Positions 1-58,669 of a stretch of 58,669 nucleotides of DNA are shown here, one piece after another. Position numbers and translations under genes: made by a program. Numbering within the stretch: position 1 is the first letter of the stretch; each line of letters begins with the position of its first letter. Below the pieces are notes generated by a model, which worked only from the letters and a program-made list of their open reading frames with translations, ran no database searches and was not told the origin of the DNA. Origin of the DNA: Actinomycetota bacterium. GTDB taxonomy: Bacteria; Actinomycetota; Aquicultoria; Aquicultorales; Aquicultoraceae. The stretch is from assembly GCA_018333515.1 (NCBI GenBank), contig JAGXSZ010000016.1, forward strand, positions 1 to 58,669, read 5' to 3'.

Positions 1-743
1 CCGCCGGCTTTCGGTCCGACCGCCAAGAACGACGCGACCGGCACGGGCGCCCCCTCGTAGACGTCCGGCGCCCAGAAATGGAACGGTACCGCTGCGACCT
101 TAAAGCCGAGACCGACGACTATCATCACCATTCCGACGAGCAAGAGCGGTTGGATTGCCTGTCCGGCAAGCGCATCCGCTATCGCCGTAAAATTAGTCTG
201 CCCGGTCAAGCCGTACACTAGCGACATGCCGTAGAGCAAGATAACCGACGCGACAAGACCGAGCAAGAAATATTTGAGCGCCGCTTCGGCGGAGCCGGCC
301 GTCTTTTTGCTGCCGACCAGAATGTACGCCGGCAAAACCGTCAGCTCCAGCGCGATAAAGAGCATGATGAGGTCGGTCGCCGACGCCATAAACATAGTTC
401 CCAGAACCGAGAAGAGCATCATGCTGTAGAACTCGCCTTCCCCGATCGTCGTACGCGAACGGAGCGTCGCCAGGACGACCAGAGCGGTTGTGACAAGTAA
501 TATCCCTTTAAGAACCGTAGCCGTAAGGCCGATTGAGAACATGCCCATGAACTCAGTGGCTTCGACCCCGTAGAGCGTGGTGAGGCTAAAAAGCGCGGCT
601 GCTATGCCCAACAGGCTGAACCCACCAAGCATGCGTTTTCCGTTCGCCGATAGGTACATCTCTCCCAGCAACACGGCTATCGCGACGCCAAAGATTATTA
701 GTTCCGGCATTATGTTATTCCACTCGATTTGCATCAAATTCAT
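1..743 (-). CDS. nuoN: NADH-quinone oxidoreductase subunit N (partial)
   Basis: Membrane subunit of respiratory complex I, one of the three antiporter-like proton-translocating subunits. The visible 247 codons are the N-terminal half; the reading frame stays open to the window edge, so the C-terminus lies outside. Reading from the ATG at 743, the protein begins MNLMQIEWNN and continues as a series of hydrophobic helices. It contains the antiporter-family motifs VGSKKTAGSAEAALKYFLLG and FKVAAVPFHFWAPDVYEGAP, which are diagnostic of NuoN/NuoM/NuoL; the position after nuoM and the family-specific wording favour NuoN. The start lies one base past the nuoM stop, so it is translated as the last subunit of the operon, as in most bacterial nuo clusters. 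Confidence 0.95.
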   Translation of the reverse strand, partial: MNLMQIEWNNIMPELIIFGVAIAVLLGEMYLSANGKRMLGGFSLLGIAAALFSLTTLYGVEATEFMGMFSIGLTATVLKGILLVTTALVVLATLRSRTTIGEGEFYSMMLFSVLGTMFMASATDLIMLFIALELTVLPAYILVGSKKTAGSAEAALKYFLLGLVASVILLYGMSLVYGLTGQTNFTAIADALAGQAIQPLLLVGMVMIVVGLGFKVAAVPFHFWAPDVYEGAPVPVASFLAVGPKAG

Positions 744-744
744 C

Positions 745-2211
745 CTAGCTACCTCTTATCATTTGTAATACTGTGCTCACCGCGGGATCGATATATTGGA
801 GCAACGGCTTCGGATAGACGCCGAAAACGATGATCAGCGCCACCAGCGGCATCAGGCTCATAAACTCGCGCCCGTTCATATCTTTAAAATCTTCCATAGA
901 AGTCGGCGGCAAGCCATAGAACGCATTCTGAACCGCCCGCAAGAGGTAGAACGCACCCAGAGCGAGCGTCAGCACACCGAGAATAGTGTAGACCTTGTAC
1001 GCTTCGTAGGAGCCGAGCAGGACAAGAAACTCTCCGACGAAGCCGCTCAAACCCGGCAGACCCAGCGAAGCCAGCGACGCGAAGATAAACATCCCGCCGA
1101 GAATCGGTATCTTTAACGAGAGTCCGCCGAGCTTGGCGATGTCTCTCGTGTGGGTCCTCTCATAGATGTAGCCGACGACCAAGAAGAGCATGCCCGTTAT
1201 CAACCCGTGGTTTACCATCTGCAGAACCGCGCCGTTAATAGAGACCTGCGTCAGCGCGGCCAAGCCGAGCATAACGTAACCCATGTGGCTGACGCTCGAA
1301 TAAGCGACCAGCTTCTTGAGGTCGCTCTGCGATAAAGCGGCATACGCCCCATAGACGATACTGATCGCCGCGAGTACCGCTATATACGGCGCAAACTCTA
1401 CAAACTCACCGGGCATTATCTGCATGAGGACCCTGACAAACCCATAGGTTCCCATCTTAAGAAGAATACCCGCAAGGAGTACGCTGCCCGCGGTCGGAGC
1501 TTGGACGTGAGCGTCGGGCAACCAGGTATGGAACGGCCACATCGGCACCTTCACGGCAAAACCCAGAAAGAACGTCGCGAAGATAAAGGTCGATAAGGAG
1601 TGCGTATATCCCGACTGCATCAATGCGACCATATCGAAGGTGTTCAGCCCGGAAGTGAAGTATAGCGCCAAGATACCGACGAGCATGAGAACGCTCCCGG
1701 CTAGCGTGTATAGGAAGAACTTGAGAGCCGCGTAATTGCGATTCTCGCCGCCCCAGATACCGATTATGAAGTACATCGGGATAAGGACGATCTCCCAGAA
1801 GACGTAGAACAAAATAAAGTCGAGTGCGACAAAGGTGCCGAGCATGCCCACTGCGAGTAGTAATAGCAAGCTAAAATACTCCCTGACCCGCTCCTTTATA
1901 GACCATGATGCCAAAACCGCTATCACCATCAGCACCAGCGTCAATAAGAACAGCGGCATACTCAACCCGTCCAAGCCAAGGTGGTAAGATATGCCGAGGC
2001 CCGGCACCCAGACTTGCTTCTCTACAAACTGCATCGCCGATTGGCCGGCCGTGAAATCCGTCAGAATCGGGATGCTTAAGACGAGTCCGGCCAGAGTTGT
2101 GATAAGCGCGATGCCGCGAATTAAATTCGCCTTTTCGCGCGGCACAAACTGCAAGAGCAGCGCTCCCAGCAGAGGCAAGAAAACGATTATTGACAGTATT
2201 GGATAGTCCAT
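745..2211 (-). CDS. nuoM: NADH-quinone oxidoreductase subunit M
   Basis: Antiporter-like proton-pumping subunit of complex I, 488 residues, the usual length. About fourteen hydrophobic helices are visible. The conserved family segment (VKVPMWPFHTWLPDAHVQAP, near residue 220) and the following AGILLKMGTYGF are classic NuoM sequence, and SDLKKLVAYSSVSHMGY is the antiporter-family lysine helix. The ATG at 2211 is preceded by a purine-rich AAGGGCGTGAAGGA. The gene is tightly packed between nuoL and nuoN on the same strand. Confidence 0.97.
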   Translation of the reverse strand: MDYPILSIIVFLPLLGALLLQFVPREKANLIRGIALITTLAGLVLSIPILTDFTAGQSAMQFVEKQVWVPGLGISYHLGLDGLSMPLFLLTLVLMVIAVLASWSIKERVREYFSLLLLLAVGMLGTFVALDFILFYVFWEIVLIPMYFIIGIWGGENRNYAALKFFLYTLAGSVLMLVGILALYFTSGLNTFDMVALMQSGYTHSLSTFIFATFFLGFAVKVPMWPFHTWLPDAHVQAPTAGSVLLAGILLKMGTYGFVRVLMQIMPGEFVEFAPYIAVLAAISIVYGAYAALSQSDLKKLVAYSSVSHMGYVMLGLAALTQVSINGAVLQMVNHGLITGMLFLVVGYIYERTHTRDIAKLGGLSLKIPILGGMFIFASLASLGLPGLSGFVGEFLVLLGSYEAYKVYTILGVLTLALGAFYLLRAVQNAFYGLPPTSMEDFKDMNGREFMSLMPLVALIIVFGVYPKPLLQYIDPAVSTVLQMIRGS

Positions 2212-2260
2212 TCCTTCACGCCCTTAATAAAATTCGAATTAGTCCGTCTCTGTCGACCTA

Positions 2261-4096
2261 TTAAAACAACTCCATTGCCCGGAACGACCAGATTATCAAA
2301 ACGACGACACTTACCACCATGACCAGCGCATAGTTCTGCGCATAACCGGTCTGCACATACTTCAGGCCGCCGCCGATTCGCGCTGTGGCCTTAGCGACAC
2401 CGTTGACGGCGCCGTCGATTACCTTCTGGTCGAAGGTTAAGACATACCTCGCGATCGCATGTGTCGGCCTCACGAGTGTAAACTCATAGATTTCGTCGAT
2501 ATAGTAGTTGTTTACCAGAAGCTTGTAGACGATATTGTTCTTGCTTAACACATTAGACGGGAGCAAGTTTGTCGAGTATTTCAACCATGCGCCGAATATT
2601 CCGAGCACGGCTACTCCGATGGAGAGCCCCATAACCATGTAGTTGGTATGATGCTCGAATCCGCCTCCCAAAATAAACGACTGGTATGCGTAGCCCGTAA
2701 ACGGTGAACCGAGCAAGCCCGTGCTGAGCGCCAATACAGCCAGCAAGATCAACGGGACGGCCATCACAGCCGGCGACTCGTGGACGTGGTCCGCGTGGTG
2801 TCCTCTCGCTTTTCCAAAGAAGACCACGAATATCAGCCTGAAAGTGTAGAACGCCGTAAAGAGCGCCGTCAAAAGCCCAATCGCAAAGATGCCCATGTAC
2901 CCGCCGTCGAACGCCCCCAACAAAATCTCGTCCTTGCTCCAAAAGCCGCTGAACGGCGGGATTCCCGCAAGCGCGAGCCCTCCGATGACAAACGTCAGCG
3001 AGGTTATCTTCATCTTACGGCTCAAACCGCCCATGTCGAAAATCTCCTGGCTGTGGACTGCGTGGATGACGCTGCCCGCGCCCAAAAAGAGGAGCGCTTT
3101 GAAGAAAGCATGGTTCATCAGGTGGAACGTTCCCGCCGCGAACGCGCCGACACCGAGACCCATCATCATATATCCAAGCTGGCTGACTGTCGAGTAAGCC
3201 AGTATCTTCTTAATATCGGTCGCCGTCAATGCGATTGTCGCGGCCATAAACGCCGTTATCGTCCCTATAATCGCGACGAACTCCATTGCGGCCGGGCCTT
3301 GCTCGAAGAGCGGATAAGCACGGGCGACCAGATAGACGCCGGCGGCGACCATGGTAGCCGCGTGAATGAGCGCGCTGACCGGTGTCGGACCCTCCATGGC
3401 GTCAGGCAACCAAACATGGAGTGGAAACTGCGCCGATTTTCCGATAGCTCCGAAGAAGAAGAGTATCGCTATGAGCGACGCGGTCTCCGGCGCGAATTTC
3501 ATCGCGAAGACCTGGCTCATATCTAGCGTTCCGGCCGTTAAAAAGAGAATAATCAAGCCGATTGCAAAGCCGAGGTCGCCGACTCTCGTAACCATAAAGG
3601 CCTTCTTGGCGGCGTTGCTCGCGCTCCGTTTTTCGAACCAAAAACCGACCAGCAGATACGAAAAGAGACCTACGCCTTCCCAGGCCATGTACATCTGGAC
3701 AAAGTTCGGAGAAAAGACGAGCAACAGCATCGACGCGGTAAACATCGACAGACACGCGTAAAACCAACCATACCGTTTGTCACCGTGCATGTATCCTACT
3801 GAAAATAGCTGTACAAGCAAGCTGACAAACGTTACAACGACCAGCATCATGCCGGCTAGCGGGTCCAACAACAGACCAAAGGTCAGCTCCAGGTCGCCGA
3901 CGGTCAGCCAGGTAAACGTCAAATCGGCACGAGCGCCTCCCATAACATCCAGGAGCGCTTTTACCGACAGCCCAAACGCGGTACCGACAGCCAAGATGCT
4001 TAAATACGCAGACTTATCCCCAAGCCTCTTGCCGAAGACTACGAGCAATATAAAACTGAGTACGGGCAACAATACAATTAACGATAGGTAATCCAT
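2261..4096 (-). CDS. nuoL: NADH-quinone oxidoreductase subunit L
   Basis: Largest antiporter-like membrane subunit of complex I, 611 residues, including the C-terminal extension expected to form the long lateral helix along the membrane arm. Diagnostic motifs are MAWEGVGLFSYLLVGFWFEK near residue 138, SAQFPLHVWLPDAMEGPTPV near 215 and the following SALIHAATMVAAGVYL, all typical of NuoL. The ATG at 4096 follows a good AAGGGGA ribosome-binding site. A gap of about 50 bases separates it from nuoM. The C-terminal part is shorter and more variable than in E. coli NuoL, which is normal in anaerobes. Confidence 0.97.
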   Translation of the reverse strand: MDYLSLIVLLPVLSFILLVVFGKRLGDKSAYLSILAVGTAFGLSVKALLDVMGGARADLTFTWLTVGDLELTFGLLLDPLAGMMLVVVTFVSLLVQLFSVGYMHGDKRYGWFYACLSMFTASMLLLVFSPNFVQMYMAWEGVGLFSYLLVGFWFEKRSASNAAKKAFMVTRVGDLGFAIGLIILFLTAGTLDMSQVFAMKFAPETASLIAILFFFGAIGKSAQFPLHVWLPDAMEGPTPVSALIHAATMVAAGVYLVARAYPLFEQGPAAMEFVAIIGTITAFMAATIALTATDIKKILAYSTVSQLGYMMMGLGVGAFAAGTFHLMNHAFFKALLFLGAGSVIHAVHSQEIFDMGGLSRKMKITSLTFVIGGLALAGIPPFSGFWSKDEILLGAFDGGYMGIFAIGLLTALFTAFYTFRLIFVVFFGKARGHHADHVHESPAVMAVPLILLAVLALSTGLLGSPFTGYAYQSFILGGGFEHHTNYMVMGLSIGVAVLGIFGAWLKYSTNLLPSNVLSKNNIVYKLLVNNYYIDEIYEFTLVRPTHAIARYVLTFDQKVIDGAVNGVAKATARIGGGLKYVQTGYAQNYALVMVVSVVVLIIWSFRAMELF

Positions 4097-4111
4097 GATC
4101 CCCTTCCCCGG

Positions 4112-4420
4112 TTACCACCTAAAGATGTTGAACTGGTCAAGATTTACCGATTGCATATTTCGATAAATCATCAAAATCAAAGCCAAACCGACTGCGACTT
4201 CAGCCGCGCCGACGGCCATTACAAAAAGCGCGAAAATCTGCCCCGAGGCCTGCTCAGGCGCGATATACCTCGAAAACGCCACGAAATTGAGGTTTGCCGA
4301 GTTCAGCATTATTTCTACAGAGAGAAGCACCGCCACCGCGTTTCTTCGCAAAAGAACACCGGCCATACCGATAGCGAAGAGTACTCCGCTGAGTATCAAA
4401 TAGTAAGAGAGCGGTATCAT
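4112..4420 (-). CDS. nuoK: NADH-quinone oxidoreductase subunit K
   Basis: Small membrane subunit of complex I (MrpC-like), 102 residues with three transmembrane helices. The motif LLSVEIMLNSANLNFVAFSR in helix 2 carries the conserved membrane-embedded glutamate (E36 by count) needed for proton translocation, and a second acidic residue sits in VGAAEVAVGLALI. The start overlaps the nuoJ stop by four bases (ATGA) and has a GGAGGGAA ribosome-binding site, indicating translational coupling with nuoJ. Confidence 0.97.
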   Translation of the reverse strand: MIPLSYYLILSGVLFAIGMAGVLLRRNAVAVLLSVEIMLNSANLNFVAFSRYIAPEQASGQIFALFVMAVGAAEVAVGLALILMIYRNMQSVNLDQFNIFRW

Positions 4421-4923
4421 TTCCCTCCCTCCTCTCGCGCTATAATAACAGCGCCGATCAATGCCGCCAGCAGCAGAACCGATATGACCTCGAACGGAAG
4501 GATGTAATCTGTCATAAACATCCTTCCTATAAACGAAATCGTATCTTCCACCGGCGCTAACGCCGAAATCCTGAAAACAGTATCTTTAATGACGAATACG
4601 AGCAGCCCGACTAGACCAACGAGCGAGACAATCGTCACCCAGCGCTGCTCCATCGCCGAGGTCAGCCGCACATTCGTTAACTGCGCGGTGAGCATGATAC
4701 CGAAGAGCAGTACCACGACCACACCGCCGACATAGACGAAGACCTGCATGATGCCGATGAAGTCGGCGTTGAGCAGGAAAAAATATCCGGCGATCGATAG
4801 CAGGTACAGGCCTAAAAACATCGCGGCATGGAAGAGGTTTCTTCCCGTTACCACCAACACACCGCTGCCAACGGCTAAAACGGCTAGCGCGAAAAATATT
4901 ACATGCGAGACAATATCGTTCAT
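4417..4923 (-). CDS. nuoJ: NADH-quinone oxidoreductase subunit J
   Basis: Membrane subunit of complex I, 168 residues with five predicted helices. The segment FHAAMFLGLYLLSIAGYFFL followed by ADFIGIMQVFVYVGGVVVVLLFGIML is the hallmark of NuoJ, including the helix with the pi-bulge near the E-channel. The C-terminus ends VIIAREEGGK, also typical. The gene starts four bases after the stop of the unusual nuoI fusion and overlaps nuoK by four bases. Confidence 0.96.
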   Translation of the reverse strand: MNDIVSHVIFFALAVLAVGSGVLVVTGRNLFHAAMFLGLYLLSIAGYFFLLNADFIGIMQVFVYVGGVVVVLLFGIMLTAQLTNVRLTSAMEQRWVTIVSLVGLVGLLVFVIKDTVFRISALAPVEDTISFIGRMFMTDYILPFEVISVLLLAALIGAVIIAREEGGK

Positions 4924-4927
4924 ATCA

Positions 4928-6895
4928 CTACTCCCTGGACCGGCTCATATCCGTAGTCTCATATCGAAGGACATGCTCTTTATCGTAAAAGAGCCGTTCC
5001 TTAACATATTCCGCGTTTTCGAAGTCCTTACTCATCTCAAGCGCATCGGTCGGGCAAATCTCCGCGCAGAACCCGCAATACATACACTTCGTCAGGTCAA
5101 GGTCGTAGCTGACGACTCTTCGCTCGGTCTCCGTTGGGGCGGTTCGATTTACATCTATGCAATACATCGGGCACGTTCTCGCGCACATGGTGCATCCGCT
5201 ACAAATCCCGGTATTACAGACAAGGCACCGATTCGCCTCGCGCACTGCTTCCTCTTCCTTGAATCCAAGCTCTACCTCGTTAAAACCTTGTAGTCTCTCT
5301 TCGAGCGAGAGCATATCCATGTGGATCCGGCGATGCTCGGGTTCGGCCCAACCTAAGAAGCCTTGCGGATAGGTCGACCCTGTCGGCATAATCCGCGGCG
5401 TTCTGCCCTCTGCCAAATCGACTCCTTTGAAATACCTGTCGAGCGACTCGACAGCTTCGTGGCCGCTTGCTATCGCTTCAATCGCGGCCCCCGCCCCCGT
5501 GACAACCTCGCCGGCGACAAAAACTTTTTTGTTCGAGGTCTGAAGCGACAACTTGTCATAGACGATAACGCCCCGTTCAGTTAGCTCAATATCGCTTCCC
5601 GCCAGAAAGTCAAGTTCTGTCATTTGTCCGATTGCCGTCACGACAGTATCTACCTCAAGGACGAACTCGCTGCCCGGAATCGGCTCGGGACGCCGCCGGC
5701 CGGAAGCATCCGCCTCACCCAGGCCCATGCGTATGCATTCGAGGCCTGCTACTTTTCCATTTTCCACCACGACCCGCGTCGGGTTTGTGAGAAGTTCGAA
5801 AATGACGCCCTCCTCCTCCGACTCGTGAATCTCCTCAAACCGCGCCGGCATCTCGGTCTTACCGCGCCGATATACCAGATAGACCTCTTCCGCCCCTAAT
5901 CTAATAGATGTTCTCGCGCCGTCCATAGCGACGTTTCCACCCCCGACCACCGCTACCTTCTTGCCGATAGTGGGATTCTGCTCCAGGTTCATCGCGCGGA
6001 GCAGATCGAGGCAACCCCAAACACCTTCGGCATCCTCGCCTTCGATGCCGAGGTCCCATGACCCGGGAAGCCCGGTAGCAATCAAAACGGCGTCATATGA
6101 AGCGATGAGGTCGCTAAAGGTGATGTCTTTTCCTACCTCAACGTTCTTCTTCAGTTCGACACCGAGTGAACAGATCGACTCGACATCCCACTTAAGAACG
6201 TCCTTCGGCAACCTGTATTTAGGTATTCCCGTAAGAAGTGTGCCGCCGCCCTCTGGGTTCTTATCGTATATGGTCACGCTGTGACCTAGCTTAGCCAGCC
6301 CCTGAGCTGCTGTCAGCCCGGCCGGCCCGCCGCCTATAATCGCTATCTTCTTATCCGAGGTCTTCGGGATCGGAGCCGGGTGCGGCAACCCTCTACAAGC
6401 ATCCGCCGCGAACCGTTTGAGGTCACGTATCGATATCGCCTCATCAAAGTAGTTTCTGCGACACCCTTCTTCGCACGGCCGCGTACAGACCCGCCCTATC
6501 GACGCGGGCATCGAGCATCTCTCTCGAATAAGGTCGAGCGCCTCTTTATGCCTGCCCTTCCCTATCAGCTCTACATAGCCGCGCGCATCGACATGCGCGG
6601 GACACGAGAAGACACATGGCGGTAGCAGATCCTCGTCTTGCCTCTGCTCGATGGTCCTGTTGAACTCACCGATAATGTTGGGAAATTTCTCGACCGTTGT
6701 CGTCTCGACCATAACATCGTTCAACTTCGGCGTGCCGCGATACCGCTCGGCTAATTGCGGTTTCTCGTACGGATATAGCATTGTCGGCATAGGATGCCGC
6801 TTCAGCCTCTTGTCGATGATCTTTTGCACGGTGATCCTGTGCCCAGTGAATATGCTCATCCATGCTTCTATGAAGTCTGTTACACGTCCGGCCAT
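4928..6895 (-). CDS. nuoI: NuoI interrupted by a GltD-like FAD/NAD(P)H oxidoreductase
   Basis: A 655-residue chimera in the place of nuoI. Residues 1-60 resemble the NuoI N-terminus (membrane-associated helix, then LYPYEKPQLAERYRG). Residues about 90-490 are a complete flavoprotein of the GltD/NfnB type: an N-terminal iron-sulfur region (C94, C98, C137, C141, C145), FAD fold GGGPAG at 188-193, NAD(P)H fold VVGGGNVAMD at 316-325 followed by YRRGKTEMPA, and a C-terminal FAD contact at VFVAGEVVTG. Residues 565-645 are the NuoI ferredoxin domain with two 4Fe-4S motifs (C565/568/571/575 and C604/607/610/614) and the NuoI ending AEYVKERLFYDKEHVL. The ATG at 6895 is preferred over TTG at 6904 because AAAAGG lies nine bases upstream. 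The inferred role is feeding NAD(P)H electrons directly into the complex I iron-sulfur chain, since nuoEFG are missing. The YRR residues suggest NADPH, but that is untested. Confidence 0.85.
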   Translation of the reverse strand: MAGRVTDFIEAWMSIFTGHRITVQKIIDKRLKRHPMPTMLYPYEKPQLAERYRGTPKLNDVMVETTTVEKFPNIIGEFNRTIEQRQDEDLLPPCVFSCPAHVDARGYVELIGKGRHKEALDLIRERCSMPASIGRVCTRPCEEGCRRNYFDEAISIRDLKRFAADACRGLPHPAPIPKTSDKKIAIIGGGPAGLTAAQGLAKLGHSVTIYDKNPEGGGTLLTGIPKYRLPKDVLKWDVESICSLGVELKKNVEVGKDITFSDLIASYDAVLIATGLPGSWDLGIEGEDAEGVWGCLDLLRAMNLEQNPTIGKKVAVVGGGNVAMDGARTSIRLGAEEVYLVYRRGKTEMPARFEEIHESEEEGVIFELLTNPTRVVVENGKVAGLECIRMGLGEADASGRRRPEPIPGSEFVLEVDTVVTAIGQMTELDFLAGSDIELTERGVIVYDKLSLQTSNKKVFVAGEVVTGAGAAIEAIASGHEAVESLDRYFKGVDLAEGRTPRIMPTGSTYPQGFLGWAEPEHRRIHMDMLSLEERLQGFNEVELGFKEEEAVREANRCLVCNTGICSGCTMCARTCPMYCIDVNRTAPTETERRVVSYDLDLTKCMYCGFCAEICPTDALEMSKDFENAEYVKERLFYDKEHVLRYETTDMSRSRE

Positions 6896-6992
6896 CCAAA
6901 TCAACCTTTTCGCTACGAACTCTCGGCTCGACGCAGCCGACTCTCAGCGGTTTACGTAATCGCTAATCGCCGACGGCCATGAGCAGATCGTG

Positions 6993-8000
6993 TTAAATTG
7001 ACATTACAATTCCGGTTATCAAGATATTGAGCAATGCGAGCGGCAAGAGCACTTTCCAGCCCAAGTCCATTACCTGGTCGATACGGAAACGCGGTAAGGT
7101 CCAGCGCACCCACATTATTACAAAGATTATGCCGAAGAACTTGATAGCGAACCATATCGGAGCCAGGAACTCGGGGCCGGGTCCATGCCAACCACCGAGG
7201 AACAAGACTACGGTAAGCGCCGCCGCAGCGATAAGCGCTATATACTCCCCGAAAAGGAAGAACGCATATCGCATGCCGCTATATTCAGTGCTGTATCCGT
7301 GAACCAGCTCCGATTCGGTCTCCGGCAGATCGAACGGCACCCTGTTTATCTCCGCGAGGGTCGAGACGAAAAAGACCATAAATCCGATGGGCTGCAAGAA
7401 GATATACCACAAGCCCTGCGCGTCGACTATCGACGAAAGCTTAGTCGAGCCGACTATCATGACGATCCCGATGACCGATAGCGCTCGCGGCACTTCGTAA
7501 CTGACCATCTGAGCCGCCGCTCGAAGACCGCCCATCATCGCGTATTTATTATACGAGCCGAAGCCGGCCATTATTAATCCCGCTACGGCGATGGAGGGTA
7601 TAGCCAAAACATATAACAGCCCCACATTCAAGTCCTGAACGACCAGGCGCGGCCCTATCGGTATCGCCATAAGCCCGACGAAAGCCGATATGAATACCAG
7701 TGCCGGCGCGAGCCGGAAGAGCCAGCGGTCGGCATTCTTTGGAAAAACATCTTCCTTAGACAGCAATTTTATCATGTCGGCAATGAGCTGAAGCGTCCCG
7801 CGCGGCCCTACATGCGTGGGCCCTAAGCGCAGCTGGATGTCCGCGCTCACCTTGCGCTCCATGTAAACAAGGACGATTACGCCGAGTCCGCAAAGTGAGA
7901 AGACCGCCAAGGATAGCAGGAGCGCGATTGACGCGTCTAGCGCCCAAATCGGTATCCCGTTTCTAGTTGCGAATTCGAAAAGTTCCACGCTCGTCAGCAT
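6993..8000 (-). CDS. nuoH: NADH-quinone oxidoreductase subunit H
   Basis: Membrane subunit that links the quinone-binding cavity of complex I to the proton channels; 335 residues with eight to nine helices. Recognisable NuoH segments are YMERKVSADIQLRLGPTHVG near residue 46, QLIADMIKLLSKEDVFPKNA, EINRVPFDLPETESELVHGY near 216 and the late WVRWTLPRFRIDQVMDLGWK. The start codon overlaps the nuoCD stop (TAATG), with GAGGTGG upstream. About 97 bases separate its stop from the nuoI fusion, the longest gap inside the operon. Confidence 0.97.
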   Translation of the reverse strand: MLTSVELFEFATRNGIPIWALDASIALLLSLAVFSLCGLGVIVLVYMERKVSADIQLRLGPTHVGPRGTLQLIADMIKLLSKEDVFPKNADRWLFRLAPALVFISAFVGLMAIPIGPRLVVQDLNVGLLYVLAIPSIAVAGLIMAGFGSYNKYAMMGGLRAAAQMVSYEVPRALSVIGIVMIVGSTKLSSIVDAQGLWYIFLQPIGFMVFFVSTLAEINRVPFDLPETESELVHGYSTEYSGMRYAFFLFGEYIALIAAAALTVVLFLGGWHGPGPEFLAPIWFAIKFFGIIFVIMWVRWTLPRFRIDQVMDLGWKVLLPLALLNILITGIVMSI

Positions 8001-9715
8001 TAGCGATCCACCTCTCCAAAGACCGTATCAAGCGTTCCAAATATCAACACCGCGTCGCTGAAATAACAGCCCGTAGCCATCGCCGGCAAAGCCTGCAGGT
8101 TTCCGAAGCTCGGTCCCTGAATCTTGACACGGTACGGTTTCGGGCTCCCGTCGCTAACGATAAAGAAGCCTAAATCCCCCCTGCTCGATTCAATATGGGC
8201 ATACGCTTCACCCGGTGCCGGAGTAATGTAGCGCGGCAAATCCGGAGTGACGATTAGCCCATCCGGTATCTGCGCTACCGCCTGCTCGATGATTTTGAGG
8301 CTCTGCCGTATCTCTTGAGACCTTGCGATTACCCGGTCCAAGTTATCACCGTTGCATAGAACTACCTCATCGAAGTCGATGCGGGGATAGACCGAATACG
8401 GGTCCGCCTTGCGTACGTCATAATTGACGCCCGAAGCCCTTAGCGATGGACCGGTAAGACCCCAGCTCAACGCCTGCTCAGCAGAGAACGGCGCAACGCC
8501 TTTCATCCTCTTTTTGAATATATAGTTTCCGAGAAGGAGCTTGTCATAGTCGACCATGCTCTTTTCGAGCCGCTCGCAAAATGCGAGCACGTCATCGAAC
8601 CATCCTTCCGGGGCGTCGATTCTGACACCGCCGATTCTCATATAGTTATAGGTAAACCTTGCGCCACAGAGCTGCTCGAAGAGGAGTAATATCCGCTCGC
8701 GCTCATCGAAATAGTAAAAATATGGTGTCAACGCGCCCGTCTCTATCGCCGCCGTAGATAAAAACACCAGGTGCGAAGCGATACGGTTGAGTTCGCCGAC
8801 GATTATCCGCAAATACTCGGCTCGCTCCGGCACCGCGATCTCCGCCAGTTTCTCGACCGACATGGTATAGCCCCAATTGTTGAGCATGGCTGAGAGGTAG
8901 TCCATCCTATCGGTAAACGGGATAAACTGCGTATAAGTTCGGTGCTCGGCGATCTTTTCGAAACACCTATGCAAGTAACCGATGTGCGAATCTATCCGCG
9001 TGATTATCTCGCCGTCTACCTCGAACACGCCGCGAAAGACGCCATGCGCACTGGGATGTTGCGGTCCGAAATTAATCGTGAGGACATCGGTTTTGATGTC
9101 TTTTATAGCCCGCTCAAGCTCACTCGCGGCGGCGACGCCTGTCTCGTTTTCCGCTGCGACGGCTTGTTCGACCCGAGCCGACGGCTTCCCTGCGGCGGCG
9201 TCATCACCGGCCCGGCTATCGATTACTGAAAGCGGAGGCCGAGCGTACTTGTCACCGTCGCTGACGAGCATATGGTCATCGCTATAATCTTTGCGCAGCG
9301 GATAACCGACCCAATCCTCCGGCATAAAAATCCTGCGCAGGTCGGGATGTCCCTTAAACTCCACCCCGAACAAATCGTATGCCTCTCGTTCGTGCCAATT
9401 CGCTGCCGGCCACAAGGGCGCCATCGAATCGACAGCGGGGTCGCTCTTGGGCACGTCCGTTTTTACGATAATCGCCATTCGGTTCTTTCTCTTCGTCGAA
9501 TATATCCTGTAGACCAGTTTGATATGGTCCGGATAGTCCACTCCGGTAACAAAGAGAAAGAGGTCGAAGCCGGCCTCCTTGAGGCCTGTCGCCGTTTTGA
9601 GTAAATCCTCCCTCTCGACAGTAATCGTATACCCGAGACCTTCTTCTTGTACTATCATCCCTTTTCCCGGAATACCATCGATATTTGTTTCGTTCGCGTT
9701 AATGTCGTCACTCAT
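8000..9715 (-). CDS. nuoCD: Fused NADH-quinone oxidoreductase subunit C/D
   Basis: Fusion of the peripheral-arm subunits NuoC and NuoD, 571 residues. The NuoC part (about 20-150) contains WPAANWHEREAYDLFGVEFK and HPDLRRIFMPEDWVGYPLRK, the family signature. A low-complexity alanine- and glutamate-rich linker (about 155-205) joins it to NuoD. The NuoD part has NFGPQHPSAHGVFRGVFEVD, where the quinone-site histidine lies in the HPSAHG loop, then HIGYLHRCFEKIAEHRTYTQ and the C-terminal SRGDLGFFIVSDGSPKPYR. The fusion is known from several bacterial groups. The start overlaps nuoC's partner gene nuoB at the stop codon (TAATG). Confidence 0.96.
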   Translation of the reverse strand: MSDDINANETNIDGIPGKGMIVQEEGLGYTITVEREDLLKTATGLKEAGFDLFLFVTGVDYPDHIKLVYRIYSTKRKNRMAIIVKTDVPKSDPAVDSMAPLWPAANWHEREAYDLFGVEFKGHPDLRRIFMPEDWVGYPLRKDYSDDHMLVSDGDKYARPPLSVIDSRAGDDAAAGKPSARVEQAVAAENETGVAAASELERAIKDIKTDVLTINFGPQHPSAHGVFRGVFEVDGEIITRIDSHIGYLHRCFEKIAEHRTYTQFIPFTDRMDYLSAMLNNWGYTMSVEKLAEIAVPERAEYLRIIVGELNRIASHLVFLSTAAIETGALTPYFYYFDERERILLLFEQLCGARFTYNYMRIGGVRIDAPEGWFDDVLAFCERLEKSMVDYDKLLLGNYIFKKRMKGVAPFSAEQALSWGLTGPSLRASGVNYDVRKADPYSVYPRIDFDEVVLCNGDNLDRVIARSQEIRQSLKIIEQAVAQIPDGLIVTPDLPRYITPAPGEAYAHIESSRGDLGFFIVSDGSPKPYRVKIQGPSFGNLQALPAMATGCYFSDAVLIFGTLDTVFGEVDR

Positions 9716-10245
9716 TACTCGATCATTCCTCTGGCTATGATCTTTTCCTTAAGTTGCTCTATCCCGAACATGACGGCTTCAGGCCGCGGCGGGCATCCGG
9801 GGACATAAACATCGACCGGAATAATCTTATCGACCCCTCTGACCACGGTATAGCTATCATAGTAGAACGGCCCGCCGTTTATCGCGCAGCCCCCTATGGC
9901 CATGACATACCTTGGTTCGGGCATCTGCTCATATAAATGCTCTGTTATGTCCGCCATCTTATGTGTGAGAGTCCCCGCCACAAGCATTAGGTCGGACAGC
10001 CTGGGGGTGTTTCGCAGCAACCCGCCATGCCTATCCATATCGAAACGCGCCGTATTCAAGCACATCAACGATTCGATGGCGCAACAAGCAAGGCCAAACG
10101 CCATCCACCAAATCGAATTCTTGCGCGACCAATTCAGTAGGTCGCCGGCCTTGCCGAGGATTAAGCCGGTACCCGGCGCTTGCTCCTGTAATATGCCTGC
10201 CCTACAAGCCGGTTGCCGTATTATTTGCCCGTTCGTTAACTCCAC
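9715..10245 (-). CDS. nuoB: NADH-quinone oxidoreductase subunit B
   Basis: Peripheral-arm subunit that binds cluster N2, the last iron-sulfur centre before quinone. The N2 ligands are visible as the tandem cysteines in [15 protein letters not shown], the cysteine of [13 protein letters not shown] and that of [10 protein letters not shown]. Length is 176 residues, with a GTG start that overlaps the nuoA 3' end by ten bases. The stretch [19 protein letters not shown] replaces the shorter loop of proteobacterial NuoB; similar variants occur in other anaerobes, so it is not considered aberrant. Confidence 0.97.
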
Positions 10246-10595
10246 TTTAATACTCCTTTACGCCATGCATAGAGCAGGCCGATTAATAGAATCACAACAA
10301 AAATCAACATCTCGATTAAAGCGACCACACCCAGGCTACTAAAGACAACCGCCCACGAGAAGAGAAATATCATTTCGACGTCGAAGATAATAAGAAGAAG
10401 TCCGAAGATATAATAGCGCATTTTGATTTGTATGCGGGGGTCGCTCACAACGTCGATATTGCCACATTCGTAGACCGACAACTTCGCGTCGCTGTGCCTT
10501 TTCGTCTGAAGCAGTTTTTGTATCCCGAGCATCAGGACGACTACCATTAAGCCGACCGCGACAAAAACAGAAAAATAGATGATTTCGCTGACCAT
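10236..10595 (-). CDS. nuoA: NADH-quinone oxidoreductase subunit A
   Basis: Three-helix membrane subunit of complex I, 119 residues, and the first gene of the nuo operon. The signature [20 protein letters not shown] followed by [20 protein letters not shown] is diagnostic: it contains the conserved YECG loop that contacts the quinone cavity and the DVE acidic helix. The ATG at 10595 has GGGGAG eleven bases upstream. The nearly 300 bases upstream carry no convincing gene and should hold the operon promoter. Confidence 0.96.
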
Positions 10596-10844
10596 TAAAA
10601 TTAACTCTCCCCAGTTAATTGCGGAATATCGAACGCTCTAAACTCAAGACTCAGGCGCTCCTTGTAATATCGGCAAAGGTCTCAAATTACCAAGGTTCGG
10701 ATTCAATCTTCGGGCTCTCCCGATAGCCCTCGTATTGTTTTTGGTTCTCTTATGCTTTAAGGATAAGAGCCGTTCCTTGTATCCGTCCCTTGCATCGATA
10801 TTGCTCTGTGACTCCAGCGTCTCCATATCACTTCTTCTCGCTCA

Positions 10845-10866
10845 CGCACGGGGTAACCCCTGTGCG
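10845..10866 (-). terminator. Hairpin downstream of ndk (possible terminator)
   Basis: A GC-rich inverted repeat, CGCACGGGG with CCCCTGTGCG and a three-base loop, lies 23 bases after the ndk stop. It lacks a clear run of U on the minus strand, so it may be a transcript-end stabiliser or an attenuating hairpin rather than a true intrinsic terminator. The rest of 10596-10888, between ndk and nuoA, shows no supported gene. Confidence 0.3.
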
Positions 10867-10888
10867 CAACCTGTCCGCGGGTACTCCC

Positions 10889-11305
10889 TTAGCCGACCAG
10901 CTCGTCGTCGTTGAAGAATATGGCTATCTCTCTATTGGCCGACTCGGTCGAATCAGCTCCATGAACGATGTTCTCGGAGACTTCCTCGGCGAAATCGCCC
11001 CTGATGGTTCCCTTGTCCGCGTCCTTTGGATTGGTCGCGCCCATTATATCACGAACCCGACTGACCGCATTATCGCCTTCGATTACCATAGGAGCAACCG
11101 GCCCCGCGGTAATAAAATCCACCAATTCCATGTAGAAAGGCTTCCCCCGGTGTACAGAGTAGAGTTCCTCTGCTTCATCCTTGGAAAGCCTCGTAAGTTT
11201 TAGCGCCACCAGCTTAAGGCCGGCATCTTGGTACCTCTTGACTATCTCGCCGACTAGAGCCTTCTTGACTCCGTCCGGTTTGATCATCGTAAACGTTCTC
11301 TCCAT
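10889..11305 (-). CDS. ndk: Nucleoside diphosphate kinase
   Basis: Transfers the gamma phosphate of ATP to nucleoside diphosphates through a phospho-histidine, balancing cellular NTP pools. The protein is 138 residues, the normal size, and begins MERTFTMIKPDGV. The active-site motif is ENIVHGADSTESANREI with H115 as phospho-acceptor. The ATG at 11305 is chosen because GGAGG lies five bases upstream; an in-frame TTG six codons earlier would overlap this ribosome-binding site. The gene stands alone between the nuo operon and a zinc-ribbon gene, with its own likely promoter. Confidence 0.97.
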   Translation of the reverse strand: MERTFTMIKPDGVKKALVGEIVKRYQDAGLKLVALKLTRLSKDEAEELYSVHRGKPFYMELVDFITAGPVAPMVIEGDNAVSRVRDIMGATNPKDADKGTIRGDFAEEVSENIVHGADSTESANREIAIFFNDDELVG

Positions 11306-11631
11306 CAAATCCTCCGCTAACAACTTTTGCTTGTGATTTTGATAACAAAGTGTGCGCCACAGCTAATTTAACAGTACCGCGTAAAACTTTCAAGCTAAAA
11401 TGCGCGTTTTTTGGCATTAATTTTGATAAATTGCGGTTCTAAGGTGCCATTATTGTTACATACCCCCTTAATTTGTTACAAACCGCTCAATATGGAATAT
11501 ACCGATTGATTGATCTATGGTTTAGCGATATGTATCTAGGCAGTCAGATTGCACGGGCGGACAATGAATCGGGCGGGCTCGACGGTTTCAAAAAAACATT
11601 CGCTACCACAGCGATATCGATCGAGCCGCGG
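11306..11631. other. Intergenic region upstream of ndk
   Basis: About 326 bases without a supported gene. The ndk-proximal part is AT-rich and holds the candidate promoter and ribosome-binding site. Short repeats such as TTGTTACA occur twice near 11453-11480. The rest, toward the zinc-ribbon gene, shows no open frame with coding character and no clear terminator. Confidence 0.5.
11366..11393 (-). promoter_or_regulatory. Candidate sigma-70 type promoter for ndk
   Basis: On the minus strand TTGAAA (11388-11393) and TTAAAT (11366-11371) are separated by 16 bases, about 60 bases upstream of the ndk start, in an AT-rich stretch. The -10 element is a weak match, so this is only a candidate. Confidence 0.35.
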
Positions 11632-12072
11632 CTAAAGAATCTGTTGGCAATATGGGCAGATGCTCCAACCGGTATCGAGCGCCCTGTCGCACGACGGGCA
11701 CGACTTCTTCAATCTGCGCCTGCAGGCCGGGCAGATTAGAAAATCTTTATCGACCGGCTTGAAACACGCCGGGCAGGCCAAGTCGCCACTCGCGAGCAGC
11801 GCCTCTTTCGCCCTGACTTCCAGCTCCCGCTCGCGGACATCCTCCACGTATTCCGGGGGCCTGACAATCATGTAAATCAGCCATCCCGCTACCGGAAAGA
11901 GCATAGCGACTATCATCCAATAGAACGCCATCGCCCCGCGCCGCTTAGCGTCGGAATATGTCCATTTCGCGATACTGATATAGAGAACCAAGCCGAACAA
12001 ATAGACGAGGTTTACGATAAGCCTGAAGAGAGGCGAATCGAAAAAGTCGACGACCGATTGAAAAAACTCCAC
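11632..12072 (-). CDS. Membrane protein with C-terminal zinc ribbons
   Basis: A 146-residue protein of unknown function. Two hydrophobic helices occupy about residues 14-36 and 47-71, resembling the N-terminal part of phospholipase-D-nuclease-like membrane proteins (MLFPVAGWLIYMIVRPPEY). A charged linker follows. The C-terminus has four CxxC knuckles (CPAC, CPAC, CPSC, CPYC), arranged as two zinc ribbons that should face the cytoplasm. The start is a GTG at 12072 preceded by CAGGGG. It is about 100 bases downstream of folC on the same strand and could be cotranscribed. No enzyme motif is visible. Confidence 0.75.
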   Translation of the reverse strand: MEFFQSVVDFFDSPLFRLIVNLVYLFGLVLYISIAKWTYSDAKRRGAMAFYWMIVAMLFPVAGWLIYMIVRPPEYVEDVRERELEVRAKEALLASGDLACPACFKPVDKDFLICPACRRRLKKSCPSCDRALDTGWSICPYCQQIL

Positions 12073-12173
12073 TACTACCCCTGCTTTATTGAGTGCTGGA
12101 TATATTTTTACAGAATTCCGCGATAACGACCAGACTAGTAGAGATCATGCTTCCGCCGTGACTTGGATAGCGT

Positions 12174-13463
12174 TTAGCGCTTATCGACCAAAATCTCGCG
12201 GGCGTCGGCGACCGTGTATAGAGAACCGGTAATACATACCAGGTCGCCCGCGTCGGCCATCGAGATAGCGTTATCAATCGCTTTCTCTAGGTCTGCTTCA
12301 ATACTATAGCTATTTGTCGCCCTCATGGCAATATCGTTGAGCCGGCTAACGCTTGCCGAGCGATAGCTTGTGTTCTGGGTCAGAATTAGCATCGAGGCGT
12401 TCGCGCCGAGGGTCTGAAGCATCTGCTCGATATCCTTGTCATTCGAGACGGCCAGCACGACCAGCAATCTATCGTAATCGAACGCCTTGGGAAGCCCGGC
12501 TACGAGCATCGCCATACCATCGGGATTGTGCGCCCCGTCGAGGACGACCGCCGGGTTTGAAGAAACGAGTTCGAAACGCCCCGGGCATGTTACCGCTGCA
12601 AGGCTGCGACGGAGGGTGTCGTCTTCGATTCTGTGGCCGGTAAAGGTCTCGACAATCGCGACGGCCGTTGTGAAGTTGATTACCTGATAGTCACCGAAGA
12701 CCGGCAACCGGAGGTCGTCGTAAGTCCCGAAAATCCCCTCGATAGAAAAGCTCGACCCTTCGTTCTTTAGAATCGAGATACCGTGAGGCGAAAAATCTCT
12801 CCCGCGCAGTATCATAGGGACATCCTGCGCTTCACAGCGCTCTTTGATTTTTTCGAACGCTCCCGGCGGGGTCTCCCCTATGACGGCTATGCTTCCCCTC
12901 TTTATGATGTGCGCTTTGTCCCACGCTATCTCCTCGAAGGTCTCTCCCAGCCTGTCGGTGTGGTCGAGCGCGATACTCGTTATCGCCGCCACTTTCGGTT
13001 GCACCATACTCGTCGCGTCCCAGCGTCCGCCGAGACCTACTTCGAAGACCGCTACCTCGACACCGCTCACCGCAAAGTGGTAAAAGGCCATCGCGGTGAG
13101 AATTTCGAACTCGGTAAGCTCTCCGTATTCGGCCCGGACCTTCTCAACCGCCGGCATTATGTCGTTTAGCGCCCGCGCGAAATCCTCTTCGGTGATGAAT
13201 TCGCCGTCGACGGTGATGCGTTCGCGGTAAGTATGGAGGTGCGGTGATGTGTAACACCCCGTGCGCAAGCCCGATGTCGTAAGCAAGGTACGCGCCATCC
13301 AGGTCGTCGACGTCTTGCCGTTGGTGCCCGTAATCTGAATCGTCGGGTATTTGAGCTGCGGATTATCGAGCCGCTCGCAAATCGCCCCGATCTTCTCCAA
13401 GCCCGGGTTGATGCCGAACTTGAGCGCGCCCTCTATGTAGCTGATAGCTTCAGCGAAGTTCAT
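12174..13463 (-). CDS. folC: Folylpolyglutamate synthase / dihydrofolate synthase
   Basis: Mur-ligase family enzyme that adds glutamate to dihydropteroate and folates using ATP. The P-loop is TGTNGKTSTTWMART near residue 47, and later family landmarks include TSIALDHTDRLGETFEEIAW and the C-terminal domain motif DGAHNPDGM. Length is 429 residues, normal for FolC. The ATG at 13463 follows GGAGAGCGCG. The valS stop lies ten bases upstream of this start, so folC is probably cotranscribed with valS, an arrangement common in Gram-positive bacteria. Confidence 0.96.
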   Translation of the reverse strand: MNFAEAISYIEGALKFGINPGLEKIGAICERLDNPQLKYPTIQITGTNGKTSTTWMARTLLTTSGLRTGCYTSPHLHTYRERITVDGEFITEEDFARALNDIMPAVEKVRAEYGELTEFEILTAMAFYHFAVSGVEVAVFEVGLGGRWDATSMVQPKVAAITSIALDHTDRLGETFEEIAWDKAHIIKRGSIAVIGETPPGAFEKIKERCEAQDVPMILRGRDFSPHGISILKNEGSSFSIEGIFGTYDDLRLPVFGDYQVINFTTAVAIVETFTGHRIEDDTLRRSLAAVTCPGRFELVSSNPAVVLDGAHNPDGMAMLVAGLPKAFDYDRLLVVLAVSNDKDIEQMLQTLGANASMLILTQNTSYRSASVSRLNDIAMRATNSYSIEADLEKAIDNAISMADAGDLVCITGSLYTVADAREILVDKR

Positions 13464-13472
13464 CGCGCTCTC

Positions 13473-16109
13473 CTACAAACTCTCCAATTGTTTCGTAAGC
13501 TTATGAATCTTCTCGTCGAACTCGTTGAGCTTGGCTTTTTCCTTCTCGACGACCTCGGGCGCGGCTTTCTCCATGAACTGCGGGTTCGAGAGCTTCTTGC
13601 GCGACTTCTCGGCATCGGCCTGCGTCTTGGCAAGCTCTTTGCCGAGGCGCTTTTTTTCCTCTTCGATATCGACGAGCCCGGCAAGCGGTATGAATATCTC
13701 GATTCCCTGCTCGACATCGACCGCTGCGTGCTCCGGCTTGGCGATATCGGGGGCGATTATCAACTCCTCGACCCAGGCCAATTCTTTAATATAAGACGCG
13801 TCTTTTTCTAGTATCGCTTGCTTGTCGGCATCGGCGGTTTTGAGCATCGCCGTCACCGGCTTGGTCAACGCGATACCGAGGACCGACTTGATGGCGCGAA
13901 TCGAAGATGTCACGCTCTGAACAACATCCATCTGGCTCTCGGCTCCCATGTCGATGCGCGATGCATCCGATCTCGGCCACGGCGCGATGACGATGCTCTC
14001 GCCGGCGCCGGGAAACTTCCGCCAAATCTCTTCCGTGATAAAAGGCATAAACGGGTGGAGCAGCCTGAGCGTCACATCCACAATCTCAACGAGCAGGTTC
14101 TGCGCGACGAGACGCCGGCGCGGGTCATCCTTCTGGTAGAGCCTCGGCTTCGCCAGCTCTATGTACCAGTCGGCATAATCACTCCAGAAAAAGTCATAGA
14201 TAAGCCGGCTGGCTTCCGCGACATTGTAGACGCGCAAGGCGTCTTCGACCCGGCTTACCACATTGTTCATCCGCGAGAATATCCAGCGGTCGGCGAGGGT
14301 AAACTCCTCTTCCTTAACGACGATTCTCTCGAAACCCTCCAGGTTCATTAGGACGAACCGCGACGCGTTCCAAAGTTTGTTCGCGAAGTTCCGGTTGCCC
14401 TCGATACGCTCGCGCGAAAGAAAGATATCCCGGCCCGGCGTCGCCATGCTCGACAGCGTAAAGCGAAGCGCGTCGGTACCGAACTCGTCGATGACGTCGA
14501 GCGGGTCGATGACGTTCCCGCGCGACTTGCTCATTTTGCGTCCTTGCTCGTCGCGGACGAGCGCGTGGATATAGACGTCGTCAAAGGGTATGTCGCGCAT
14601 AAAATGAAGCCCCATCATCATCATCCTGGCGACCCAGAAAAAAATGATGTCGTGGCTGGTGACCAGAAGACTGGTCGGATAGAAATACTTAAGCTCCTCG
14701 GTCTCCCGGGGCCACCCCAGGGTCGCGAACGGCCAGAGCGCCGAGCTGAACCAGGTATCGAGGACATCGGTATCCTGGACGAGATTAGCGCCGCCGCACT
14801 TCGTACACGCCGCCGGGGTCTCCTCGGCGACGACTATCTCGTCGCAATCGCCGCAGTACCAGGCCGGTATCTGATGGCCCCACCAAATCTGGCGCGAGAT
14901 ACACCAGTCGCGGATATTGTACATCCAGTCGAAGTAGATCTTCTCCCACTGCGCCGGGACAAATTTGACCCGTCCCTCTTTTACCGCCGCAATAGCGGGC
15001 TCGGCGAGCGGCTTCATCTTCATAAACCACTGCGTCGAGAGGTACGGCTCGATTGTGGTATCGCACCGGTAGCAGTGGCCGACCGAGTGCGTCATCGGCT
15101 CGACTTTGACTAAAAGGCCGGCTTTTTCTATATCCTCGAGGATGGCTTCGCGGCACTCCTCGCGGCTCATACCCTCGTATTTGCCCGCTTCCTCGTTGAT
15201 CATGCCGTCGGGCGTAAATACGCTAATCCGCTCTATGCCATGGCGATTACCTATCTCGAAATCGTGCGGGTCGTGCGCGGGTGTCACCTTTAACGCACCT
15301 GTCCCGACCTCGGGATTGACATGATCGTCCGCAATGACCGGAATCTCGCGGCCGACTACGGGGACAACGACCGTTAGGCCGACAAAGTCTTGGTAGCGGG
15401 CGTCTTCCGGGTGTACGGCGACCGCGGTGTCGCCGAGAATGGTCTCGGGCCTCGTCGTCGCGACGGTTATGAAATCGGGCGTTCCCTTGAGCATATATTT
15501 GACGTAGTAGAAATTGCCCTCTTCCTCGGCGTGCTCTACCTCGATATCGGAGAGCGCGGTCAAATCGCGGGGACACCAGTTGATGATGTAGTTGTCTCTA
15601 TAGATGAGTCCCTCGCTATAGAGCTGGACAAAGTCGCGGCGGACCGCTTTCGAGTAGCCCTCGTCCATAGTGAAGCGCTCGCGCGACCAATCGCAAGAGG
15701 CGCCGAGACGTTTGAGTTGGTTGATAATGCGGCCGCCGTACCGGTCCCTCCACTCCCAGGTGCGCCTGATGAAATCGTCGCGGCCGACGTCGTGGCGGGT
15801 CAGCCCTTCTTGCGCGAGCTGTCGCTCGACCACGTTCTGGGTGGCGATACCGGCATGGTCGGTACCGGGGAGCCAGAGCGTCGAGTCCCCTTCCATCCGG
15901 TGCTTGCGGATCGCGATATCCTGCAGGGTATTGTTGAGAGCATGGCCCATATGGAGCGAGCCGGTAACGTTCGGCGGCGGGATTACGATTGAGTAAGGCT
16001 TCTTACCGAGATCGACCTGGGCGCGAAAATAGCCCCGCTCGACCCAAATATCATACCACTTGGCTTCGACTTCATGAGGATTATAAACTTTAGGCAGGGT
16101 TTCCTCCAA
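13473..16109 (-). CDS. valS: Valyl-tRNA synthetase
   Basis: Class I aminoacyl-tRNA synthetase charging tRNA-Val, 878 residues. The HIGH-type motif is HMGH at 53-56 within PPPNVTGSLHMGHALNN, and the KMSKS loop is GRKMSKSRGNVIDP near residue 530. A cysteine-rich zinc insertion (WYCGDCDE, then ACTKCGGAN) is present. The C-terminal 70 residues form the tRNA-binding coiled coil rich in lysine and glutamate. The start is TTG at 16109 with GGGAG seven bases upstream. I searched the leader for a T-box antiterminator sequence and did not see one. Confidence 0.97.
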   Translation of the reverse strand: MEETLPKVYNPHEVEAKWYDIWVERGYFRAQVDLGKKPYSIVIPPPNVTGSLHMGHALNNTLQDIAIRKHRMEGDSTLWLPGTDHAGIATQNVVERQLAQEGLTRHDVGRDDFIRRTWEWRDRYGGRIINQLKRLGASCDWSRERFTMDEGYSKAVRRDFVQLYSEGLIYRDNYIINWCPRDLTALSDIEVEHAEEEGNFYYVKYMLKGTPDFITVATTRPETILGDTAVAVHPEDARYQDFVGLTVVVPVVGREIPVIADDHVNPEVGTGALKVTPAHDPHDFEIGNRHGIERISVFTPDGMINEEAGKYEGMSREECREAILEDIEKAGLLVKVEPMTHSVGHCYRCDTTIEPYLSTQWFMKMKPLAEPAIAAVKEGRVKFVPAQWEKIYFDWMYNIRDWCISRQIWWGHQIPAWYCGDCDEIVVAEETPAACTKCGGANLVQDTDVLDTWFSSALWPFATLGWPRETEELKYFYPTSLLVTSHDIIFFWVARMMMMGLHFMRDIPFDDVYIHALVRDEQGRKMSKSRGNVIDPLDVIDEFGTDALRFTLSSMATPGRDIFLSRERIEGNRNFANKLWNASRFVLMNLEGFERIVVKEEEFTLADRWIFSRMNNVVSRVEDALRVYNVAEASRLIYDFFWSDYADWYIELAKPRLYQKDDPRRRLVAQNLLVEIVDVTLRLLHPFMPFITEEIWRKFPGAGESIVIAPWPRSDASRIDMGAESQMDVVQSVTSSIRAIKSVLGIALTKPVTAMLKTADADKQAILEKDASYIKELAWVEELIIAPDIAKPEHAAVDVEQGIEIFIPLAGLVDIEEEKKRLGKELAKTQADAEKSRKKLSNPQFMEKAAPEVVEKEKAKLNEFDEKIHKLTKQLESL

Positions 16110-16265
16110 CTTACGTCTCCCTTTTCATAGAAATAGAGGTCAGGACTCGGACTGAGCCATTTTAACATAATACCACAGGGCATGGGAGTGCGTAAGCGGG
16201 TAAATGGGGTGACCGCAAATGTCGCGGCGCTTGTAAAAAATGCCTCCCGTGATTAATGCGCTTAC

Positions 16266-16868
16266 CTATGAAACGCGGCCGGAAATTCTTCTGGTCAGCG
16301 TCTCGCCTATCGCCGCGAGGCTCTCCGTCGTGAGGTAGTGTTGCGCTTTCGAAGAGAACAAAAGCTTGGCGCCCGCGCCTATCTCGTCGTCGCCGGCGCA
16401 TAATAAAACGAGGCAATCGACCCGCGGAAAGACCTGAAAGACAACGGCAAAATCGGCATTTGAGAAGCCGACCGCGTCGTACCCGTCGAATTTACCGGTC
16501 AGCCCGTCTTTGCGCTCGATGATATGGGAGGCGTTCTTCTCCAAAACCATCTCGACATTGGCCCTGAACGCCCCATCATACGGCATCGCCCCCGGTAAAT
16601 CCCTGAAGTCTATCCAATCATCACCGGCGTCGAGACTTCCAAATGAGAGCAAATAATCTATTATAAGAATTATATCTTTGGTGTCGTCGACGTAACCGCC
16701 GAGCGGTTTGCAATCGGTTTTGGTAACACAATAATCCTGTCCCAGAAATCGCACCTTAAGCGATTCGGTCTCCAAGTCGAACTCCGCGCCCGTCCGGTCG
16801 CCGACGATCGCGTAATTGAATTTAGCGAGCCGCTCTATGAGTTTACTTAGCACCAATTCATAATTGTC
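16266..16868 (-). CDS. DUF3786-like protein
   Basis: Soluble protein of about 200 residues resembling the DUF3786 family, which is frequent in anaerobes and sometimes linked to corrinoid or methyltransferase proteins; its function is not established. Family-like stretches are GDRTGAEFDLETESLKVRFL near the N-terminus and IILIIDYLLSFGS. I prefer the ATG at 16868 (MDNYELVL), which matches the usual family start, although an in-frame GTG at 16916 is also possible and neither has a strong ribosome-binding site. No membrane segment or metal-site cluster is visible. It lies between clpX and valS on the same strand, after a strong hairpin. Confidence 0.6.
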   Translation of the reverse strand, partial: DNYELVLSKLIERLAKFNYAIVGDRTGAEFDLETESLKVRFLGQDYCVTKTDCKPLGGYVDDTKDIILIIDYLLSFGSLDAGDDWIDFRDLPGAMPYDGAFRANVEMVLEKNASHIIERKDGLTGKFDGYDAVGFSNADFAVVFQVFPRVDCLVLLCAGDDEIGAGAKLLFSSKAQHYLTTESLAAIGETLTRRISGRVS

Positions 16869-16922
16869 CATAGTTATATATACCGACAAAGGCGTTTGAC
16901 TATGCGGGAGTATCACCCTATA

Positions 16923-16955
16923 AATAAAGGCAGCTTGCGGTAAGCTGCCTTTATT
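16923..16955 (-). terminator. Intrinsic terminator after clpX
   Basis: A perfect 11-bp stem, AAAGGCAGCTT with AAGCTGCCTTT, extendable to 14 bp with flanking A/T pairs and with a five-base loop, lies 18 bases after the clpX stop. The A-rich and T-rich flanks let it act on either strand; on the minus strand it would end the tig-clpP-clpX transcript. Confidence 0.85.
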
Positions 16956-16972
16956 ATAAGCGCTACACTTCT

Positions 16973-18250
16973 TTAAGCTGAGACTTCGGTTTCATCTTCC
17001 GGAAAGCCCACGTCTTCCATGCCCTCGGTAAGAATGGTCGGCTCGATATTCTGTTCGATTACCTCTTTGGTTATGACGCACTTCTTAATATTGGTGCGCG
17101 ACGGTAACTCGTACATCACATCGAGGAGTACGTGCTCGAGTATCGCCCTTAAGCCCCGGGCGCCCGTCCCTCGCACGATAGCCTTCTGTGCTATAGCCCC
17201 GAGCGAACCCTCGGTAAATACCAGCTCGACTCCGTCGTACTCGAAGAACTTCTTATACTGTTTGATAAGGGCGTTCTTCGGCTCGACGAGTATCTTGATA
17301 AGGTCTTCCTCGCTAAGCTGGCTGACTGTTGCGATTACCGGCAACCTTCCGATAAACTCCGGTATCATGCCAAACCTTAACAGGTCTTCCGGCAGTACCT
17401 CGCCGACGACCGAAATCGCGCCTTTCTCGTCTTCGCGTCTAAGCTCGGCGCCGAAGCCCAAGCCCTTCTTGCCTATGCGGTTCTGGATTATCTTGTCGAG
17501 ACCCGCGAAAGCGCCGCCGACGATAAACAGAATATTTGTCGTATCGATTTGGATGAACTCCTGGTGCGGGTGCTTGCGTCCACCCTGCGGCGGTACGCTG
17601 GCTTCGGTTCCTTCAAGAATCTTGAGGAGCGCCTGCTGTACTCCCTCGCCTGAAACATCCCTGGTTATCGACGGGTTTTCACTCTTGCGAGCGACTTTAT
17701 CGATTTCGTCGATATAGATAATGCCCGTCTCAGCCCTTTTTACGTCGTAATCGGCGGCCTGGATGAGCTTGAGCAAGATGTTCTCCACATCTTCGCCGAC
17801 ATACCCGGCCTCCGTTAGCGCCGTCGCATCCGCGATGGCGAACGGTACATTAAGCGTTCTGGCCAATGTCTGAGCCAAAAGGGTCTTTCCTGAACCGGTC
17901 GGCCCAAGAAGTAGAATATTGCTCTTTTGAAGCTCGACATCGTCGTCGCCTTGCGGGCCGACCTGAATGCGTTTGTAGTGGTTATAAACGGCTACCGCTA
18001 GAATTCTCTTTGCTACCTCTTGGCCTATGACGTAGTCGTTGAGAGCGCCATAAATCTCCGTTGGTTTCGGGAGATCCTCCAGCTTGAATTCGACCTCTTC
18101 CGTCAGTTCTTCTTCGATTATTTCGTTGCACAGGTCTATGCATTCATCACAGATATACACACCGGGACCCGCGATGAGTTTCTTGACCTGGCGCTGGCTT
18201 TTTCCGCAAAACGAGCATTTTAACTGCTCGTTCTCGCTGAATTTGGCCAT
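16973..18250 (-). CDS. clpX: ATP-dependent Clp protease ATP-binding subunit ClpX
   Basis: AAA+ unfoldase that recognises tagged proteins, including those carrying the tmRNA tag encoded at 44.9 kb, and feeds them into ClpP. The 425-residue protein has the N-terminal zinc-binding domain (C12, C15, C34, C37), Walker A GPTGSGKT at 116-123, Walker [10 protein letters not shown] and the [11 protein letters not shown] segment that includes the ClpP-contact loop region. The order tig-clpP-clpX is a conserved bacterial arrangement; clpX starts 11 bases after the clpP stop. Confidence 0.98.
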
Positions 18251-18261
18251 TGCTACCTCCC

Positions 18262-18867
18262 TTACTTCTTGCGTTGCGTTACGACTTCGTCAACAATGCC
18301 GTAATCTTTCGCTTCCGCTGCGGTCATGATATAGTCCCTGTCCGTGTCGCTGTGCACCCTCTCCACTGTTTGCCCGGTGTGAGAAGCGAGTATCTCGTCG
18401 AGGACCGTTCGCGTCCGCAAAATCTCTCTTGCCTGAATCTCGATATCGACCGCTTGACCGGTCGCGCCACCGTGCGGCTGATGAATCAATATCCTGGCGT
18501 TCGTAAGAGCATACCTTTTATTGGGCGCCCCCGCCGCCAAGAGAAGCGCCGCGGCGCTAGCTGCCTGACCTATACAGATAGTTGATACGTCCGGCTTTAT
18601 ATATTGCATTGTATCATACATCGCCAGGGCGGCGGTAACAACCCCGCCCGGGCTATTGATGTAAATACTGATATCCTTCTCGGGGTCGTCCGACTCCAAA
18701 TGAAGGAGCTGGGCGATTACCAAGTTGGCGACATTGTCATCGACGGGAGTACCTAAAAAGATAATTCTCTCCGTCAACAATCTTGAGTAGATATCGTAAG
18801 CCCTTTCACCTCTGGCCGTCTGTTCGACAACCATGGGTATTAACTGGTTCGTGATGATCTCGCTCAT
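18262..18867 (-). CDS. clpP: ATP-dependent Clp protease proteolytic subunit
   Basis: Serine protease that forms the double-heptamer barrel degraded into by ClpX. The catalytic triad is visible as S104 ([10 protein letters not shown]), H129 (LIHQPHGG) and D178 (TDRDYIM). Length is 201 residues. In most ClpP proteins the residue after the catalytic serine is methionine (ASMG); here it is alanine, a mild variation. The start overlaps the tig stop by one base, so translation is coupled. Confidence 0.98.
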
Positions 18868-20273
18868 TAATCCGTCCCCTTCTCTTCCTCGGTCGCTTCC
18901 GAAACCTTCGTCGAAGTCTCTGCCTTCGTATTCCTCTCCGTCGCCTTCTTATCCTCTTTTTCTTCAACTTCCGGTTCTTCGCCGGTCTTTATCTTCGCTT
19001 GTCCGACCAGCCAATCGATGGTCTTGGCGAGCTTTATTCTAGTGGCGAGTGCTCCCATATTGCCTTGCATCGTGAATATCTGTTTTACCTCTTCAAAATC
19101 GCGCCCGGTCGCTGTCGCGACTTTCTTCATTTCATTATCGACCTCTTCGACGCCGGCATCGATCTTCTCTTGCGTGGCGATAGCTTCCAAAACAAGACGG
19201 CTTTTTACCCTATGATGCGCTCGCTCGTTCCATTCCGCTCGCAGCTCCTCGATGCTTGAGTTGACCATTTTCAGATACTGGTTGAGTTCGACGCCCTGCC
19301 TTTTTACCTCTTCTCCGAAATCCTCGACCATGACGTCGAGTTCTTGCTCGACCATGACGTCGTGGAGTTCGACTTCGGCGGCCTCCGTCACTTTGTCAAC
19401 CGCGCTTCCTCTTACTTCGGCATCGACGTTCTTCGCCTTTACCTCACTAATCTTCTTTTCGATATCGGATTTCAATTCGTCGAGCGTATCGAAACCGACC
19501 TGTTTTGCGAAGTCATCATCGAGGTCTTGGAGCTTCTTTTCCTTTATCTCTTTCAGGAGAATTTTGAAGACCGCTTCTTTCCCCGCGAGCTGTTCGCTAC
19601 CGTAGTCGTTAGGAAAGGTCACGGTCACATCTTTGGCTTCGCCTTTTTTCACACCGACAATCCGCTCTTCGAAGCCGGGTATGAAGGTTCCCGAGCCTAT
19701 CTCCAATAGATAGTCCTCGGCCGAGCCGCCGTCAAAGGGCTCGCCATCGATAAAGCCCTCAAAATTTATGAGCGCGTAGTCTCCGTTTTGCACGGCCCTG
19801 TCTTCAATCGGCTCCAGGTTCGCGAAGTTATTCCTAAGAGCGTCGAGTTGCTCATCGACCTCTTCTTTGCCGGCCTCTATCGCCGGCTTGATAACCTCAA
19901 TGCCTTTATAGTCTCCGAGCGCTACCTCGGGCTTGATTTTTACCTTAGCCGTAAACTTCAACGGCACGTCATCTCCGACTTGGACGATATCCACATCGGG
20001 TTGGTCTACCGGATCCAAGCCTGTCTCCCGGAGCGCCTCTACATAGTACTTGGGCAAAGCCGACTGGAGCGCTTCTTCCCGCACCGACTCCCTGCCTACC
20101 CTGCTGTCGATGATGGTCTTAGGTATCTTGCCCTTTCTGAAGCCCGCAATCACTACCTGGTTCGATATCTTTTTATATGCCTCATCGATCGCCCGCCCAA
20201 ACGTATCCACCGATACTTCCACTGTCAGAAGTACCGTGTTCTTCTCTTCCAACTTCTCGATTTCAGTCTTCAA
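18867..20273 (-). CDS. tig: Trigger factor
   Basis: Ribosome-associated chaperone with peptidyl-prolyl isomerase activity that binds nascent chains. The ribosome-binding signature is [20 protein letters not shown] near residue 44, the FKBP-like domain follows ([20 protein letters not shown], near 160), and a long helical C-terminal domain completes it. The 468 residues include an extra charged, low-complexity tail of about 40 residues rich in lysine, glutamate and threonine. The start is TTG at 20273 with GGGAGG six bases upstream. It heads the tig-clpP-clpX operon. Confidence 0.96.
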
Positions 20274-20452
20274 GATTAGCCTCCCATTTAGACGTAACGT
20301 CTATCATTATACTACTATCACTCTTTATGCCCGAATGAAACGAAAGAACACGAATAATAGCTGTTGGCTGTCGGCCCGAGCTTGCGCTAGATAAACTCCG
20401 ACCAATGCTAAAACCCATGCCCTTATGCGATACCGCCGTCGCCGGCTATCTG

Positions 20453-20534
<82 letters not shown>

Positions 20535-20627
20535 ATTCCCGGTGCCGGTCTCCGAACGACCTAAACCGGCTCTTCGAAGCGGAAACATGTTTCGTCGAGA
20601 ATACCGCCGATGAAGGCGGTATTTACG

Positions 20628-20700
20628 TGGGCACTACAGGAATCGAACCTGTAACCTCCGGATTAAGAGTCCGCTGCTCTGCCAATTGAGCTAAGTGCCC
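20628..20700 (-). tRNA. tRNA-Lys(CUU)
   Basis: Acceptor GGGCACT pairs with AGTGCCC and the discriminator is A. The anticodon loop CTCTTAA gives CUU, lysine. The T-arm is ACAGG-TTCGATT-CCTGT. The first anticodon-stem pair (27-43) is G with G, a mismatch in an otherwise canonical structure. CCA is not encoded. Confidence 0.94.
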
Positions 20701-20749
20701 GTCTATTCCCTCTATCCCTAGAGAGCCCGCGAGAGAATCGACTCTCTAG

Positions 20750-20770
20750 AAAAAATAGCCCCTAGGGGGC
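20750..20770 (-). terminator. Intrinsic terminator after tRNA-His
   Basis: On the minus strand GCCCC, a three-base loop and GGGGC are followed by TATTTTTT, 13 bases after the tRNA-His 3' end. This should separate the tRNA-His transcript from tRNA-Lys. Confidence 0.7.
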
Positions 20771-20783
20771 GACTTTTTTCCTG

Positions 20784-20858
20784 GGTGACCGATGGGACTT
20801 GAACCCACAGCCTTCGGAGCCACAGTCCGACGCTCTAACCAATTGAGCTACGATCACC
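20784..20858 (-). tRNA. tRNA-His(GUG)
   Basis: The anticodon loop CTGTGGC gives GUG, histidine. Acceptor GTGATCG pairs with CGGTCAC, and the genomically encoded extra G at -1 lies opposite the C discriminator, the identity element of tRNA-His. CCA is not encoded. Confidence 0.96.
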
Positions 20859-21226
20859 ATGTTTTGCCGCACTAAACGACGGCAACCATCTTATTTTAAA
20901 ACTATTTTGTTGATTATTCAAGGTTTACCGCTTTTCATTGCCGTGTATCGGCCCTTGTGGAGACCGGCAGACGCTGACAGCGCAGACCTATGCCCGCCAA
21001 GACCTATATCGCGCGGGGATATCGAGCATTTGACGTCAAAGCGATGACATCGAATGCGACGATAAGCTGAGTGATTGTCGTAAAACGTCTCGAGCCTAAG
21101 AGGATTTTGCGCGCGCCACAACGAACTACGTACGATAGCTATCTTAAGCTTTGGGTACAGTCAATTCATAGAGAAGTCGAGTCAAACATCTGCCACTTCG
21201 CAAGAGAGCATACGAGGAGGATTTTC
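20859..21226. other. Intergenic region between tRNA-His and sppA
   Basis: About 368 bases containing divergent upstream regions: an AT-rich half near tRNA-His (probable tRNA promoter on the minus strand) and a mixed half leading to sppA. An in-frame extension of sppA back to 21071 exists but lacks a ribosome-binding site, while the GTG at 21227 has one. I see no additional gene. Confidence 0.5.
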
Positions 21227-22174
21227 GTGAAAAAGAGTACCATCGTAATATCGGGCATCGTCGCCGTCGTTGCCGTCTCGCTCGTCGCCATCATCGCAAT
21301 AGCCGTCAGTGGCATTGACAAGGTTCGCGGCGGAGACGGCGACGTCATCGCGTTTATCAGCTTGAGCGGGACCATAGCCGAGGGCCAGGATGCGTCGCTC
21401 CTTTCGGCGGGGGGCGGTATCACACCGAAGTTCGTAAGAGACCGCTTAGAGGCGGCCAACGATAATCCTGCCGTAGGCGCCATCATATTTAAGATAGACA
21501 GCGGCGGCGGCGCGGTCGGCGCCTCGCAAGAGATTGCCGAGATGGTCGATGAGAGCGAGAAACCGGTGGTCGTATTTGCGGGCGACACGGTCGCCTCGGG
21601 CGCGTACTATATTTCTTCGCAAGCCGACAAGATAGTCGCCAAACGAGGAAGCTTGGTCGGGAGCATCGGCGTCATCTCGCAGATACCCGATTTATCCGGT
21701 CTCCTGGACAAACTCGGCATCAAACTGCAGACGATAAAGTCGGGCAAGCACAAAGACATGTTCCAGAGAACACTCACGCCCGAGGAAGAAGTAAAGTACC
21801 AAGCGCTCTCCGACGAGGTATATAACCAGTTCGTCGACGATGTGGCGAAGGGACGTAAGCTCAAGCGAGAAAAGGTAGAAGAGCTGGCTACCGGTGAACT
21901 CTTCCCCGCCACGACGGCGAAGAAGCTCGGCCTAGTCGATGTTTTAGGCGGATACGACACCGCCATCGACACGGCGGCAAAACTCGCCAAAATCGAAGAC
22001 CCCATCGTCGAAGAGTATAGAGCGCCCGGCTTATTCGAGGAGGTCTTCGCAGCCCCGGGCTTATACATTCGCGACCTTATCAAGCTAAAAGTGTTGGGAA
22101 GCGACTTGATGATGCTGGAGCACCTGCGCGCGAATTACGGAACACCACAATATAAGCACAATGGAGGACTGTAG
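21227..22174 (+). CDS. sppA: Signal peptide peptidase SppA, 36 kDa type
   Basis: Membrane-anchored serine protease that degrades leftover signal peptides, acting outside the cytoplasmic membrane. The 315-residue protein starts at GTG 21227, seven bases after GGAGG. One N-terminal membrane anchor spans about residues 5-28. The catalytic dyad by comparison with Bacillus SppA spacing is S124 (TVASGAYY) and K176 (SGKHKDMF). The core segments DSGGGAVGASQEIAEMV and GSLVGSIGVISQIPDLSGLL are typical of the short SppA/S49 family. It is followed two bases later by a Yip1-like gene, so the two form an operon on the plus strand. Confidence 0.93.
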   Translation: MKKSTIVISGIVAVVAVSLVAIIAIAVSGIDKVRGGDGDVIAFISLSGTIAEGQDASLLSAGGGITPKFVRDRLEAANDNPAVGAIIFKIDSGGGAVGASQEIAEMVDESEKPVVVFAGDTVASGAYYISSQADKIVAKRGSLVGSIGVISQIPDLSGLLDKLGIKLQTIKSGKHKDMFQRTLTPEEEVKYQALSDEVYNQFVDDVAKGRKLKREKVEELATGELFPATTAKKLGLVDVLGGYDTAIDTAAKLAKIEDPIVEEYRAPGLFEEVFAAPGLYIRDLIKLKVLGSDLMMLEHLRANYGTPQYKHNGGL

Positions 22175-22176
22175 CC

Positions 22177-23001
22177 TTGGATAAGGACAACGACCACGGT
22201 AAAAACGATGGAGAGCAACGCTTGGAGAGCGGCGAAGGCGACACGATGAGAGCCGAGGGGCGGTTCATCGAGCCTCAAGAACCTCGAGCTGAGCCGGGCC
22301 AAAGCGAAGAACAAGCCGGCACCGGAGACCATGCGACCCCTGAGCGGCTCGACCATCCCATAATTGAAGAGCCGCATGAGAAACCCGAAAAGCGCACGAC
22401 GACCGAGCTGCTCTACGGCGTAATCGCCAACCCGGTCGAGACTCTGCGCTACGTCGCCAAACACAAGCTCGTCGCCGCCGGCATACTTATATATGTCGCG
22501 GTAGCCTGGATCGGGGCGTTCGCTTCAATACCGGGTTCACTTAACTCGTTTGAACAAATACCGGAGATAAGCGGTCTGCCCATGTTCAGCCCGCGTTCCA
22601 TCATAGTCTTTACCATCGTCGGAACCCCGTTTTTCAGCTTGTTGTGGTTGGTCGTCTATGCCGGAATACTCCATCTCATCGCATCATTGCTCAAAGGAAA
22701 AGGTGAATTTCCGGGACTCGTCAGCGCGGTCGGTTTCGCAAGCTTCCCGATGATCATCTCGACTCCGTTTAGCCTGCTCGACTATGTAATGGGCATCGGC
22801 ATATCGCTCTACGGACTCATCTCGCTGCCCTTTACCATCTGGACCATAGTGTTGACGATAATAGGCGTCCGCGAGAATTACAATTTCTCGACGGCCCGAG
22901 CGGTCTGGACTTTTTTCATCCCGCTCATCGCGCTGTTCTTATTGGCAATACTCCTGGTAATCGGCATCATCGCGCTGTTTGTCGGCGCTCTGAGCAGGTA
23001 A
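22177..23001 (+). CDS. Yip1-family integral membrane protein
   Basis: A 274-residue protein. The first 75 residues are hydrophilic, rich in glutamate, glycine and proline, and probably disordered. Five hydrophobic helices follow, with the Yip1-domain pattern: NPVETLRYVAKHKLVAAGIL before helix 1 and a long loop before helix 2 (GTPFFSLLWLVVYAGILHLI). The start is TTG at 22177 with GGAGGA upstream. Function in bacteria is unknown; the neighbour sppA suggests envelope work. An intrinsic terminator follows. Confidence 0.7.
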   Translation: MDKDNDHGKNDGEQRLESGEGDTMRAEGRFIEPQEPRAEPGQSEEQAGTGDHATPERLDHPIIEEPHEKPEKRTTTELLYGVIANPVETLRYVAKHKLVAAGILIYVAVAWIGAFASIPGSLNSFEQIPEISGLPMFSPRSIIVFTIVGTPFFSLLWLVVYAGILHLIASLLKGKGEFPGLVSAVGFASFPMIISTPFSLLDYVMGIGISLYGLISLPFTIWTIVLTIIGVRENYNFSTARAVWTFFIPLIALFLLAILLVIGIIALFVGALSR

Positions 23002-23027
23002 TAGTCACGGACACACCTTGCGACAGA

Positions 23028-23058
23028 TAAGACTGCGACCCTGGGCGCGGTCTTTTTT
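23028..23058 (+). terminator. Intrinsic terminator of the sppA operon
   Basis: AAGACTGCG pairs imperfectly with CGCGGTCTT across a short loop and is followed by a run of T on the plus strand, 27 bases after the Yip1-gene stop. Confidence 0.8.
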
Positions 23059-23083
23059 ATGCTCGCGATTAGGGTTCTTATAC

Positions 23084-23128
23084 TGCACGCCCGATAGGAT
23101 TCGAACCTATGACCCTCGGATTAGAAGT
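23084..23128 (-). repeat. attL: 45-bp copy of the tRNA-Arg 3' part
   Basis: Identical over 45 bases to 35920-35964. It contains the T-arm, variable loop and part of the anticodon arm, but the sequence diverges immediately after and cannot form a tRNA. This is the displaced host end of the original tRNA gene. Confidence 0.93.
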
Positions 23129-23261
23129 TCTAATCTTTGCATTATCCCTGGTAAACCATTCTTTTCTCTGAATATCCGTTGTTAGTCATTTGCATTTAAG
23201 CAGGTAAATAGCCGTAGTTATTACTTAGTGTCCGTGCTTATCCATGCTTGTTTGTCAGTGC

Positions 23262-23283
23262 TGTTAGCAAAATGTTAGCAAAA
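23262..23283. promoter_or_regulatory. Putative integrase arm-type sites, left end
   Basis: Two adjacent direct copies of TGTTAGCAAA with one extra A each. The same paired motif in the same orientation occurs at the right end (35843-35864). Their location inside both ends of the island fits arm-type binding sites for the tyrosine integrase. Confidence 0.5.
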
Positions 23284-23427
23284 ATGGACACTTGTGATCT
23301 AGACAGGCTTTAATTGCCGACACAGGAATTCTTACCCTTACGCTTATCGTATGTGTATTTTGCCTTCTATGTTAGAAGTTGCTCAATGGCGAAACTATGC
23401 CTTGAGCGGCTCTGCTTATATTCAACC

Positions 23428-23811
23428 TTATAAGCTGCTTAACTTTGAAAACAGCTTTTGAGTCTGGCTTATCGATTTTTGGGTCGTATTAAGCAAGTTG
23501 CCTTTAAAGCTGTTATCGTAGTCAGCTTTATTCCGTTCTTCTCTTAATCGATCTAAATTTGCTCCTATGGATTTTCTAGCTTTATCTGTATCGTTTAAGA
23601 AGTGCTGCTTAACAAAATCATGTTTGTTTACTTTGTAAGACGGAAAGGATTTCATGTCTTTATGCTGCATGTGGTTGCGAGACTTACAGTAAGCTGCATA
23701 GTATGCCCGACTGATCGCTGATCGCAATTTTGCTTCCATATTTCCGGAGCTTGATGATTTCTTAGGGAGTTCCTGGGCTAAAGCTAGGTATTCTGACCAA
23801 TTAAAAGCCAT
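23428..23811 (-). CDS. HEPN-domain protein of a three-gene cassette
   Basis: A 127-residue all-helical protein resembling small HEPN-fold proteins. The first helical pair carries LRSAISRAYYAAYCKSRNHM (about 29-48) and the last helix carries RLREERNKADYDNSF (about 88-102). The RN-x-A-D-Y pattern takes the place where many HEPN nucleases have R-x4-6-H, so RNase activity is possible but not shown. The start overlaps the stop of the upstream gene by one base (TAATG) with GGAGG in range, so it is translationally coupled. It is the last gene of the cassette. It may be the toxic or effector component, by inference from HEPN biology. Confidence 0.6.
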   Translation of the reverse strand: MAFNWSEYLALAQELPKKSSSSGNMEAKLRSAISRAYYAAYCKSRNHMQHKDMKSFPSYKVNKHDFVKQHFLNDTDKARKSIGANLDRLREERNKADYDNSFKGNLLNTTQKSISQTQKLFSKLSSL

Positions 23812-24371
23812 TATACCTCCACATCAATGATTAGTTTTCCTCGCGTATTATCTATTGTATCTAGCCACCAATCCTCATCAAATTGCTCAAGTCGCTCCAC
23901 AGCTTCTTCAGGTGCAAGGGTTGTTGCAATGTATAGCGCCAGCCTGCTACCTTCAGGTGATTCTGGGTCTCTTATAACATCAAGATAACGGTGTGCCTCC
24001 GGAAAGTAGCTCAAAACCTTTCTGTAAGCATCAATTAGCAACGTAGAAAGAAACGGTTGTTTCTCTATTAAGCCCATAACCTCAGTGCCGCCCCTAAGGT
24101 CATACATTTTTTCGAGCAATAACTTCTCTTGCTGAGAGATACGAGCTGTTGTTGTTCCTATATCCTTCCATTCCATGACTTTCTTAAGCCCCTGCACAGC
24201 AGATGCAGAGACAGGCATGCTCTCCTCTAAGCATATGATGACTCCAGACGCTGGCTGTTCTTCTGGTGCTAGCCAATCTAAAGCCTTTTTGAGTATTGAA
24301 GTGACTGAAGTATGCCGCAAATTTGGCTGAATTTTGCCTGTATATGCTAAGACAGTCGATGCGGTTGACAT
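23811..24371 (-). CDS. Uncharacterised protein of the HEPN cassette
   Basis: A 186-residue protein I do not recognise. It is soluble, mixed alpha/beta in appearance, with no membrane segment, P-loop, metal-binding cluster or clear catalytic motif. The C-terminus is acidic with a tryptophan pair (EQFDEDWWLDTIDN) and ends in a likely beta strand (GKLIIDVEV). Both ends are coupled by one-base TAATG overlaps to its neighbours, with GGAGAGG before its start, so the three products are probably made together and may form a complex. Confidence 0.6.
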   Translation of the reverse strand: MSTASTVLAYTGKIQPNLRHTSVTSILKKALDWLAPEEQPASGVIICLEESMPVSASAVQGLKKVMEWKDIGTTTARISQQEKLLLEKMYDLRGGTEVMGLIEKQPFLSTLLIDAYRKVLSYFPEAHRYLDVIRDPESPEGSRLALYIATTLAPEEAVERLEQFDEDWWLDTIDNTRGKLIIDVEV

Positions 24372-25129
24372 TACGCCTCTCCTCTAAACCTTTGCTTAAG
24401 CTCTTCGCTTATGCTTGCCTTAAAAATATCTTCAATACGATCATGTGCATTATTAACCCAATCATTAACAGCCTCGAAGCCAACTTCTCTTGGCTTTATA
24501 AGAAAATAATCAAGATCGAGCAATATCGCGCTACTTTTAGTAGATGTTTCAGGTGTAGCATTCACTAATTCAAGCTTTAAGACGTCTCTCGCATCTTCAT
24601 ACGGTATTTGCACACCGGTTATAAAAGGCCCATACCCTTGAGGCATTTTTTCCTGCACCTTATCTCCAATAAACGGGCGAAACTCAAAATACTGTTCAAG
24701 ATTAACTTGTTCGGATTCGAACTCAATGCGATTAATATACCTGAGGCCTATTCGGTGGATTTGCTTTGGATTTACTATATTTCGGTAAGCCGTGAGACCT
24801 TTCTCAATTAATGGCAGGAAATCCTCCCAAGATTTATACGGAGCAAGCTTATGAACAGAGAGAGCTTGCGGGCCAACCTGAATTAAAGATTTCTCATCTT
24901 CGGACAGAAACTGTATTCTATCGATTTGTTGAACCTGCTGTCTCACCTCTTCTGGGGCAATCGTAAAACCCAAAGCAAAGCCCTTTGCTTGTTGACGTTT
25001 TGAAAAATCATCTTTGACTTCCCCGTATATAAGACCCGGCATTACAGAGTCCCAGGGAGAATCAGGTTCAAACTGAAACTCACATACGGCCTCTACAATT
25101 GGTGAGTGCATATATTTTTCATCACTCAC
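24371..25129 (-). CDS. TIGR04255-like protein
   Basis: A 252-residue protein with the layout of the TIGR04255 family, whose function is not established and whose distribution is sporadic. Family-like features are the N-terminal PIVEAVCEFQFEPDSPWD, the central GLTAYRNIVNPKQIHRIGLR followed by YINRIEF, and the C-terminal DWVNNAHDRIEDIFKASISE. The start is a GTG at 25129 with GGAGG eight bases upstream. It is the first gene of the coupled cassette in the island. Proteins of this family often sit in variable loci, which fits a defence or conflict role, but that remains an inference. Confidence 0.6.
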   Translation of the reverse strand: MSDEKYMHSPIVEAVCEFQFEPDSPWDSVMPGLIYGEVKDDFSKRQQAKGFALGFTIAPEEVRQQVQQIDRIQFLSEDEKSLIQVGPQALSVHKLAPYKSWEDFLPLIEKGLTAYRNIVNPKQIHRIGLRYINRIEFESEQVNLEQYFEFRPFIGDKVQEKMPQGYGPFITGVQIPYEDARDVLKLELVNATPETSTKSSAILLDLDYFLIKPREVGFEAVNDWVNNAHDRIEDIFKASISEELKQRFRGEA

Positions 25130-25474
25130 TAAGCCTACCTCCCATTCTAACTACTTGATACGGGGTCTATGTATTAGCTTCCTTGATATTCTTGAGTTGT
25201 TACATTAACGCTGTTCTGATTTGCCTGCTGTGTTTAGAGTGGGGCAATTTAGTGTCCAAGCAGCCCGTATCGTGCCGCAATAAAAATATACCCATATCGA
25301 GCCGAAAAAAGCAACATTCGCTTATATTAAATGATCGGCCTGCAGATAATATGCCTTAAATGCTTAGGTTTGTTTGCCACTTATACACCGAACTTCGACA
25401 GTCAGTAGACAAACGCGGCCCCAAACAGGGCGTTATCCAGCAAGGATAGAGGGTGGCTAAAATGCGTGTAGTGC
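25130..25474. other. AT-rich intergenic region between the cassette and IS remnant
   Basis: About 345 bases with no supported gene. It should hold the promoter of the TIGR04255 cassette and the left end of the IS1634-like element, but I could not define inverted repeats or a target duplication. Confidence 0.4.
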
Positions 25475-27102
25475 CTACGGGGTTATCTCGAAGAACTTCG
25501 GCGGCTCTTTGATCTTTAGATCGGCAAATATCGCTTTTTGCAGCGGCGTCGTCTCTGTTCGCTGCAGAACTCTGCCCGCAGGGCCGGAAAACTCGCCAAG
25601 GTGCAAACGGTTTAGTTCTGTTTTGATTGTTCTCCAGGTCTTCTTTGTTTTGATTTCAGCTATGCGAATGATAAGCAGAGCTAAGAAGTATAAGGTAACG
25701 TGCGCACGTATACGGTCCTCTTTTCTATGATGAACGGGGCGAAGCTCAAGGGTGTGTTTTAGATCCTTAAACCCCCGCTCGACTTCTAAGAGTTGCCTGT
25801 AGCCAAGGGCTTGTGTCTTCGGAAGAGAGCGTGTCATCTGAGGTTGAAAGCAGGAACTTGCCGTCGAGTCGTTCTTCGGCCTTTATCTTGGCCTTGTTGA
25901 TTGAGAGCGTGCCGTCTGCTTTTTGTTTAAGGTACCGCCCCATGCTTTTGTTGCTGCGTAGCTCGCACGCCGCTTTTTTGTGCGGGGCTCCTTTGAGCTG
26001 TTTGATGTTGGCAAGCTCGTTCTTTAACCGTGAGATGGTGTGCTCGCGCATCTCTTTGTCCTTTTTAGCTTCAGCCGGGTTGTAGCAGAGTATATAGCGC
26101 TTTCGCCGCTCTCCATTTCCGACCACGATCTCTTTTACCTTGAGGTTGTCTTTTACCTGCCTGAATCTACCGGCCCGCGAGAGGGCTTCTTCCGCTAACG
26201 GGCTCCCCGATCGAAGTTTTTCCCCGGCGATGTAGCCGCCGCCTGCTCGTTGCATGTAGCGCAAGTTTTCCTCTGAGGTAAAGCCTCTATCCACCACCAT
26301 GATGACCCTGCCCAGTTTCCAGTCCCGAAGATCATCCTTAATCCGCTCGACGAGGGACATATCGGCGGTGTTTCCCTGAAACGTCCAGGAGCGAACCGGG
26401 ATCCCCTCACGTGTTACCGCAAGGCCCACCACTACCTGGGGACTATCCTCTCGGTGGTCTTTTGTATTGCCGTATTTTCGAAACTCGTCTTCGCCCGCCT
26501 CGAAGTAAGTGGAGGTGGTGTCGAAAAAGAGCAGATCGACTTCTAAGTTAAGCAAGTTGGCGACAGAGAAGAAGACTTGCTTTTGTATGGCCTCGTCGGC
26601 TTCGAGCAAAAAATCCATTGCGCGGTAGGCGTGGTCGTCGGTTGCCTCTGATATGTTCTCAATCACCACGTCGTCTTTTATCCAGGAGACGGCTGAGAGC
26701 TTCGACAAGCGGGTTAATTGCCCGGTTGGCGACGAGAGCAAAGAGGGTGCGCTCGACATCGGTATCAAAGCGCCTGTTTTTGAGAAGCTCGCCTATGGCT
26801 GATGCGATACCTACTCGCTCCCAGAGTGTATCCATTAGATAGGCCGTCCCATATGGCTTTGACGAGATAAATGAGATATCCGGGGCTGCGCCTGCCTCAA
26901 GGGCTACACCGGGCTCTAAAAACCTGGAGATGCTTTTTACTAGACGCGCGAGGGCATCCCGGTCAAGCTTATCTTCTCTGCCGAAAGAGTAGACCACATT
27001 GGCCTGGGCTTGGCCTTTTTCGTTTCTCTCGTTATGTGCGAGCTGAAGATAGCGCACAACTGAGCCGTCTTTGTTCTTGCGGCTGATAGTTCTTAAATAC
27101 AT
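25475..27102 (-). pseudogene. IS1634-like transposase, frameshifted
   Basis: A DDE transposase of the IS1634/IS4-like type broken into three frames. The N-terminal piece (26659-27102) begins MYLRTISRKNKDGSVVRYLQ. The middle (25767 to about 26710) resumes at KLSAVSWIKDDVV and contains the catalytic aspartates in FFDTTSTYFE and VVDRGF. The C-terminal piece (25475 to about 25830) carries ALGYRQLLEVERGF with the catalytic glutamate region and ends near PPKFFEITP. The pieces together would make a protein of about 540 residues, normal for the family, so two indels explain the damage; the second is a one-base excess near 25822. A functional transposase is not expected. Confidence 0.85.
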
Positions 27103-27395
27103 GCCTATATGGTAGGGCAAGCATACCTTAATAGTCAAGGTAATAACTGGTAAACGTGTGCCTACGCTTTTTCAGCGTTTCTGGCACTCTGCAGACGGCT
27201 GAGCTGGTGCTTTAGATTTTAGGTAGGGTAAAAATGCCTATTTACTGTCGAAGATCGGTTAAAGTCTCTGAGCGCGCACTTGCCCAAAACTCACTAAATG
27301 ATTTCTCAACATCATCCACATTATCAATTTGGCAAGGCTTGAGGCTATTCCAATGAAAATATCGCGTCACATCAATTCTTTGCTTTTGTATATTG

Positions 27396-30300
27396 TTACA
27401 AACGCCCTCCGGAAATATCAAAGAACCGTTCAAAGAAGCGTGTCAATTTGCCCAAAACGCTCTCGCGCTTTTTGGAACGCTCTCCTCCGGGAGAAAAGCG
27501 TGACACCGGCGGCAAAGCTTTCGCTAAAGCGGTTCCTGTGGTTTCAACACTGCCGTTACGAAACGCGTTTCGCACAAATTTATAGGTTTCGTCGTGGTCA
27601 AGGTTTTCGTGCTTAATAATCTCTTCCAGTTCTTCAATCTTTTTCTTCTCCACATACTTCTGCCAGTCTTCATCCACGACCGAATGGATATCAAGCGAAG
27701 CGATAAACTGGTTGATAAGGTCTTTTTTGTTGCGCAGTTCAACGCTTGAGTCGATTGCCTTGTTAATGTCAACAAGCAGTTCGCGGTTCTTGATGTGGTC
27801 CTCGTGGTACTTTTTAACAAGCGCTAAAATATAATCAATATTGATCTCAATTTGTTTAATGAGCTCCATTTCAAACACGATATCATCGATGATATTTTCC
27901 TTTTCGCCTTCACCTGCCTTGCGAAATTCATTATAGAGGTCGATGTAGGCGCTGTGATAATCCTGAATGTCCCGCTCGGTTAAAATTTCATTACCGGCAA
28001 ATTCATCAAATGCAACCAGGATATTTCTCACCCGCAAAATCGCGCTATAGAGCCTGATGAAATCCTTTTGATTTTGTTCCCCAATAATCCGCTCGCCAAC
28101 TGGAAATTTATCCAACAGCTCTTGAACCAGACTGGCATAGCCGCGAACTTCTTTGTCGCCGTCTTTGTAGCCGTTGTAATACTCGTCATACGATTTTAAA
28201 AGCACAATCCCGCTGGCTTCTTTATCGCCAAAGAGGGCAATGGATTCATTGGTCGCTTTTTCCAGATTACGGAAGCAAACAATGTTTCCGAATGTCTTGA
28301 CGGTGTTTAAGATACGATTGGTGCGAGAATATGCCTGCAACAAACCATGTAAACGCAGATTTTTGTCCACCCACAAGGTATTGAGCGTCGTCGCGTCAAA
28401 GCCCGTCAGAAACATATTGACTACCAGCAGAATATCAACCTCACGGTTTTTCACCCGTTCGCTGACATCTTTATAGTAATTCTGAAATTTATCGGAAGAG
28501 GTGTCATACGAAGTCCCAAACATGGCGTTGTAGTCTTTGATGGCATTTTCGAGAAAATCCCTTGAACTTTTGTCCAACCCGCTGGTATCTTCGGAGTTTT
28601 CGTCTATGACGCCGTCGATTTCTTCATCGTTTACGCCAAAGCTGTAAATAAGCGCTATTTTGAGTTTTTTATCGCTTGGCACGTCTGCTAACTGTTTTGT
28701 GAATTCAGTATAGTATTTTTTTGCCACATCGATGGACGAAACGGCGAAAATAGAGTTAAAGCCCGATAATCGGATTTTCTCCATAATCCTTTCAACTTTG
28801 GATCTATCTTTTGCCGTCACAATCTCCTCAATATTTGTAGTAACACTATGGGTAAAAGATCTGTAATTCCGTTTCGTCTTCTGATTAAAGTGTTCCATGA
28901 TATACCGCACGATATTTTCTAATCGCTTCGGCGCCGCAAGCACTGCTTCCCGGTCGATGTCGCGCACTTTCTTGTCTTCGATGTCCTCGGCTTCGCGCAC
29001 GGTGGAAACATAATCCACTTTGAAAGGTAAAACATTCTTGTCGGCAATGGCGTCCACGATGGTGTATGTGTGCAATTTATCGCCAAAAGCCTGCTCGGTG
29101 GTCTTAAAATCAGGACGGCCTCCTGAAGGGGCATTCACAGCAAAGATCGGTGTTCCGGTAAAGCCGAAAAGATGGTAGTTTTTAAACGCTTTGGTAATGG
29201 CGGTGTGCATATCGCCGAATTGCGAGCGGTGGCATTCATCAAATATAAGCACGATATGGCCGTCAAAAATCGTATGTCCTTTATTCCGTCCGATGAACCG
29301 GTCGAGTTTTTGAATTGTTGTGATAATAATGCGCGCGTTGGGGTCTTCGAGCTGACGTTTTAATATCGCCGTACTTGTATTGCTGTTGGCCGCGCCTTTT
29401 GCAAACTTGTCGTATTCGCGCATGGTCTGGTAATCAAGGTCTTTACGGTCAACGACAAAAAGCACTTTATCAACATAGGGCAATTTACTTGCCAGTTGGG
29501 CGGTTTTGAAACTGGTCAGGGTCTTGCCCGAACCGGTTGTGTGCCAGATGTAACCGCCGGCCCCCACGGAGCCGAGTTTTTTGTAGTTGGTGCTGATTTC
29601 GATTTTATTCAGAATTTTCTCGGTTGCCACTATCTGATAAGGCCGCATCGCCAAAAGCTGTTTCTCAGTGGTAAACACGCAGTAGCGTGTGAGAATATTT
29701 AAAAGCGCGTGTTTGGCGAGAAAGGTTTTGGTAAAATCCACAAGGTCTGTAATGGGTCTATTGGTCGCGTCCGCCCACCAGCTCGTGAACTCAAAGCTGT
29801 TGCTGGAACGTTTGCCTTTCTTGACGGCACCTTCACTTGATTCTTTGATATGTTCCGAGCGCGTGGTGTTGCTGTAGTATTTGGTGTGTGTACCGTTGGA
29901 AACCACAAATAACTGCACATACTCGAAGAGTCCCGATCCGGCCCAAAAACTCTCGCGCTGGTAGCGGTTAATCTGATTAAACGCTTCCTGGATCGCTACC
30001 CCACGCCGTTTCAGCTCAATATGCACGAGCGGCAGGCCATTGACTAGAAGCGCTACATCGTAACGGTTCGCTCTTTGTCCTTCTTCGGTGGAGTATTGGT
30101 TGATAACCTGCAAGTTGTTTTCGTGTATCTTGTCTTTGCGGAGCAGATAGATATTTTTTACTGTTCCGTCATCCCGTTTTAGATTTTTGATGTAGTCTTC
30201 CTGAATGGTGGTCGTCTTCTCGGCAATACTCTGGTTGGGATTTGCAATCTCTCCGGTAAAAAACGACGCCCATTCTGCATCGGAAAAAGTGAAGCCGTTC

Positions 30301-30518
30301 AGCTTCTCCAGTTGTTTGCGCAAATTGAGAACCAAATCGGCTTCGGAAGTGATGGACAGATGCTCATACGCCTGTGACTCTAACTGCTCAATAAAAGCGC
30401 GCTCCAGTTCCGCCTCACTCTGATACGCTTTGGCGGTACGGTATTCGGCAGCGTATTCGGCCACCACCGTGCTTTGAGGATTTTCCGCTACAAGATTGTA
30501 TCTTTTATTGTTTGGCAT
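27396..30518 (-). CDS. hsdR: Type I restriction enzyme, R subunit
   Basis: ATP-dependent motor and nuclease subunit of a type I restriction enzyme, about 1040 residues. The start ATG at 30518 (MPNNKRYNLV) is chosen over upstream in-frame codons because it matches family starts and overlaps hsdS by only 14 bases. The nuclease motif is RYDVALLVNG with D154, then E168-x-K170 in HIELK and Q182-x3-Y186. Helicase motifs are TGSGKT near 328-333 and DECH at 427-430. The C-terminal helical region ends in a proline-rich segment (LPPVSRFSPGGE), as in related proteins. It acts with HsdM and HsdS to translocate and cut unmodified DNA. Confidence 0.95.
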   Translation of the reverse strand: MPNNKRYNLVAENPQSTVVAEYAAEYRTAKAYQSEAELERAFIEQLESQAYEHLSITSEADLVLNLRKQLEKLNGFTFSDAEWASFFTGEIANPNQSIAEKTTTIQEDYIKNLKRDDGTVKNIYLLRKDKIHENNLQVINQYSTEEGQRANRYDVALLVNGLPLVHIELKRRGVAIQEAFNQINRYQRESFWAGSGLFEYVQLFVVSNGTHTKYYSNTTRSEHIKESSEGAVKKGKRSSNSFEFTSWWADATNRPITDLVDFTKTFLAKHALLNILTRYCVFTTEKQLLAMRPYQIVATEKILNKIEISTNYKKLGSVGAGGYIWHTTGSGKTLTSFKTAQLASKLPYVDKVLFVVDRKDLDYQTMREYDKFAKGAANSNTSTAILKRQLEDPNARIIITTIQKLDRFIGRNKGHTIFDGHIVLIFDECHRSQFGDMHTAITKAFKNYHLFGFTGTPIFAVNAPSGGRPDFKTTEQAFGDKLHTYTIVDAIADKNVLPFKVDYVSTVREAEDIEDKKVRDIDREAVLAAPKRLENIVRYIMEHFNQKTKRNYRSFTHSVTTNIEEIVTAKDRSKVERIMEKIRLSGFNSIFAVSSIDVAKKYYTEFTKQLADVPSDKKLKIALIYSFGVNDEEIDGVIDENSEDTSGLDKSSRDFLENAIKDYNAMFGTSYDTSSDKFQNYYKDVSERVKNREVDILLVVNMFLTGFDATTLNTLWVDKNLRLHGLLQAYSRTNRILNTVKTFGNIVCFRNLEKATNESIALFGDKEASGIVLLKSYDEYYNGYKDGDKEVRGYASLVQELLDKFPVGERIIGEQNQKDFIRLYSAILRVRNILVAFDEFAGNEILTERDIQDYHSAYIDLYNEFRKAGEGEKENIIDDIVFEMELIKQIEINIDYILALVKKYHEDHIKNRELLVDINKAIDSSVELRNKKDLINQFIASLDIHSVVDEDWQKYVEKKKIEELEEIIKHENLDHDETYKFVRNAFRNGSVETTGTALAKALPPVSRFSPGGERSKKRESVLGKLTRFFERFFDISGGRL

Positions 30519-31686
30519 GTTCTTTTTCCAACGGTTTAAATGTGAGCAGCTTGTCCCGGTAATATTCGTATTGTTTGCGCCGTGCATTGAGTTCTGCCGG
30601 TAAGCCGGCTGATATATCATTAACCAGCGCATCGAATTTGTCGAGAATTGAAACGATTCGTTCTTGTTCAACGAGCGGTGGAACGGGGATATTGTATTTT
30701 AAGATAGCATCTTTATCCCCACGTGGCATTTTCGCTCCTTTTGCAAATTGCATATCGTAGTCAAAAAATTTATCAGAAGACAATAAAAAATATAGGAACC
30801 TCGGAATAAATCCTTCTTTATCTTCATCATTAATTCGAATAACAATAACATCCCCGTTTGTGCCTCCGTTGTTAGTAGACAACCATATTTTTTTAAGATA
30901 TGGTCGAATATTTCCAATAAGAACATCATTGATTTTATACTCAATTAAATTACCTGAAGTCGGTACATAGTTTGACTCAATTTTGCCTTGTTTGTTTTGT
31001 AATAAATTATCAACACCAACGTAGTTTGTATTATCAACACTATCAAATGATATTCGATTTTTTGGATAATGAACAACCTCCCCCAACGTCTTCCGCTCTA
31101 CACCCTCCCCAAACGTCAACAACTCATCCCGATAATATTCATATTGCTTCTTTCTTGCTTCTAGCTCTGCTTCTAGCTCTGCTTCTAGCTCTGTAAAGGT
31201 ATCCAGAATTTTCACAATCTCTTCTTGGGTTGCAAGGGGTATGATGGGAATTTTGATTTTCTCCATTGCATTACTCATGATTTTTGGGTTTCCCATTCCG
31301 GCGCTAACGTATTTTTTAGAAACTGTCGCTAAGATATATAAGAGGAACTTCGTATTTACACCGTCAACTTTAACTTTCAAAAGACCGCAAACATTTGTAA
31401 TGCTAAATTTACCCTTGCGGTAGAAAATTGAACCGGCGTTTGCTCCGTCAGTTGTCCATGTCAGGTATTCTCCGTCATAGTCGTAAGTATTGATGCGTCC
31501 AAAAACACCATCGTCGACTGTTTGAGATGAATACACCGGATACTCGCCAACATTATTTCTGAGGTAATCTTTTGACATGACTCTGCCACGATTGATTTGG
31601 CAGATTTCACCAATACTCTTTAACCCCACCCCTTCTGGGCAGAGCTCGGCGATCAGTTTTTCGACCTTATTCAATGATCTATTCAT
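30505..31686 (-). CDS. hsdS: Type I restriction enzyme specificity subunit
   Basis: Determines the bipartite DNA target of the type I enzyme; 393 residues. Two target-recognition domains (about 18-150 and 195-340) are each followed by a conserved helical spacer: ARKKQYEYYRDELLTF in the middle and ARRKQYEYYRDKLLTF at the end. The central spacer contains a three-copy ELEA repeat encoded by perfect 12-bp repeats. In known systems such as EcoR124, changes in central repeat number alter the distance between half-sites. The gene overlaps rhuM by four bases (ATGA) and hsdR by 14. Confidence 0.93.
   Translation of the reverse strand: MNRSLNKVEKLIAELCPEGVGLKSIGEICQINRGRVMSKDYLRNNVGEYPVYSSQTVDDGVFGRINTYDYDGEYLTWTTDGANAGSIFYRKGKFSITNVCGLLKVKVDGVNTKFLLYILATVSKKYVSAGMGNPKIMSNAMEKIKIPIIPLATQEEIVKILDTFTELEAELEAELEARKKQYEYYRDELLTFGEGVERKTLGEVVHYPKNRISFDSVDNTNYVGVDNLLQNKQGKIESNYVPTSGNLIEYKINDVLIGNIRPYLKKIWLSTNNGGTNGDVIVIRINDEDKEGFIPRFLYFLLSSDKFFDYDMQFAKGAKMPRGDKDAILKYNIPVPPLVEQERIVSILDKFDALVNDISAGLPAELNARRKQYEYYRDKLLTFKPLEKEHAKQ
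31157..31192 (-). repeat. Three 12-bp tandem repeats in hsdS
   Basis: Three perfect copies of GCTTCTAGCTCT (plus strand), coding for three ELEA units in the central spacer of HsdS. The repeat length is a multiple of three, so copy-number change would lengthen or shorten the spacer without a frameshift. Confidence 0.95.
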
Positions 31687-32786
31687 GATGATCTTCCTGA
31701 TTCAGGATCTTGTTTAGTTGACTTTTTTCCGCTCTCCAGTCTTTTTTCCATTTCATGAAAATCATCCGACGAGATAAACCGGTCAAAGTCGCTTTCAAAA
31801 ACACCATCCTGCGTGATGCGGTATTTTTCGAATTCACTTTCTGCGAACTCTTTGGCTAGTTCATGGGATATTTTCCCGCTGTCGCGAAGCACTTCACGAT
31901 CGGTCATGACGATAAATCTGTCCAGACGCTCTTCCCAGTCACTCATCGTCATAGGGATTTTTCGCACTGCCATATCTTCAGCAATATCCAGATATGCCGA
32001 AACGATGCGCTCCAGACCTGCAAGCTCAATTTTTTTGAGATAATTCTTCGCGATTGACACATCAAATTTTTGTATTTTCCCTTCTGGAGCGTCTTTCCAA
32101 GTAGTTAATCCCATGTGTTCCTTATCAGCACTTGCCCGTGCTGCAATCACCTCGGCCGCCGTCTGCCCATGAATCGCCCAATGCAGTTTATTTTGCACAG
32201 TAGCAAAAAAACGTTTCGTGGATTCGGCTGTATAATCATAATCAATCGCCGTAGCATAAATATCTGTAATTTTTTGATAAAATTTTCTTTCCGAAAGCCG
32301 AATCTCGCGGATACGGGTTAATAATTCCTCAAAAAATTGCTTGGATAAAATACTCCCGCCTTGTTTCAGGCGATCATCATCCATCGCGAAGCCCTTGATG
32401 GTGTAGTCTTTAACAATTTCCCTCGCCCACTTACGAAACTGGACCGCCCGCTCGTTTTCTATTTTAAAACCGACAGAGATAATCGCTTGAAGATTGTAAT
32501 GCACGGTATCGTAGTTCTTACCATCAGAGGCAGTTATTAAGTATCGCTTAATAACTGAATTATTCAACTCGCTGTCATTAAAAAGTTTTTTAATATGCTG
32601 ATTTATAGCGGAAACGCTCACCCCGTACAATTCCGCCATCATTTTCTGCGTCATCCAGATATTTTCATTCTCGTACCGCAGTTCAATACTTTGCCGACTA
32701 TCACCTACTGCCGAGATATATGTGAGGTATTCAGCCGCAGAAGAACGGGCAAGCTGTTTCTTTGAAGGTTTCTTTACATCTTTCAT
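31683..32786 (-). CDS. rhuM: RhuM-family protein
   Basis: A 367-residue protein of the RhuM (virulence-associated) family, commonly found inside type I restriction loci; its molecular role is not established. The N-terminal part carries a helix-turn-helix-like segment (MTQKMMAELYGVSVSAINQH, about 45-64) followed by LFNDSELNNSVIKRYLITAS and YNLQAIISVGFKIENERAVQ, which are family landmarks. The C-terminal half is helical. It is coupled at both ends: its ATG overlaps the hsdM stop (TAATG) and its stop overlaps the hsdS start. Confidence 0.88.
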   Translation of the reverse strand: MKDVKKPSKKQLARSSAAEYLTYISAVGDSRQSIELRYENENIWMTQKMMAELYGVSVSAINQHIKKLFNDSELNNSVIKRYLITASDGKNYDTVHYNLQAIISVGFKIENERAVQFRKWAREIVKDYTIKGFAMDDDRLKQGGSILSKQFFEELLTRIREIRLSERKFYQKITDIYATAIDYDYTAESTKRFFATVQNKLHWAIHGQTAAEVIAARASADKEHMGLTTWKDAPEGKIQKFDVSIAKNYLKKIELAGLERIVSAYLDIAEDMAVRKIPMTMSDWEERLDRFIVMTDREVLRDSGKISHELAKEFAESEFEKYRITQDGVFESDFDRFISSDDFHEMEKRLESGKKSTKQDPESGRSS

Positions 32787-34369
32787 TATCGGCTTCCCTC
32801 CAGGTCCGCCACTATCTCATCAATTGCTTTGCGGAGTTCATTCTGCCGGGCAACGATGCCGGAAATTTCGGCATTTAGTTTTTTGATATCAATCACCTCG
32901 CGGGTGTCTTTTTGCGCCACATAAGTGGATACCGCGATGTTATATTCGTTTTCTTCAATGGTTTTGTTATCCGCCAGCTTTGCAAAATGTTCTATGTCGG
33001 CGCGCTCAATAAACGCGTTTAATATCTTTTCGCGGTTTTCATCGCTCAGTTTGTTTTTATTTCCTCCGCGCACAAATTCGGCTGACGCGTCAATGAACAG
33101 CGTTTTATTGTCCTTCTTGCTCTTTTTGAGAACGATGATGCAGGTGGCGATGGTCGTGCCAAAGAAAAGATCGGGCGGAAGCTGGATGACGGTATCGATG
33201 TAGTTATTATCTACCAGATATTTGCGAATCTTCTGCTCCGCGCCGCCGCGATAGAGCACTCCGGGAAATTCAACGATTGCCGCCGTGCCGCTGGTGGAAA
33301 GCCAGGAGAGCATGTGCATGGTAAAAGCAAGGTCGGCCTTGCTCTTTGGCGCCAATACTCCCGCCGGTGAAAAACGCGGGTCATTTATGAGAAGCGTATT
33401 GTTATCACCATCCCATTTGATGGAATAGGGCGGATTGGAGACTATCGCCTCAAAGGGCTCGTCATCCCAATGCTTCGGGTCGGTAAGCGTATCGCCGTGT
33501 GCAATATCAAAGTGATTATAGTTGATATCATGCAAAAACATATTGATGCGACACAGGTTGTAGGTGGTCAGGTTGCTCTCCTGCCCAAAGAATCCTATTC
33601 GCACGTTTTCCTTGCCGAGAATCTTGGCAAACTTCAAAAGTAGCGAACCGGAACCGCAAGCCGGGTCATAGACCTTGTTGACTTCCTTTTTACCGACGGT
33701 CGCGATACAGGCCAGCAGTTCACTTACTTCCTGCGGGGTAAAAAATTCTCCTCCGGACTTGCCCGCGTTGGAAGCGTACATGGTCATCAAAAACTCATAG
33801 GCGTCGCCAAAAGCGTCGATCGTATTGTCATAGTAATTGCCCAGCCGCAGATCTCCAATTGCTTCTAAAAGTTTCACCAGTTGTTGGTTTCTTTTTTCTA
33901 CCGTATTGCCGAGTTTGCTGGAGTTGACGTCAAGGTCATCAAACAAGCCTTTGAGATCGTCTTCACTGTCAGAACCTTTGGCCGAATTTTCAATGTTGCG
34001 AAACACTGCGGCCAGCGTTTCGTTAAGGTTGGCGTCGTGGCGCGCCTTGGCGCGGACATTAACAAAAAGCTCGCTAGGTAAAATATAGAACCCTTTTTCC
34101 TTTACCGTATCGGTACGACCAAACTCCGCTTTCTCATCCGTAAGGTTGGCGTAATCAAAGTCTTTATTACCGCTACGACGTTCGTCTTCATTGATGTAGC
34201 TGGTGAGATTTTCGCTAATGAAGCGGTAAAAAAGCATTCCCAAGACATATTGTTTGAAATCCCACCCGTCGACGCTGCCGCGCAAATCATTGGCAATCTG
34301 CCAGATAGCGCGATGCAGTTCTGTGCGTTCCTGCTCTTTTGTCGCGTTGTTATTTGTGTTATTATTCAT
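32786..34369 (-). CDS. hsdM: Type I restriction-modification methyltransferase subunit
   Basis: N6-adenine DNA methyltransferase subunit, 527 residues. The SAM-binding motif is DPACGSGSLLLKF at about 235-247 and the catalytic motif is NPPY at 312-315. The N-terminal helical domain (IWQIANDLRGSVDGWDFKQY) is typical of HsdM. The start ATG at 34369 follows AAGGATT. It is the first gene of the hsdM-rhuM-hsdS-hsdR operon, which reads away from the integrase end of the island. Confidence 0.95.
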   Translation of the reverse strand: MNNNTNNNATKEQERTELHRAIWQIANDLRGSVDGWDFKQYVLGMLFYRFISENLTSYINEDERRSGNKDFDYANLTDEKAEFGRTDTVKEKGFYILPSELFVNVRAKARHDANLNETLAAVFRNIENSAKGSDSEDDLKGLFDDLDVNSSKLGNTVEKRNQQLVKLLEAIGDLRLGNYYDNTIDAFGDAYEFLMTMYASNAGKSGGEFFTPQEVSELLACIATVGKKEVNKVYDPACGSGSLLLKFAKILGKENVRIGFFGQESNLTTYNLCRINMFLHDINYNHFDIAHGDTLTDPKHWDDEPFEAIVSNPPYSIKWDGDNNTLLINDPRFSPAGVLAPKSKADLAFTMHMLSWLSTSGTAAIVEFPGVLYRGGAEQKIRKYLVDNNYIDTVIQLPPDLFFGTTIATCIIVLKKSKKDNKTLFIDASAEFVRGGNKNKLSDENREKILNAFIERADIEHFAKLADNKTIEENEYNIAVSTYVAQKDTREVIDIKKLNAEISGIVARQNELRKAIDEIVADLEGSR

Positions 34370-34573
34370 AAATTGAATCCTTATAAAGATTAGAGCTTAT
34401 TTAATAAGTATAAATACGAATACATTTGCTGCTCCCCATAATTGTTTTTGTTTTTCAGTCATAATTTTATTGGGTTGTTAATAAACTCATTTTAAAAACA
34501 GATAAGTATTTACTCAAGGATAACATTGCTTACTTCTTAATGCATTGGCATATATACAATCAGTCTCATTATC

Positions 34574-34873
34574 TTGAAGGATTCGAGTCACCGATATAGA
34601 AGATTAGCACAAAGGAACAAAGGGGTGATTACCATAAGTGATAGAAGTAGCTGTATGCGGGTACCAATAACCATGCCGCCAGATATGTTTGAGGGCTTAG
34701 AAGCGCTGAGCCTAAAGGCTAGAATAACCGGTGGGCGAAAATTGGCCAATACAGAACTGGTAAGATCGGCAGTTAATGTCTTGTTAAAGTCAAATATTGA
34801 TATAAGCGGTTGCAAAAACGAAGAAGAAGTTGAAGAGAGATTCTTGATGGCCATTCTATCTAGGCCTAGCTAA
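34574..34873 (+). CDS. Small ribbon-helix-helix-like protein
   Basis: A small basic protein, up to 99 residues. The stretch MRVPITMPPDMFEGLEALSL looks like the beta strand and first helix of a ribbon-helix-helix DNA-binding fold, followed by RKLANTELVRSAVNVLL as second helix. The true start is uncertain: ATG at 34574 has no ribosome-binding site, whereas a GTG near 34625 (GTGATTACC) lies just after AAAGGG. It is divergent from hsdM and upstream of the integrase remnant, so a regulatory role in the island is a reasonable guess. Confidence 0.5.
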   Translation: MKDSSHRYRRLAQRNKGVITISDRSSCMRVPITMPPDMFEGLEALSLKARITGGRKLANTELVRSAVNVLLKSNIDISGCKNEEEVEERFLMAILSRPS

Positions 34874-34981
34874 GCATCTTCAGCTATGACCCTTATTAGC
34901 TTAGCAGCCAAAACCTGCTTGCTTTCACTTTTGCTTGCTAATTCTTCAATAGCGGTTTCAAGAAGAGGGTGCAGTTTATAA

Positions 34982-35826
34982 TGCTTTTCTGTTGGCGGTA
35001 GCAATCCCGCCCGCTCAATCCCCCATTTTGGCAACTATAAGCTAACCAACATCACAACTGCAGCTATTAAGGAGTTTATATCAAAAGAGCACGAGGAAGG
35101 CCAGAAGCAAGAACATAAACTATCCCCACGCTCTATCCAGTATCACCTGGTCGTTTTAAAGGCAATACTGAAGACTGCCTGCATTGATGGATACTTAAAG
35201 CAAAACCCTGCTGAGTATGTTAAACCGCCAAGGCAAGAGAAGCAAGAAACCGAAGTATTAACCCCACAAGAAATTAAGCTCCTGTTTGATACGGCACAAG
35301 AGCCTTTAAAACGTTCTTTATGATAGCTGCACTAACTGGCCTGCGACGTGGTGAAATATTGGCCTTGCGCTGGTCTGATATCGACCTCGAAAAAAGGTTT
35401 ATCTATGTCCGCCAAAATATTGTTATGGGCGTGATTGATACTCCGAAATCTAATACCAGCAGGCGCGTAGTTGGCATATCTGATAAGCTTCATGCAGCGC
35501 TGCTGAACCTGCAATTAAGTGCGCCCGAAGGCTCTGAATTCATCTTTTTGATAAAGAAAGAAGGTAATCTCTACGATGCCCCCCACATCTCAAGGATACA
35601 GTTCCACAAAGCAATTAAGGCTGCAGGAATAACAAAGAAGATCAGATTTCACGACCTTCGCCATAGCTTCGCTACCCTACTGAAAAACCAGGGAGTCCAC
35701 CGAAACGATATTCAAGGCGTTGTGGGCCATTCTTCCGCGACCGTAACAGACATCTATATGCACCTAATGCCTGAGATTTATTCTAAGATTGCGAGCACTG
35801 CAGAAGACGCGATATTTAGCGAATAA
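34982..35826 (+). pseudogene. int: Tyrosine integrase, frameshifted and N-terminally truncated
   Basis: Site-specific recombinase of the island, located directly beside attR as expected. The core-binding region is readable in one frame up to the stop at 35321-35323 (YKLTNITTAAIKEFISKEHE through LTPQEIKLLFDTAQEPLKRS). The catalytic domain continues in another frame from 35320: TGLRRGEILALRWSD has the first arginine, HDLRHSFATLL the H-x-x-R, VVGHSSATVT the second histidine and DIYMHL the tyrosine. A single-base indel near 35300-35320 explains the shift. The N-terminal arm-binding domain is missing, with a stop at 34979. The enzyme should be inactive unless the frameshift is suppressed. Confidence 0.85.
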
Positions 35827-35842
35827 TTTTTTTTCTAGTTGT

Positions 35843-35864
35843 TGTTAGCAAATTGTTAGCAAAT
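35843..35864. promoter_or_regulatory. Putative integrase arm-type sites, right end
   Basis: Two adjacent direct copies of TGTTAGCAAA, matching the pair at 23262-23283 in sequence, spacing and orientation. They lie just after the integrase remnant and 56 bases from the att core. Confidence 0.5.
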
Positions 35865-35868
35865 AAGC

Positions 35869-35900
35869 GAAAACCACCAGATATTTGCCTGGTGGTTTTC
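35869..35900 (+). terminator. Intrinsic terminator after the integrase remnant
   Basis: GAAAACCACCAG pairs perfectly with CTGGTGGTTTTC across an eight-base loop, with a T-rich continuation. It can end transcripts from the plus strand and possibly also the tRNA-Arg transcript on the minus strand. Confidence 0.8.
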
Positions 35901-35919
35901 TTATATTCCCTGCTTATTT

Positions 35920-35964
35920 TGCACGCCCGATAGGATTCGAACCTATGACCCTCGGATTAGAAGT
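35920..35964 (-). repeat. attR: 45-bp repeat inside tRNA-Arg
   Basis: Right-hand copy of the island's direct repeat, identical to 23084-23128 and covering the 3' part of the tRNA from the discriminator to the anticodon arm. Confidence 0.93.
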
Positions 35965-35995
35965 CCGATGCTCTATCCAGCTGAGCTACGGGCGC
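35922..35995 (-). tRNA. tRNA-Arg(UCU), island integration site
   Basis: Intact cloverleaf. The anticodon loop CTTCTAA gives UCU, reading AGA/AGG arginine codons. Acceptor GCGCCCG pairs with CGGGCGT (first pair G-U) and the discriminator is G. The 3' part is supplied by the island and restores the gene interrupted by integration. CCA is not encoded. Confidence 0.96.
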
Positions 35996-36017
35996 ATACT
36001 TGAAATTAGAAACTACG

Positions 36018-36041
36018 AAAGGCCGCCAGGCTGAGGCCTTT
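36018..36041 (-). terminator. Hairpin between tRNA-Gly and tRNA-Arg
   Basis: AAAGGCC and GGCCTTT form a perfect 7-bp stem about 30 bases after the tRNA-Gly 3' end; a second palindromic stretch, AGCGCTCAAAGCGCT, lies next to it. A plausible transcript end, though the U-run is weak. Confidence 0.5.
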
Positions 36042-36073
36042 GGCCATCTTCAGCGCTCAAAGCGCTTTTCTTG

Positions 36074-36146
36074 AGCGGACGACGGGATTCGAACCCGCGA
36101 CCAACAGCTTGGAAGGCTGTGACTCTACCAACTGAGTTACGTCCGC
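36074..36146 (-). tRNA. tRNA-Gly(UCC)
   Basis: The anticodon loop CTTCCAA gives UCC, reading GGA/GGG glycine codons. Acceptor GCGGACG pairs with CGTCCGC and the discriminator is T. The T-arm is GCGGG-TTCGAAT-CCCGT. CCA is not encoded. Confidence 0.95.
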
Positions 36147-36492
36147 ATGTACGCTAGGAATTGCTTCCCCGACCTCACCCCGGGCGATGCTTCACTCACC
36201 CCGACAAGGTGTTATTCAATTCTTAGCAGCTCAAGAAAGTGCGAAATGCTTCTTTTAGCTGCGTTGAAATGATAGCAGAATTGCTTTGAAAAGTCGAGAC
36301 GACGGTGACCTGTACGAAAACCGGCCACACATGATCCTCATTATTGTTATTCCAAATCTGGAGCAGAATTGCTCATTCCTAATGAATCACCGAGTGCATC
36401 AATTTAAGACACTAAGTGTCGATTATCGCTAGAAGAGACTGTAGACTCTGTATTATCACCCGTTTTGCCGGCACATTCAGAAGATTTGTGTA
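36147..36492. other. Intergenic region after tRNA-Gly with no supported gene
   Basis: About 346 AT-rich bases upstream of tRNA-Gly. It should hold the tRNA promoter. A short perfect palindrome (GACACT-A-AGTGTC) lies near 36407. Nothing else is supported; the region grades into gene remnants. Confidence 0.4.
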
Positions 36493-36765
36493 GTGTCACA
36501 CAGTTCCGACCGCTCTTCTATTGGTGTATATTCCTGGGATAAGTTGCAGAAGCGTCAAGCTGAAGTTTTTGCCGCCTACCTTCTCATGCCAAAACTAAGG
36601 CTTACAACGAGGCATTTCCAAACCGCAAGATCGAACCTGGTTGAAGACTACGGCATTATGGAAAAGTTTGCGGGATTTCGGTTGAAATTATTGGAAGCTG
36701 TGCTCCAGCAAGATAATGTATCTACTCCTAAGCCAATAATATTATCATTTGTTAGTATATCGTAG
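36493..36765 (+). pseudogene. Fragment resembling an ImmA/IrrE peptidase
   Basis: An open stretch of up to 90 residues whose middle, KLQKRQAEVFAAYLLMPKLR, closely resembles the region after the HExxH site in ImmA/IrrE metallopeptidases. No HExxH motif is present upstream in any adjoining frame that I can see, and the first and last parts do not look conserved, so this is probably a truncated remnant. Confidence 0.45.
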
Positions 36766-36829
36766 ATAACAGATTCTGAGTTTGTGAGTATCTCGATTCT
36801 ACTATCAACAGGCTTACCCTTTTCAATTC

Positions 36830-37108
36830 TTAGGATGGCAAGGCCATTGTTATCTTGAGCTTTTTGTTCTTGGGCCGTGAAATCCAGAGCATTCCTGTTG
36901 GCTTCAGATGGCGTTTGAGTTTAGGGAATAGATCGTCCATCTCGGCCTGAGTTATAGTAAAGACATGAATATAGTCGAACTGTCCTCGGAGTTGAGAAGC
37001 AATGTTAAGAGTTGGCAGGTTTATAGCATCCAGAGCGGACTGCGGGGCATTCCCAAAGAATGCTCGCATTCCCTCTCGGATTCCCATCTTTTGTGATACA
37101 TCTCTCAT
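36830..37108 (-). pseudogene. DUF3052-like protein, C-terminally truncated
   Basis: The 92-residue frame from ATG 37108, with AAGGAG eight bases upstream, begins MRDVSQKMGIREGMRAFFGN. It continues with GQFDYIHVFTITQAEMDDLF and LKRHLKPTGMLWISRPKNKK, recognisable as a DUF3052-type protein. Family members run on for roughly 50 more residues after this point, so the stop after MALPS indicates truncation. The good ribosome-binding site means a shortened protein could still be made. Function unknown. Confidence 0.6.
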
Positions 37109-37349
37109 CGCGAATGCTCCTTGATTGCTTTGACGCTTTTGTGCGCCTAACAATGTTTATACTAATCCGTATAATACGCCAAAATTGCTATTTGCGCCCA
37201 CATAAGACGCCTTGCGTATTCCGACGATTTCGGCCACCGATTCCGATTTATTCCGGCCGCTTTCGGAGCGAAGCGACGCCGGCAACTTAATTCAACCCGA
37301 TTAGATTAAAAAGCCGGCGGTAAATAAAAATAATTTGGAAATAATATCC

Positions 37350-37377
37350 TTGATAATATAACTATATCAGTTATAAT
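37350..37377 (+). promoter_or_regulatory. Promoter and operator of the toxin-antitoxin pair
   Basis: TTGATA (37350-37355) and TATAAT (37372-37377) are spaced by 16 bases. A 7-bp inverted repeat, TATAACT and AGTTATA (37357-37375, five-base spacer), overlaps the -10 box. This fits autorepression by the Phd-type antitoxin, as is common for such operons. Confidence 0.65.
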
Positions 37378-37402
37378 GACTGTATTAACTAGAGGAGGTG
37401 TT

Positions 37403-37678
37403 ATGCAGGTGGAGAAAAAAGAAAACGCTATGACGGCCAGGAAAAACTTCGGACGGCTTATGGAAGAAGCACACTACCGAGGCGATGAGATCATCGTTGA
37501 GCGTGCCGGGAAACCAATGGTTGCGATTATCTCATACGCCGAATTTCAAGAGTTTAAACAGCAACGAAGGAAGGATTTTGAGATTTTAGACAAGATTAGG
37601 GCCAAGAATCAAGGCGCCAAGCCTGAAGAAGTAGAGGCTGCGGTTGAATCAGCGCTATCTAAAATTAGAAGAGGTTAA
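37403..37678 (+). CDS. Type II antitoxin, Phd/YefM family
   Basis: A 91-residue antitoxin that should bind and neutralise the PIN toxin encoded next to it and repress the operon. The N-terminal Phd/YefM DNA-binding domain is visible as MTARKNFGRLMEEAHYRGDE, then IIVERAGKPMVAIISYAEFQ; the charged C-terminus is the probable toxin-binding part. The ATG at 37403 is chosen because GAGGAGGTG lies immediately upstream, whereas the upstream ATG at 37378 falls on the promoter. The toxin starts two bases after its stop. Confidence 0.85.
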   Translation: MQVEKKENAMTARKNFGRLMEEAHYRGDEIIVERAGKPMVAIISYAEFQEFKQQRRKDFEILDKIRAKNQGAKPEEVEAAVESALSKIRRG

Positions 37679-37680
37679 GC

Positions 37681-38103
37681 ATGATTAAGGCATGCATAGA
37701 TACCAATGTTTTTGTAAGCGGAACCATCTCAAGCTCAGGTGCACCTTTTGAGATACTTGAAGCTTGGCGGGACCGCGAATTTATATTGCTTGCCTCGGAT
37801 GAGATTATTGCCGAGATAAGCAAGGTTTTAAATTATCCCAAGATAAAGAAGACCTTTTCTCTAACAGACGAAGAGATCGAGAAGGATTTATTGCTTCTTG
37901 GTAAGTACTCTCAGATAACCCCTGGCGAGCTAAGACTAGATATCATAACCGAAGATCCATCAGATAATATATTTTTGGCTTGTGCAGTCGAAGGCAAAGC
38001 GGACTTCATTATTTCCGGGGATAATCATTTGCTTCAAGTGGGCACCTATCAGAGAATTCAGATAATCACGCCTCGTGAGTTCGTCGATCAGCTAATATCT
38101 TAA
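37681..38103 (+). CDS. PIN-domain toxin (putative ribonuclease)
   Basis: A 140-residue PIN-fold protein of the TIGR00305-like toxin family, expected to cleave RNA using a Mg/Mn site. Acidic residues line up with the fold: D7 in CIDTNVFVSG, E45 in IIAEISKVL, and D94/D113-type positions in EDPSDNIFLAC and ADFIISGDNHLL. It directly follows the Phd-type antitoxin and shares its promoter. Confidence 0.85.
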   Translation: MIKACIDTNVFVSGTISSSGAPFEILEAWRDREFILLASDEIIAEISKVLNYPKIKKTFSLTDEEIEKDLLLLGKYSQITPGELRLDIITEDPSDNIFLACAVEGKADFIISGDNHLLQVGTYQRIQIITPREFVDQLIS

Positions 38104-38116
38104 GGGATGCGGGGCT

Positions 38117-38392
<276 letters not shown>

Positions 38393-38400
38393 AAATATAC

Positions 38401-38421
38401 GGCATACCCTGAAGGTATGCC
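38401..38421. terminator. Perfect hairpin between rdgB and tRNA-Pro
   Basis: GGCATACC pairs perfectly with GGTATGCC across a five-base loop. It sits between the end of rdgB and tRNA-Pro on the minus strand. There is no strong U-run, so it may be a terminator or a processing signal. Confidence 0.45.
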
Positions 38422-38535
38422 AGATGGTATTTTAGCACATAGTCGGTGGAAAGTGCAGTAATTAATATCTGTTTGTTGCTGTCCGTTGCTGAGGGTTATC
38501 GTCCGCCGTTGCGCGTTATCCTAGCAGTAAACGGA

Positions 38536-39147
38536 TTATGAACGCTTCAGGTGCCCGCGAACCTCTTCCATCTTCTCCCGCATCTTCATGAACGCTTGCC
38601 CGCGATGGCTTATCTTGTTCTTCTCGTCGAGACCCATCTCCGCGACGGTGCGCGTCTCCCCTGTCGGAAAAAAGAGCGGGTCGTAGCCGAAGCCCAGCGC
38701 ACCGCGCGGCTCAAAGCCTATCCGTCCCTCGACCGTGCCTTCGGTCGAAATCCTCCAACCGTCCGGCGTCATCAATATGGCGACGCAGCGAAAACGCGCG
38801 GTTCGCTCATCCTCTGGAACGCCGTCGAGCGCCCGCAGCAGCTTCTCGTTGTTCTTGGCGGCGTTTCCATGCTCGCCCGCGTATATGGCGGAGTCGACAC
38901 CGGGGTCGCCCCCCAGGGCGTCCACCTCGAGACCGGAATCATCGGAGACCGCCGATTTCCCGTACTTCTCGACCAGCGCCTCCGCTTTAAGCAAAGCGTT
39001 ATCGTAAAAGGTCGTCCCGGTCTCCTCGACATCCGGCCAGTCGGAAAAATCTTTATACGTGTAGACCTTCACGTCGGACAACTCGAGGATATCGACGATT
39101 TCCCTGATTTTGCCGTCGTTCTTACTTGCTATGATGAGTTCCAACAT
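38536..39147 (-). CDS. rdgB: Non-canonical purine NTP pyrophosphatase (RdgB/HAM1)
   Basis: Hydrolyses ITP, XTP and dITP to monophosphates, keeping deaminated purines out of nucleic acids. The 203-residue protein begins [17 protein letters not shown], the substrate-binding start of the family; further landmarks are [20 protein letters not shown] with the metal-binding acidic residues, [11 protein letters not shown] and [11 protein letters not shown]. The ATG at 39147 matches the family and overlaps the rph stop by 26 bases. Pairing of rph and rdgB is a common bacterial arrangement. Confidence 0.96.
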
Positions 39148-39877
39148 TGACCGACAAATCCTTTCCGAGAATCTCGCGCTGCAGGGAGATAAGCTCCGAT
39201 GCTCCCTTTTCCGCCAAGTTGAGAAGTTGCTCCAGCTCAGAGCGCTCAAAGGGGTGCTCTTCGGCGGTACCCTGAACCTCGATGAACTTGCCCGAAGCCG
39301 TCATCACCACGTTCATGTCGACCTGCGCCTTGCAATCCTCCTCATAACAAAGGTCGAGCAACGGAACACCATCGACGACGCCGACGCTTACCGCCGATAC
39401 GAAATCAGAGAGCGGCAACTCGGCTACTCGCCTATTCGCGACGAGCCATCTGAGCGCGTCATATAATGCGATAAACGCGCCGGTAATCGACGCGGTCCGT
39501 GTGCCGCCATCGGCTCGCACCACATCACAATCTATCCAAATCGTCACCTCGGGCAACGCCTTTAAGTCTACCACCGAGCGGAGCGAACGTCCTATTAGGC
39601 GCTGAATCTCATGGGTGCGCCCCCCGACGCGGCCCTGGCTCGCCTCGCGCACCATCCTGATTCCGGTCGAGCGCGGCAGCATGCCGTATTCGGCGGTAAC
39701 CCAGCCCTGACCCTGCCCGCGCAGCCAATTCGGTACCCTATCTTCGACTGTGGCGGTGCAAATGACGTTTGTGTTGCCCATCTCGATAAGGACCGAGCCC
39801 TCCGCGTGCGGCAAGTAATTTCTGGTTATACTGACTTCCCGAATATCGTCGGGTCGCCTTCCATCGGCGCGCTCCAT
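39122..39877 (-). CDS. rph: Ribonuclease PH
   Basis: Phosphorolytic 3'-5' exoribonuclease that trims tRNA 3' ends, relevant here because most tRNA genes of this window do not encode CCA. The 251-residue protein starts [20 protein letters not shown] after the N-terminal methionine region. It also contains [19 protein letters not shown] near residue 57 and [10 protein letters not shown], with conserved arginines of the phosphate site. The ATG at 39877 has GGAGAG upstream. Confidence 0.96.
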
Positions 39878-40063
39878 AAGTCTCTCCTTCGTTATTAAAT
39901 ATCGCGGCTTAAACCCCCGCGACGCTTGAGTATCTTATATCAACACCTGGTTCCACGTTATAGCAATAAGCGCTGGTTGGCAAATAAGGCTCGCGTCTAG
40001 ACCATCCGCGAAATCTTTTCTCCGAATGTTGGTTTGGCTGATTTTATGCTCGACATCGACGAT

Positions 40064-40582
40064 TTAACGGTTCATTTTTTCGCGAAATACGTCTTCCCTG
40101 ATTAAAATCCGCCGCTTCAGCACCAGCCGCAAGAGCGGATACCCGAGACCATAGACTACCACCGTCTGGCCGATTCCCACAAAGAGAACACTCGGCCAAT
40201 ATGGAAGGTCGAGGACGATTTTCAAGAGCGCGGCAACACCAAAAGCATTGAGCACCACCGGCGCCGTCAGCGCCAACAAGGGATTCTTGATTCTCCATAC
40301 GAACACAGCCGAAAGCAAAGTCAGAAGCGAGCCGAATACTATGTCGAGCATGCCCAGGGATGTCCCCATGAGCGTGCCGATACTATTTGCCAGCAAGCAA
40401 CCGACAAACAGGCCCGGTATCGCCGCCGGCTCAAAAAACGCCAAAATGCTGAGGGCTTCGGAGAGCCTAAATTGGACCGTACCGAAGCTTATGACATTTA
40501 GCGGCGGCGTCACGGTAAGCGCCACATACATCGCCGCGATAATAGCTCCCCTGGTCAGCCAAATGATTCTATCCTTTTTCAA
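40064..40582 (-). CDS. queT: QueT-family transporter (ECF substrate-binding component)
   Basis: A 172-residue integral membrane protein with five or six helices resembling QueT, the substrate-specific component of an ECF transporter for a queuosine precursor. Family-like stretches are LTRGAIIAAMYVALTVTPPL and SFGTVQFRLSEALSILAFFE, then GTLMGTSLGMLDIVFGSLLT. The TTG start at 40582 overlaps murI by 14 bases, so it is translated from the murI transcript. There is no room for a preQ1 riboswitch in front of it. Substrate assignment is by family only. Confidence 0.8.
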   Translation of the reverse strand: MKKDRIIWLTRGAIIAAMYVALTVTPPLNVISFGTVQFRLSEALSILAFFEPAAIPGLFVGCLLANSIGTLMGTSLGMLDIVFGSLLTLLSAVFVWRIKNPLLALTAPVVLNAFGVAALLKIVLDLPYWPSVLFVGIGQTVVVYGLGYPLLRLVLKRRILIREDVFREKMNR

Positions 40583-41402
40583 CGCGATTCACCTTTGCTT
40601 TCAATGGGAGATGGACACGCTCGACATGGGCTATCTCCCGGCCTAAAAACCGCGCCCCCAGCCGACCAAAGACGTGCTCATCCCCGCTCGAAAAGAATCT
40701 CGGCTCCGGGCTCGTGCCGCCTTCACGTAAGCGGTCTTTGCGCTGCAAAAATTCCTTGAGTTCACGCGCGGTTTCTTCGGCCGAGCTTATTAGCGTGATA
40801 TCGTCTCCGGCGACTTTCGCAATCGTATCCGACAAGAGCGGGTAGTGCGTGCATCCTAGAATCAAACTATCGATACCGTCGCGCACCAAGGGGTCGAGAT
40901 ACCATTTGACGGCCCCTTCCACCCTCTCGCCCGCTATCTCGTCGCGCTCAACGAAGTCCGCGAGTTCCGGACAAGCGAGCGAATAGGCTTTAACCCCGGC
41001 GTCTATCGTCTTCATGGACGTAATATATGAGCCGCTCGATATCGTCGCCTGCGTACCTATGACCCCCACACGCCGGTTCCGCGTCGCCTGAACCGCCGCC
41101 CGCGCGCCCGGCTCGATGACGCCGATAATCGGGATACTGTAGAATTGCTGGGCCGCTTCGAGCGCGGCCGCCGACGCGCTATTGCAAGCTATCACTATAA
41201 ACTTGACATCATACATGAGCAAAAAATCGATTATCTCAAAGACAAACCCCCGAAGCTCCCGCGCGCTACGCGGCCCGTAAGGAAACCTCGCGGTATCGCC
41301 GAAATAGAGCGTCTGCTCGTGCGGCAGTTGGCGCACGATCTCACCGACGACCGTCAAGCCGCCGAGCCCCGAGTCGAATATCCCTATCGGCCTGCTATCC
41401 AT
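40569..41402 (-). CDS. murI: Glutamate racemase
   Basis: Interconverts L- and D-glutamate, supplying D-glutamate for peptidoglycan. The two catalytic cysteines are in VIACNSASAAALE (near residue 73) and LILGCTHYPLLSD (near 190). The N-terminal IGIFDSGLGGLTVVGEI and YFGDTARFPYGPRS are hallmark motifs. Length is 277 residues, with GGAGGAAG in front of the ATG at 41402. It is followed by the overlapping queT. Confidence 0.96.
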   Translation of the reverse strand: MDSRPIGIFDSGLGGLTVVGEIVRQLPHEQTLYFGDTARFPYGPRSARELRGFVFEIIDFLLMYDVKFIVIACNSASAAALEAAQQFYSIPIIGVIEPGARAAVQATRNRRVGVIGTQATISSGSYITSMKTIDAGVKAYSLACPELADFVERDEIAGERVEGAVKWYLDPLVRDGIDSLILGCTHYPLLSDTIAKVAGDDITLISSAEETARELKEFLQRKDRLREGGTSPEPRFFSSGDEHVFGRLGARFLGREIAHVERVHLPLKAKVNRVEKG

Positions 41403-41519
41403 TCTTCCTCCACGTTAACGCTGCGCTATAAATACCGCACTAAAACAGCATTCCTCATTATAGCTAAAATGAGCTGAAAATAATAAAGATTAGGGGATAT
41501 TTTGCGCAGTTTTGGCGCA

Positions 41520-41659
41520 AACTAGTACTCCATCACACGTTTTATGAGTTGTCATTCTGAGTGAAACGAAGAATCTCTAAAGCTTGAGATTGTTCGGTCG
41601 TTTTCAACTCCCCCAGAATGACGGATACTAGTCGATGTATGTGTGATGGAGTACTGGTT
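41520..41659. repeat. MITE-like nested inverted-repeat element
   Basis: The ends form a 19-bp inverted repeat with one mismatch; the inner 15 bp (AGTACTCCATCACAC at 41524-41538 and its complement at 41641-41655) are perfect. Inside lies a second inverted pair (GTCATTCTG and CAGAATGAC) attached to a sequence of the form GTGAAACGAAGAATCTC, resembling a repeat seen in many bacterial genomes. No coding sequence is present. The surrounding 41403-41766 gap has no gene and separates murI from the GGDEF/EAL gene. Confidence 0.75.
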
Positions 41660-41766
41660 CGAAGAGTTTGGCATATAAGAAACTAAGGGACACATGACTT
41701 TAAATAAAATGATTTAGTGCGTTCTTCGAAGGTAGACGCCGGTTGGGGCAACTTCAGCCGGCCGGC

Positions 41767-44190
41767 TCAAGCTACACGAATCTGGCGCTCCTCGCCCAAT
41801 ATTTTGGACGCTTCTTCGGCGGGTAAAGGGCGGCTGAAGAGAAAACCTTGCATGCTATCGCACTTCAGCGACCTCAAGAGTTCTAGCTGCTCCAAAGTCT
41901 CGACGCCTTCCGCCAGCGCCTTCAGCTTCAGCGTGTGCGCGACCGTTATAATCGCGGTGGCGATTGCCGCGTCTTCGGTTCCGGCGCTCAGCTCCCTGAT
42001 GAACGACCGGTCTATTTTGAGAACGTCGATCGGGAACCGTTTCAAATATCCAAGGGATGAATAACCGGTGCCGAAATCGTCTATCGAAATATAGATTCCT
42101 TTTTTCTTCAACTTGTTGAGCGTATCGACCGCCGCATCGGCGTCTTTCATAAGAACGCTCTCGGTTATCTCCAGCTCCAGATACCGGGGGTCGAGACCGG
42201 TCTCTTTTACAATTCGCGCCACCCTCTCAGCTAAATCAACCTGCTGGAACTGGCGACAAGACAAATTGACGGCCATCCTTATCGGAGCATGTCCCGCGTC
42301 TTGCCAGGCTTTGTTCTGCTCGCATGCGGTACGGAGCACCCACTCGCCTATCGGCACGATCAGCCCTGTCTCTTCGGCCATGGGGATGAATTCCGCCGGA
42401 TAGACCAGGCCCAGGTCGGGGTGGTTCCAGCGAATGAGGGCCTCCATGCCGATTATCTCGCCGGTTGCCAAGTCCAGCTGCGGCTGATAGTAAACGGTAA
42501 ATTCCTGCCGTTCGAGCGCTTTTCGCAGGTTGCCTTCCATCGCCAGCCGCTCGAACGCTTTGGCATTCATCGACGGCGCGTAGAGCTGGTAATTGTTTCT
42601 ACCCTGTTCTTTTGCGCGATAAAGCGCGATGTCCGCGTTCTTTAAGAGTGACGACACGTCTTCGCCGTCGTCCGGATAGAGGGCGATACCTATGCTAGTC
42701 GTTACATGAAGCTCACCCCCCTCGAACATAAACGACGGCTTGAGCACATCGATGACCTTCTGGGCTACGACTGTAACGTCATCAATAGTATCAACCCGCG
42801 GTAAGAGCAGCGTGAACTCGTCACCGCCCAGACGTGCTATAGTGTCGCCTTCACGCAGACACCTTTTGAGCCGGTCGGCTACGCGCTGGAGCAATTGGTC
42901 GCCGACCGTGTGGCCCAGCGTATCGTTGATCGCCTTAAACCTGTCTAGATCCAGGAAGAACACTGCCAGCATATGGCCGTTGCGATGCGCGTTTGCGATA
43001 GCCAAGACAAGCCGGTCGGATAAGAGCGTGCGGTTGGGCAAATCGGTAAGCAGGTCAAAATATGCCATATAGTTGAGCATCTCTTCGGCGTGCTTGCGCT
43101 CGGTGATATCCTCGAAACTCTCAACGCCGCCGATTATGTCTCCACCGACATCGCGAATTACATCGACGTTCTTAGAGAGCGTTCGGATTTCGCCGTCTTT
43201 GCGACGTATCGTGCATTCGCCACGCATAATGGGCTTCAACACATCCGCCGAGAACAAGCCGCACCTGCTCACACAAGGGTCCCGCGAAAAAACCGTACAT
43301 TTTTTCCCAATAATCTCTGAAGGCTCGTAGCCGGTTATCTCAGCCGCTTTATCGTTGAAACTAGTGATAACGGACTCGTTGTCGACGGTGAACACGGCGC
43401 TCGGCATGACCCGGTAGAGCTGTTCGACCCGCTCTTTTGCCTCTACGACAGCGGCCAACGCTTGTCTGTGCTCAGTAACATCCCTGACTACGACCTGAAT
43501 GGCCTGTATGCCGTTGTACATGATCGGTGAGGCCGCTACCTCGACGTCGATTGTCCCGCCGTCGAGGCGTACAAACCTCTCTTCGATTAAATCGACCTCC
43601 TTGCCTTGCATCATCAGAGCGACACGCTCTTTCACCAGGGCGTGGTCGTCCGGATGGACAAGGCTAAGAACCGGTTTGTCGATGAGTTCAGCCGGTTTCG
43701 AGGCCCCGAGAAGCTTCGCTGCGGCCGCGTTCGCGTAGACGACCTTTCCGCCGCTGTGAACTGCCATCGCAACCGGGGATAATTCAATAAGGCGACGGTA
43801 GCGTTCCTCGCTCTCTTTGAGTAGTCTCTCGGAATCCTTACGGTCGGTGATGTCACGTGCGATGGCGATGATCGCTTCTTTACCTTGAAATTCCACGATG
43901 TGCGCATGGACTTCGACGTTTAGAGCCGACCCGTCCTTCTTCATGTGTGCCGACTCAAAGACGGCGCTGCTCTCGTCTCTTAGCTGCGCTATCCTCTCAT
44001 CGAACAGCTCCACATTGTCCGACGTCGCCAAATCTTTGATGGTCATGTCGAGAAGTTCATCGCGGGTGTATCCGCGCGCCGTATACGCTGCTTCGTTGAA
44101 ATAGATGAACTTGCCGTCGAAATCGATGACGAACGTCGCCATTGCCGAGTTTCCTAATAATCTTTCGAGAAAATCATAACGTTCCCGCAA
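41767..44190 (-). CDS. Triple-PAS GGDEF/EAL protein (c-di-GMP turnover)
   Basis: An 807-residue soluble protein with three PAS sensor domains (about 1-118, 122-243, 250-365), a diguanylate cyclase domain and a c-di-GMP phosphodiesterase domain. The cyclase motif GGDEF is intact at 455-459, with an RxxD inhibitory site (REGD) five residues upstream. The phosphodiesterase motif EAL is intact at 583-585, followed by later signature [19 protein letters not shown]. The third PAS domain has a cysteine cluster ([15 protein letters not shown] and a further C326). No membrane segment is visible, so it should sense cytoplasmic signals. The start is TTG at 44190 with GGGAG seven bases upstream. It stands alone between the MITE-like element and ssrA. 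Confidence 0.93.
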
Positions 44191-44377
44191 CCGATGTCTC
44201 CCTTGTGCATTGATAAGCTTTTTGACGCTCGACAGAGCTTTATTGCTACTCTAAAAATATCGGTCTACCGAGAAAAACCTTAAAGAATATGCCGAGATAG
44301 ACACGGAGAGGCACGAAGATGAGTGACGGCGGTTCTGAAACAAGAGCGGGTTGCGCATGAAGTTTCTATATGATAAA

Positions 44378-44391
44378 CGAACATATGTTCT
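44378..44391. promoter_or_regulatory. LexA/SOS-box-like palindrome
   Basis: CGAACATATGTTCT matches the Gram-positive LexA (DinR/Cheo box) consensus CGAAC-N4-GTTCG except for the last base, and its core GAACATATGTTC is a perfect 12-bp palindrome. It lies about 190 bases upstream of the GGDEF/EAL gene and downstream of the ssrA terminator. Confidence 0.4.
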
Positions 44392-44404
44392 ATATGCAAG
44401 CATT

Positions 44405-44437
44405 AAAATAGGCCACCCATAAAAGGCGGCCTATTTT
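44405..44437 (-). terminator. Intrinsic terminator of ssrA
   Basis: A perfect 10-bp stem (AAAATAGGCC with GGCCTATTTT) begins three bases after the tmRNA 3' end on the minus strand and is bordered by T-rich sequence on the exit side. Confidence 0.88.
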
Positions 44438-44439
44438 TG

Positions 44440-45018
44440 TGGAGGCGGTGGGACAGCTACCCTAACGTTTCCGAAAGGACCGGACTATGTCTTCAACCGC
44501 ATTTATCTTGCAATGCGGTGCAAGGCGTATAGTAAGAGCCATAGATTTACCTACTTGGCAAGACTCCTACATAAGTCTCTAGAGGGCTTTCACCCCTCGG
44601 CGTTGCCTTATTCTCTCGAACTTAGATTTCACCGATGTAAGCCTTGTTTTTCCTGGTAGCGTTACCGCTACCGGCGACCCCATTTCTGAATCGAACCCAC
44701 GTCCTCAGGCATTTCCACAAGAGCATCTACGAGTGTAGACTATGTTTGTTATTCGCTTCCGGCATCCCCACAGTCAGGGTAAACCGGTCGCTATCCCATA
44801 AGATTTTCTTCAACCCCTATGGGCGTCCGGGTGAAGTAAGCTCACTAAAATGACGTCGCCCTAGAGATGTGAGCAATCTCTAGTTTGACGAGCCGCAATT
44901 AAGCGGCTAGTGCAACTGGTTCGTTTGCGTTTGTTTTTTGTCAGATAGTTTAACGAGTTGTCTGAGCTCGACTCGCTTCTCTTGCCGAAACCAACCTCAG
45001 TCGAAGCCTGTCGCCCCC
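44440..45018 (-). ncRNA. ssrA: tmRNA, interrupted by a group I intron
   Basis: Rescues stalled ribosomes with SmpB and adds a degradation tag. The 5' acceptor strand GGGGGCG (45012-45018) pairs with CGCCTCC (44441-44447), including a G-U third pair, the alanine identity element; the discriminator is A at 44440. The 5' part continues ACAGGCTTCGACTG, typical of tmRNA. The tag frame at 44899-44928 reads ANEPVALAA then stop, and the LAA ending is the ClpXP recognition signal. The T-arm is split: GTGGGTTCGAT lies at 44690-44700 and TCCCAC resumes at 44453, the gap being an intron. Spliced length would be about 343 nt. smpB and rnr lie just upstream in the same direction. Confidence 0.93.
44454..44689 (-). 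ncRNA. Group I intron in the tmRNA T-loop
   Basis: A 236-nt insertion in the T-loop; removing it restores a perfect T-arm (GTGGG-TTCGATT-CCCAC). Group I features read from the sequence: the 5' exon ends in U and CGAU can pair with GUCG of the intron with a U-G pair at the splice site (P1). P2 is the perfect hairpin at 44655-44672. P3 pairs CAAGGC (44641-44646) with GCCTTG (44521-44526). P7 pairs GACTTATGT (44569-44577) with ACATAGTC (44483-44490), leaving the expected bulge. P8 is the hairpin at 44496-44519. The intron ends in G. No open reading frame or homing endonuclease is present, so it is a small ribozyme-only intron. Confidence 0.88.
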
Positions 45019-45149
45019 ATATTTTTGGCCGGCAATATTAACCGCCGGCGCATTTTTCAATGTACGAAACCTCATATAAATTATATAGAATAAGGCGTGC
45101 GCTGTAAATGGGCCGGCGCTCTCACGCCCGGCATGCCAAACGCTCGACC

Positions 45150-45617
45150 CTACTGTTTCTGCCGCTCGCGAAGAGCGCGCTCTATATCGCGTTTCGCGGT
45201 GCGCTCGGAGATGTCCTTGCGCTTATCGTGGAGCAACTTACCCCTTGCCAGCCCTATCTCGACCTTCGCCTTGCCGCGGTTGTTGAAATAGACCTTGAGA
45301 GGTATGAGCGTATAGCCCTTCTCTTTTGTCTTCCCTATGAGGCGCAGTATCTCTTTCTTGTGCAGCAGTAATTTACGGGGCCGAATCGGGTCGGGCTGCG
45401 TAAATTTATCGACGTGGCTGTATGGGCTTATGTGGACATTAAATAGCCACATCTCGCCGTCGTCTATCCGCGCGTAGCTATCCCGCAGATTGATTTTACC
45501 GGCGCGAATCGACTTTACCTCAGACCCCTTAAGCTCGATTCCCGTTTCGTAGGTCTCATCGATATGGTAATCATGGTATGCTTTTCTGTTTTTGGCCGCG
45601 ATTCTTTCGGTTTTCAT
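45150..45617 (-). CDS. smpB: SsrA-binding protein SmpB
   Basis: Binds the tRNA-like domain of tmRNA and delivers it to stalled ribosomes. The 155-residue protein shows NRKAYHDYHIDETYETGIEL near the N-terminus, EVKSIRAGKINLRDSYARI, and the basic tail KRDIERALRERQKQ that enters the mRNA channel. The ATG at 45617 lacks a strong ribosome-binding site. It lies between rnr and ssrA, about 130 bases upstream of ssrA, in the same direction. Confidence 0.97.
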   Translation of the reverse strand: MKTERIAAKNRKAYHDYHIDETYETGIELKGSEVKSIRAGKINLRDSYARIDDGEMWLFNVHISPYSHVDKFTQPDPIRPRKLLLHKKEILRLIGKTKEKGYTLIPLKVYFNNRGKAKVEIGLARGKLLHDKRKDISERTAKRDIERALRERQKQ

Positions 45618-45718
45618 GGTAATGAATTATATCACTTCGCGGCCGGGATGTGGCGAAAACTCCCGCCCCGAAGAAGTCGCGTAGCACAAGTCGTTCAACC
45701 GCGATATACGGCTCACGG

Positions 45719-47854
45719 CTACCTTGCCCTCTTAGAGCGTTTCTTACGGGCTTGTTCCTCTTCGGCCAAGACAAAATCTATCCTGCGCTCACCGATAACG
45801 ACGTTCGTAATCTGGACCCGCACGGTGTGGCCGATTTGAAACGCCCTCCCCGTGCGCCGCCCAAGCAGCGTAAAGGTAGCCTCATCGTATTCGTAATAGT
45901 CGTCGGTTATGTCCTTAATATGGACGAGCCCCTCGGCCGTGTTCGCGAGCTGAACAAAAAACCCATATCCCGCGACACCGGTTATGGTCCCATCGAATTC
46001 CTCGCCGATATGCGCTTTCATAAGCTCACAGAGTTTGACATCGACCGATTCGCGCGAGGCCTCGTCGGCTTCGCGCTCCATGTACGAGCTGTGCTCGCAA
46101 ATCTCGACGAGACTATCGACCATGCCTACGATGTCGGGCTCGGATAGACTCTGGTCGAGCGCCGCCTTGACCAGCCGGTGGACGATGAGGTCGGGATACC
46201 GCCTGATAGGCGAGGTGAAATGGGTATAGTTTTGTGAAGCCAACCCGAAGTGGAGCGTACTCGACGGCGTGTATTTCGCCCGCTTCATCGCCCGCAGCAA
46301 AAGGTTGTTTATGAGCAGCTTCTCAGGCCTGTCGTGCGCGTGCGTGATGATTTGCTGGATCACCCTCGGATGCGCCCCCTTGAGCTTCTTGACCGGATAA
46401 TGGAGGTTTTCGATGAGTTCCTCTATCTGGACGAGGCTCTCCTCGTTGGGCTTGTCGTGGACGCGATAGACCATCGGCGAATCCTGCCAATACATAAAGC
46501 CGGCCACCGTCTCGTTGGTGAGAATCATCGCCTCCTCGATCAGCTTGGTCGCGGCGGTGCGCTCGCGCACTATGACCTCTAAAGGCTTGAGATCGGCATC
46601 GAGAATCACCTTCGGCTCGATGGTCTCGAAATTTAGGCTTCCCCGCCTCAAACGCTTAGCTTCCAGAACATCGCTCAGCTCGCGCATCGAAACGAGCAGG
46701 TCGCGGACGTCCTCATCGGGGAAGACCCCTGTCGCGAACGCCTCGTCGACCTGCTCATAGGTGAGACGGTAATCGCTATTTATCACCCCGTTGAATATCT
46801 CGAAATCGCCGACCTCACCGCTCTCATCGACGACCATCTCGACAGAGAGGCTCAGCCTGTCTACACGCGGGTTGAGGCTGCAAATATTGTTCGAAAGCTT
46901 ATGGGGCAACATCGGCAACACCCTGTCGGCAAGATAGACGCTGGTCGCGCGCTCGTAAGCCTCCTGGTCGAGCGCGCTGCCGATGCCCACATAGTGTGAG
47001 ACATCGGCGATATGCACGCCGAGGTGGAAATGCCCCCTATTATCTCGCCTGATGCTGACGGCGTCATCGAAATCCTTAGCGTCGAGCCCGTCTATCGTGA
47101 CCGTAAAGAGATCGCGGTAGTCTTTGCGCCCCAGCGTATCGGCGACTATGACGCTTTCGGGCACCGATTCGACCTCGGCCATGGTCGCCAACGTAAACTC
47201 CGTGCTTAGATTGTGTTCGCGGACGATGACGTCTATCTCTATCGTCGGCGATGTCTCGTCGCCGATTATCTCTACGATGCTCCCGCGCGCCGCGCGCACC
47301 CCGTCCGGGTATTCGAGTATCTTGGCGACGACCATGTCCCCGTCTTTCGCGTCAATAGCGTCGTTTCTATGGACAAAGACATGATACTGTATGCGCTTGT
47401 CCGATGGGACCACTATGCTTATCTTGCCGTGCCGCTCGTAACGTCCGACGACCGCTTCGTAAGCCCTCTCCAGTATGCGTGCTATCTCGCCCTCGCTCCG
47501 CGGGCCCTGCCTGGTCTTTCTTCGCGAAATGCGAATCGCGACCTTATCACCGTGCATCGCCCCGTTTATCTTGCTCGCCGGGACAAAGACATCGCCGATG
47601 GGGGTTTTTACAAAACCATATCCGGCCTTGTTCGAAAGCAACTCGCCGATGACCAAATCGAGCTGCGCCGGCAATGCATACTTGCCCTTCTTCGTCCGCA
47701 AGACTTTCCCTTCGGCCTCGAGCAAGCCCAAGGCTTTCTTTATATCGTGCTTGTCTATGCCTGGAAGCTCAAGCTCTGCCGCCAGCCCGTCCAGGTCTTG
47801 CGGCGCGTATCCCTTCTTGCTCATCAGCTTGATTATCTCGCGCGTTATCTGCAT
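45719..47854 (-). CDS. rnr: Ribonuclease R
   Basis: 3'-5' hydrolytic exoribonuclease that degrades structured and non-stop mRNA and acts together with tmRNA. The 711-residue protein has an N-terminal winged-helix region, cold-shock domains, the RNB catalytic domain with TIDGLDAKDFDDAVSI near residue 250 (metal-binding aspartates) and HLGVHIADVSHYV, and a C-terminal S1 domain (GVAGYGFFVQLANTAEGLVH). The basic tail ends KKRSKRAR. The ATG at 47854 has GAGAGGTG upstream. It forms an rnr-smpB-ssrA series in one direction. Confidence 0.96.
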   Translation of the reverse strand: MQITREIIKLMSKKGYAPQDLDGLAAELELPGIDKHDIKKALGLLEAEGKVLRTKKGKYALPAQLDLVIGELLSNKAGYGFVKTPIGDVFVPASKINGAMHGDKVAIRISRRKTRQGPRSEGEIARILERAYEAVVGRYERHGKISIVVPSDKRIQYHVFVHRNDAIDAKDGDMVVAKILEYPDGVRAARGSIVEIIGDETSPTIEIDVIVREHNLSTEFTLATMAEVESVPESVIVADTLGRKDYRDLFTVTIDGLDAKDFDDAVSIRRDNRGHFHLGVHIADVSHYVGIGSALDQEAYERATSVYLADRVLPMLPHKLSNNICSLNPRVDRLSLSVEMVVDESGEVGDFEIFNGVINSDYRLTYEQVDEAFATGVFPDEDVRDLLVSMRELSDVLEAKRLRRGSLNFETIEPKVILDADLKPLEVIVRERTAATKLIEEAMILTNETVAGFMYWQDSPMVYRVHDKPNEESLVQIEELIENLHYPVKKLKGAHPRVIQQIITHAHDRPEKLLINNLLLRAMKRAKYTPSSTLHFGLASQNYTHFTSPIRRYPDLIVHRLVKAALDQSLSEPDIVGMVDSLVEICEHSSYMEREADEASRESVDVKLCELMKAHIGEEFDGTITGVAGYGFFVQLANTAEGLVHIKDITDDYYEYDEATFTLLGRRTGRAFQIGHTVRVQITNVVIGERRIDFVLAEEEQARKKRSKRAR

Positions 47855-47963
47855 TTTACACCTCTCAAAGTTTTCGCCATATTCGATTTTTTGGTATTTA
47901 CGGTTTCCGGTAACTGTTATAGAATGAGCAAGTAACTCGCAACAGACTCGGAGGTTATAATCG

Positions 47964-48401
47964 ATGCAAAACTTTCGTCATGCCTCACCTGCTCCTTGTA
48001 TCGTCAATGAAGGCATCCTGATTAACAAGAAGGACATGCGACGCGCCCTCGAGACCCTTGAGAGCGTCAAATATACCTACAACGTCGACGGCGACACCAT
48101 CAGTGAGGGCGAGGGTGTCGTGGTTAAAGTCTTTTCTAACGCCGAGACCTCGACTCTCATCGTAAACGGCTGCATATTCTTGAATATCCTTAGCTTTAAT
48201 TATTTACGTTTCTTCCCTCATGATAACAATTTGAGCGTAATAGAATTGGTCGATGACATCAAAATCCTAAAGCTGACCCCGGTCGAAGAGGACAATAAGC
48301 GGGCAAACCGCGTCAATCGCGAGATCTTTGCGGCGGCGCACTACGACGAAGAGGTACCGGCGGAACTCTTCGATGAAATCGACGACGACGACAGATTATA
48401 G
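47964..48401 (+). CDS. Uncharacterised protein with acidic C-terminus
   Basis: A 145-residue soluble protein that I do not recognise. The N-terminal two-thirds look like a mixed alpha/beta domain (RALETLESVKYTYNVDGDTI, then VVVKVFSNAETSTLIVNGCI), and the C-terminus is strongly acidic (AELFDEIDDDDRL). The ATG at 47964 has GGAGG eight bases upstream, and the gene is followed by a strong terminator, so it is a real single-gene unit. It is divergent from rnr and convergent with ctpA. No signal peptide or membrane segment is visible. Confidence 0.7.
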   Translation: MQNFRHASPAPCIVNEGILINKKDMRRALETLESVKYTYNVDGDTISEGEGVVVKVFSNAETSTLIVNGCIFLNILSFNYLRFFPHDNNLSVIELVDDIKILKLTPVEEDNKRANRVNREIFAAAHYDEEVPAELFDEIDDDDRL

Positions 48402-48414
48402 CACGAAAATCATA

Positions 48415-48446
48415 TAGCCCAGGGCAGACGCTCTGGGCTATTTTAA
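48415..48446 (+). terminator. Bidirectional intrinsic terminator
   Basis: TAGCCCAG pairs perfectly with CTGGGCTA across a ten-base loop, followed by TTTTAATTT on the plus strand. It sits between convergent genes and may also serve ctpA on the minus strand. Confidence 0.82.
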
Positions 48447-48475
48447 TTTGCGCGCGTCACCGGTTGACGCAGACC

Positions 48476-49681
48476 TTACGACGCCGCTTTAAGTCTCCGC
48501 TTCCCCGAGATTAACTCCCTCAAAACCTCTTTGGCTTTCTTAAGCTGGACGTCCTCTTTATCTTTGTGCGGGTCGAATTTGACAACGATATCGGGCTTGA
48601 TGCCTTTCTTATGAATAATCCGTCCTTTCGGTGTCAGATACTTATCGGTTGTGAGCAATATCCCCGACCCGTCAGATAGATTGATGACCGTCTGTACCGA
48701 CGCTTTACCGAAAGTATTCTCGCCGACTATCACGGCCCGTTTATAATCCTGTAAAGCTCCGGCGACGATTTCAGCCGCGCTGGCACTGCCCTTGTTGACC
48801 AGAATGACGAGGGGCATCTTCTCGTCCGCCCCACCGTTCGCATTTCGCGATTCGACTTGGCCGGTCCTAGATTTCACCTTAACGATAGAGCCCGACTTTA
48901 TCCACATGCTTCCCACATCGACAGACTGCTCGAGAATGCCGCCGGGATTGTTTCTAAGGTCGAAGACGACCCCTTTTACCTTTTGCGACTTGAGTTCTTC
49001 GTAGTGTTTCTTGAGGTCTGTTTGGGTCTGCTCGTTGAACTGGTGGAGCCTGAGATAACCGATATCGCCATCGACCTTCTCGGACGAGACGTTCGGTATG
49101 TTGATTTGCGCCCTCACCAGGTTAAAAACGAGCGGCTCTTTCGCGCCCTCACGGCGCATCGTCAGCTTGACCTTCGTGCCGCGCTTTCCGCGAATCAGCT
49201 TTACCGCCGCGTCGCTATTGATGCCCTTGGTCGTTTTGTCGTCTATCTTCACTATTACATCGTTCTCTTTAATGCCCGCCTTATCGGCCGGGGTACCGTC
49301 GATAGGCGATATCACGACCAATTCTTTCTCTTTGTTCTGGCTGATGACAATACCGACACCATCGAAATGCCCGGTCGTGTCCTCCATAAACTTGTCGAAA
49401 TGTTTCTTGTCGAAGTAGTGGGTGTAGGGGTCGTCGAGCACCTTGAGCATACCCTCCACCGCACCGTTTATCAGTTTTTTATCCGAGACTTCCTCGACAT
49501 AAGCGTGGTCGATTATCGAGAATACCTCCTGGACCTTCTGGACCGACGGCAATCCTTGTCTGTACGCCTCCGTTCGCTCCTGCTCCAGCATCTTGCCGAG
49601 AAACATCCCCCCCGCGAATGTGGCGAAGACTACCAAAAATGCGAGCGCGACTCCAGTTGCGGCTAAAACTTTTCTATCCAA
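48476..49681 (-). CDS. ctpA: C-terminal processing peptidase, S41 family
   Basis: Periplasmic-side serine protease with a PDZ domain. The 401-residue protein has an N-terminal membrane anchor (about 7-30), a PDZ domain (about 105-190, DGVGIVISQNKEKELVVISP), and the S41 catalytic core. By comparison with the S-to-K spacing of E. coli Prc, the dyad is S301 (NKGSASAAEI) and K326 (ENTFGKASVQT). It lies downstream of an M23 peptidase and ftsEX, so a role in controlling peptidoglycan hydrolases is plausible by inference. Confidence 0.94.
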   Translation of the reverse strand: MDRKVLAATGVALAFLVVFATFAGGMFLGKMLEQERTEAYRQGLPSVQKVQEVFSIIDHAYVEEVSDKKLINGAVEGMLKVLDDPYTHYFDKKHFDKFMEDTTGHFDGVGIVISQNKEKELVVISPIDGTPADKAGIKENDVIVKIDDKTTKGINSDAAVKLIRGKRGTKVKLTMRREGAKEPLVFNLVRAQINIPNVSSEKVDGDIGYLRLHQFNEQTQTDLKKHYEELKSQKVKGVVFDLRNNPGGILEQSVDVGSMWIKSGSIVKVKSRTGQVESRNANGGADEKMPLVILVNKGSASAAEIVAGALQDYKRAVIVGENTFGKASVQTVINLSDGSGILLTTDKYLTPKGRIIHKKGIKPDIVVKFDPHKDKEDVQLKKAKEVLRELISGKRRLKAAS

Positions 49682-49822
49682 AACTTACACCTCTTTTAAT
49701 ACGATTACTTTTATTAGTATAAGCAAAAACAGGGGCATCCGCCATAGCTTGCGAAATATTAGGGCCACAATGGGATTACCGGGGTCGTCGAATGGCCGCG
49801 GACCGGTTTTACTAAAGATTTA

Positions 49823-51070
49823 TTAGTACCAATTCATGGGATTCCGCGGCTCGCCGTCTTTTCGCACTTCGAAGTGGAGATGGGGTCCGGTGGAGAGGCC
49901 GGTCGAACCCACCTTGCCGACCGTCTGCCCTTTAGAAACGTTGCTCCCCTCGGAGGCGGTGATCGATGAGAGGTGGGCGTAAAGAGTGCTCGTGTCGCCG
50001 CCATGGCTGACGATTACGGTCTGTCCGTATCCTTTAAGCCATCCGGCCTGGATAACCACGCCGTCGTCGACCGTGATAACCGCTTGCCCGGAAGGCGCGC
50101 CGATGTCGATGCCGGTGTGCATGCGCGTTACGCCGAGTATGGGATGCTTTCTCATGCCGAACGAGGAGGTGACCTCGCCATCGGTCGGCCAAGCAAAAGC
50201 ACCCGGTGAGAAATTGCTCGGTCTCGCCGAAGAGCGCCCGCTCTCGCGCGCCTTGCGTTCCAGCTCCTTTATTCTTGACGTAATACGCGACGACTCGTCG
50301 AGAAGTTGGTCTTCGGCCAGCTCATATGCTGAACGGCTGTCCTTAATCTGTACGAGCAGCGCTTGCTTCCTGCTGTTCTCGGATTGGAGAGCCTTCTTCT
50401 TAGTGAGCCGCGCTTCGGTCAGCTCTTTAATCCGCCGCTCTTCGGCTACCAACTTGACGCGCTCGCCGTTTACAGCGGCTTTGTTCTGTTCGACATCGCG
50501 CTTTTTCTGCTCGATGATCTCCTTGGTGTCGGTTATGCGTCCGACTATATCTATGTCCTGAGCTACGACATACTCCAGGAAACGCATCCGGTTCAAAAAA
50601 CTCGTAAAATTGCTCGCGTTGAGCAGAACATCGAGGTAACCCGCGCTTCCGCGCTTGTACATGCCCTCGACACGGTTGCCTAAAAAGGTCTTCTGTTCGT
50701 CGAGTTTCGCTAAGGTCTGTTCCAGCTCCCGCTCGGTATCCCATAGTTCGACCTGTAAGACTTCGAGCTGGCGCTCGGTCACACCGCGCTCCGAGCCTAT
50801 CTTCTTGAGTTCGGCGTCGAACCGGTCTAACTCTTGTTGGGCCGCAAGGACGCTATCGTCGACCGATTTTATCTCGCCGACAAGCCTGGACTCTTGTGCT
50901 TTGGTTTGTTTTATTTTTTCGCGGGTCTGCTCGAGGCGGCTGTTGACGTCGTTTAGCTCGTTTTTCTTACTGGAGACCTCGGAAGAAAGGGCAGGATTAA
51001 CCTGGGAGATAATGACTAATATCGTAATTACTGCTGTTATCTTTTGCCGCAACGCAGTAGTAATACCCAT
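49823..51070 (-). CDS. Coiled-coil M23 peptidoglycan endopeptidase (EnvC/RipC-like)
   Basis: A secreted 415-residue protein. It has a signal peptide (about 1-29, cleaved near PALSSE), a long charged coiled coil (about 30-265) and a LytM/M23 peptidase domain (about 290-415). All expected zinc and catalytic residues are present: the histidine in GMRKHPILG, the aspartate in [16 protein letters not shown] and HLHFEV. Unlike E. coli EnvC, which is degenerate, this enzyme appears catalytically complete. It lies just downstream of ftsX, matching systems where FtsEX controls a coiled-coil-tethered hydrolase during division. Confidence 0.92.
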
Positions 51071-51188
51071 GGCTCCACCTTTGATTAGCTACTAGTTAAG
51101 CATTGGAGGCTTGGCAAGTCAACCAGCGCACTACATAGGGGCGCGTAATCCTCGAGCTTACGTATAGCAACCGCACCTGCTTGCCGTT

Positions 51189-52067
51189 TTAGACTCTTAA
51201 GAATCGCCGCAGAGCTATGGCACTCCCCGCCGCGCCGATGAACATCCCCGCCGCAAGCAAAGCAAATATAAGTTGATAGAATTCCTGCGGACTCGAGTTG
51301 ATCGGCAGAAACACCAGCGCATCCTTTATCTTATCTATGAGCATGACCTTTGCGAGGTAGAGCAGGAGCGCCGCGATAATACCGCCGATGAAACCCTGCA
51401 ATGTGCCTTCGAGCAAGAACGGCCAACGGATAAACCAGTTCGACGCACCGACTAACCGCATAATCGCCACTTCTTTGCGCCGCGCATAAATCGCGAGGCG
51501 AATCGCATTAGCGATAAGAACCAGGGATGTAAACGCGAGCAGCCCGACAAAGACCACGATGAACCACCTTGCGACCCTGGTTACCTGAAACAGCCGCTCA
51601 ACAGTCTCTCTATCATGCCTAATATCGTCAATCTCAGAACGTCCCTTTAACCGGTCGACGACATCGTTGGCTTTTTGCGGGTTCTTAAGCGTTACCTCAA
51701 GAGACGCCGGCAGCGGGTTGCCTTCGAGCATCTCGAGCATGTCCGACTCTTTAAATTCTTGCTTAAGCCTGCCGAGCGCCTGTTCTTTGGAGACATAGGT
51801 CGCCTTCTTGACCTCTTCCCACGATATTATCTCAGCCTGGAGCGCCTCGACCGATTCGGCGGGCACCCCTTCGGCCAGGAAAAGCACTACTTCGACCTTC
51901 TGCTCGGTCGACTTTATGATGTTGTTCATCGCGAACGCGAAGAGCATGAAGGCCCCTACCAGCAGCAGCGATAGTGCGACTGTGGTAATGCCCGCCATAC
52001 TGATGACCCAATTTTTCTTGAAACTTACCAAAGACTCTTTCAAGAAGTAAAAAGGACGAAATTGCAT
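51189..52067 (-). CDS. ftsX: Cell-division ABC transporter permease FtsX
   Basis: Membrane partner of FtsE, 292 residues. One helix lies near the N-terminus (about 20-45), then comes a large extracytoplasmic domain (about 46-165), then three more helices. The characteristic segments are KKNWVISMAGITTVALSLLL near the start and EVAIMRLVGASNWFIRWPFL (near residue 195), typical of FtsX. Its external domain is expected to regulate the M23 peptidase encoded next. It follows ftsE on the same strand with a 75-base gap. Confidence 0.95.
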   Translation of the reverse strand: MQFRPFYFLKESLVSFKKNWVISMAGITTVALSLLLVGAFMLFAFAMNNIIKSTEQKVEVVLFLAEGVPAESVEALQAEIISWEEVKKATYVSKEQALGRLKQEFKESDMLEMLEGNPLPASLEVTLKNPQKANDVVDRLKGRSEIDDIRHDRETVERLFQVTRVARWFIVVFVGLLAFTSLVLIANAIRLAIYARRKEVAIMRLVGASNWFIRWPFLLEGTLQGFIGGIIAALLLYLAKVMLIDKIKDALVFLPINSSPQEFYQLIFALLAAGMFIGAAGSAIALRRFLRV

Positions 52068-52142
52068 ATAGTTCGGCTCCTTCTAAATATTCAACACAGA
52101 AATTCGGGGTTTGCCGGCGATCTTTTCCCTGAATTCCTTGAC

Positions 52143-52832
52143 TTACTCCTCGTACCCGTATACACCGCGTTGCTGGTCTCGCATGAGAACCCCTTCCTCG
52201 AGCGCGATGACGCGCTTGCGCATGCTGTCGACCATCTCACGGTCGTGCGTCGCGACCAAAACCGTCGTCCCGGTCCGGTTGATCTTGTTCAGAAGCGACA
52301 TGATGCCGCCCGAGGTCGCCGGGTCGAGATTTCCGGTCGGCTCGTCCGCGAGGATAATCGCCGGACGGTTGGCGAAAGCTCTCGCAATCGAGACACGCTG
52401 CTGCTCACCGCCGGAGAGTTCATCCGGGTAATTGTTGAGCTTCTCCTCAAGACCGACGAGCCGTATGACTTCCGGAACCTGCGCTTTGATGACTTTCGTC
52501 GGGCGCCCGATAACCTCGAGCGCGAACGCGACATTCTCGTAGACGGTCTTGTTGGGGAGAAGTTTGTAATCCTGAAAGACGCAGCCTATGTTGCGCCTGA
52601 GCAACGGCACGCGCCAGCGACGCATGTTGACAAGGTCGTGACCGGCAATAAAGATATCGCCTTTTGTGGGTATCAATTCTCTAAGCAATAAGCGTATGAA
52701 AGTAGATTTGCCGCAACCCGAGGGACCGACCAAAAAGATAAATTCACCGCGGTCGATATCGACGTTGATGTCCTTTAGCGCGGGACGATGAGCCCCCTTA
52801 TATAACATCGATACGTTCTTCATTTTAATCAT
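52143..52832 (-). CDS. ftsE: Cell-division ATP-binding protein FtsE
   Basis: ABC-type ATPase of the FtsEX complex, 229 residues. Walker A is GPSGCGKST (about 36-44), the signature is LSGGEQQR, and Walker B is [32 protein letters not shown] is typical of FtsE rather than of other transporters. It precedes ftsX. In this window the gene lies after the split transketolase genes, with prfB farther upstream, preserving the actinobacterial prfB-ftsE-ftsX neighbourhood with insertions. Confidence 0.96.
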
Positions 52833-52929
52833 GCTACTATCACTCCCAAAATCGGTATGCTACCAGAAGGCTCAAGATAAAGCAAAAGTCTTTGCCGGTA
52901 TGCTTTGCGGGAAAGTGGGGCTTGCGTAT

Positions 52930-53865
52930 CTACTCGCCTAGTAGACCTTTCGCCGCTTGGGAGATGTCTTCGTCGGTTAGTCCGTAATATTTCAGCAACT
53001 CGTCCGGCTCGCCTGAGCGCCCAAAAACGTCCTTTATTCCCACTCTTGCCACCAGTACCGGATGCTTCTCGCATAACAACTCCGCGACAGCGCTCCCGAG
53101 TCCGCCAATAATACTATGTTCCTCTGCTACTACCACTCTTCCGGTTTTTACCGCCGATTCTATTATAGCGTTATCGTCTAGTGGTTTTATAGTAGATATA
53201 TTGATAACTTCCGCGCTGATGCCTGCTTTAGCAAGGTTTTCCGCCGCGACCAGGCTGCTACCGACCATGATGCCGGTCGCAAAAATCGTGACATCCGTTC
53301 CTTCCTTGAGGAGAACCGCCTTGCCGGGGACGAAATCGTAATCCCCGTCGAATATCATCGGCGGCATCGCGCGGCCGAGTCGCACATAGACAGGCCCGTC
53401 TATCTCCGCCGCCTTGGCAATCGCCTTTTTCGCCTCGTAATAGTCGGCCGGGACGATGACGGTCATGCCGGGAATCACGCGCATAAGCGCGATATCTTCG
53501 ATGGTCTGGTGCGACCCTCCGTCGGCTCCGACTGTTATGCCGGCGTGCGTGGGGCATATTTTAACATTGAGGGAGGGATACGCTATCGTATTTCTCACCT
53601 GCTCGAACGCGCGACCGGTGGCGAACATCGCAAACGAGCCCGTAAAACATATTTTGCCGGTCGTCGCCAACCCCGCCGCCATCGCCATCATGTTCTGCTC
53701 GGCGACACCGCAATCAAAAAACCTGTCAGGAAATTCTTTCTTAAATTTTATCGTCGTTGTCGACTTCGCCAAGTCCGCGTCTAGGACTACTATATTCGGG
53801 TGAACTCGACCCAACTCTATTAGTGTTTCGCCATACGCTTCGCGCGTCGCTCTCTTCTCAGACAT
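52930..53865 (-). CDS. Transketolase, C-terminal subunit
   Basis: The pyrimidine-binding and C-terminal part of a two-gene transketolase, 311 residues. Family motifs include RFFDCGVAEQNMMAMAAGLA near residue 48 (with the glutamate that activates thiamine diphosphate) and PTHAGITVGADGGSHQTIED near 107; the C-terminal domain includes TIKPLDDNAIIESAVKTG. It partners with the N-terminal subunit encoded upstream to move two-carbon units in the pentose phosphate pathway. The ATG at 53865 follows AAGGAG. The subunit genes are separated by 140 bases containing an inverted-repeat element. Confidence 0.94.
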   Translation of the reverse strand: MSEKRATREAYGETLIELGRVHPNIVVLDADLAKSTTTIKFKKEFPDRFFDCGVAEQNMMAMAAGLATTGKICFTGSFAMFATGRAFEQVRNTIAYPSLNVKICPTHAGITVGADGGSHQTIEDIALMRVIPGMTVIVPADYYEAKKAIAKAAEIDGPVYVRLGRAMPPMIFDGDYDFVPGKAVLLKEGTDVTIFATGIMVGSSLVAAENLAKAGISAEVINISTIKPLDDNAIIESAVKTGRVVVAEEHSIIGGLGSAVAELLCEKHPVLVARVGIKDVFGRSGEPDELLKYYGLTDEDISQAAKGLLGE

Positions 53866-53882
53866 CGTTCTCCTTACTATAA

Positions 53883-54001
53883 AAGGGGACGTTGTTACGG
53901 GTATTACGGATATTACGGATTCTATTGTCAGATTCTATTATGCAACGCAAATCTTCCGCTGCTTAGTTGCGTAACCGTAGCAACCGTAACAACGTCCCCT
54001 T
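53883..54001. repeat. Inverted-repeat element between transketolase genes
   Basis: An 18-bp perfect inverted repeat (AAGGGGACGTTGTTACGG at 53883-53900 and its complement at 53984-54001) encloses about 83 bases with shorter repeats, such as two tandem TATTACGGA. No coding sequence is present. It fills almost the whole intergenic space between two genes that should be cotranscribed. Confidence 0.8.
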
Positions 54002-54005
54002 ATTG

Positions 54006-54860
54006 TTATCCCAGCGGCCCAAGAGCCGCTATCTCGCCACAGGCCTGCGCGACCTCATCTTTGGACGGCGCCTTACCGTGGAAGTCGACTTGGCCTTCCA
54101 TAAATGAGACGTTTTTGCCCTTAACGGTGTTGGCGACTATCATAGTCGGTTTACCCTTTACCGATTTCGCCTCATCGAGAGCGCCGATTATCTGCGCAAC
54201 GCTATGTCCGTCGATTTCAATCGTGTGCCAGCCGAAAGCCGACCATTTCGCGGCGATTGGCCGGATATCGACAATATCGCTCACATGGCCGTCTATCTGC
54301 AAATTGTTATAATCGACAATCCCGACCAGGTTATCTAGTTTATGCTGCGCCGCGAACATGCCGGCCTCCCAGATTATCCCCTCCTGAGACTCACCGTCGC
54401 CGATGAGCGCATAGACCCGCGATTCGCTCTTGTCCAACTTCAAGCCGAGCGCCATCCCTACCGCCGCCGAAAACCCCATCCCCAGCGAGCCGGTCGAGAT
54501 CTCGACGCCCGGTGTTTTATTCATATCGGGATGACCCTGGAGATGGCTGTCTATCTTGCGTAACGTCGCCAAGTCTTCTCGGGGAAAATAGCCGCTCTCG
54601 GCGAGCGCCGCGTATAAGACCGGCGCGGCATGCCCTTTACTTAAGACAAAACGGTCGCGCCCCGGCCATCGCGGCTCCGCCGCATTATGTTTCATCTCAT
54701 GGAAATAGAGTGTCGCAACGATATCGGCAGCCGATAAAGAGCCGCCCGGGTGGCCCGAGCCCGCCGCGCCAAGCATATTTATTATTCGGGTCCGTATGGT
54801 CCTGGCTTTCGCCTCGACCAATGAGACGGTCACCTGTTTGTCTGTCGTGTCGGTTATCAA
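54006..54860 (-). CDS. Transketolase, N-terminal subunit
   Basis: The thiamine-diphosphate-binding part of a split transketolase, 284 residues. Motifs are GAAGSGHPGGSLSAADIVAT, DRFVLSKGHAAPVLYAALAE and, for the Mg-diphosphate site, LIGDGESQEGIIWEAGMFAA through IVDYNNLQIDG. The TTG at 54860 is chosen because AAAGGAG lies five bases upstream; a longer frame to 54914 lacks this support. It is transcribed ahead of the C-terminal subunit. Split transketolases are common in archaea, anaerobes and many Gram-positive bacteria. Confidence 0.93.
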   Translation of the reverse strand: MITDTTDKQVTVSLVEAKARTIRTRIINMLGAAGSGHPGGSLSAADIVATLYFHEMKHNAAEPRWPGRDRFVLSKGHAAPVLYAALAESGYFPREDLATLRKIDSHLQGHPDMNKTPGVEISTGSLGMGFSAAVGMALGLKLDKSESRVYALIGDGESQEGIIWEAGMFAAQHKLDNLVGIVDYNNLQIDGHVSDIVDIRPIAAKWSAFGWHTIEIDGHSVAQIIGALDEAKSVKGKPTMIVANTVKGKNVSFMEGQVDFHGKAPSKDEVAQACGEIAALGPLG

Positions 54861-55076
54861 GTCCGCTCCTTTCACAATCCGCACACAATACGGCCGGCGC
54901 AAGCCGACCGGCAATGCCTCGCCAAAGCACTCTTTTGGCGTTAACGATTAATCCCATCTATCTTTATAGCGCGTTTTGCACCGCGCGGCAAATAACTTCG
55001 ATGATTATTCGGCGACCGCTTGCATGCGCCCATCCTGGCTGGAAGTGCTAAAACTCACTTAAAACAAGGTTTTATC

Positions 55077-55177
55077 GCTGTCAGTCGCCCGCGTTGACCA
55101 ATATCGGCGATTACCTCGACCACCGATGCGCGGCCATTACGCTTCAATGCTGTCAGTTGCCCGCGTTGACCAATATC
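55077..55177. repeat. Duplicated 3' end of the DUF2993 gene
   Basis: A 29-bp sequence at 55149-55177, covering the last codons and stop of the DUF2993 gene, recurs at 55077-55105 with one mismatch, 72 bases downstream. The extra copy would read ILVNAGD and stop. It looks like a local duplication. Confidence 0.85.
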
Positions 55178-55842
55178 TGGTTATCCTGAACGAGCACTTT
55201 GGTGATTTTCATATTAAACGGCAGGTCGCTCACGGGAAGGTCGAGCCCTATCTCGCCTATCCAGTTCTTAGCCTCACTTAGCCCGAGGTCATCCATAGCT
55301 GCAAACTTAGCATCGGTCGGCTCGAGAACGAGCCTGTTCCCCCTTAACCTGGGCTTGAGCGAAATATCTAGTTTGCCTATCATCTCGATTTCCGCGCTTG
55401 CGACCACTTTGTTGGGTTTAAGGTCGAGACGCCAGCCTTTCAAATCGTCATGACTCTTCGCGATAAATTTGTTTAACTCGGCCTCGGCGACGACTATGCT
55501 CGTCTTGGCCGCACCGACGTCGCTAATTGCGGCGTCGCGCGTCTGAAGCGTCTTTTTGACGTCGAACTCTATGTCTTTAACGGTGATGACGACACTCCTG
55601 CGCTTAATGCCGTTGAACTCGCTTTTGGCGCATTCGATGTAGACGCGCTCTATCTTGCCGCGGAAGAGTTCCGGATAACTGTAGTCGACGCGGACATAGG
55701 CGCAATCCTTGAGATTGTAATCGCGGCGGATAGTCTCGATGACAGCCTTCTCTATCGAGTAACTGACGACGGTAGGGACGACTATCGCGAAGAATACGCC
55801 CGAGACTATGACTAATGTCGCGATTATACACCAGCGTTTCAC
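55153..55842 (-). CDS. DUF2993 (LmeA-like) membrane-anchored protein
   Basis: A 229-residue protein with one N-terminal membrane anchor (about 4-28) and an extracytoplasmic domain of the DUF2993 type. In mycobacteria a member, LmeA, is linked to lipomannan elongation; transfer of that role here is uncertain. Typical features are the amphipathic strand pattern in GLDLPVSDLPFNMKITKVLV and a short C-terminal DNQILVNAGN. The GTG at 55842 has AGGAG six bases upstream. It starts eight bases after the PHP gene stop and is probably cotranscribed with it. Confidence 0.75.
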   Translation of the reverse strand: MKRWCIIATLVIVSGVFFAIVVPTVVSYSIEKAVIETIRRDYNLKDCAYVRVDYSYPELFRGKIERVYIECAKSEFNGIKRRSVVITVKDIEFDVKKTLQTRDAAISDVGAAKTSIVVAEAELNKFIAKSHDDLKGWRLDLKPNKVVASAEIEMIGKLDISLKPRLRGNRLVLEPTDAKFAAMDDLGLSEAKNWIGEIGLDLPVSDLPFNMKITKVLVQDNQILVNAGN

Positions 55843-55850
55843 GCTAACTC

Positions 55851-56603
55851 CTAACGCCGGGCTCTCCTTGAAGCGAGATAGTCCCGCACTTTTTGAGCCG
55901 AGGTATTTATGATTTGATCTTCGGTTATGCCCGCTAGGGTGACCAGCTCTAGAGCCTGGTCGAAGACGCCTACCTGTGTGTGGATATGGGCGTCACTGCT
56001 TATTATAACATGCGAGCGCTTCTCGCGGATGAACTCTGCGACAGCTAAATCATAATCGTAAGCAGCCGGCCGGCTGGTGGTCGGCAAGAACGAGCTGTTG
56101 TTTATTTCGAGCGGGATACCCTTCTCGACCGCGGCGTCGACGAGCGTCTCGGGGTCGATAGGAAATTTCGCGTTGCCGGGATGGACTAAAAAGTCGAGCA
56201 ACGGATTATCCATCGCCCGGCAAAGCGCTTCGGTATTTTGCGCGACCGAGCCGCTCACGTAGCCGCAATTCGGATGAAACCCGGCGTGTACCAGCTCGAG
56301 CGGCGCGAGATAGTCTTCGGGCAAATCGAGGTCGCCGTTGGCGTTGGTGACGTTGGCCTCGATTCCTTTGAGGATGCGGACGCCGTTTAGTTCGGCCGGC
56401 ATTATGCGCAGGTTCCAAAAGTGGTACCGATGCGCGCCGCCGGGCAACGCCGGGCCATGGTCGGTAAGCGCGACCATCTTGAGACCTCTCTTGGCCGCCT
56501 CTTTCGTTATCTCCTCGACGGTGCTGTAAGCATGTCCGCTGGCCACCGTATGGACGTGGAGGTCGGCTTCGATTTTGATAATAGGCTTTTTAGGTTCAGT
56601 CAT
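55851..56603 (-). CDS. PHP-domain hydrolase, YcdX-like
   Basis: A 250-residue metal-dependent hydrolase of the PHP family, close to YcdX-type phosphatases. Metal-binding motifs are DLHVHTVASGHAYST (near residue 14), ALTDHGPALPG (about 46), the glutamate of GIEANV, VHAGFHPN, LVHPGN and the late SSDAHIHTQVG. The substrate is not known. The gene precedes the DUF2993 gene and follows prfB after about 80 bases. Confidence 0.88.
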   Translation of the reverse strand: MTEPKKPIIKIEADLHVHTVASGHAYSTVEEITKEAAKRGLKMVALTDHGPALPGGAHRYHFWNLRIMPAELNGVRILKGIEANVTNANGDLDLPEDYLAPLELVHAGFHPNCGYVSGSVAQNTEALCRAMDNPLLDFLVHPGNAKFPIDPETLVDAAVEKGIPLEINNSSFLPTTSRPAAYDYDLAVAEFIREKRSHVIISSDAHIHTQVGVFDQALELVTLAGITEDQIINTSAQKVRDYLASRRARR

Positions 56604-56684
56604 GGTTATCGGCCTTCGGCTAACATGATTATTATTGCTCCCGAAACTCCGGGCCCGCAGTTCAGGGCTTTAGCCCTGACGATC

Positions 56685-57810
56685 CTACGTCGCCCTCTGC
56701 TCATCGGAGGCTTCCGAAATCCGCTGCCGGTGATACTCGATTATGAAATCATCGAGGTCGCCGTCGAGGACCGCCTGGACATTACCCTTCTCGACGCCGG
56801 TGCGGTGGTCTTTGATAAGCTGGTAAGGGTGCATAACATACGACATTATCTGGCTCCCCCAGGCTATCTCTTTTTTCTGCTTGTGCCGCTCGGCCGCCTC
56901 TCGCGCCTGCTCCTCCTGAATGCGCTCGTACAGGCGGGCCCGGAGAATTATCATCGCGGTCTCTTTGTTCTTCGTTTGCGAGCGCTCGCTCTGGCACTGG
57001 GCCATGACGCCTGTCGGGATGTGCGTGATTCGCACCGCGGAGTCGGTCACGTTGACATGCTGGCCGCCCGCGCCCGTCGAGCGGTAGGTCTCTATCTTTA
57101 AATCGGCGGGGTCGACTGTGATTTGGACATCGCGCTCGACCTCCGGGATGACATCGACCGAAGCAAACGAGGTGTGACGCCGGCCGCCGTAATCGAACGG
57201 AGATATCCTGACAAGACGATGGACACCGCGGACCGCCTGCAAAAAGCCGTACGCGTATTTTCCTTGAATAGTAAATGTCGCGGTCTTGATGCCGGCTTCG
57301 TCGCCCGCCGCAATCTCATAGATGTCGGTCTGATAGTGCTTATCTTTCGACCATTGAATTACCATGCGCATGAGCATCTCGGCCCAGTCTTGCGACTCGG
57401 TGCCGCCCGCCCCGGGGTGAACGGTGACGATGGCGCTGTGGCTGTCGAGCGGGTCGGTAAACCAGCTCCGCAGCTCGAGGTCGTCGGCGTATCTCTTCAA
57501 ACGCCTGAAGTCTCGCTCCACGTCGGCGGCGAGCGTCTCATCGCCTTCGGAGACCGCGAGTTCGTTCATTATCTCGAGTTCTTCGGCGTCGTCATCGGCC
57601 TTCTCCCAAGCGGCGATGTCGTCTTTTATATCGCTCATCTTCGACATCAGGGCTTGCGCCGCTTCCTGGTCGTCCCAGAAACCCGGCTTGCTCGCCTCTT
57701 TTTCGAGCTTTGTTAACTCATCACGCTTAGTATCGACGTCAAAGATAATCCTTTATGTCTCGTATCTTGTCGCGTACCAGGTTAATCTCTTCGCTAAAAT
57801 CTACAGCCAA
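56685..57810 (-). CDS. prfB: Peptide chain release factor 2 with programmed +1 frameshift
   Basis: Releases peptides at UGA and UAA codons. The gene is read in two frames: a 23-codon start from TTG 57810 (GGGGTG eight bases upstream) ends at an in-frame TGA at 57739-57741, then a +1 shift continues for 351 codons. The total of about 374 residues is normal for RF2. SPF (codon-recognition tripeptide) is at about residues 203-205 and GGQ (peptidyl-transferase tripeptide) at 248-250 of the shifted product. Low RF2 would slow termination at the TGA and favour shifting, the known autoregulatory loop of prfB. It lies just downstream of secA, as in many bacteria. Confidence 0.95.
57738..57756 (-). 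promoter_or_regulatory. prfB programmed frameshift site
   Basis: On the minus strand AAAGGAT, TAT, then CTTTGAC: the slippery CTT codon followed by TGA and C, with an internal Shine-Dalgarno-like AAGGA at the usual distance. This matches the conserved RF2 frameshift signal. Confidence 0.93.
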
Positions 57811-57851
57811 TCTATAGCACCCCTGCTCGAATCTGATTTCGGTTTAATAAT

Positions 57852-58669
57852 CTAGCCGCAGCACTTCTTGTACTTCTTGCCGCTCCCGCACGGGCACGGG
57901 TCGTTTCGCCCGGTCTTGTCATCATTGATTTTGGGCTTTTTCGACCCTTCCCCGCCGCCGCTGGTGACCAAGACCTTCTCTTTCGGGCGCTCGGGCTCGT
58001 CGCGGACGACCTTCACATGGTACATATATTGAAGGACATCTTCTTTGATGCCCTCGCTCATCGCGTTAAAGGCCGCAAACGCTTCCGATTTGTATTCTAT
58101 AAGCGGGTCGCGCTGGCCGATGGCGCGCAGACCGATGCCCTCTTTGAGATAGTCCATCTCGTAGAGGTGCTCGCGCCACTTATTATCGATTACCTCCAAC
58201 ATGACCATGCGCTCTATATCGCGCAAAGCCTGAGGCCCCAACTCTTCTTCGCGTTTAATATATGTCTCTCTCGCGGTCTCGATGAGCCGCTCCGCGAGTT
58301 CTTCGCGCGTAATCGTCGCGTCGTCAATCGAATCCCTGCCCCAATCCAACGTGAAAAGCTGGTTGATGTAGGCGAAGAGGCCGTCCCAATCCCAGGCCTC
58401 GGCGTATTTTTCATCGCCGGTAAATACCGCCACCGCGCCTGACATGACATCGTCTATCATCTCGAGTATGCGATCGTGGAGGTCTTCGCCGGTGAGCACC
58501 GCGAAGCGCTCATTGTAGATAACCTCGCGCTGCTTATTCATCACGTCGTCGTATTCGAGGACATGCTTACGTATCGAGAAGTTCTGCGCCTCGACCTGTT
58601 TCTGCGCGGTCTCGATCGACTTCGATATCATGCTATGCTCTATCGGCTGGTCGTCGGGGACGCCGAGCC
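57852..58669 (-). CDS. secA: Preprotein translocase ATPase SecA (C-terminal part)
   Basis: C-terminal 270 or so residues of the SecA motor that drives proteins through SecYEG; the gene continues beyond the window edge, and the frame is open to the last base. Recognisable segments are DQPIEHSMISKSIETAQKQV, then FSIRKHVLEYDDVMNKQREV, and GLRAIGQRDPLIEYKSEAFA. The C-terminus ends in the zinc-binding motif PCPCGSGKKYKKCCG, which contacts SecB or ribosomes in other bacteria. secA followed by prfB is a widespread order. Confidence 0.97.
   Translation of the reverse strand, partial: LGVPDDQPIEHSMISKSIETAQKQVEAQNFSIRKHVLEYDDVMNKQREVIYNERFAVLTGEDLHDRILEMIDDVMSGAVAVFTGDEKYAEAWDWDGLFAYINQLFTLDWGRDSIDDATITREELAERLIETARETYIKREEELGPQALRDIERMVMLEVIDNKWREHLYEMDYLKEGIGLRAIGQRDPLIEYKSEAFAAFNAMSEGIKEDVLQYMYHVKVVRDEPERPKEKVLVTSGGGEGSKKPKINDDKTGRNDPCPCGSGKKYKKCCG

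Follow-up and report, generated by a model that had tools for sequence, protein, structure and literature searches.

A GltD/StnC-type flavoprotein module inserted into NuoI of an 11-subunit complex I in Actinomycetota

Described systems and the nuo locus

The closest described system is the 11-subunit complex I, for example that of Desulfitobacterium hafniense, which is encoded by nuoABCDHIJKLMN without nuoEFG and whose electron donor is left unresolved in the literature; a search for one common donor of such enzymes failed, and ferredoxin has been proposed, among others (PMC11238625). The canonical 14-subunit enzyme takes in electrons through FMN/NuoF. In the Campylobacterota, NuoEF is replaced by another input, NuoXY, which is encoded by separate genes and has flavodoxin or ferredoxin as donor (PMC6682613).

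Among flavoproteins, NfnB and GltD (PDB 4ylf, 5jca, 2vdc) carry a Fer4_20 domain together with FAD- and NADPH-binding Rossmann domains. In StnC of the Sporomusa Stn transhydrogenase (PDB 8oh5), cryo-EM shows a path from NADPH to FAD, to a Lys-ligated (K170) proximal cluster and along a cluster chain with steps of 9-18 Å, and the FAD is described as non-bifurcating (PMC10482914). In the NAD(P)-binding protein PRK12771 (NF009410), a two-cluster ferredoxin domain comes after a permuted GltD.

In the window (the whole stretch of 58,669 nucleotides analysed), a nuo operon on the minus strand reads from right to left nuoA, nuoB, nuoCD, nuoH, a fusion gene, nuoJ, nuoK, nuoL, nuoM and nuoN:

10236..10595, minus strand: nuoA (PF00507)
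9715..10245, minus strand: nuoB, with CC...GGC...PGC ligands for N2 (PF01058; N2 pattern from the translation)
8000..9715, minus strand: fused nuoCD (PF00329 and PF00346)
6993..8000, minus strand: nuoH (PF00146)
4928-6895, minus strand: NuoI-GltD fusion ORF, 655 aa, between nuoH and nuoJ
4417..4923, minus strand: nuoJ (gene order and homology to nuoJ of relatives)
4112..4420, minus strand: nuoK (gene order and homology)
2261..4096, minus strand: nuoL (PF00361, PF00662)
745..2211, minus strand: nuoM (PF00361)
3..743, minus strand: nuoN, cut by the contig end (open frame; relatives have a full-length nuoN after nuoM)

NuoC and NuoD form a single ORF here (window 8000-9715), whereas G002 and G003, both close relatives, encode them separately.

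The gene set is that of an 11-subunit complex I, with NuoA-D and NuoH-N, no NuoEFG, and NuoB and NuoD of the quinone type. The core, the ligands of N6a, N6b and N2 and the expected quinone reduction are shared with the 14-subunit enzyme. In contrast, the NuoE and NuoF that define the latter are absent: the genome of the window (completeness 100) has no match to PF01512 (NuoF-like) or PF01257 (NuoE-like), and there is no nuoG in the operon. In place of the FMN/NuoF input stands a GltD-type FAD module, and it is this putative NAD(P)H-oxidising flavoprotein, covalently inserted in NuoI, that separates the fusion from the described 11-subunit enzymes. The genome contains no stand-alone NuoI-like gene, its best NuoI match being the fusion gene. 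The claim of the initial annotation that the usual NADH module has been replaced is supported by these results. The genome also encodes MqnC (above the cut-off) and an adjoining gene of the MqnA/D family; therefore, menaquinone is the likely electron acceptor.

The fused gene and its insertion site

The minus-strand frame is open to 4928 from either TTG 6904 or ATG 6895, while the plus strand carries many stops across 4928-6895. ATG 6895 appears to be the better start: the sequence AAAAGG lies 9 nt upstream of it and directly adjoins TTG 6904, and the start residue of the relatives is that of ATG 6895. Residues are numbered here in the resulting 655-residue form, as follows:

6689..6895, minus strand: NuoI N-terminal segment, residues 1-69 (amphipathic helix, YPYEKPQLAERYRG motif)
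5210..6688, minus strand: inserted GltD/StnC-type flavoprotein module, residues 70-562 (gap between two NuoI alignments; Fer4_20 and Pyr_redox_2)
6395..6622, minus strand: Fer4_20 subdomain, residues 92-167 (PF14691; C94, C98, C137, C141, C145, K160)
5462..6349, minus strand: FAD- and NAD(P)-binding Rossmann domains, residues 183-478 (PF07992, E 6.4e-33)
5864..5872, minus strand: YRR motif, residues 342-344, after the second Rossmann fold (predicted contact to the NADPH 2'-phosphate)
5210..5332, minus strand: permuted segment, residues 522-562, with the CxxC C557/C560 (aligns to Thermotoga NfnB 3-44)
4928..5209, minus strand: NuoI two-[4Fe-4S] domain (N6a/N6b), residues 563-655 (TIGR01971, 83 bits; 56% identical to short NuoI)

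The initial annotation had read one frame of 655 residues at 4928-6895 as a NuoI N-terminus, an FAD/NAD(P)H module and the NuoI ferredoxin domain; coordinates and length were borne out, the strand is minus, and Pfam, NCBIfam and BLASTP all agree with the domain order. In Pfam, Fer4_20 (E 2.7e-21; 75.9 bits, gathering score 25.8) and Pyr_redox_2 (E 6.4e-33; 114.9 bits, gathering score 26.1) are both above threshold, and Fer4_7 matches at E 4.5e-8. The NCBIfam NuoI model TIGR01971 matches 78 C-terminal residues (E 9.8e-24); its score of 83.3 bits comes from the C-terminal half only and falls below the curated 113.05 bits because the insert splits the NuoI profile. None of the 25 best NCBIfam models is above its own cut-off on the fusion, and PRK12771 scores 488.6, below its cut-off of 516. 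As expected of NuoI, the protein has an N-terminal helix, the YPxEK...RxRG segment, the slot between nuoH and nuoJ, and eight cysteines in two CxxCxxCxxxCP motifs, which are invariant in 21 fusions. The best PDB matches of the inserted module are 9bov_A, 9n5u_A and 8oh5_C, and 4ylf_B and 5jca_L are matched as well; each half of the fusion has relatives, and no PDB chain among the 60 matches listed covers both.

Uninterrupted short nuoI genes occupy the matching operon slot in G001 of the same genus (163 aa) and in G005 (168 aa) and G008 (159 aa) of the same family. The BLASTP alignment of the fusion with G001 NuoI consists of two blocks, 1-69 to 1-65 (54% identity over the 69 residues) and 563-644 to 66-147. 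The insert thus comprises residues 70-562, that is 493 residues, and its site lies exactly between residues 65 and 66 of the short NuoI. By this direct comparison with uninterrupted alleles in the operon of close relatives, the flavoprotein is clearly to be read as inserted into NuoI, as had been proposed at first. Two MAGs that are 90% identical have fusions of equal length. Comparison of the fusion gene revealed no indels and changes concentrated at third codon positions, and dN/dS is 0.07 over the whole gene and 0.055 in the GltD part, indicating purifying selection.

PRK12771 differs from the fusion in having no NuoI N-terminus and a ferredoxin domain that is not NuoI. That the C-terminal ferredoxin domain of the fusion is of the PRK12771 type was ruled out: the PRK12771-type paralog of the window's genome (C30) has no NuoI match at 1e-20, and the fusion has one. 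Another GltD-like gene of this genome, of the StnC/formate dehydrogenase type (NuoG-GltD-FdhA; G000:C19:4449-6923, L055), encodes a StnC-like protein with a NuoG-type N-terminus, a GltD module and the start of a formate dehydrogenase alpha subunit, and is a probable NADPH-linked formate dehydrogenase.

Cluster ligands, nucleotide and electron route

The GltD module contains seven cysteines. The initial annotation had mentioned its own iron-sulfur cysteines, which is correct for the five before the FAD domain (C94, C98, C137, C141, C145) and incomplete in that the CxxC pair C557/C560 follows that domain. Residues 522-562 align to residues 3-44 of Thermotoga NfnB; the CxxC segment, which is N-terminal in NfnB and GltD, is C-terminal here, and on this alignment the inserted module is of a circularly permuted, StnC type. 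The possibility that one cluster of the module was lost, suggested by the lack of a CxxC before C94, was ruled out by the same alignment, the CxxC being permuted C-terminally. Together with the N6a/N6b ligands (C565, C568, C571, C575, C604, C607, C610, C614) there are 15 cluster cysteines, 14 of which, C560 included, are invariant in all 21 fusions; C557 is present in 20 of the 21, with Ser in G011.

By homology to dihydropyrimidine dehydrogenase and StnC, we take C98, C137, C141 and K160 to ligate the proximal cluster, and C94, C145, C557 and C560 the distal one. In the alignment to 8oh5_C, K160 and R228 correspond to StnC K170 and R239; one subgroup of fusions has His at the position of the lysine. 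The fusion thus resembles StnC in the permuted GltD, the predicted Lys-ligated FAD-proximal cluster, the NADPH motif and the downstream cluster chain. It differs in that StnC feeds the bifurcating unit StnAB, whereas the chain of the fusion would end in NuoI of a proton pump: there is no FdhF-like C-terminal domain, and the operon consists of nuo genes only, without StnA or StnB partners.

C560, a predicted distal-cluster ligand, lies five residues before C565, the first ligand of N6a; therefore, the C-alpha distance between them is at most about 19 Å, which is an upper bound and not a measurement of the gap between the clusters. From sequence alone, this spacing supports the earlier suggestion that oxidation is wired onto the complex I core. 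An AlphaFold model built from only three sequences (the window and two 90% relatives) had a pLDDT of 29 and was not used.

With respect to the nucleotide, the residue table of 21 fusions has YRR after the second Rossmann fold in the window's subgroup and in G037, G021, G026 and G033. The motif is also present in NfnB and StnC, which use NADPH. A preference for NADPH, hinted at earlier from this motif, is therefore plausible for the window's organism, where the whole subgroup keeps YRR, but it does not extend to the fusions in general. In G016, G018, G013, G075, G264 and G155/185/204, (C/M)LE stands in place of YRR and His in place of K160, and G011 combines CLE with Lys at the K160 position. 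Because an acidic residue at the YRR position usually means NAD, fusions of both the NADPH and the NADH type probably exist, and the acidic-LE subgroup may use NADH, as is predicted for G185.

We consider it probable that the fusion is the NuoI of an 11-subunit complex I in which an inserted GltD/StnC-type NAD(P)H dehydrogenase replaces the missing NuoEFG arm and passes electrons from NAD(P)H to menaquinone with proton pumping. A hydride from NAD(P)H, which in this organism is probably NADPH, would pass to FAD, from which single electrons would move on to the proximal [4Fe-4S] cluster, the distal cluster, N6a and N6b of NuoI, N2 in NuoB and finally menaquinone, whose reduction would drive pumping by NuoH and NuoLMN. 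If this is true, NADPH is probably what feeds this proton-pumping complex I in some lineages, through a flavoprotein that is unrelated to NuoF, and the fusion would be an example of how complex I swaps input modules. The carriers are little-studied anaerobic actinobacteria, and for them the fusion would answer what feeds the stripped-down complex I, with the donor site encoded within the NuoI subunit itself, at a testable place.

The same chain might mainly run in reverse, with the proton motive force or a low-potential donor delivering electrons through NuoI to the GltD module to make NADPH for CO2 fixation. Complex I is reversible in principle, relatives of these bacteria are credited with anaerobic CO2-fixing pathways, and the NADPH motif is present. 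However, the operon holds no gene for a low-potential donor, and nothing in the sequence sets the direction; this alternative is judged unlikely.

Distribution, module exchange and other readings

The initial annotation had proposed a search for the domain order across genomes. A junction model comprising the NuoI N-terminus and Fer4_20 was searched in 396 Actinomycetota genomes and in 195 genomes of one other phylum. Both halves of the junction are present in 25 of the 396 (12 family codes; E ≤ 5.5e-43), in all of which the NuoI N-terminal segment is conserved; the next match (4e-37) covers the GltD half only. In the 195 genomes of the other phylum, no match starts before model position 44 and none covers the NuoI N-terminus. 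Operon maps place nuo genes around the fusions, and no correlation is evident between the fusion and the presence of other NuoF-like genes. No description of the NuoI-GltD architecture was found in the literature searched, which did not include subscription papers, so that an earlier description is possible.

One carrier of the fusion is probably Parvivirga, G185 being probably Parvivirga hydrogeniphila. The published genome analysis gives its locus as NuoACDHJKLM, with no NuoI among the subunits, and regards donors other than NADH as likely, an annotation that the fusion would correct; quinones went undetected in Parvivirga, which counts against the proposed NAD(P)H:menaquinone route if G185 is Parvivirga (PMC9686372).

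Among the GltD paralogs that these genomes encode, the AU test rejects a single clade of fused GltD modules (p 7e-6). The modules form three or four groups: the Aquicultor family; G037 with G021/26/33; G016/18/13/75/264 with the f55 family; and G011. A single origin of the inserted module is thereby ruled out, while one insertion followed by replacements is still compatible. Therefore, the modules were acquired or exchanged more than once, either by repeated insertion at one site or by replacement of the inserted module by others.

Exchange is also apparent in G001. Between G001 and G002, NuoK, L and M are 97-100% identical, and NuoB, C, D, H and NuoI 54-79%. The NuoI tree keeps short and fused alleles apart (95/93), and the AU test rejects a grouping of G001 with its congeners (p 5e-5). 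In contrast, the NuoJKLM tree places G001 inside its genus (100/100) and has no fused/short split. The NuoABCDH tree places G001 outside its genus, yet grouping with the genus is not rejected (p 0.07). These trees argue that NuoI is exchanged as a cassette, probably along with the whole peripheral-arm block. Along the G001 operon (L098), identity to congeners drops sharply between NuoI and NuoJ, with values to G002 of 100% for NuoK, 79% for NuoH and 65% for NuoB.

More tentatively, NuoI may act as a socket that received or swapped GltD-type dehydrogenases, always at one site, on three or more occasions within the Actinomycetota. Some lineages would in this way have obtained dedicated proton-pumping NADPH:menaquinone oxidoreductases and others enzymes of this kind that use NADH, with complex I changing its donor by domain insertion.

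Within one genus, G052 (L104:5611-7122) and G066 (C9) keep the fusion in a shortened frame. The G052 protein of 503 aa lacks the greater part of the NAD(P)-binding Rossmann region but retains the cluster cysteines. Since G001, G005 and G008 have no module and G052 and G066 shortened ones, the core can use other donors, and these operons count against the proposed route through the inserted module. They also suggest that the enzyme can do without NAD(P)H as input, as would be the case if ferredoxin, binding NuoI directly, were the real donor and the module a side branch or structural remnant. Ferredoxin has indeed been proposed for 11-subunit enzymes (PMC11238625, PMC9686372). However, purifying selection preserves the cluster cysteines and the motifs for FAD and NAD(P) in most fusions, and the module was acquired or refreshed more than once, so that ferredoxin is unlikely to be the real donor.

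The GltD fold is the bifurcating fold of NfnB (matches 4ylf_B, 5jca_L), and the FAD might accordingly send part of the electrons from NADPH to NuoI and part to a soluble carrier. The proximal-cluster ligand is, however, Lys or His and not the Glu of NfnB, StnC with its Lys is described as non-bifurcating (PMC10482914), and the operon has no NfnA-like gene; an Nfn-like bifurcating complex I is thus very improbable. Finally, frameshifts and assembly artefacts had been a concern of the initial annotation. That two genes were joined artificially in this way, or through a chimeric contig, finds no support in the window, and a split frame occurs in G023 alone; the junction common to 25 genomes, the short alleles, the equal length in the two MAGs, the absence of indels, the third-position changes and the low dN/dS exclude it for practical purposes.

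Downstream of nuoK, the complex I operons of G033, G021 and G026 (L045, L046 and L047) have four or five antiporter-like ORFs, one of them resembling NuoM, where three are usual; a higher pumping stoichiometry is possible. The G052 operon has four antiporter-like genes (L-M-L-N). Elsewhere in the window, positions 27396-34369 encode hsdR, hsdS and hsdM of a type I restriction-modification system, and a gene of the RhuM family separates hsdS from hsdM.
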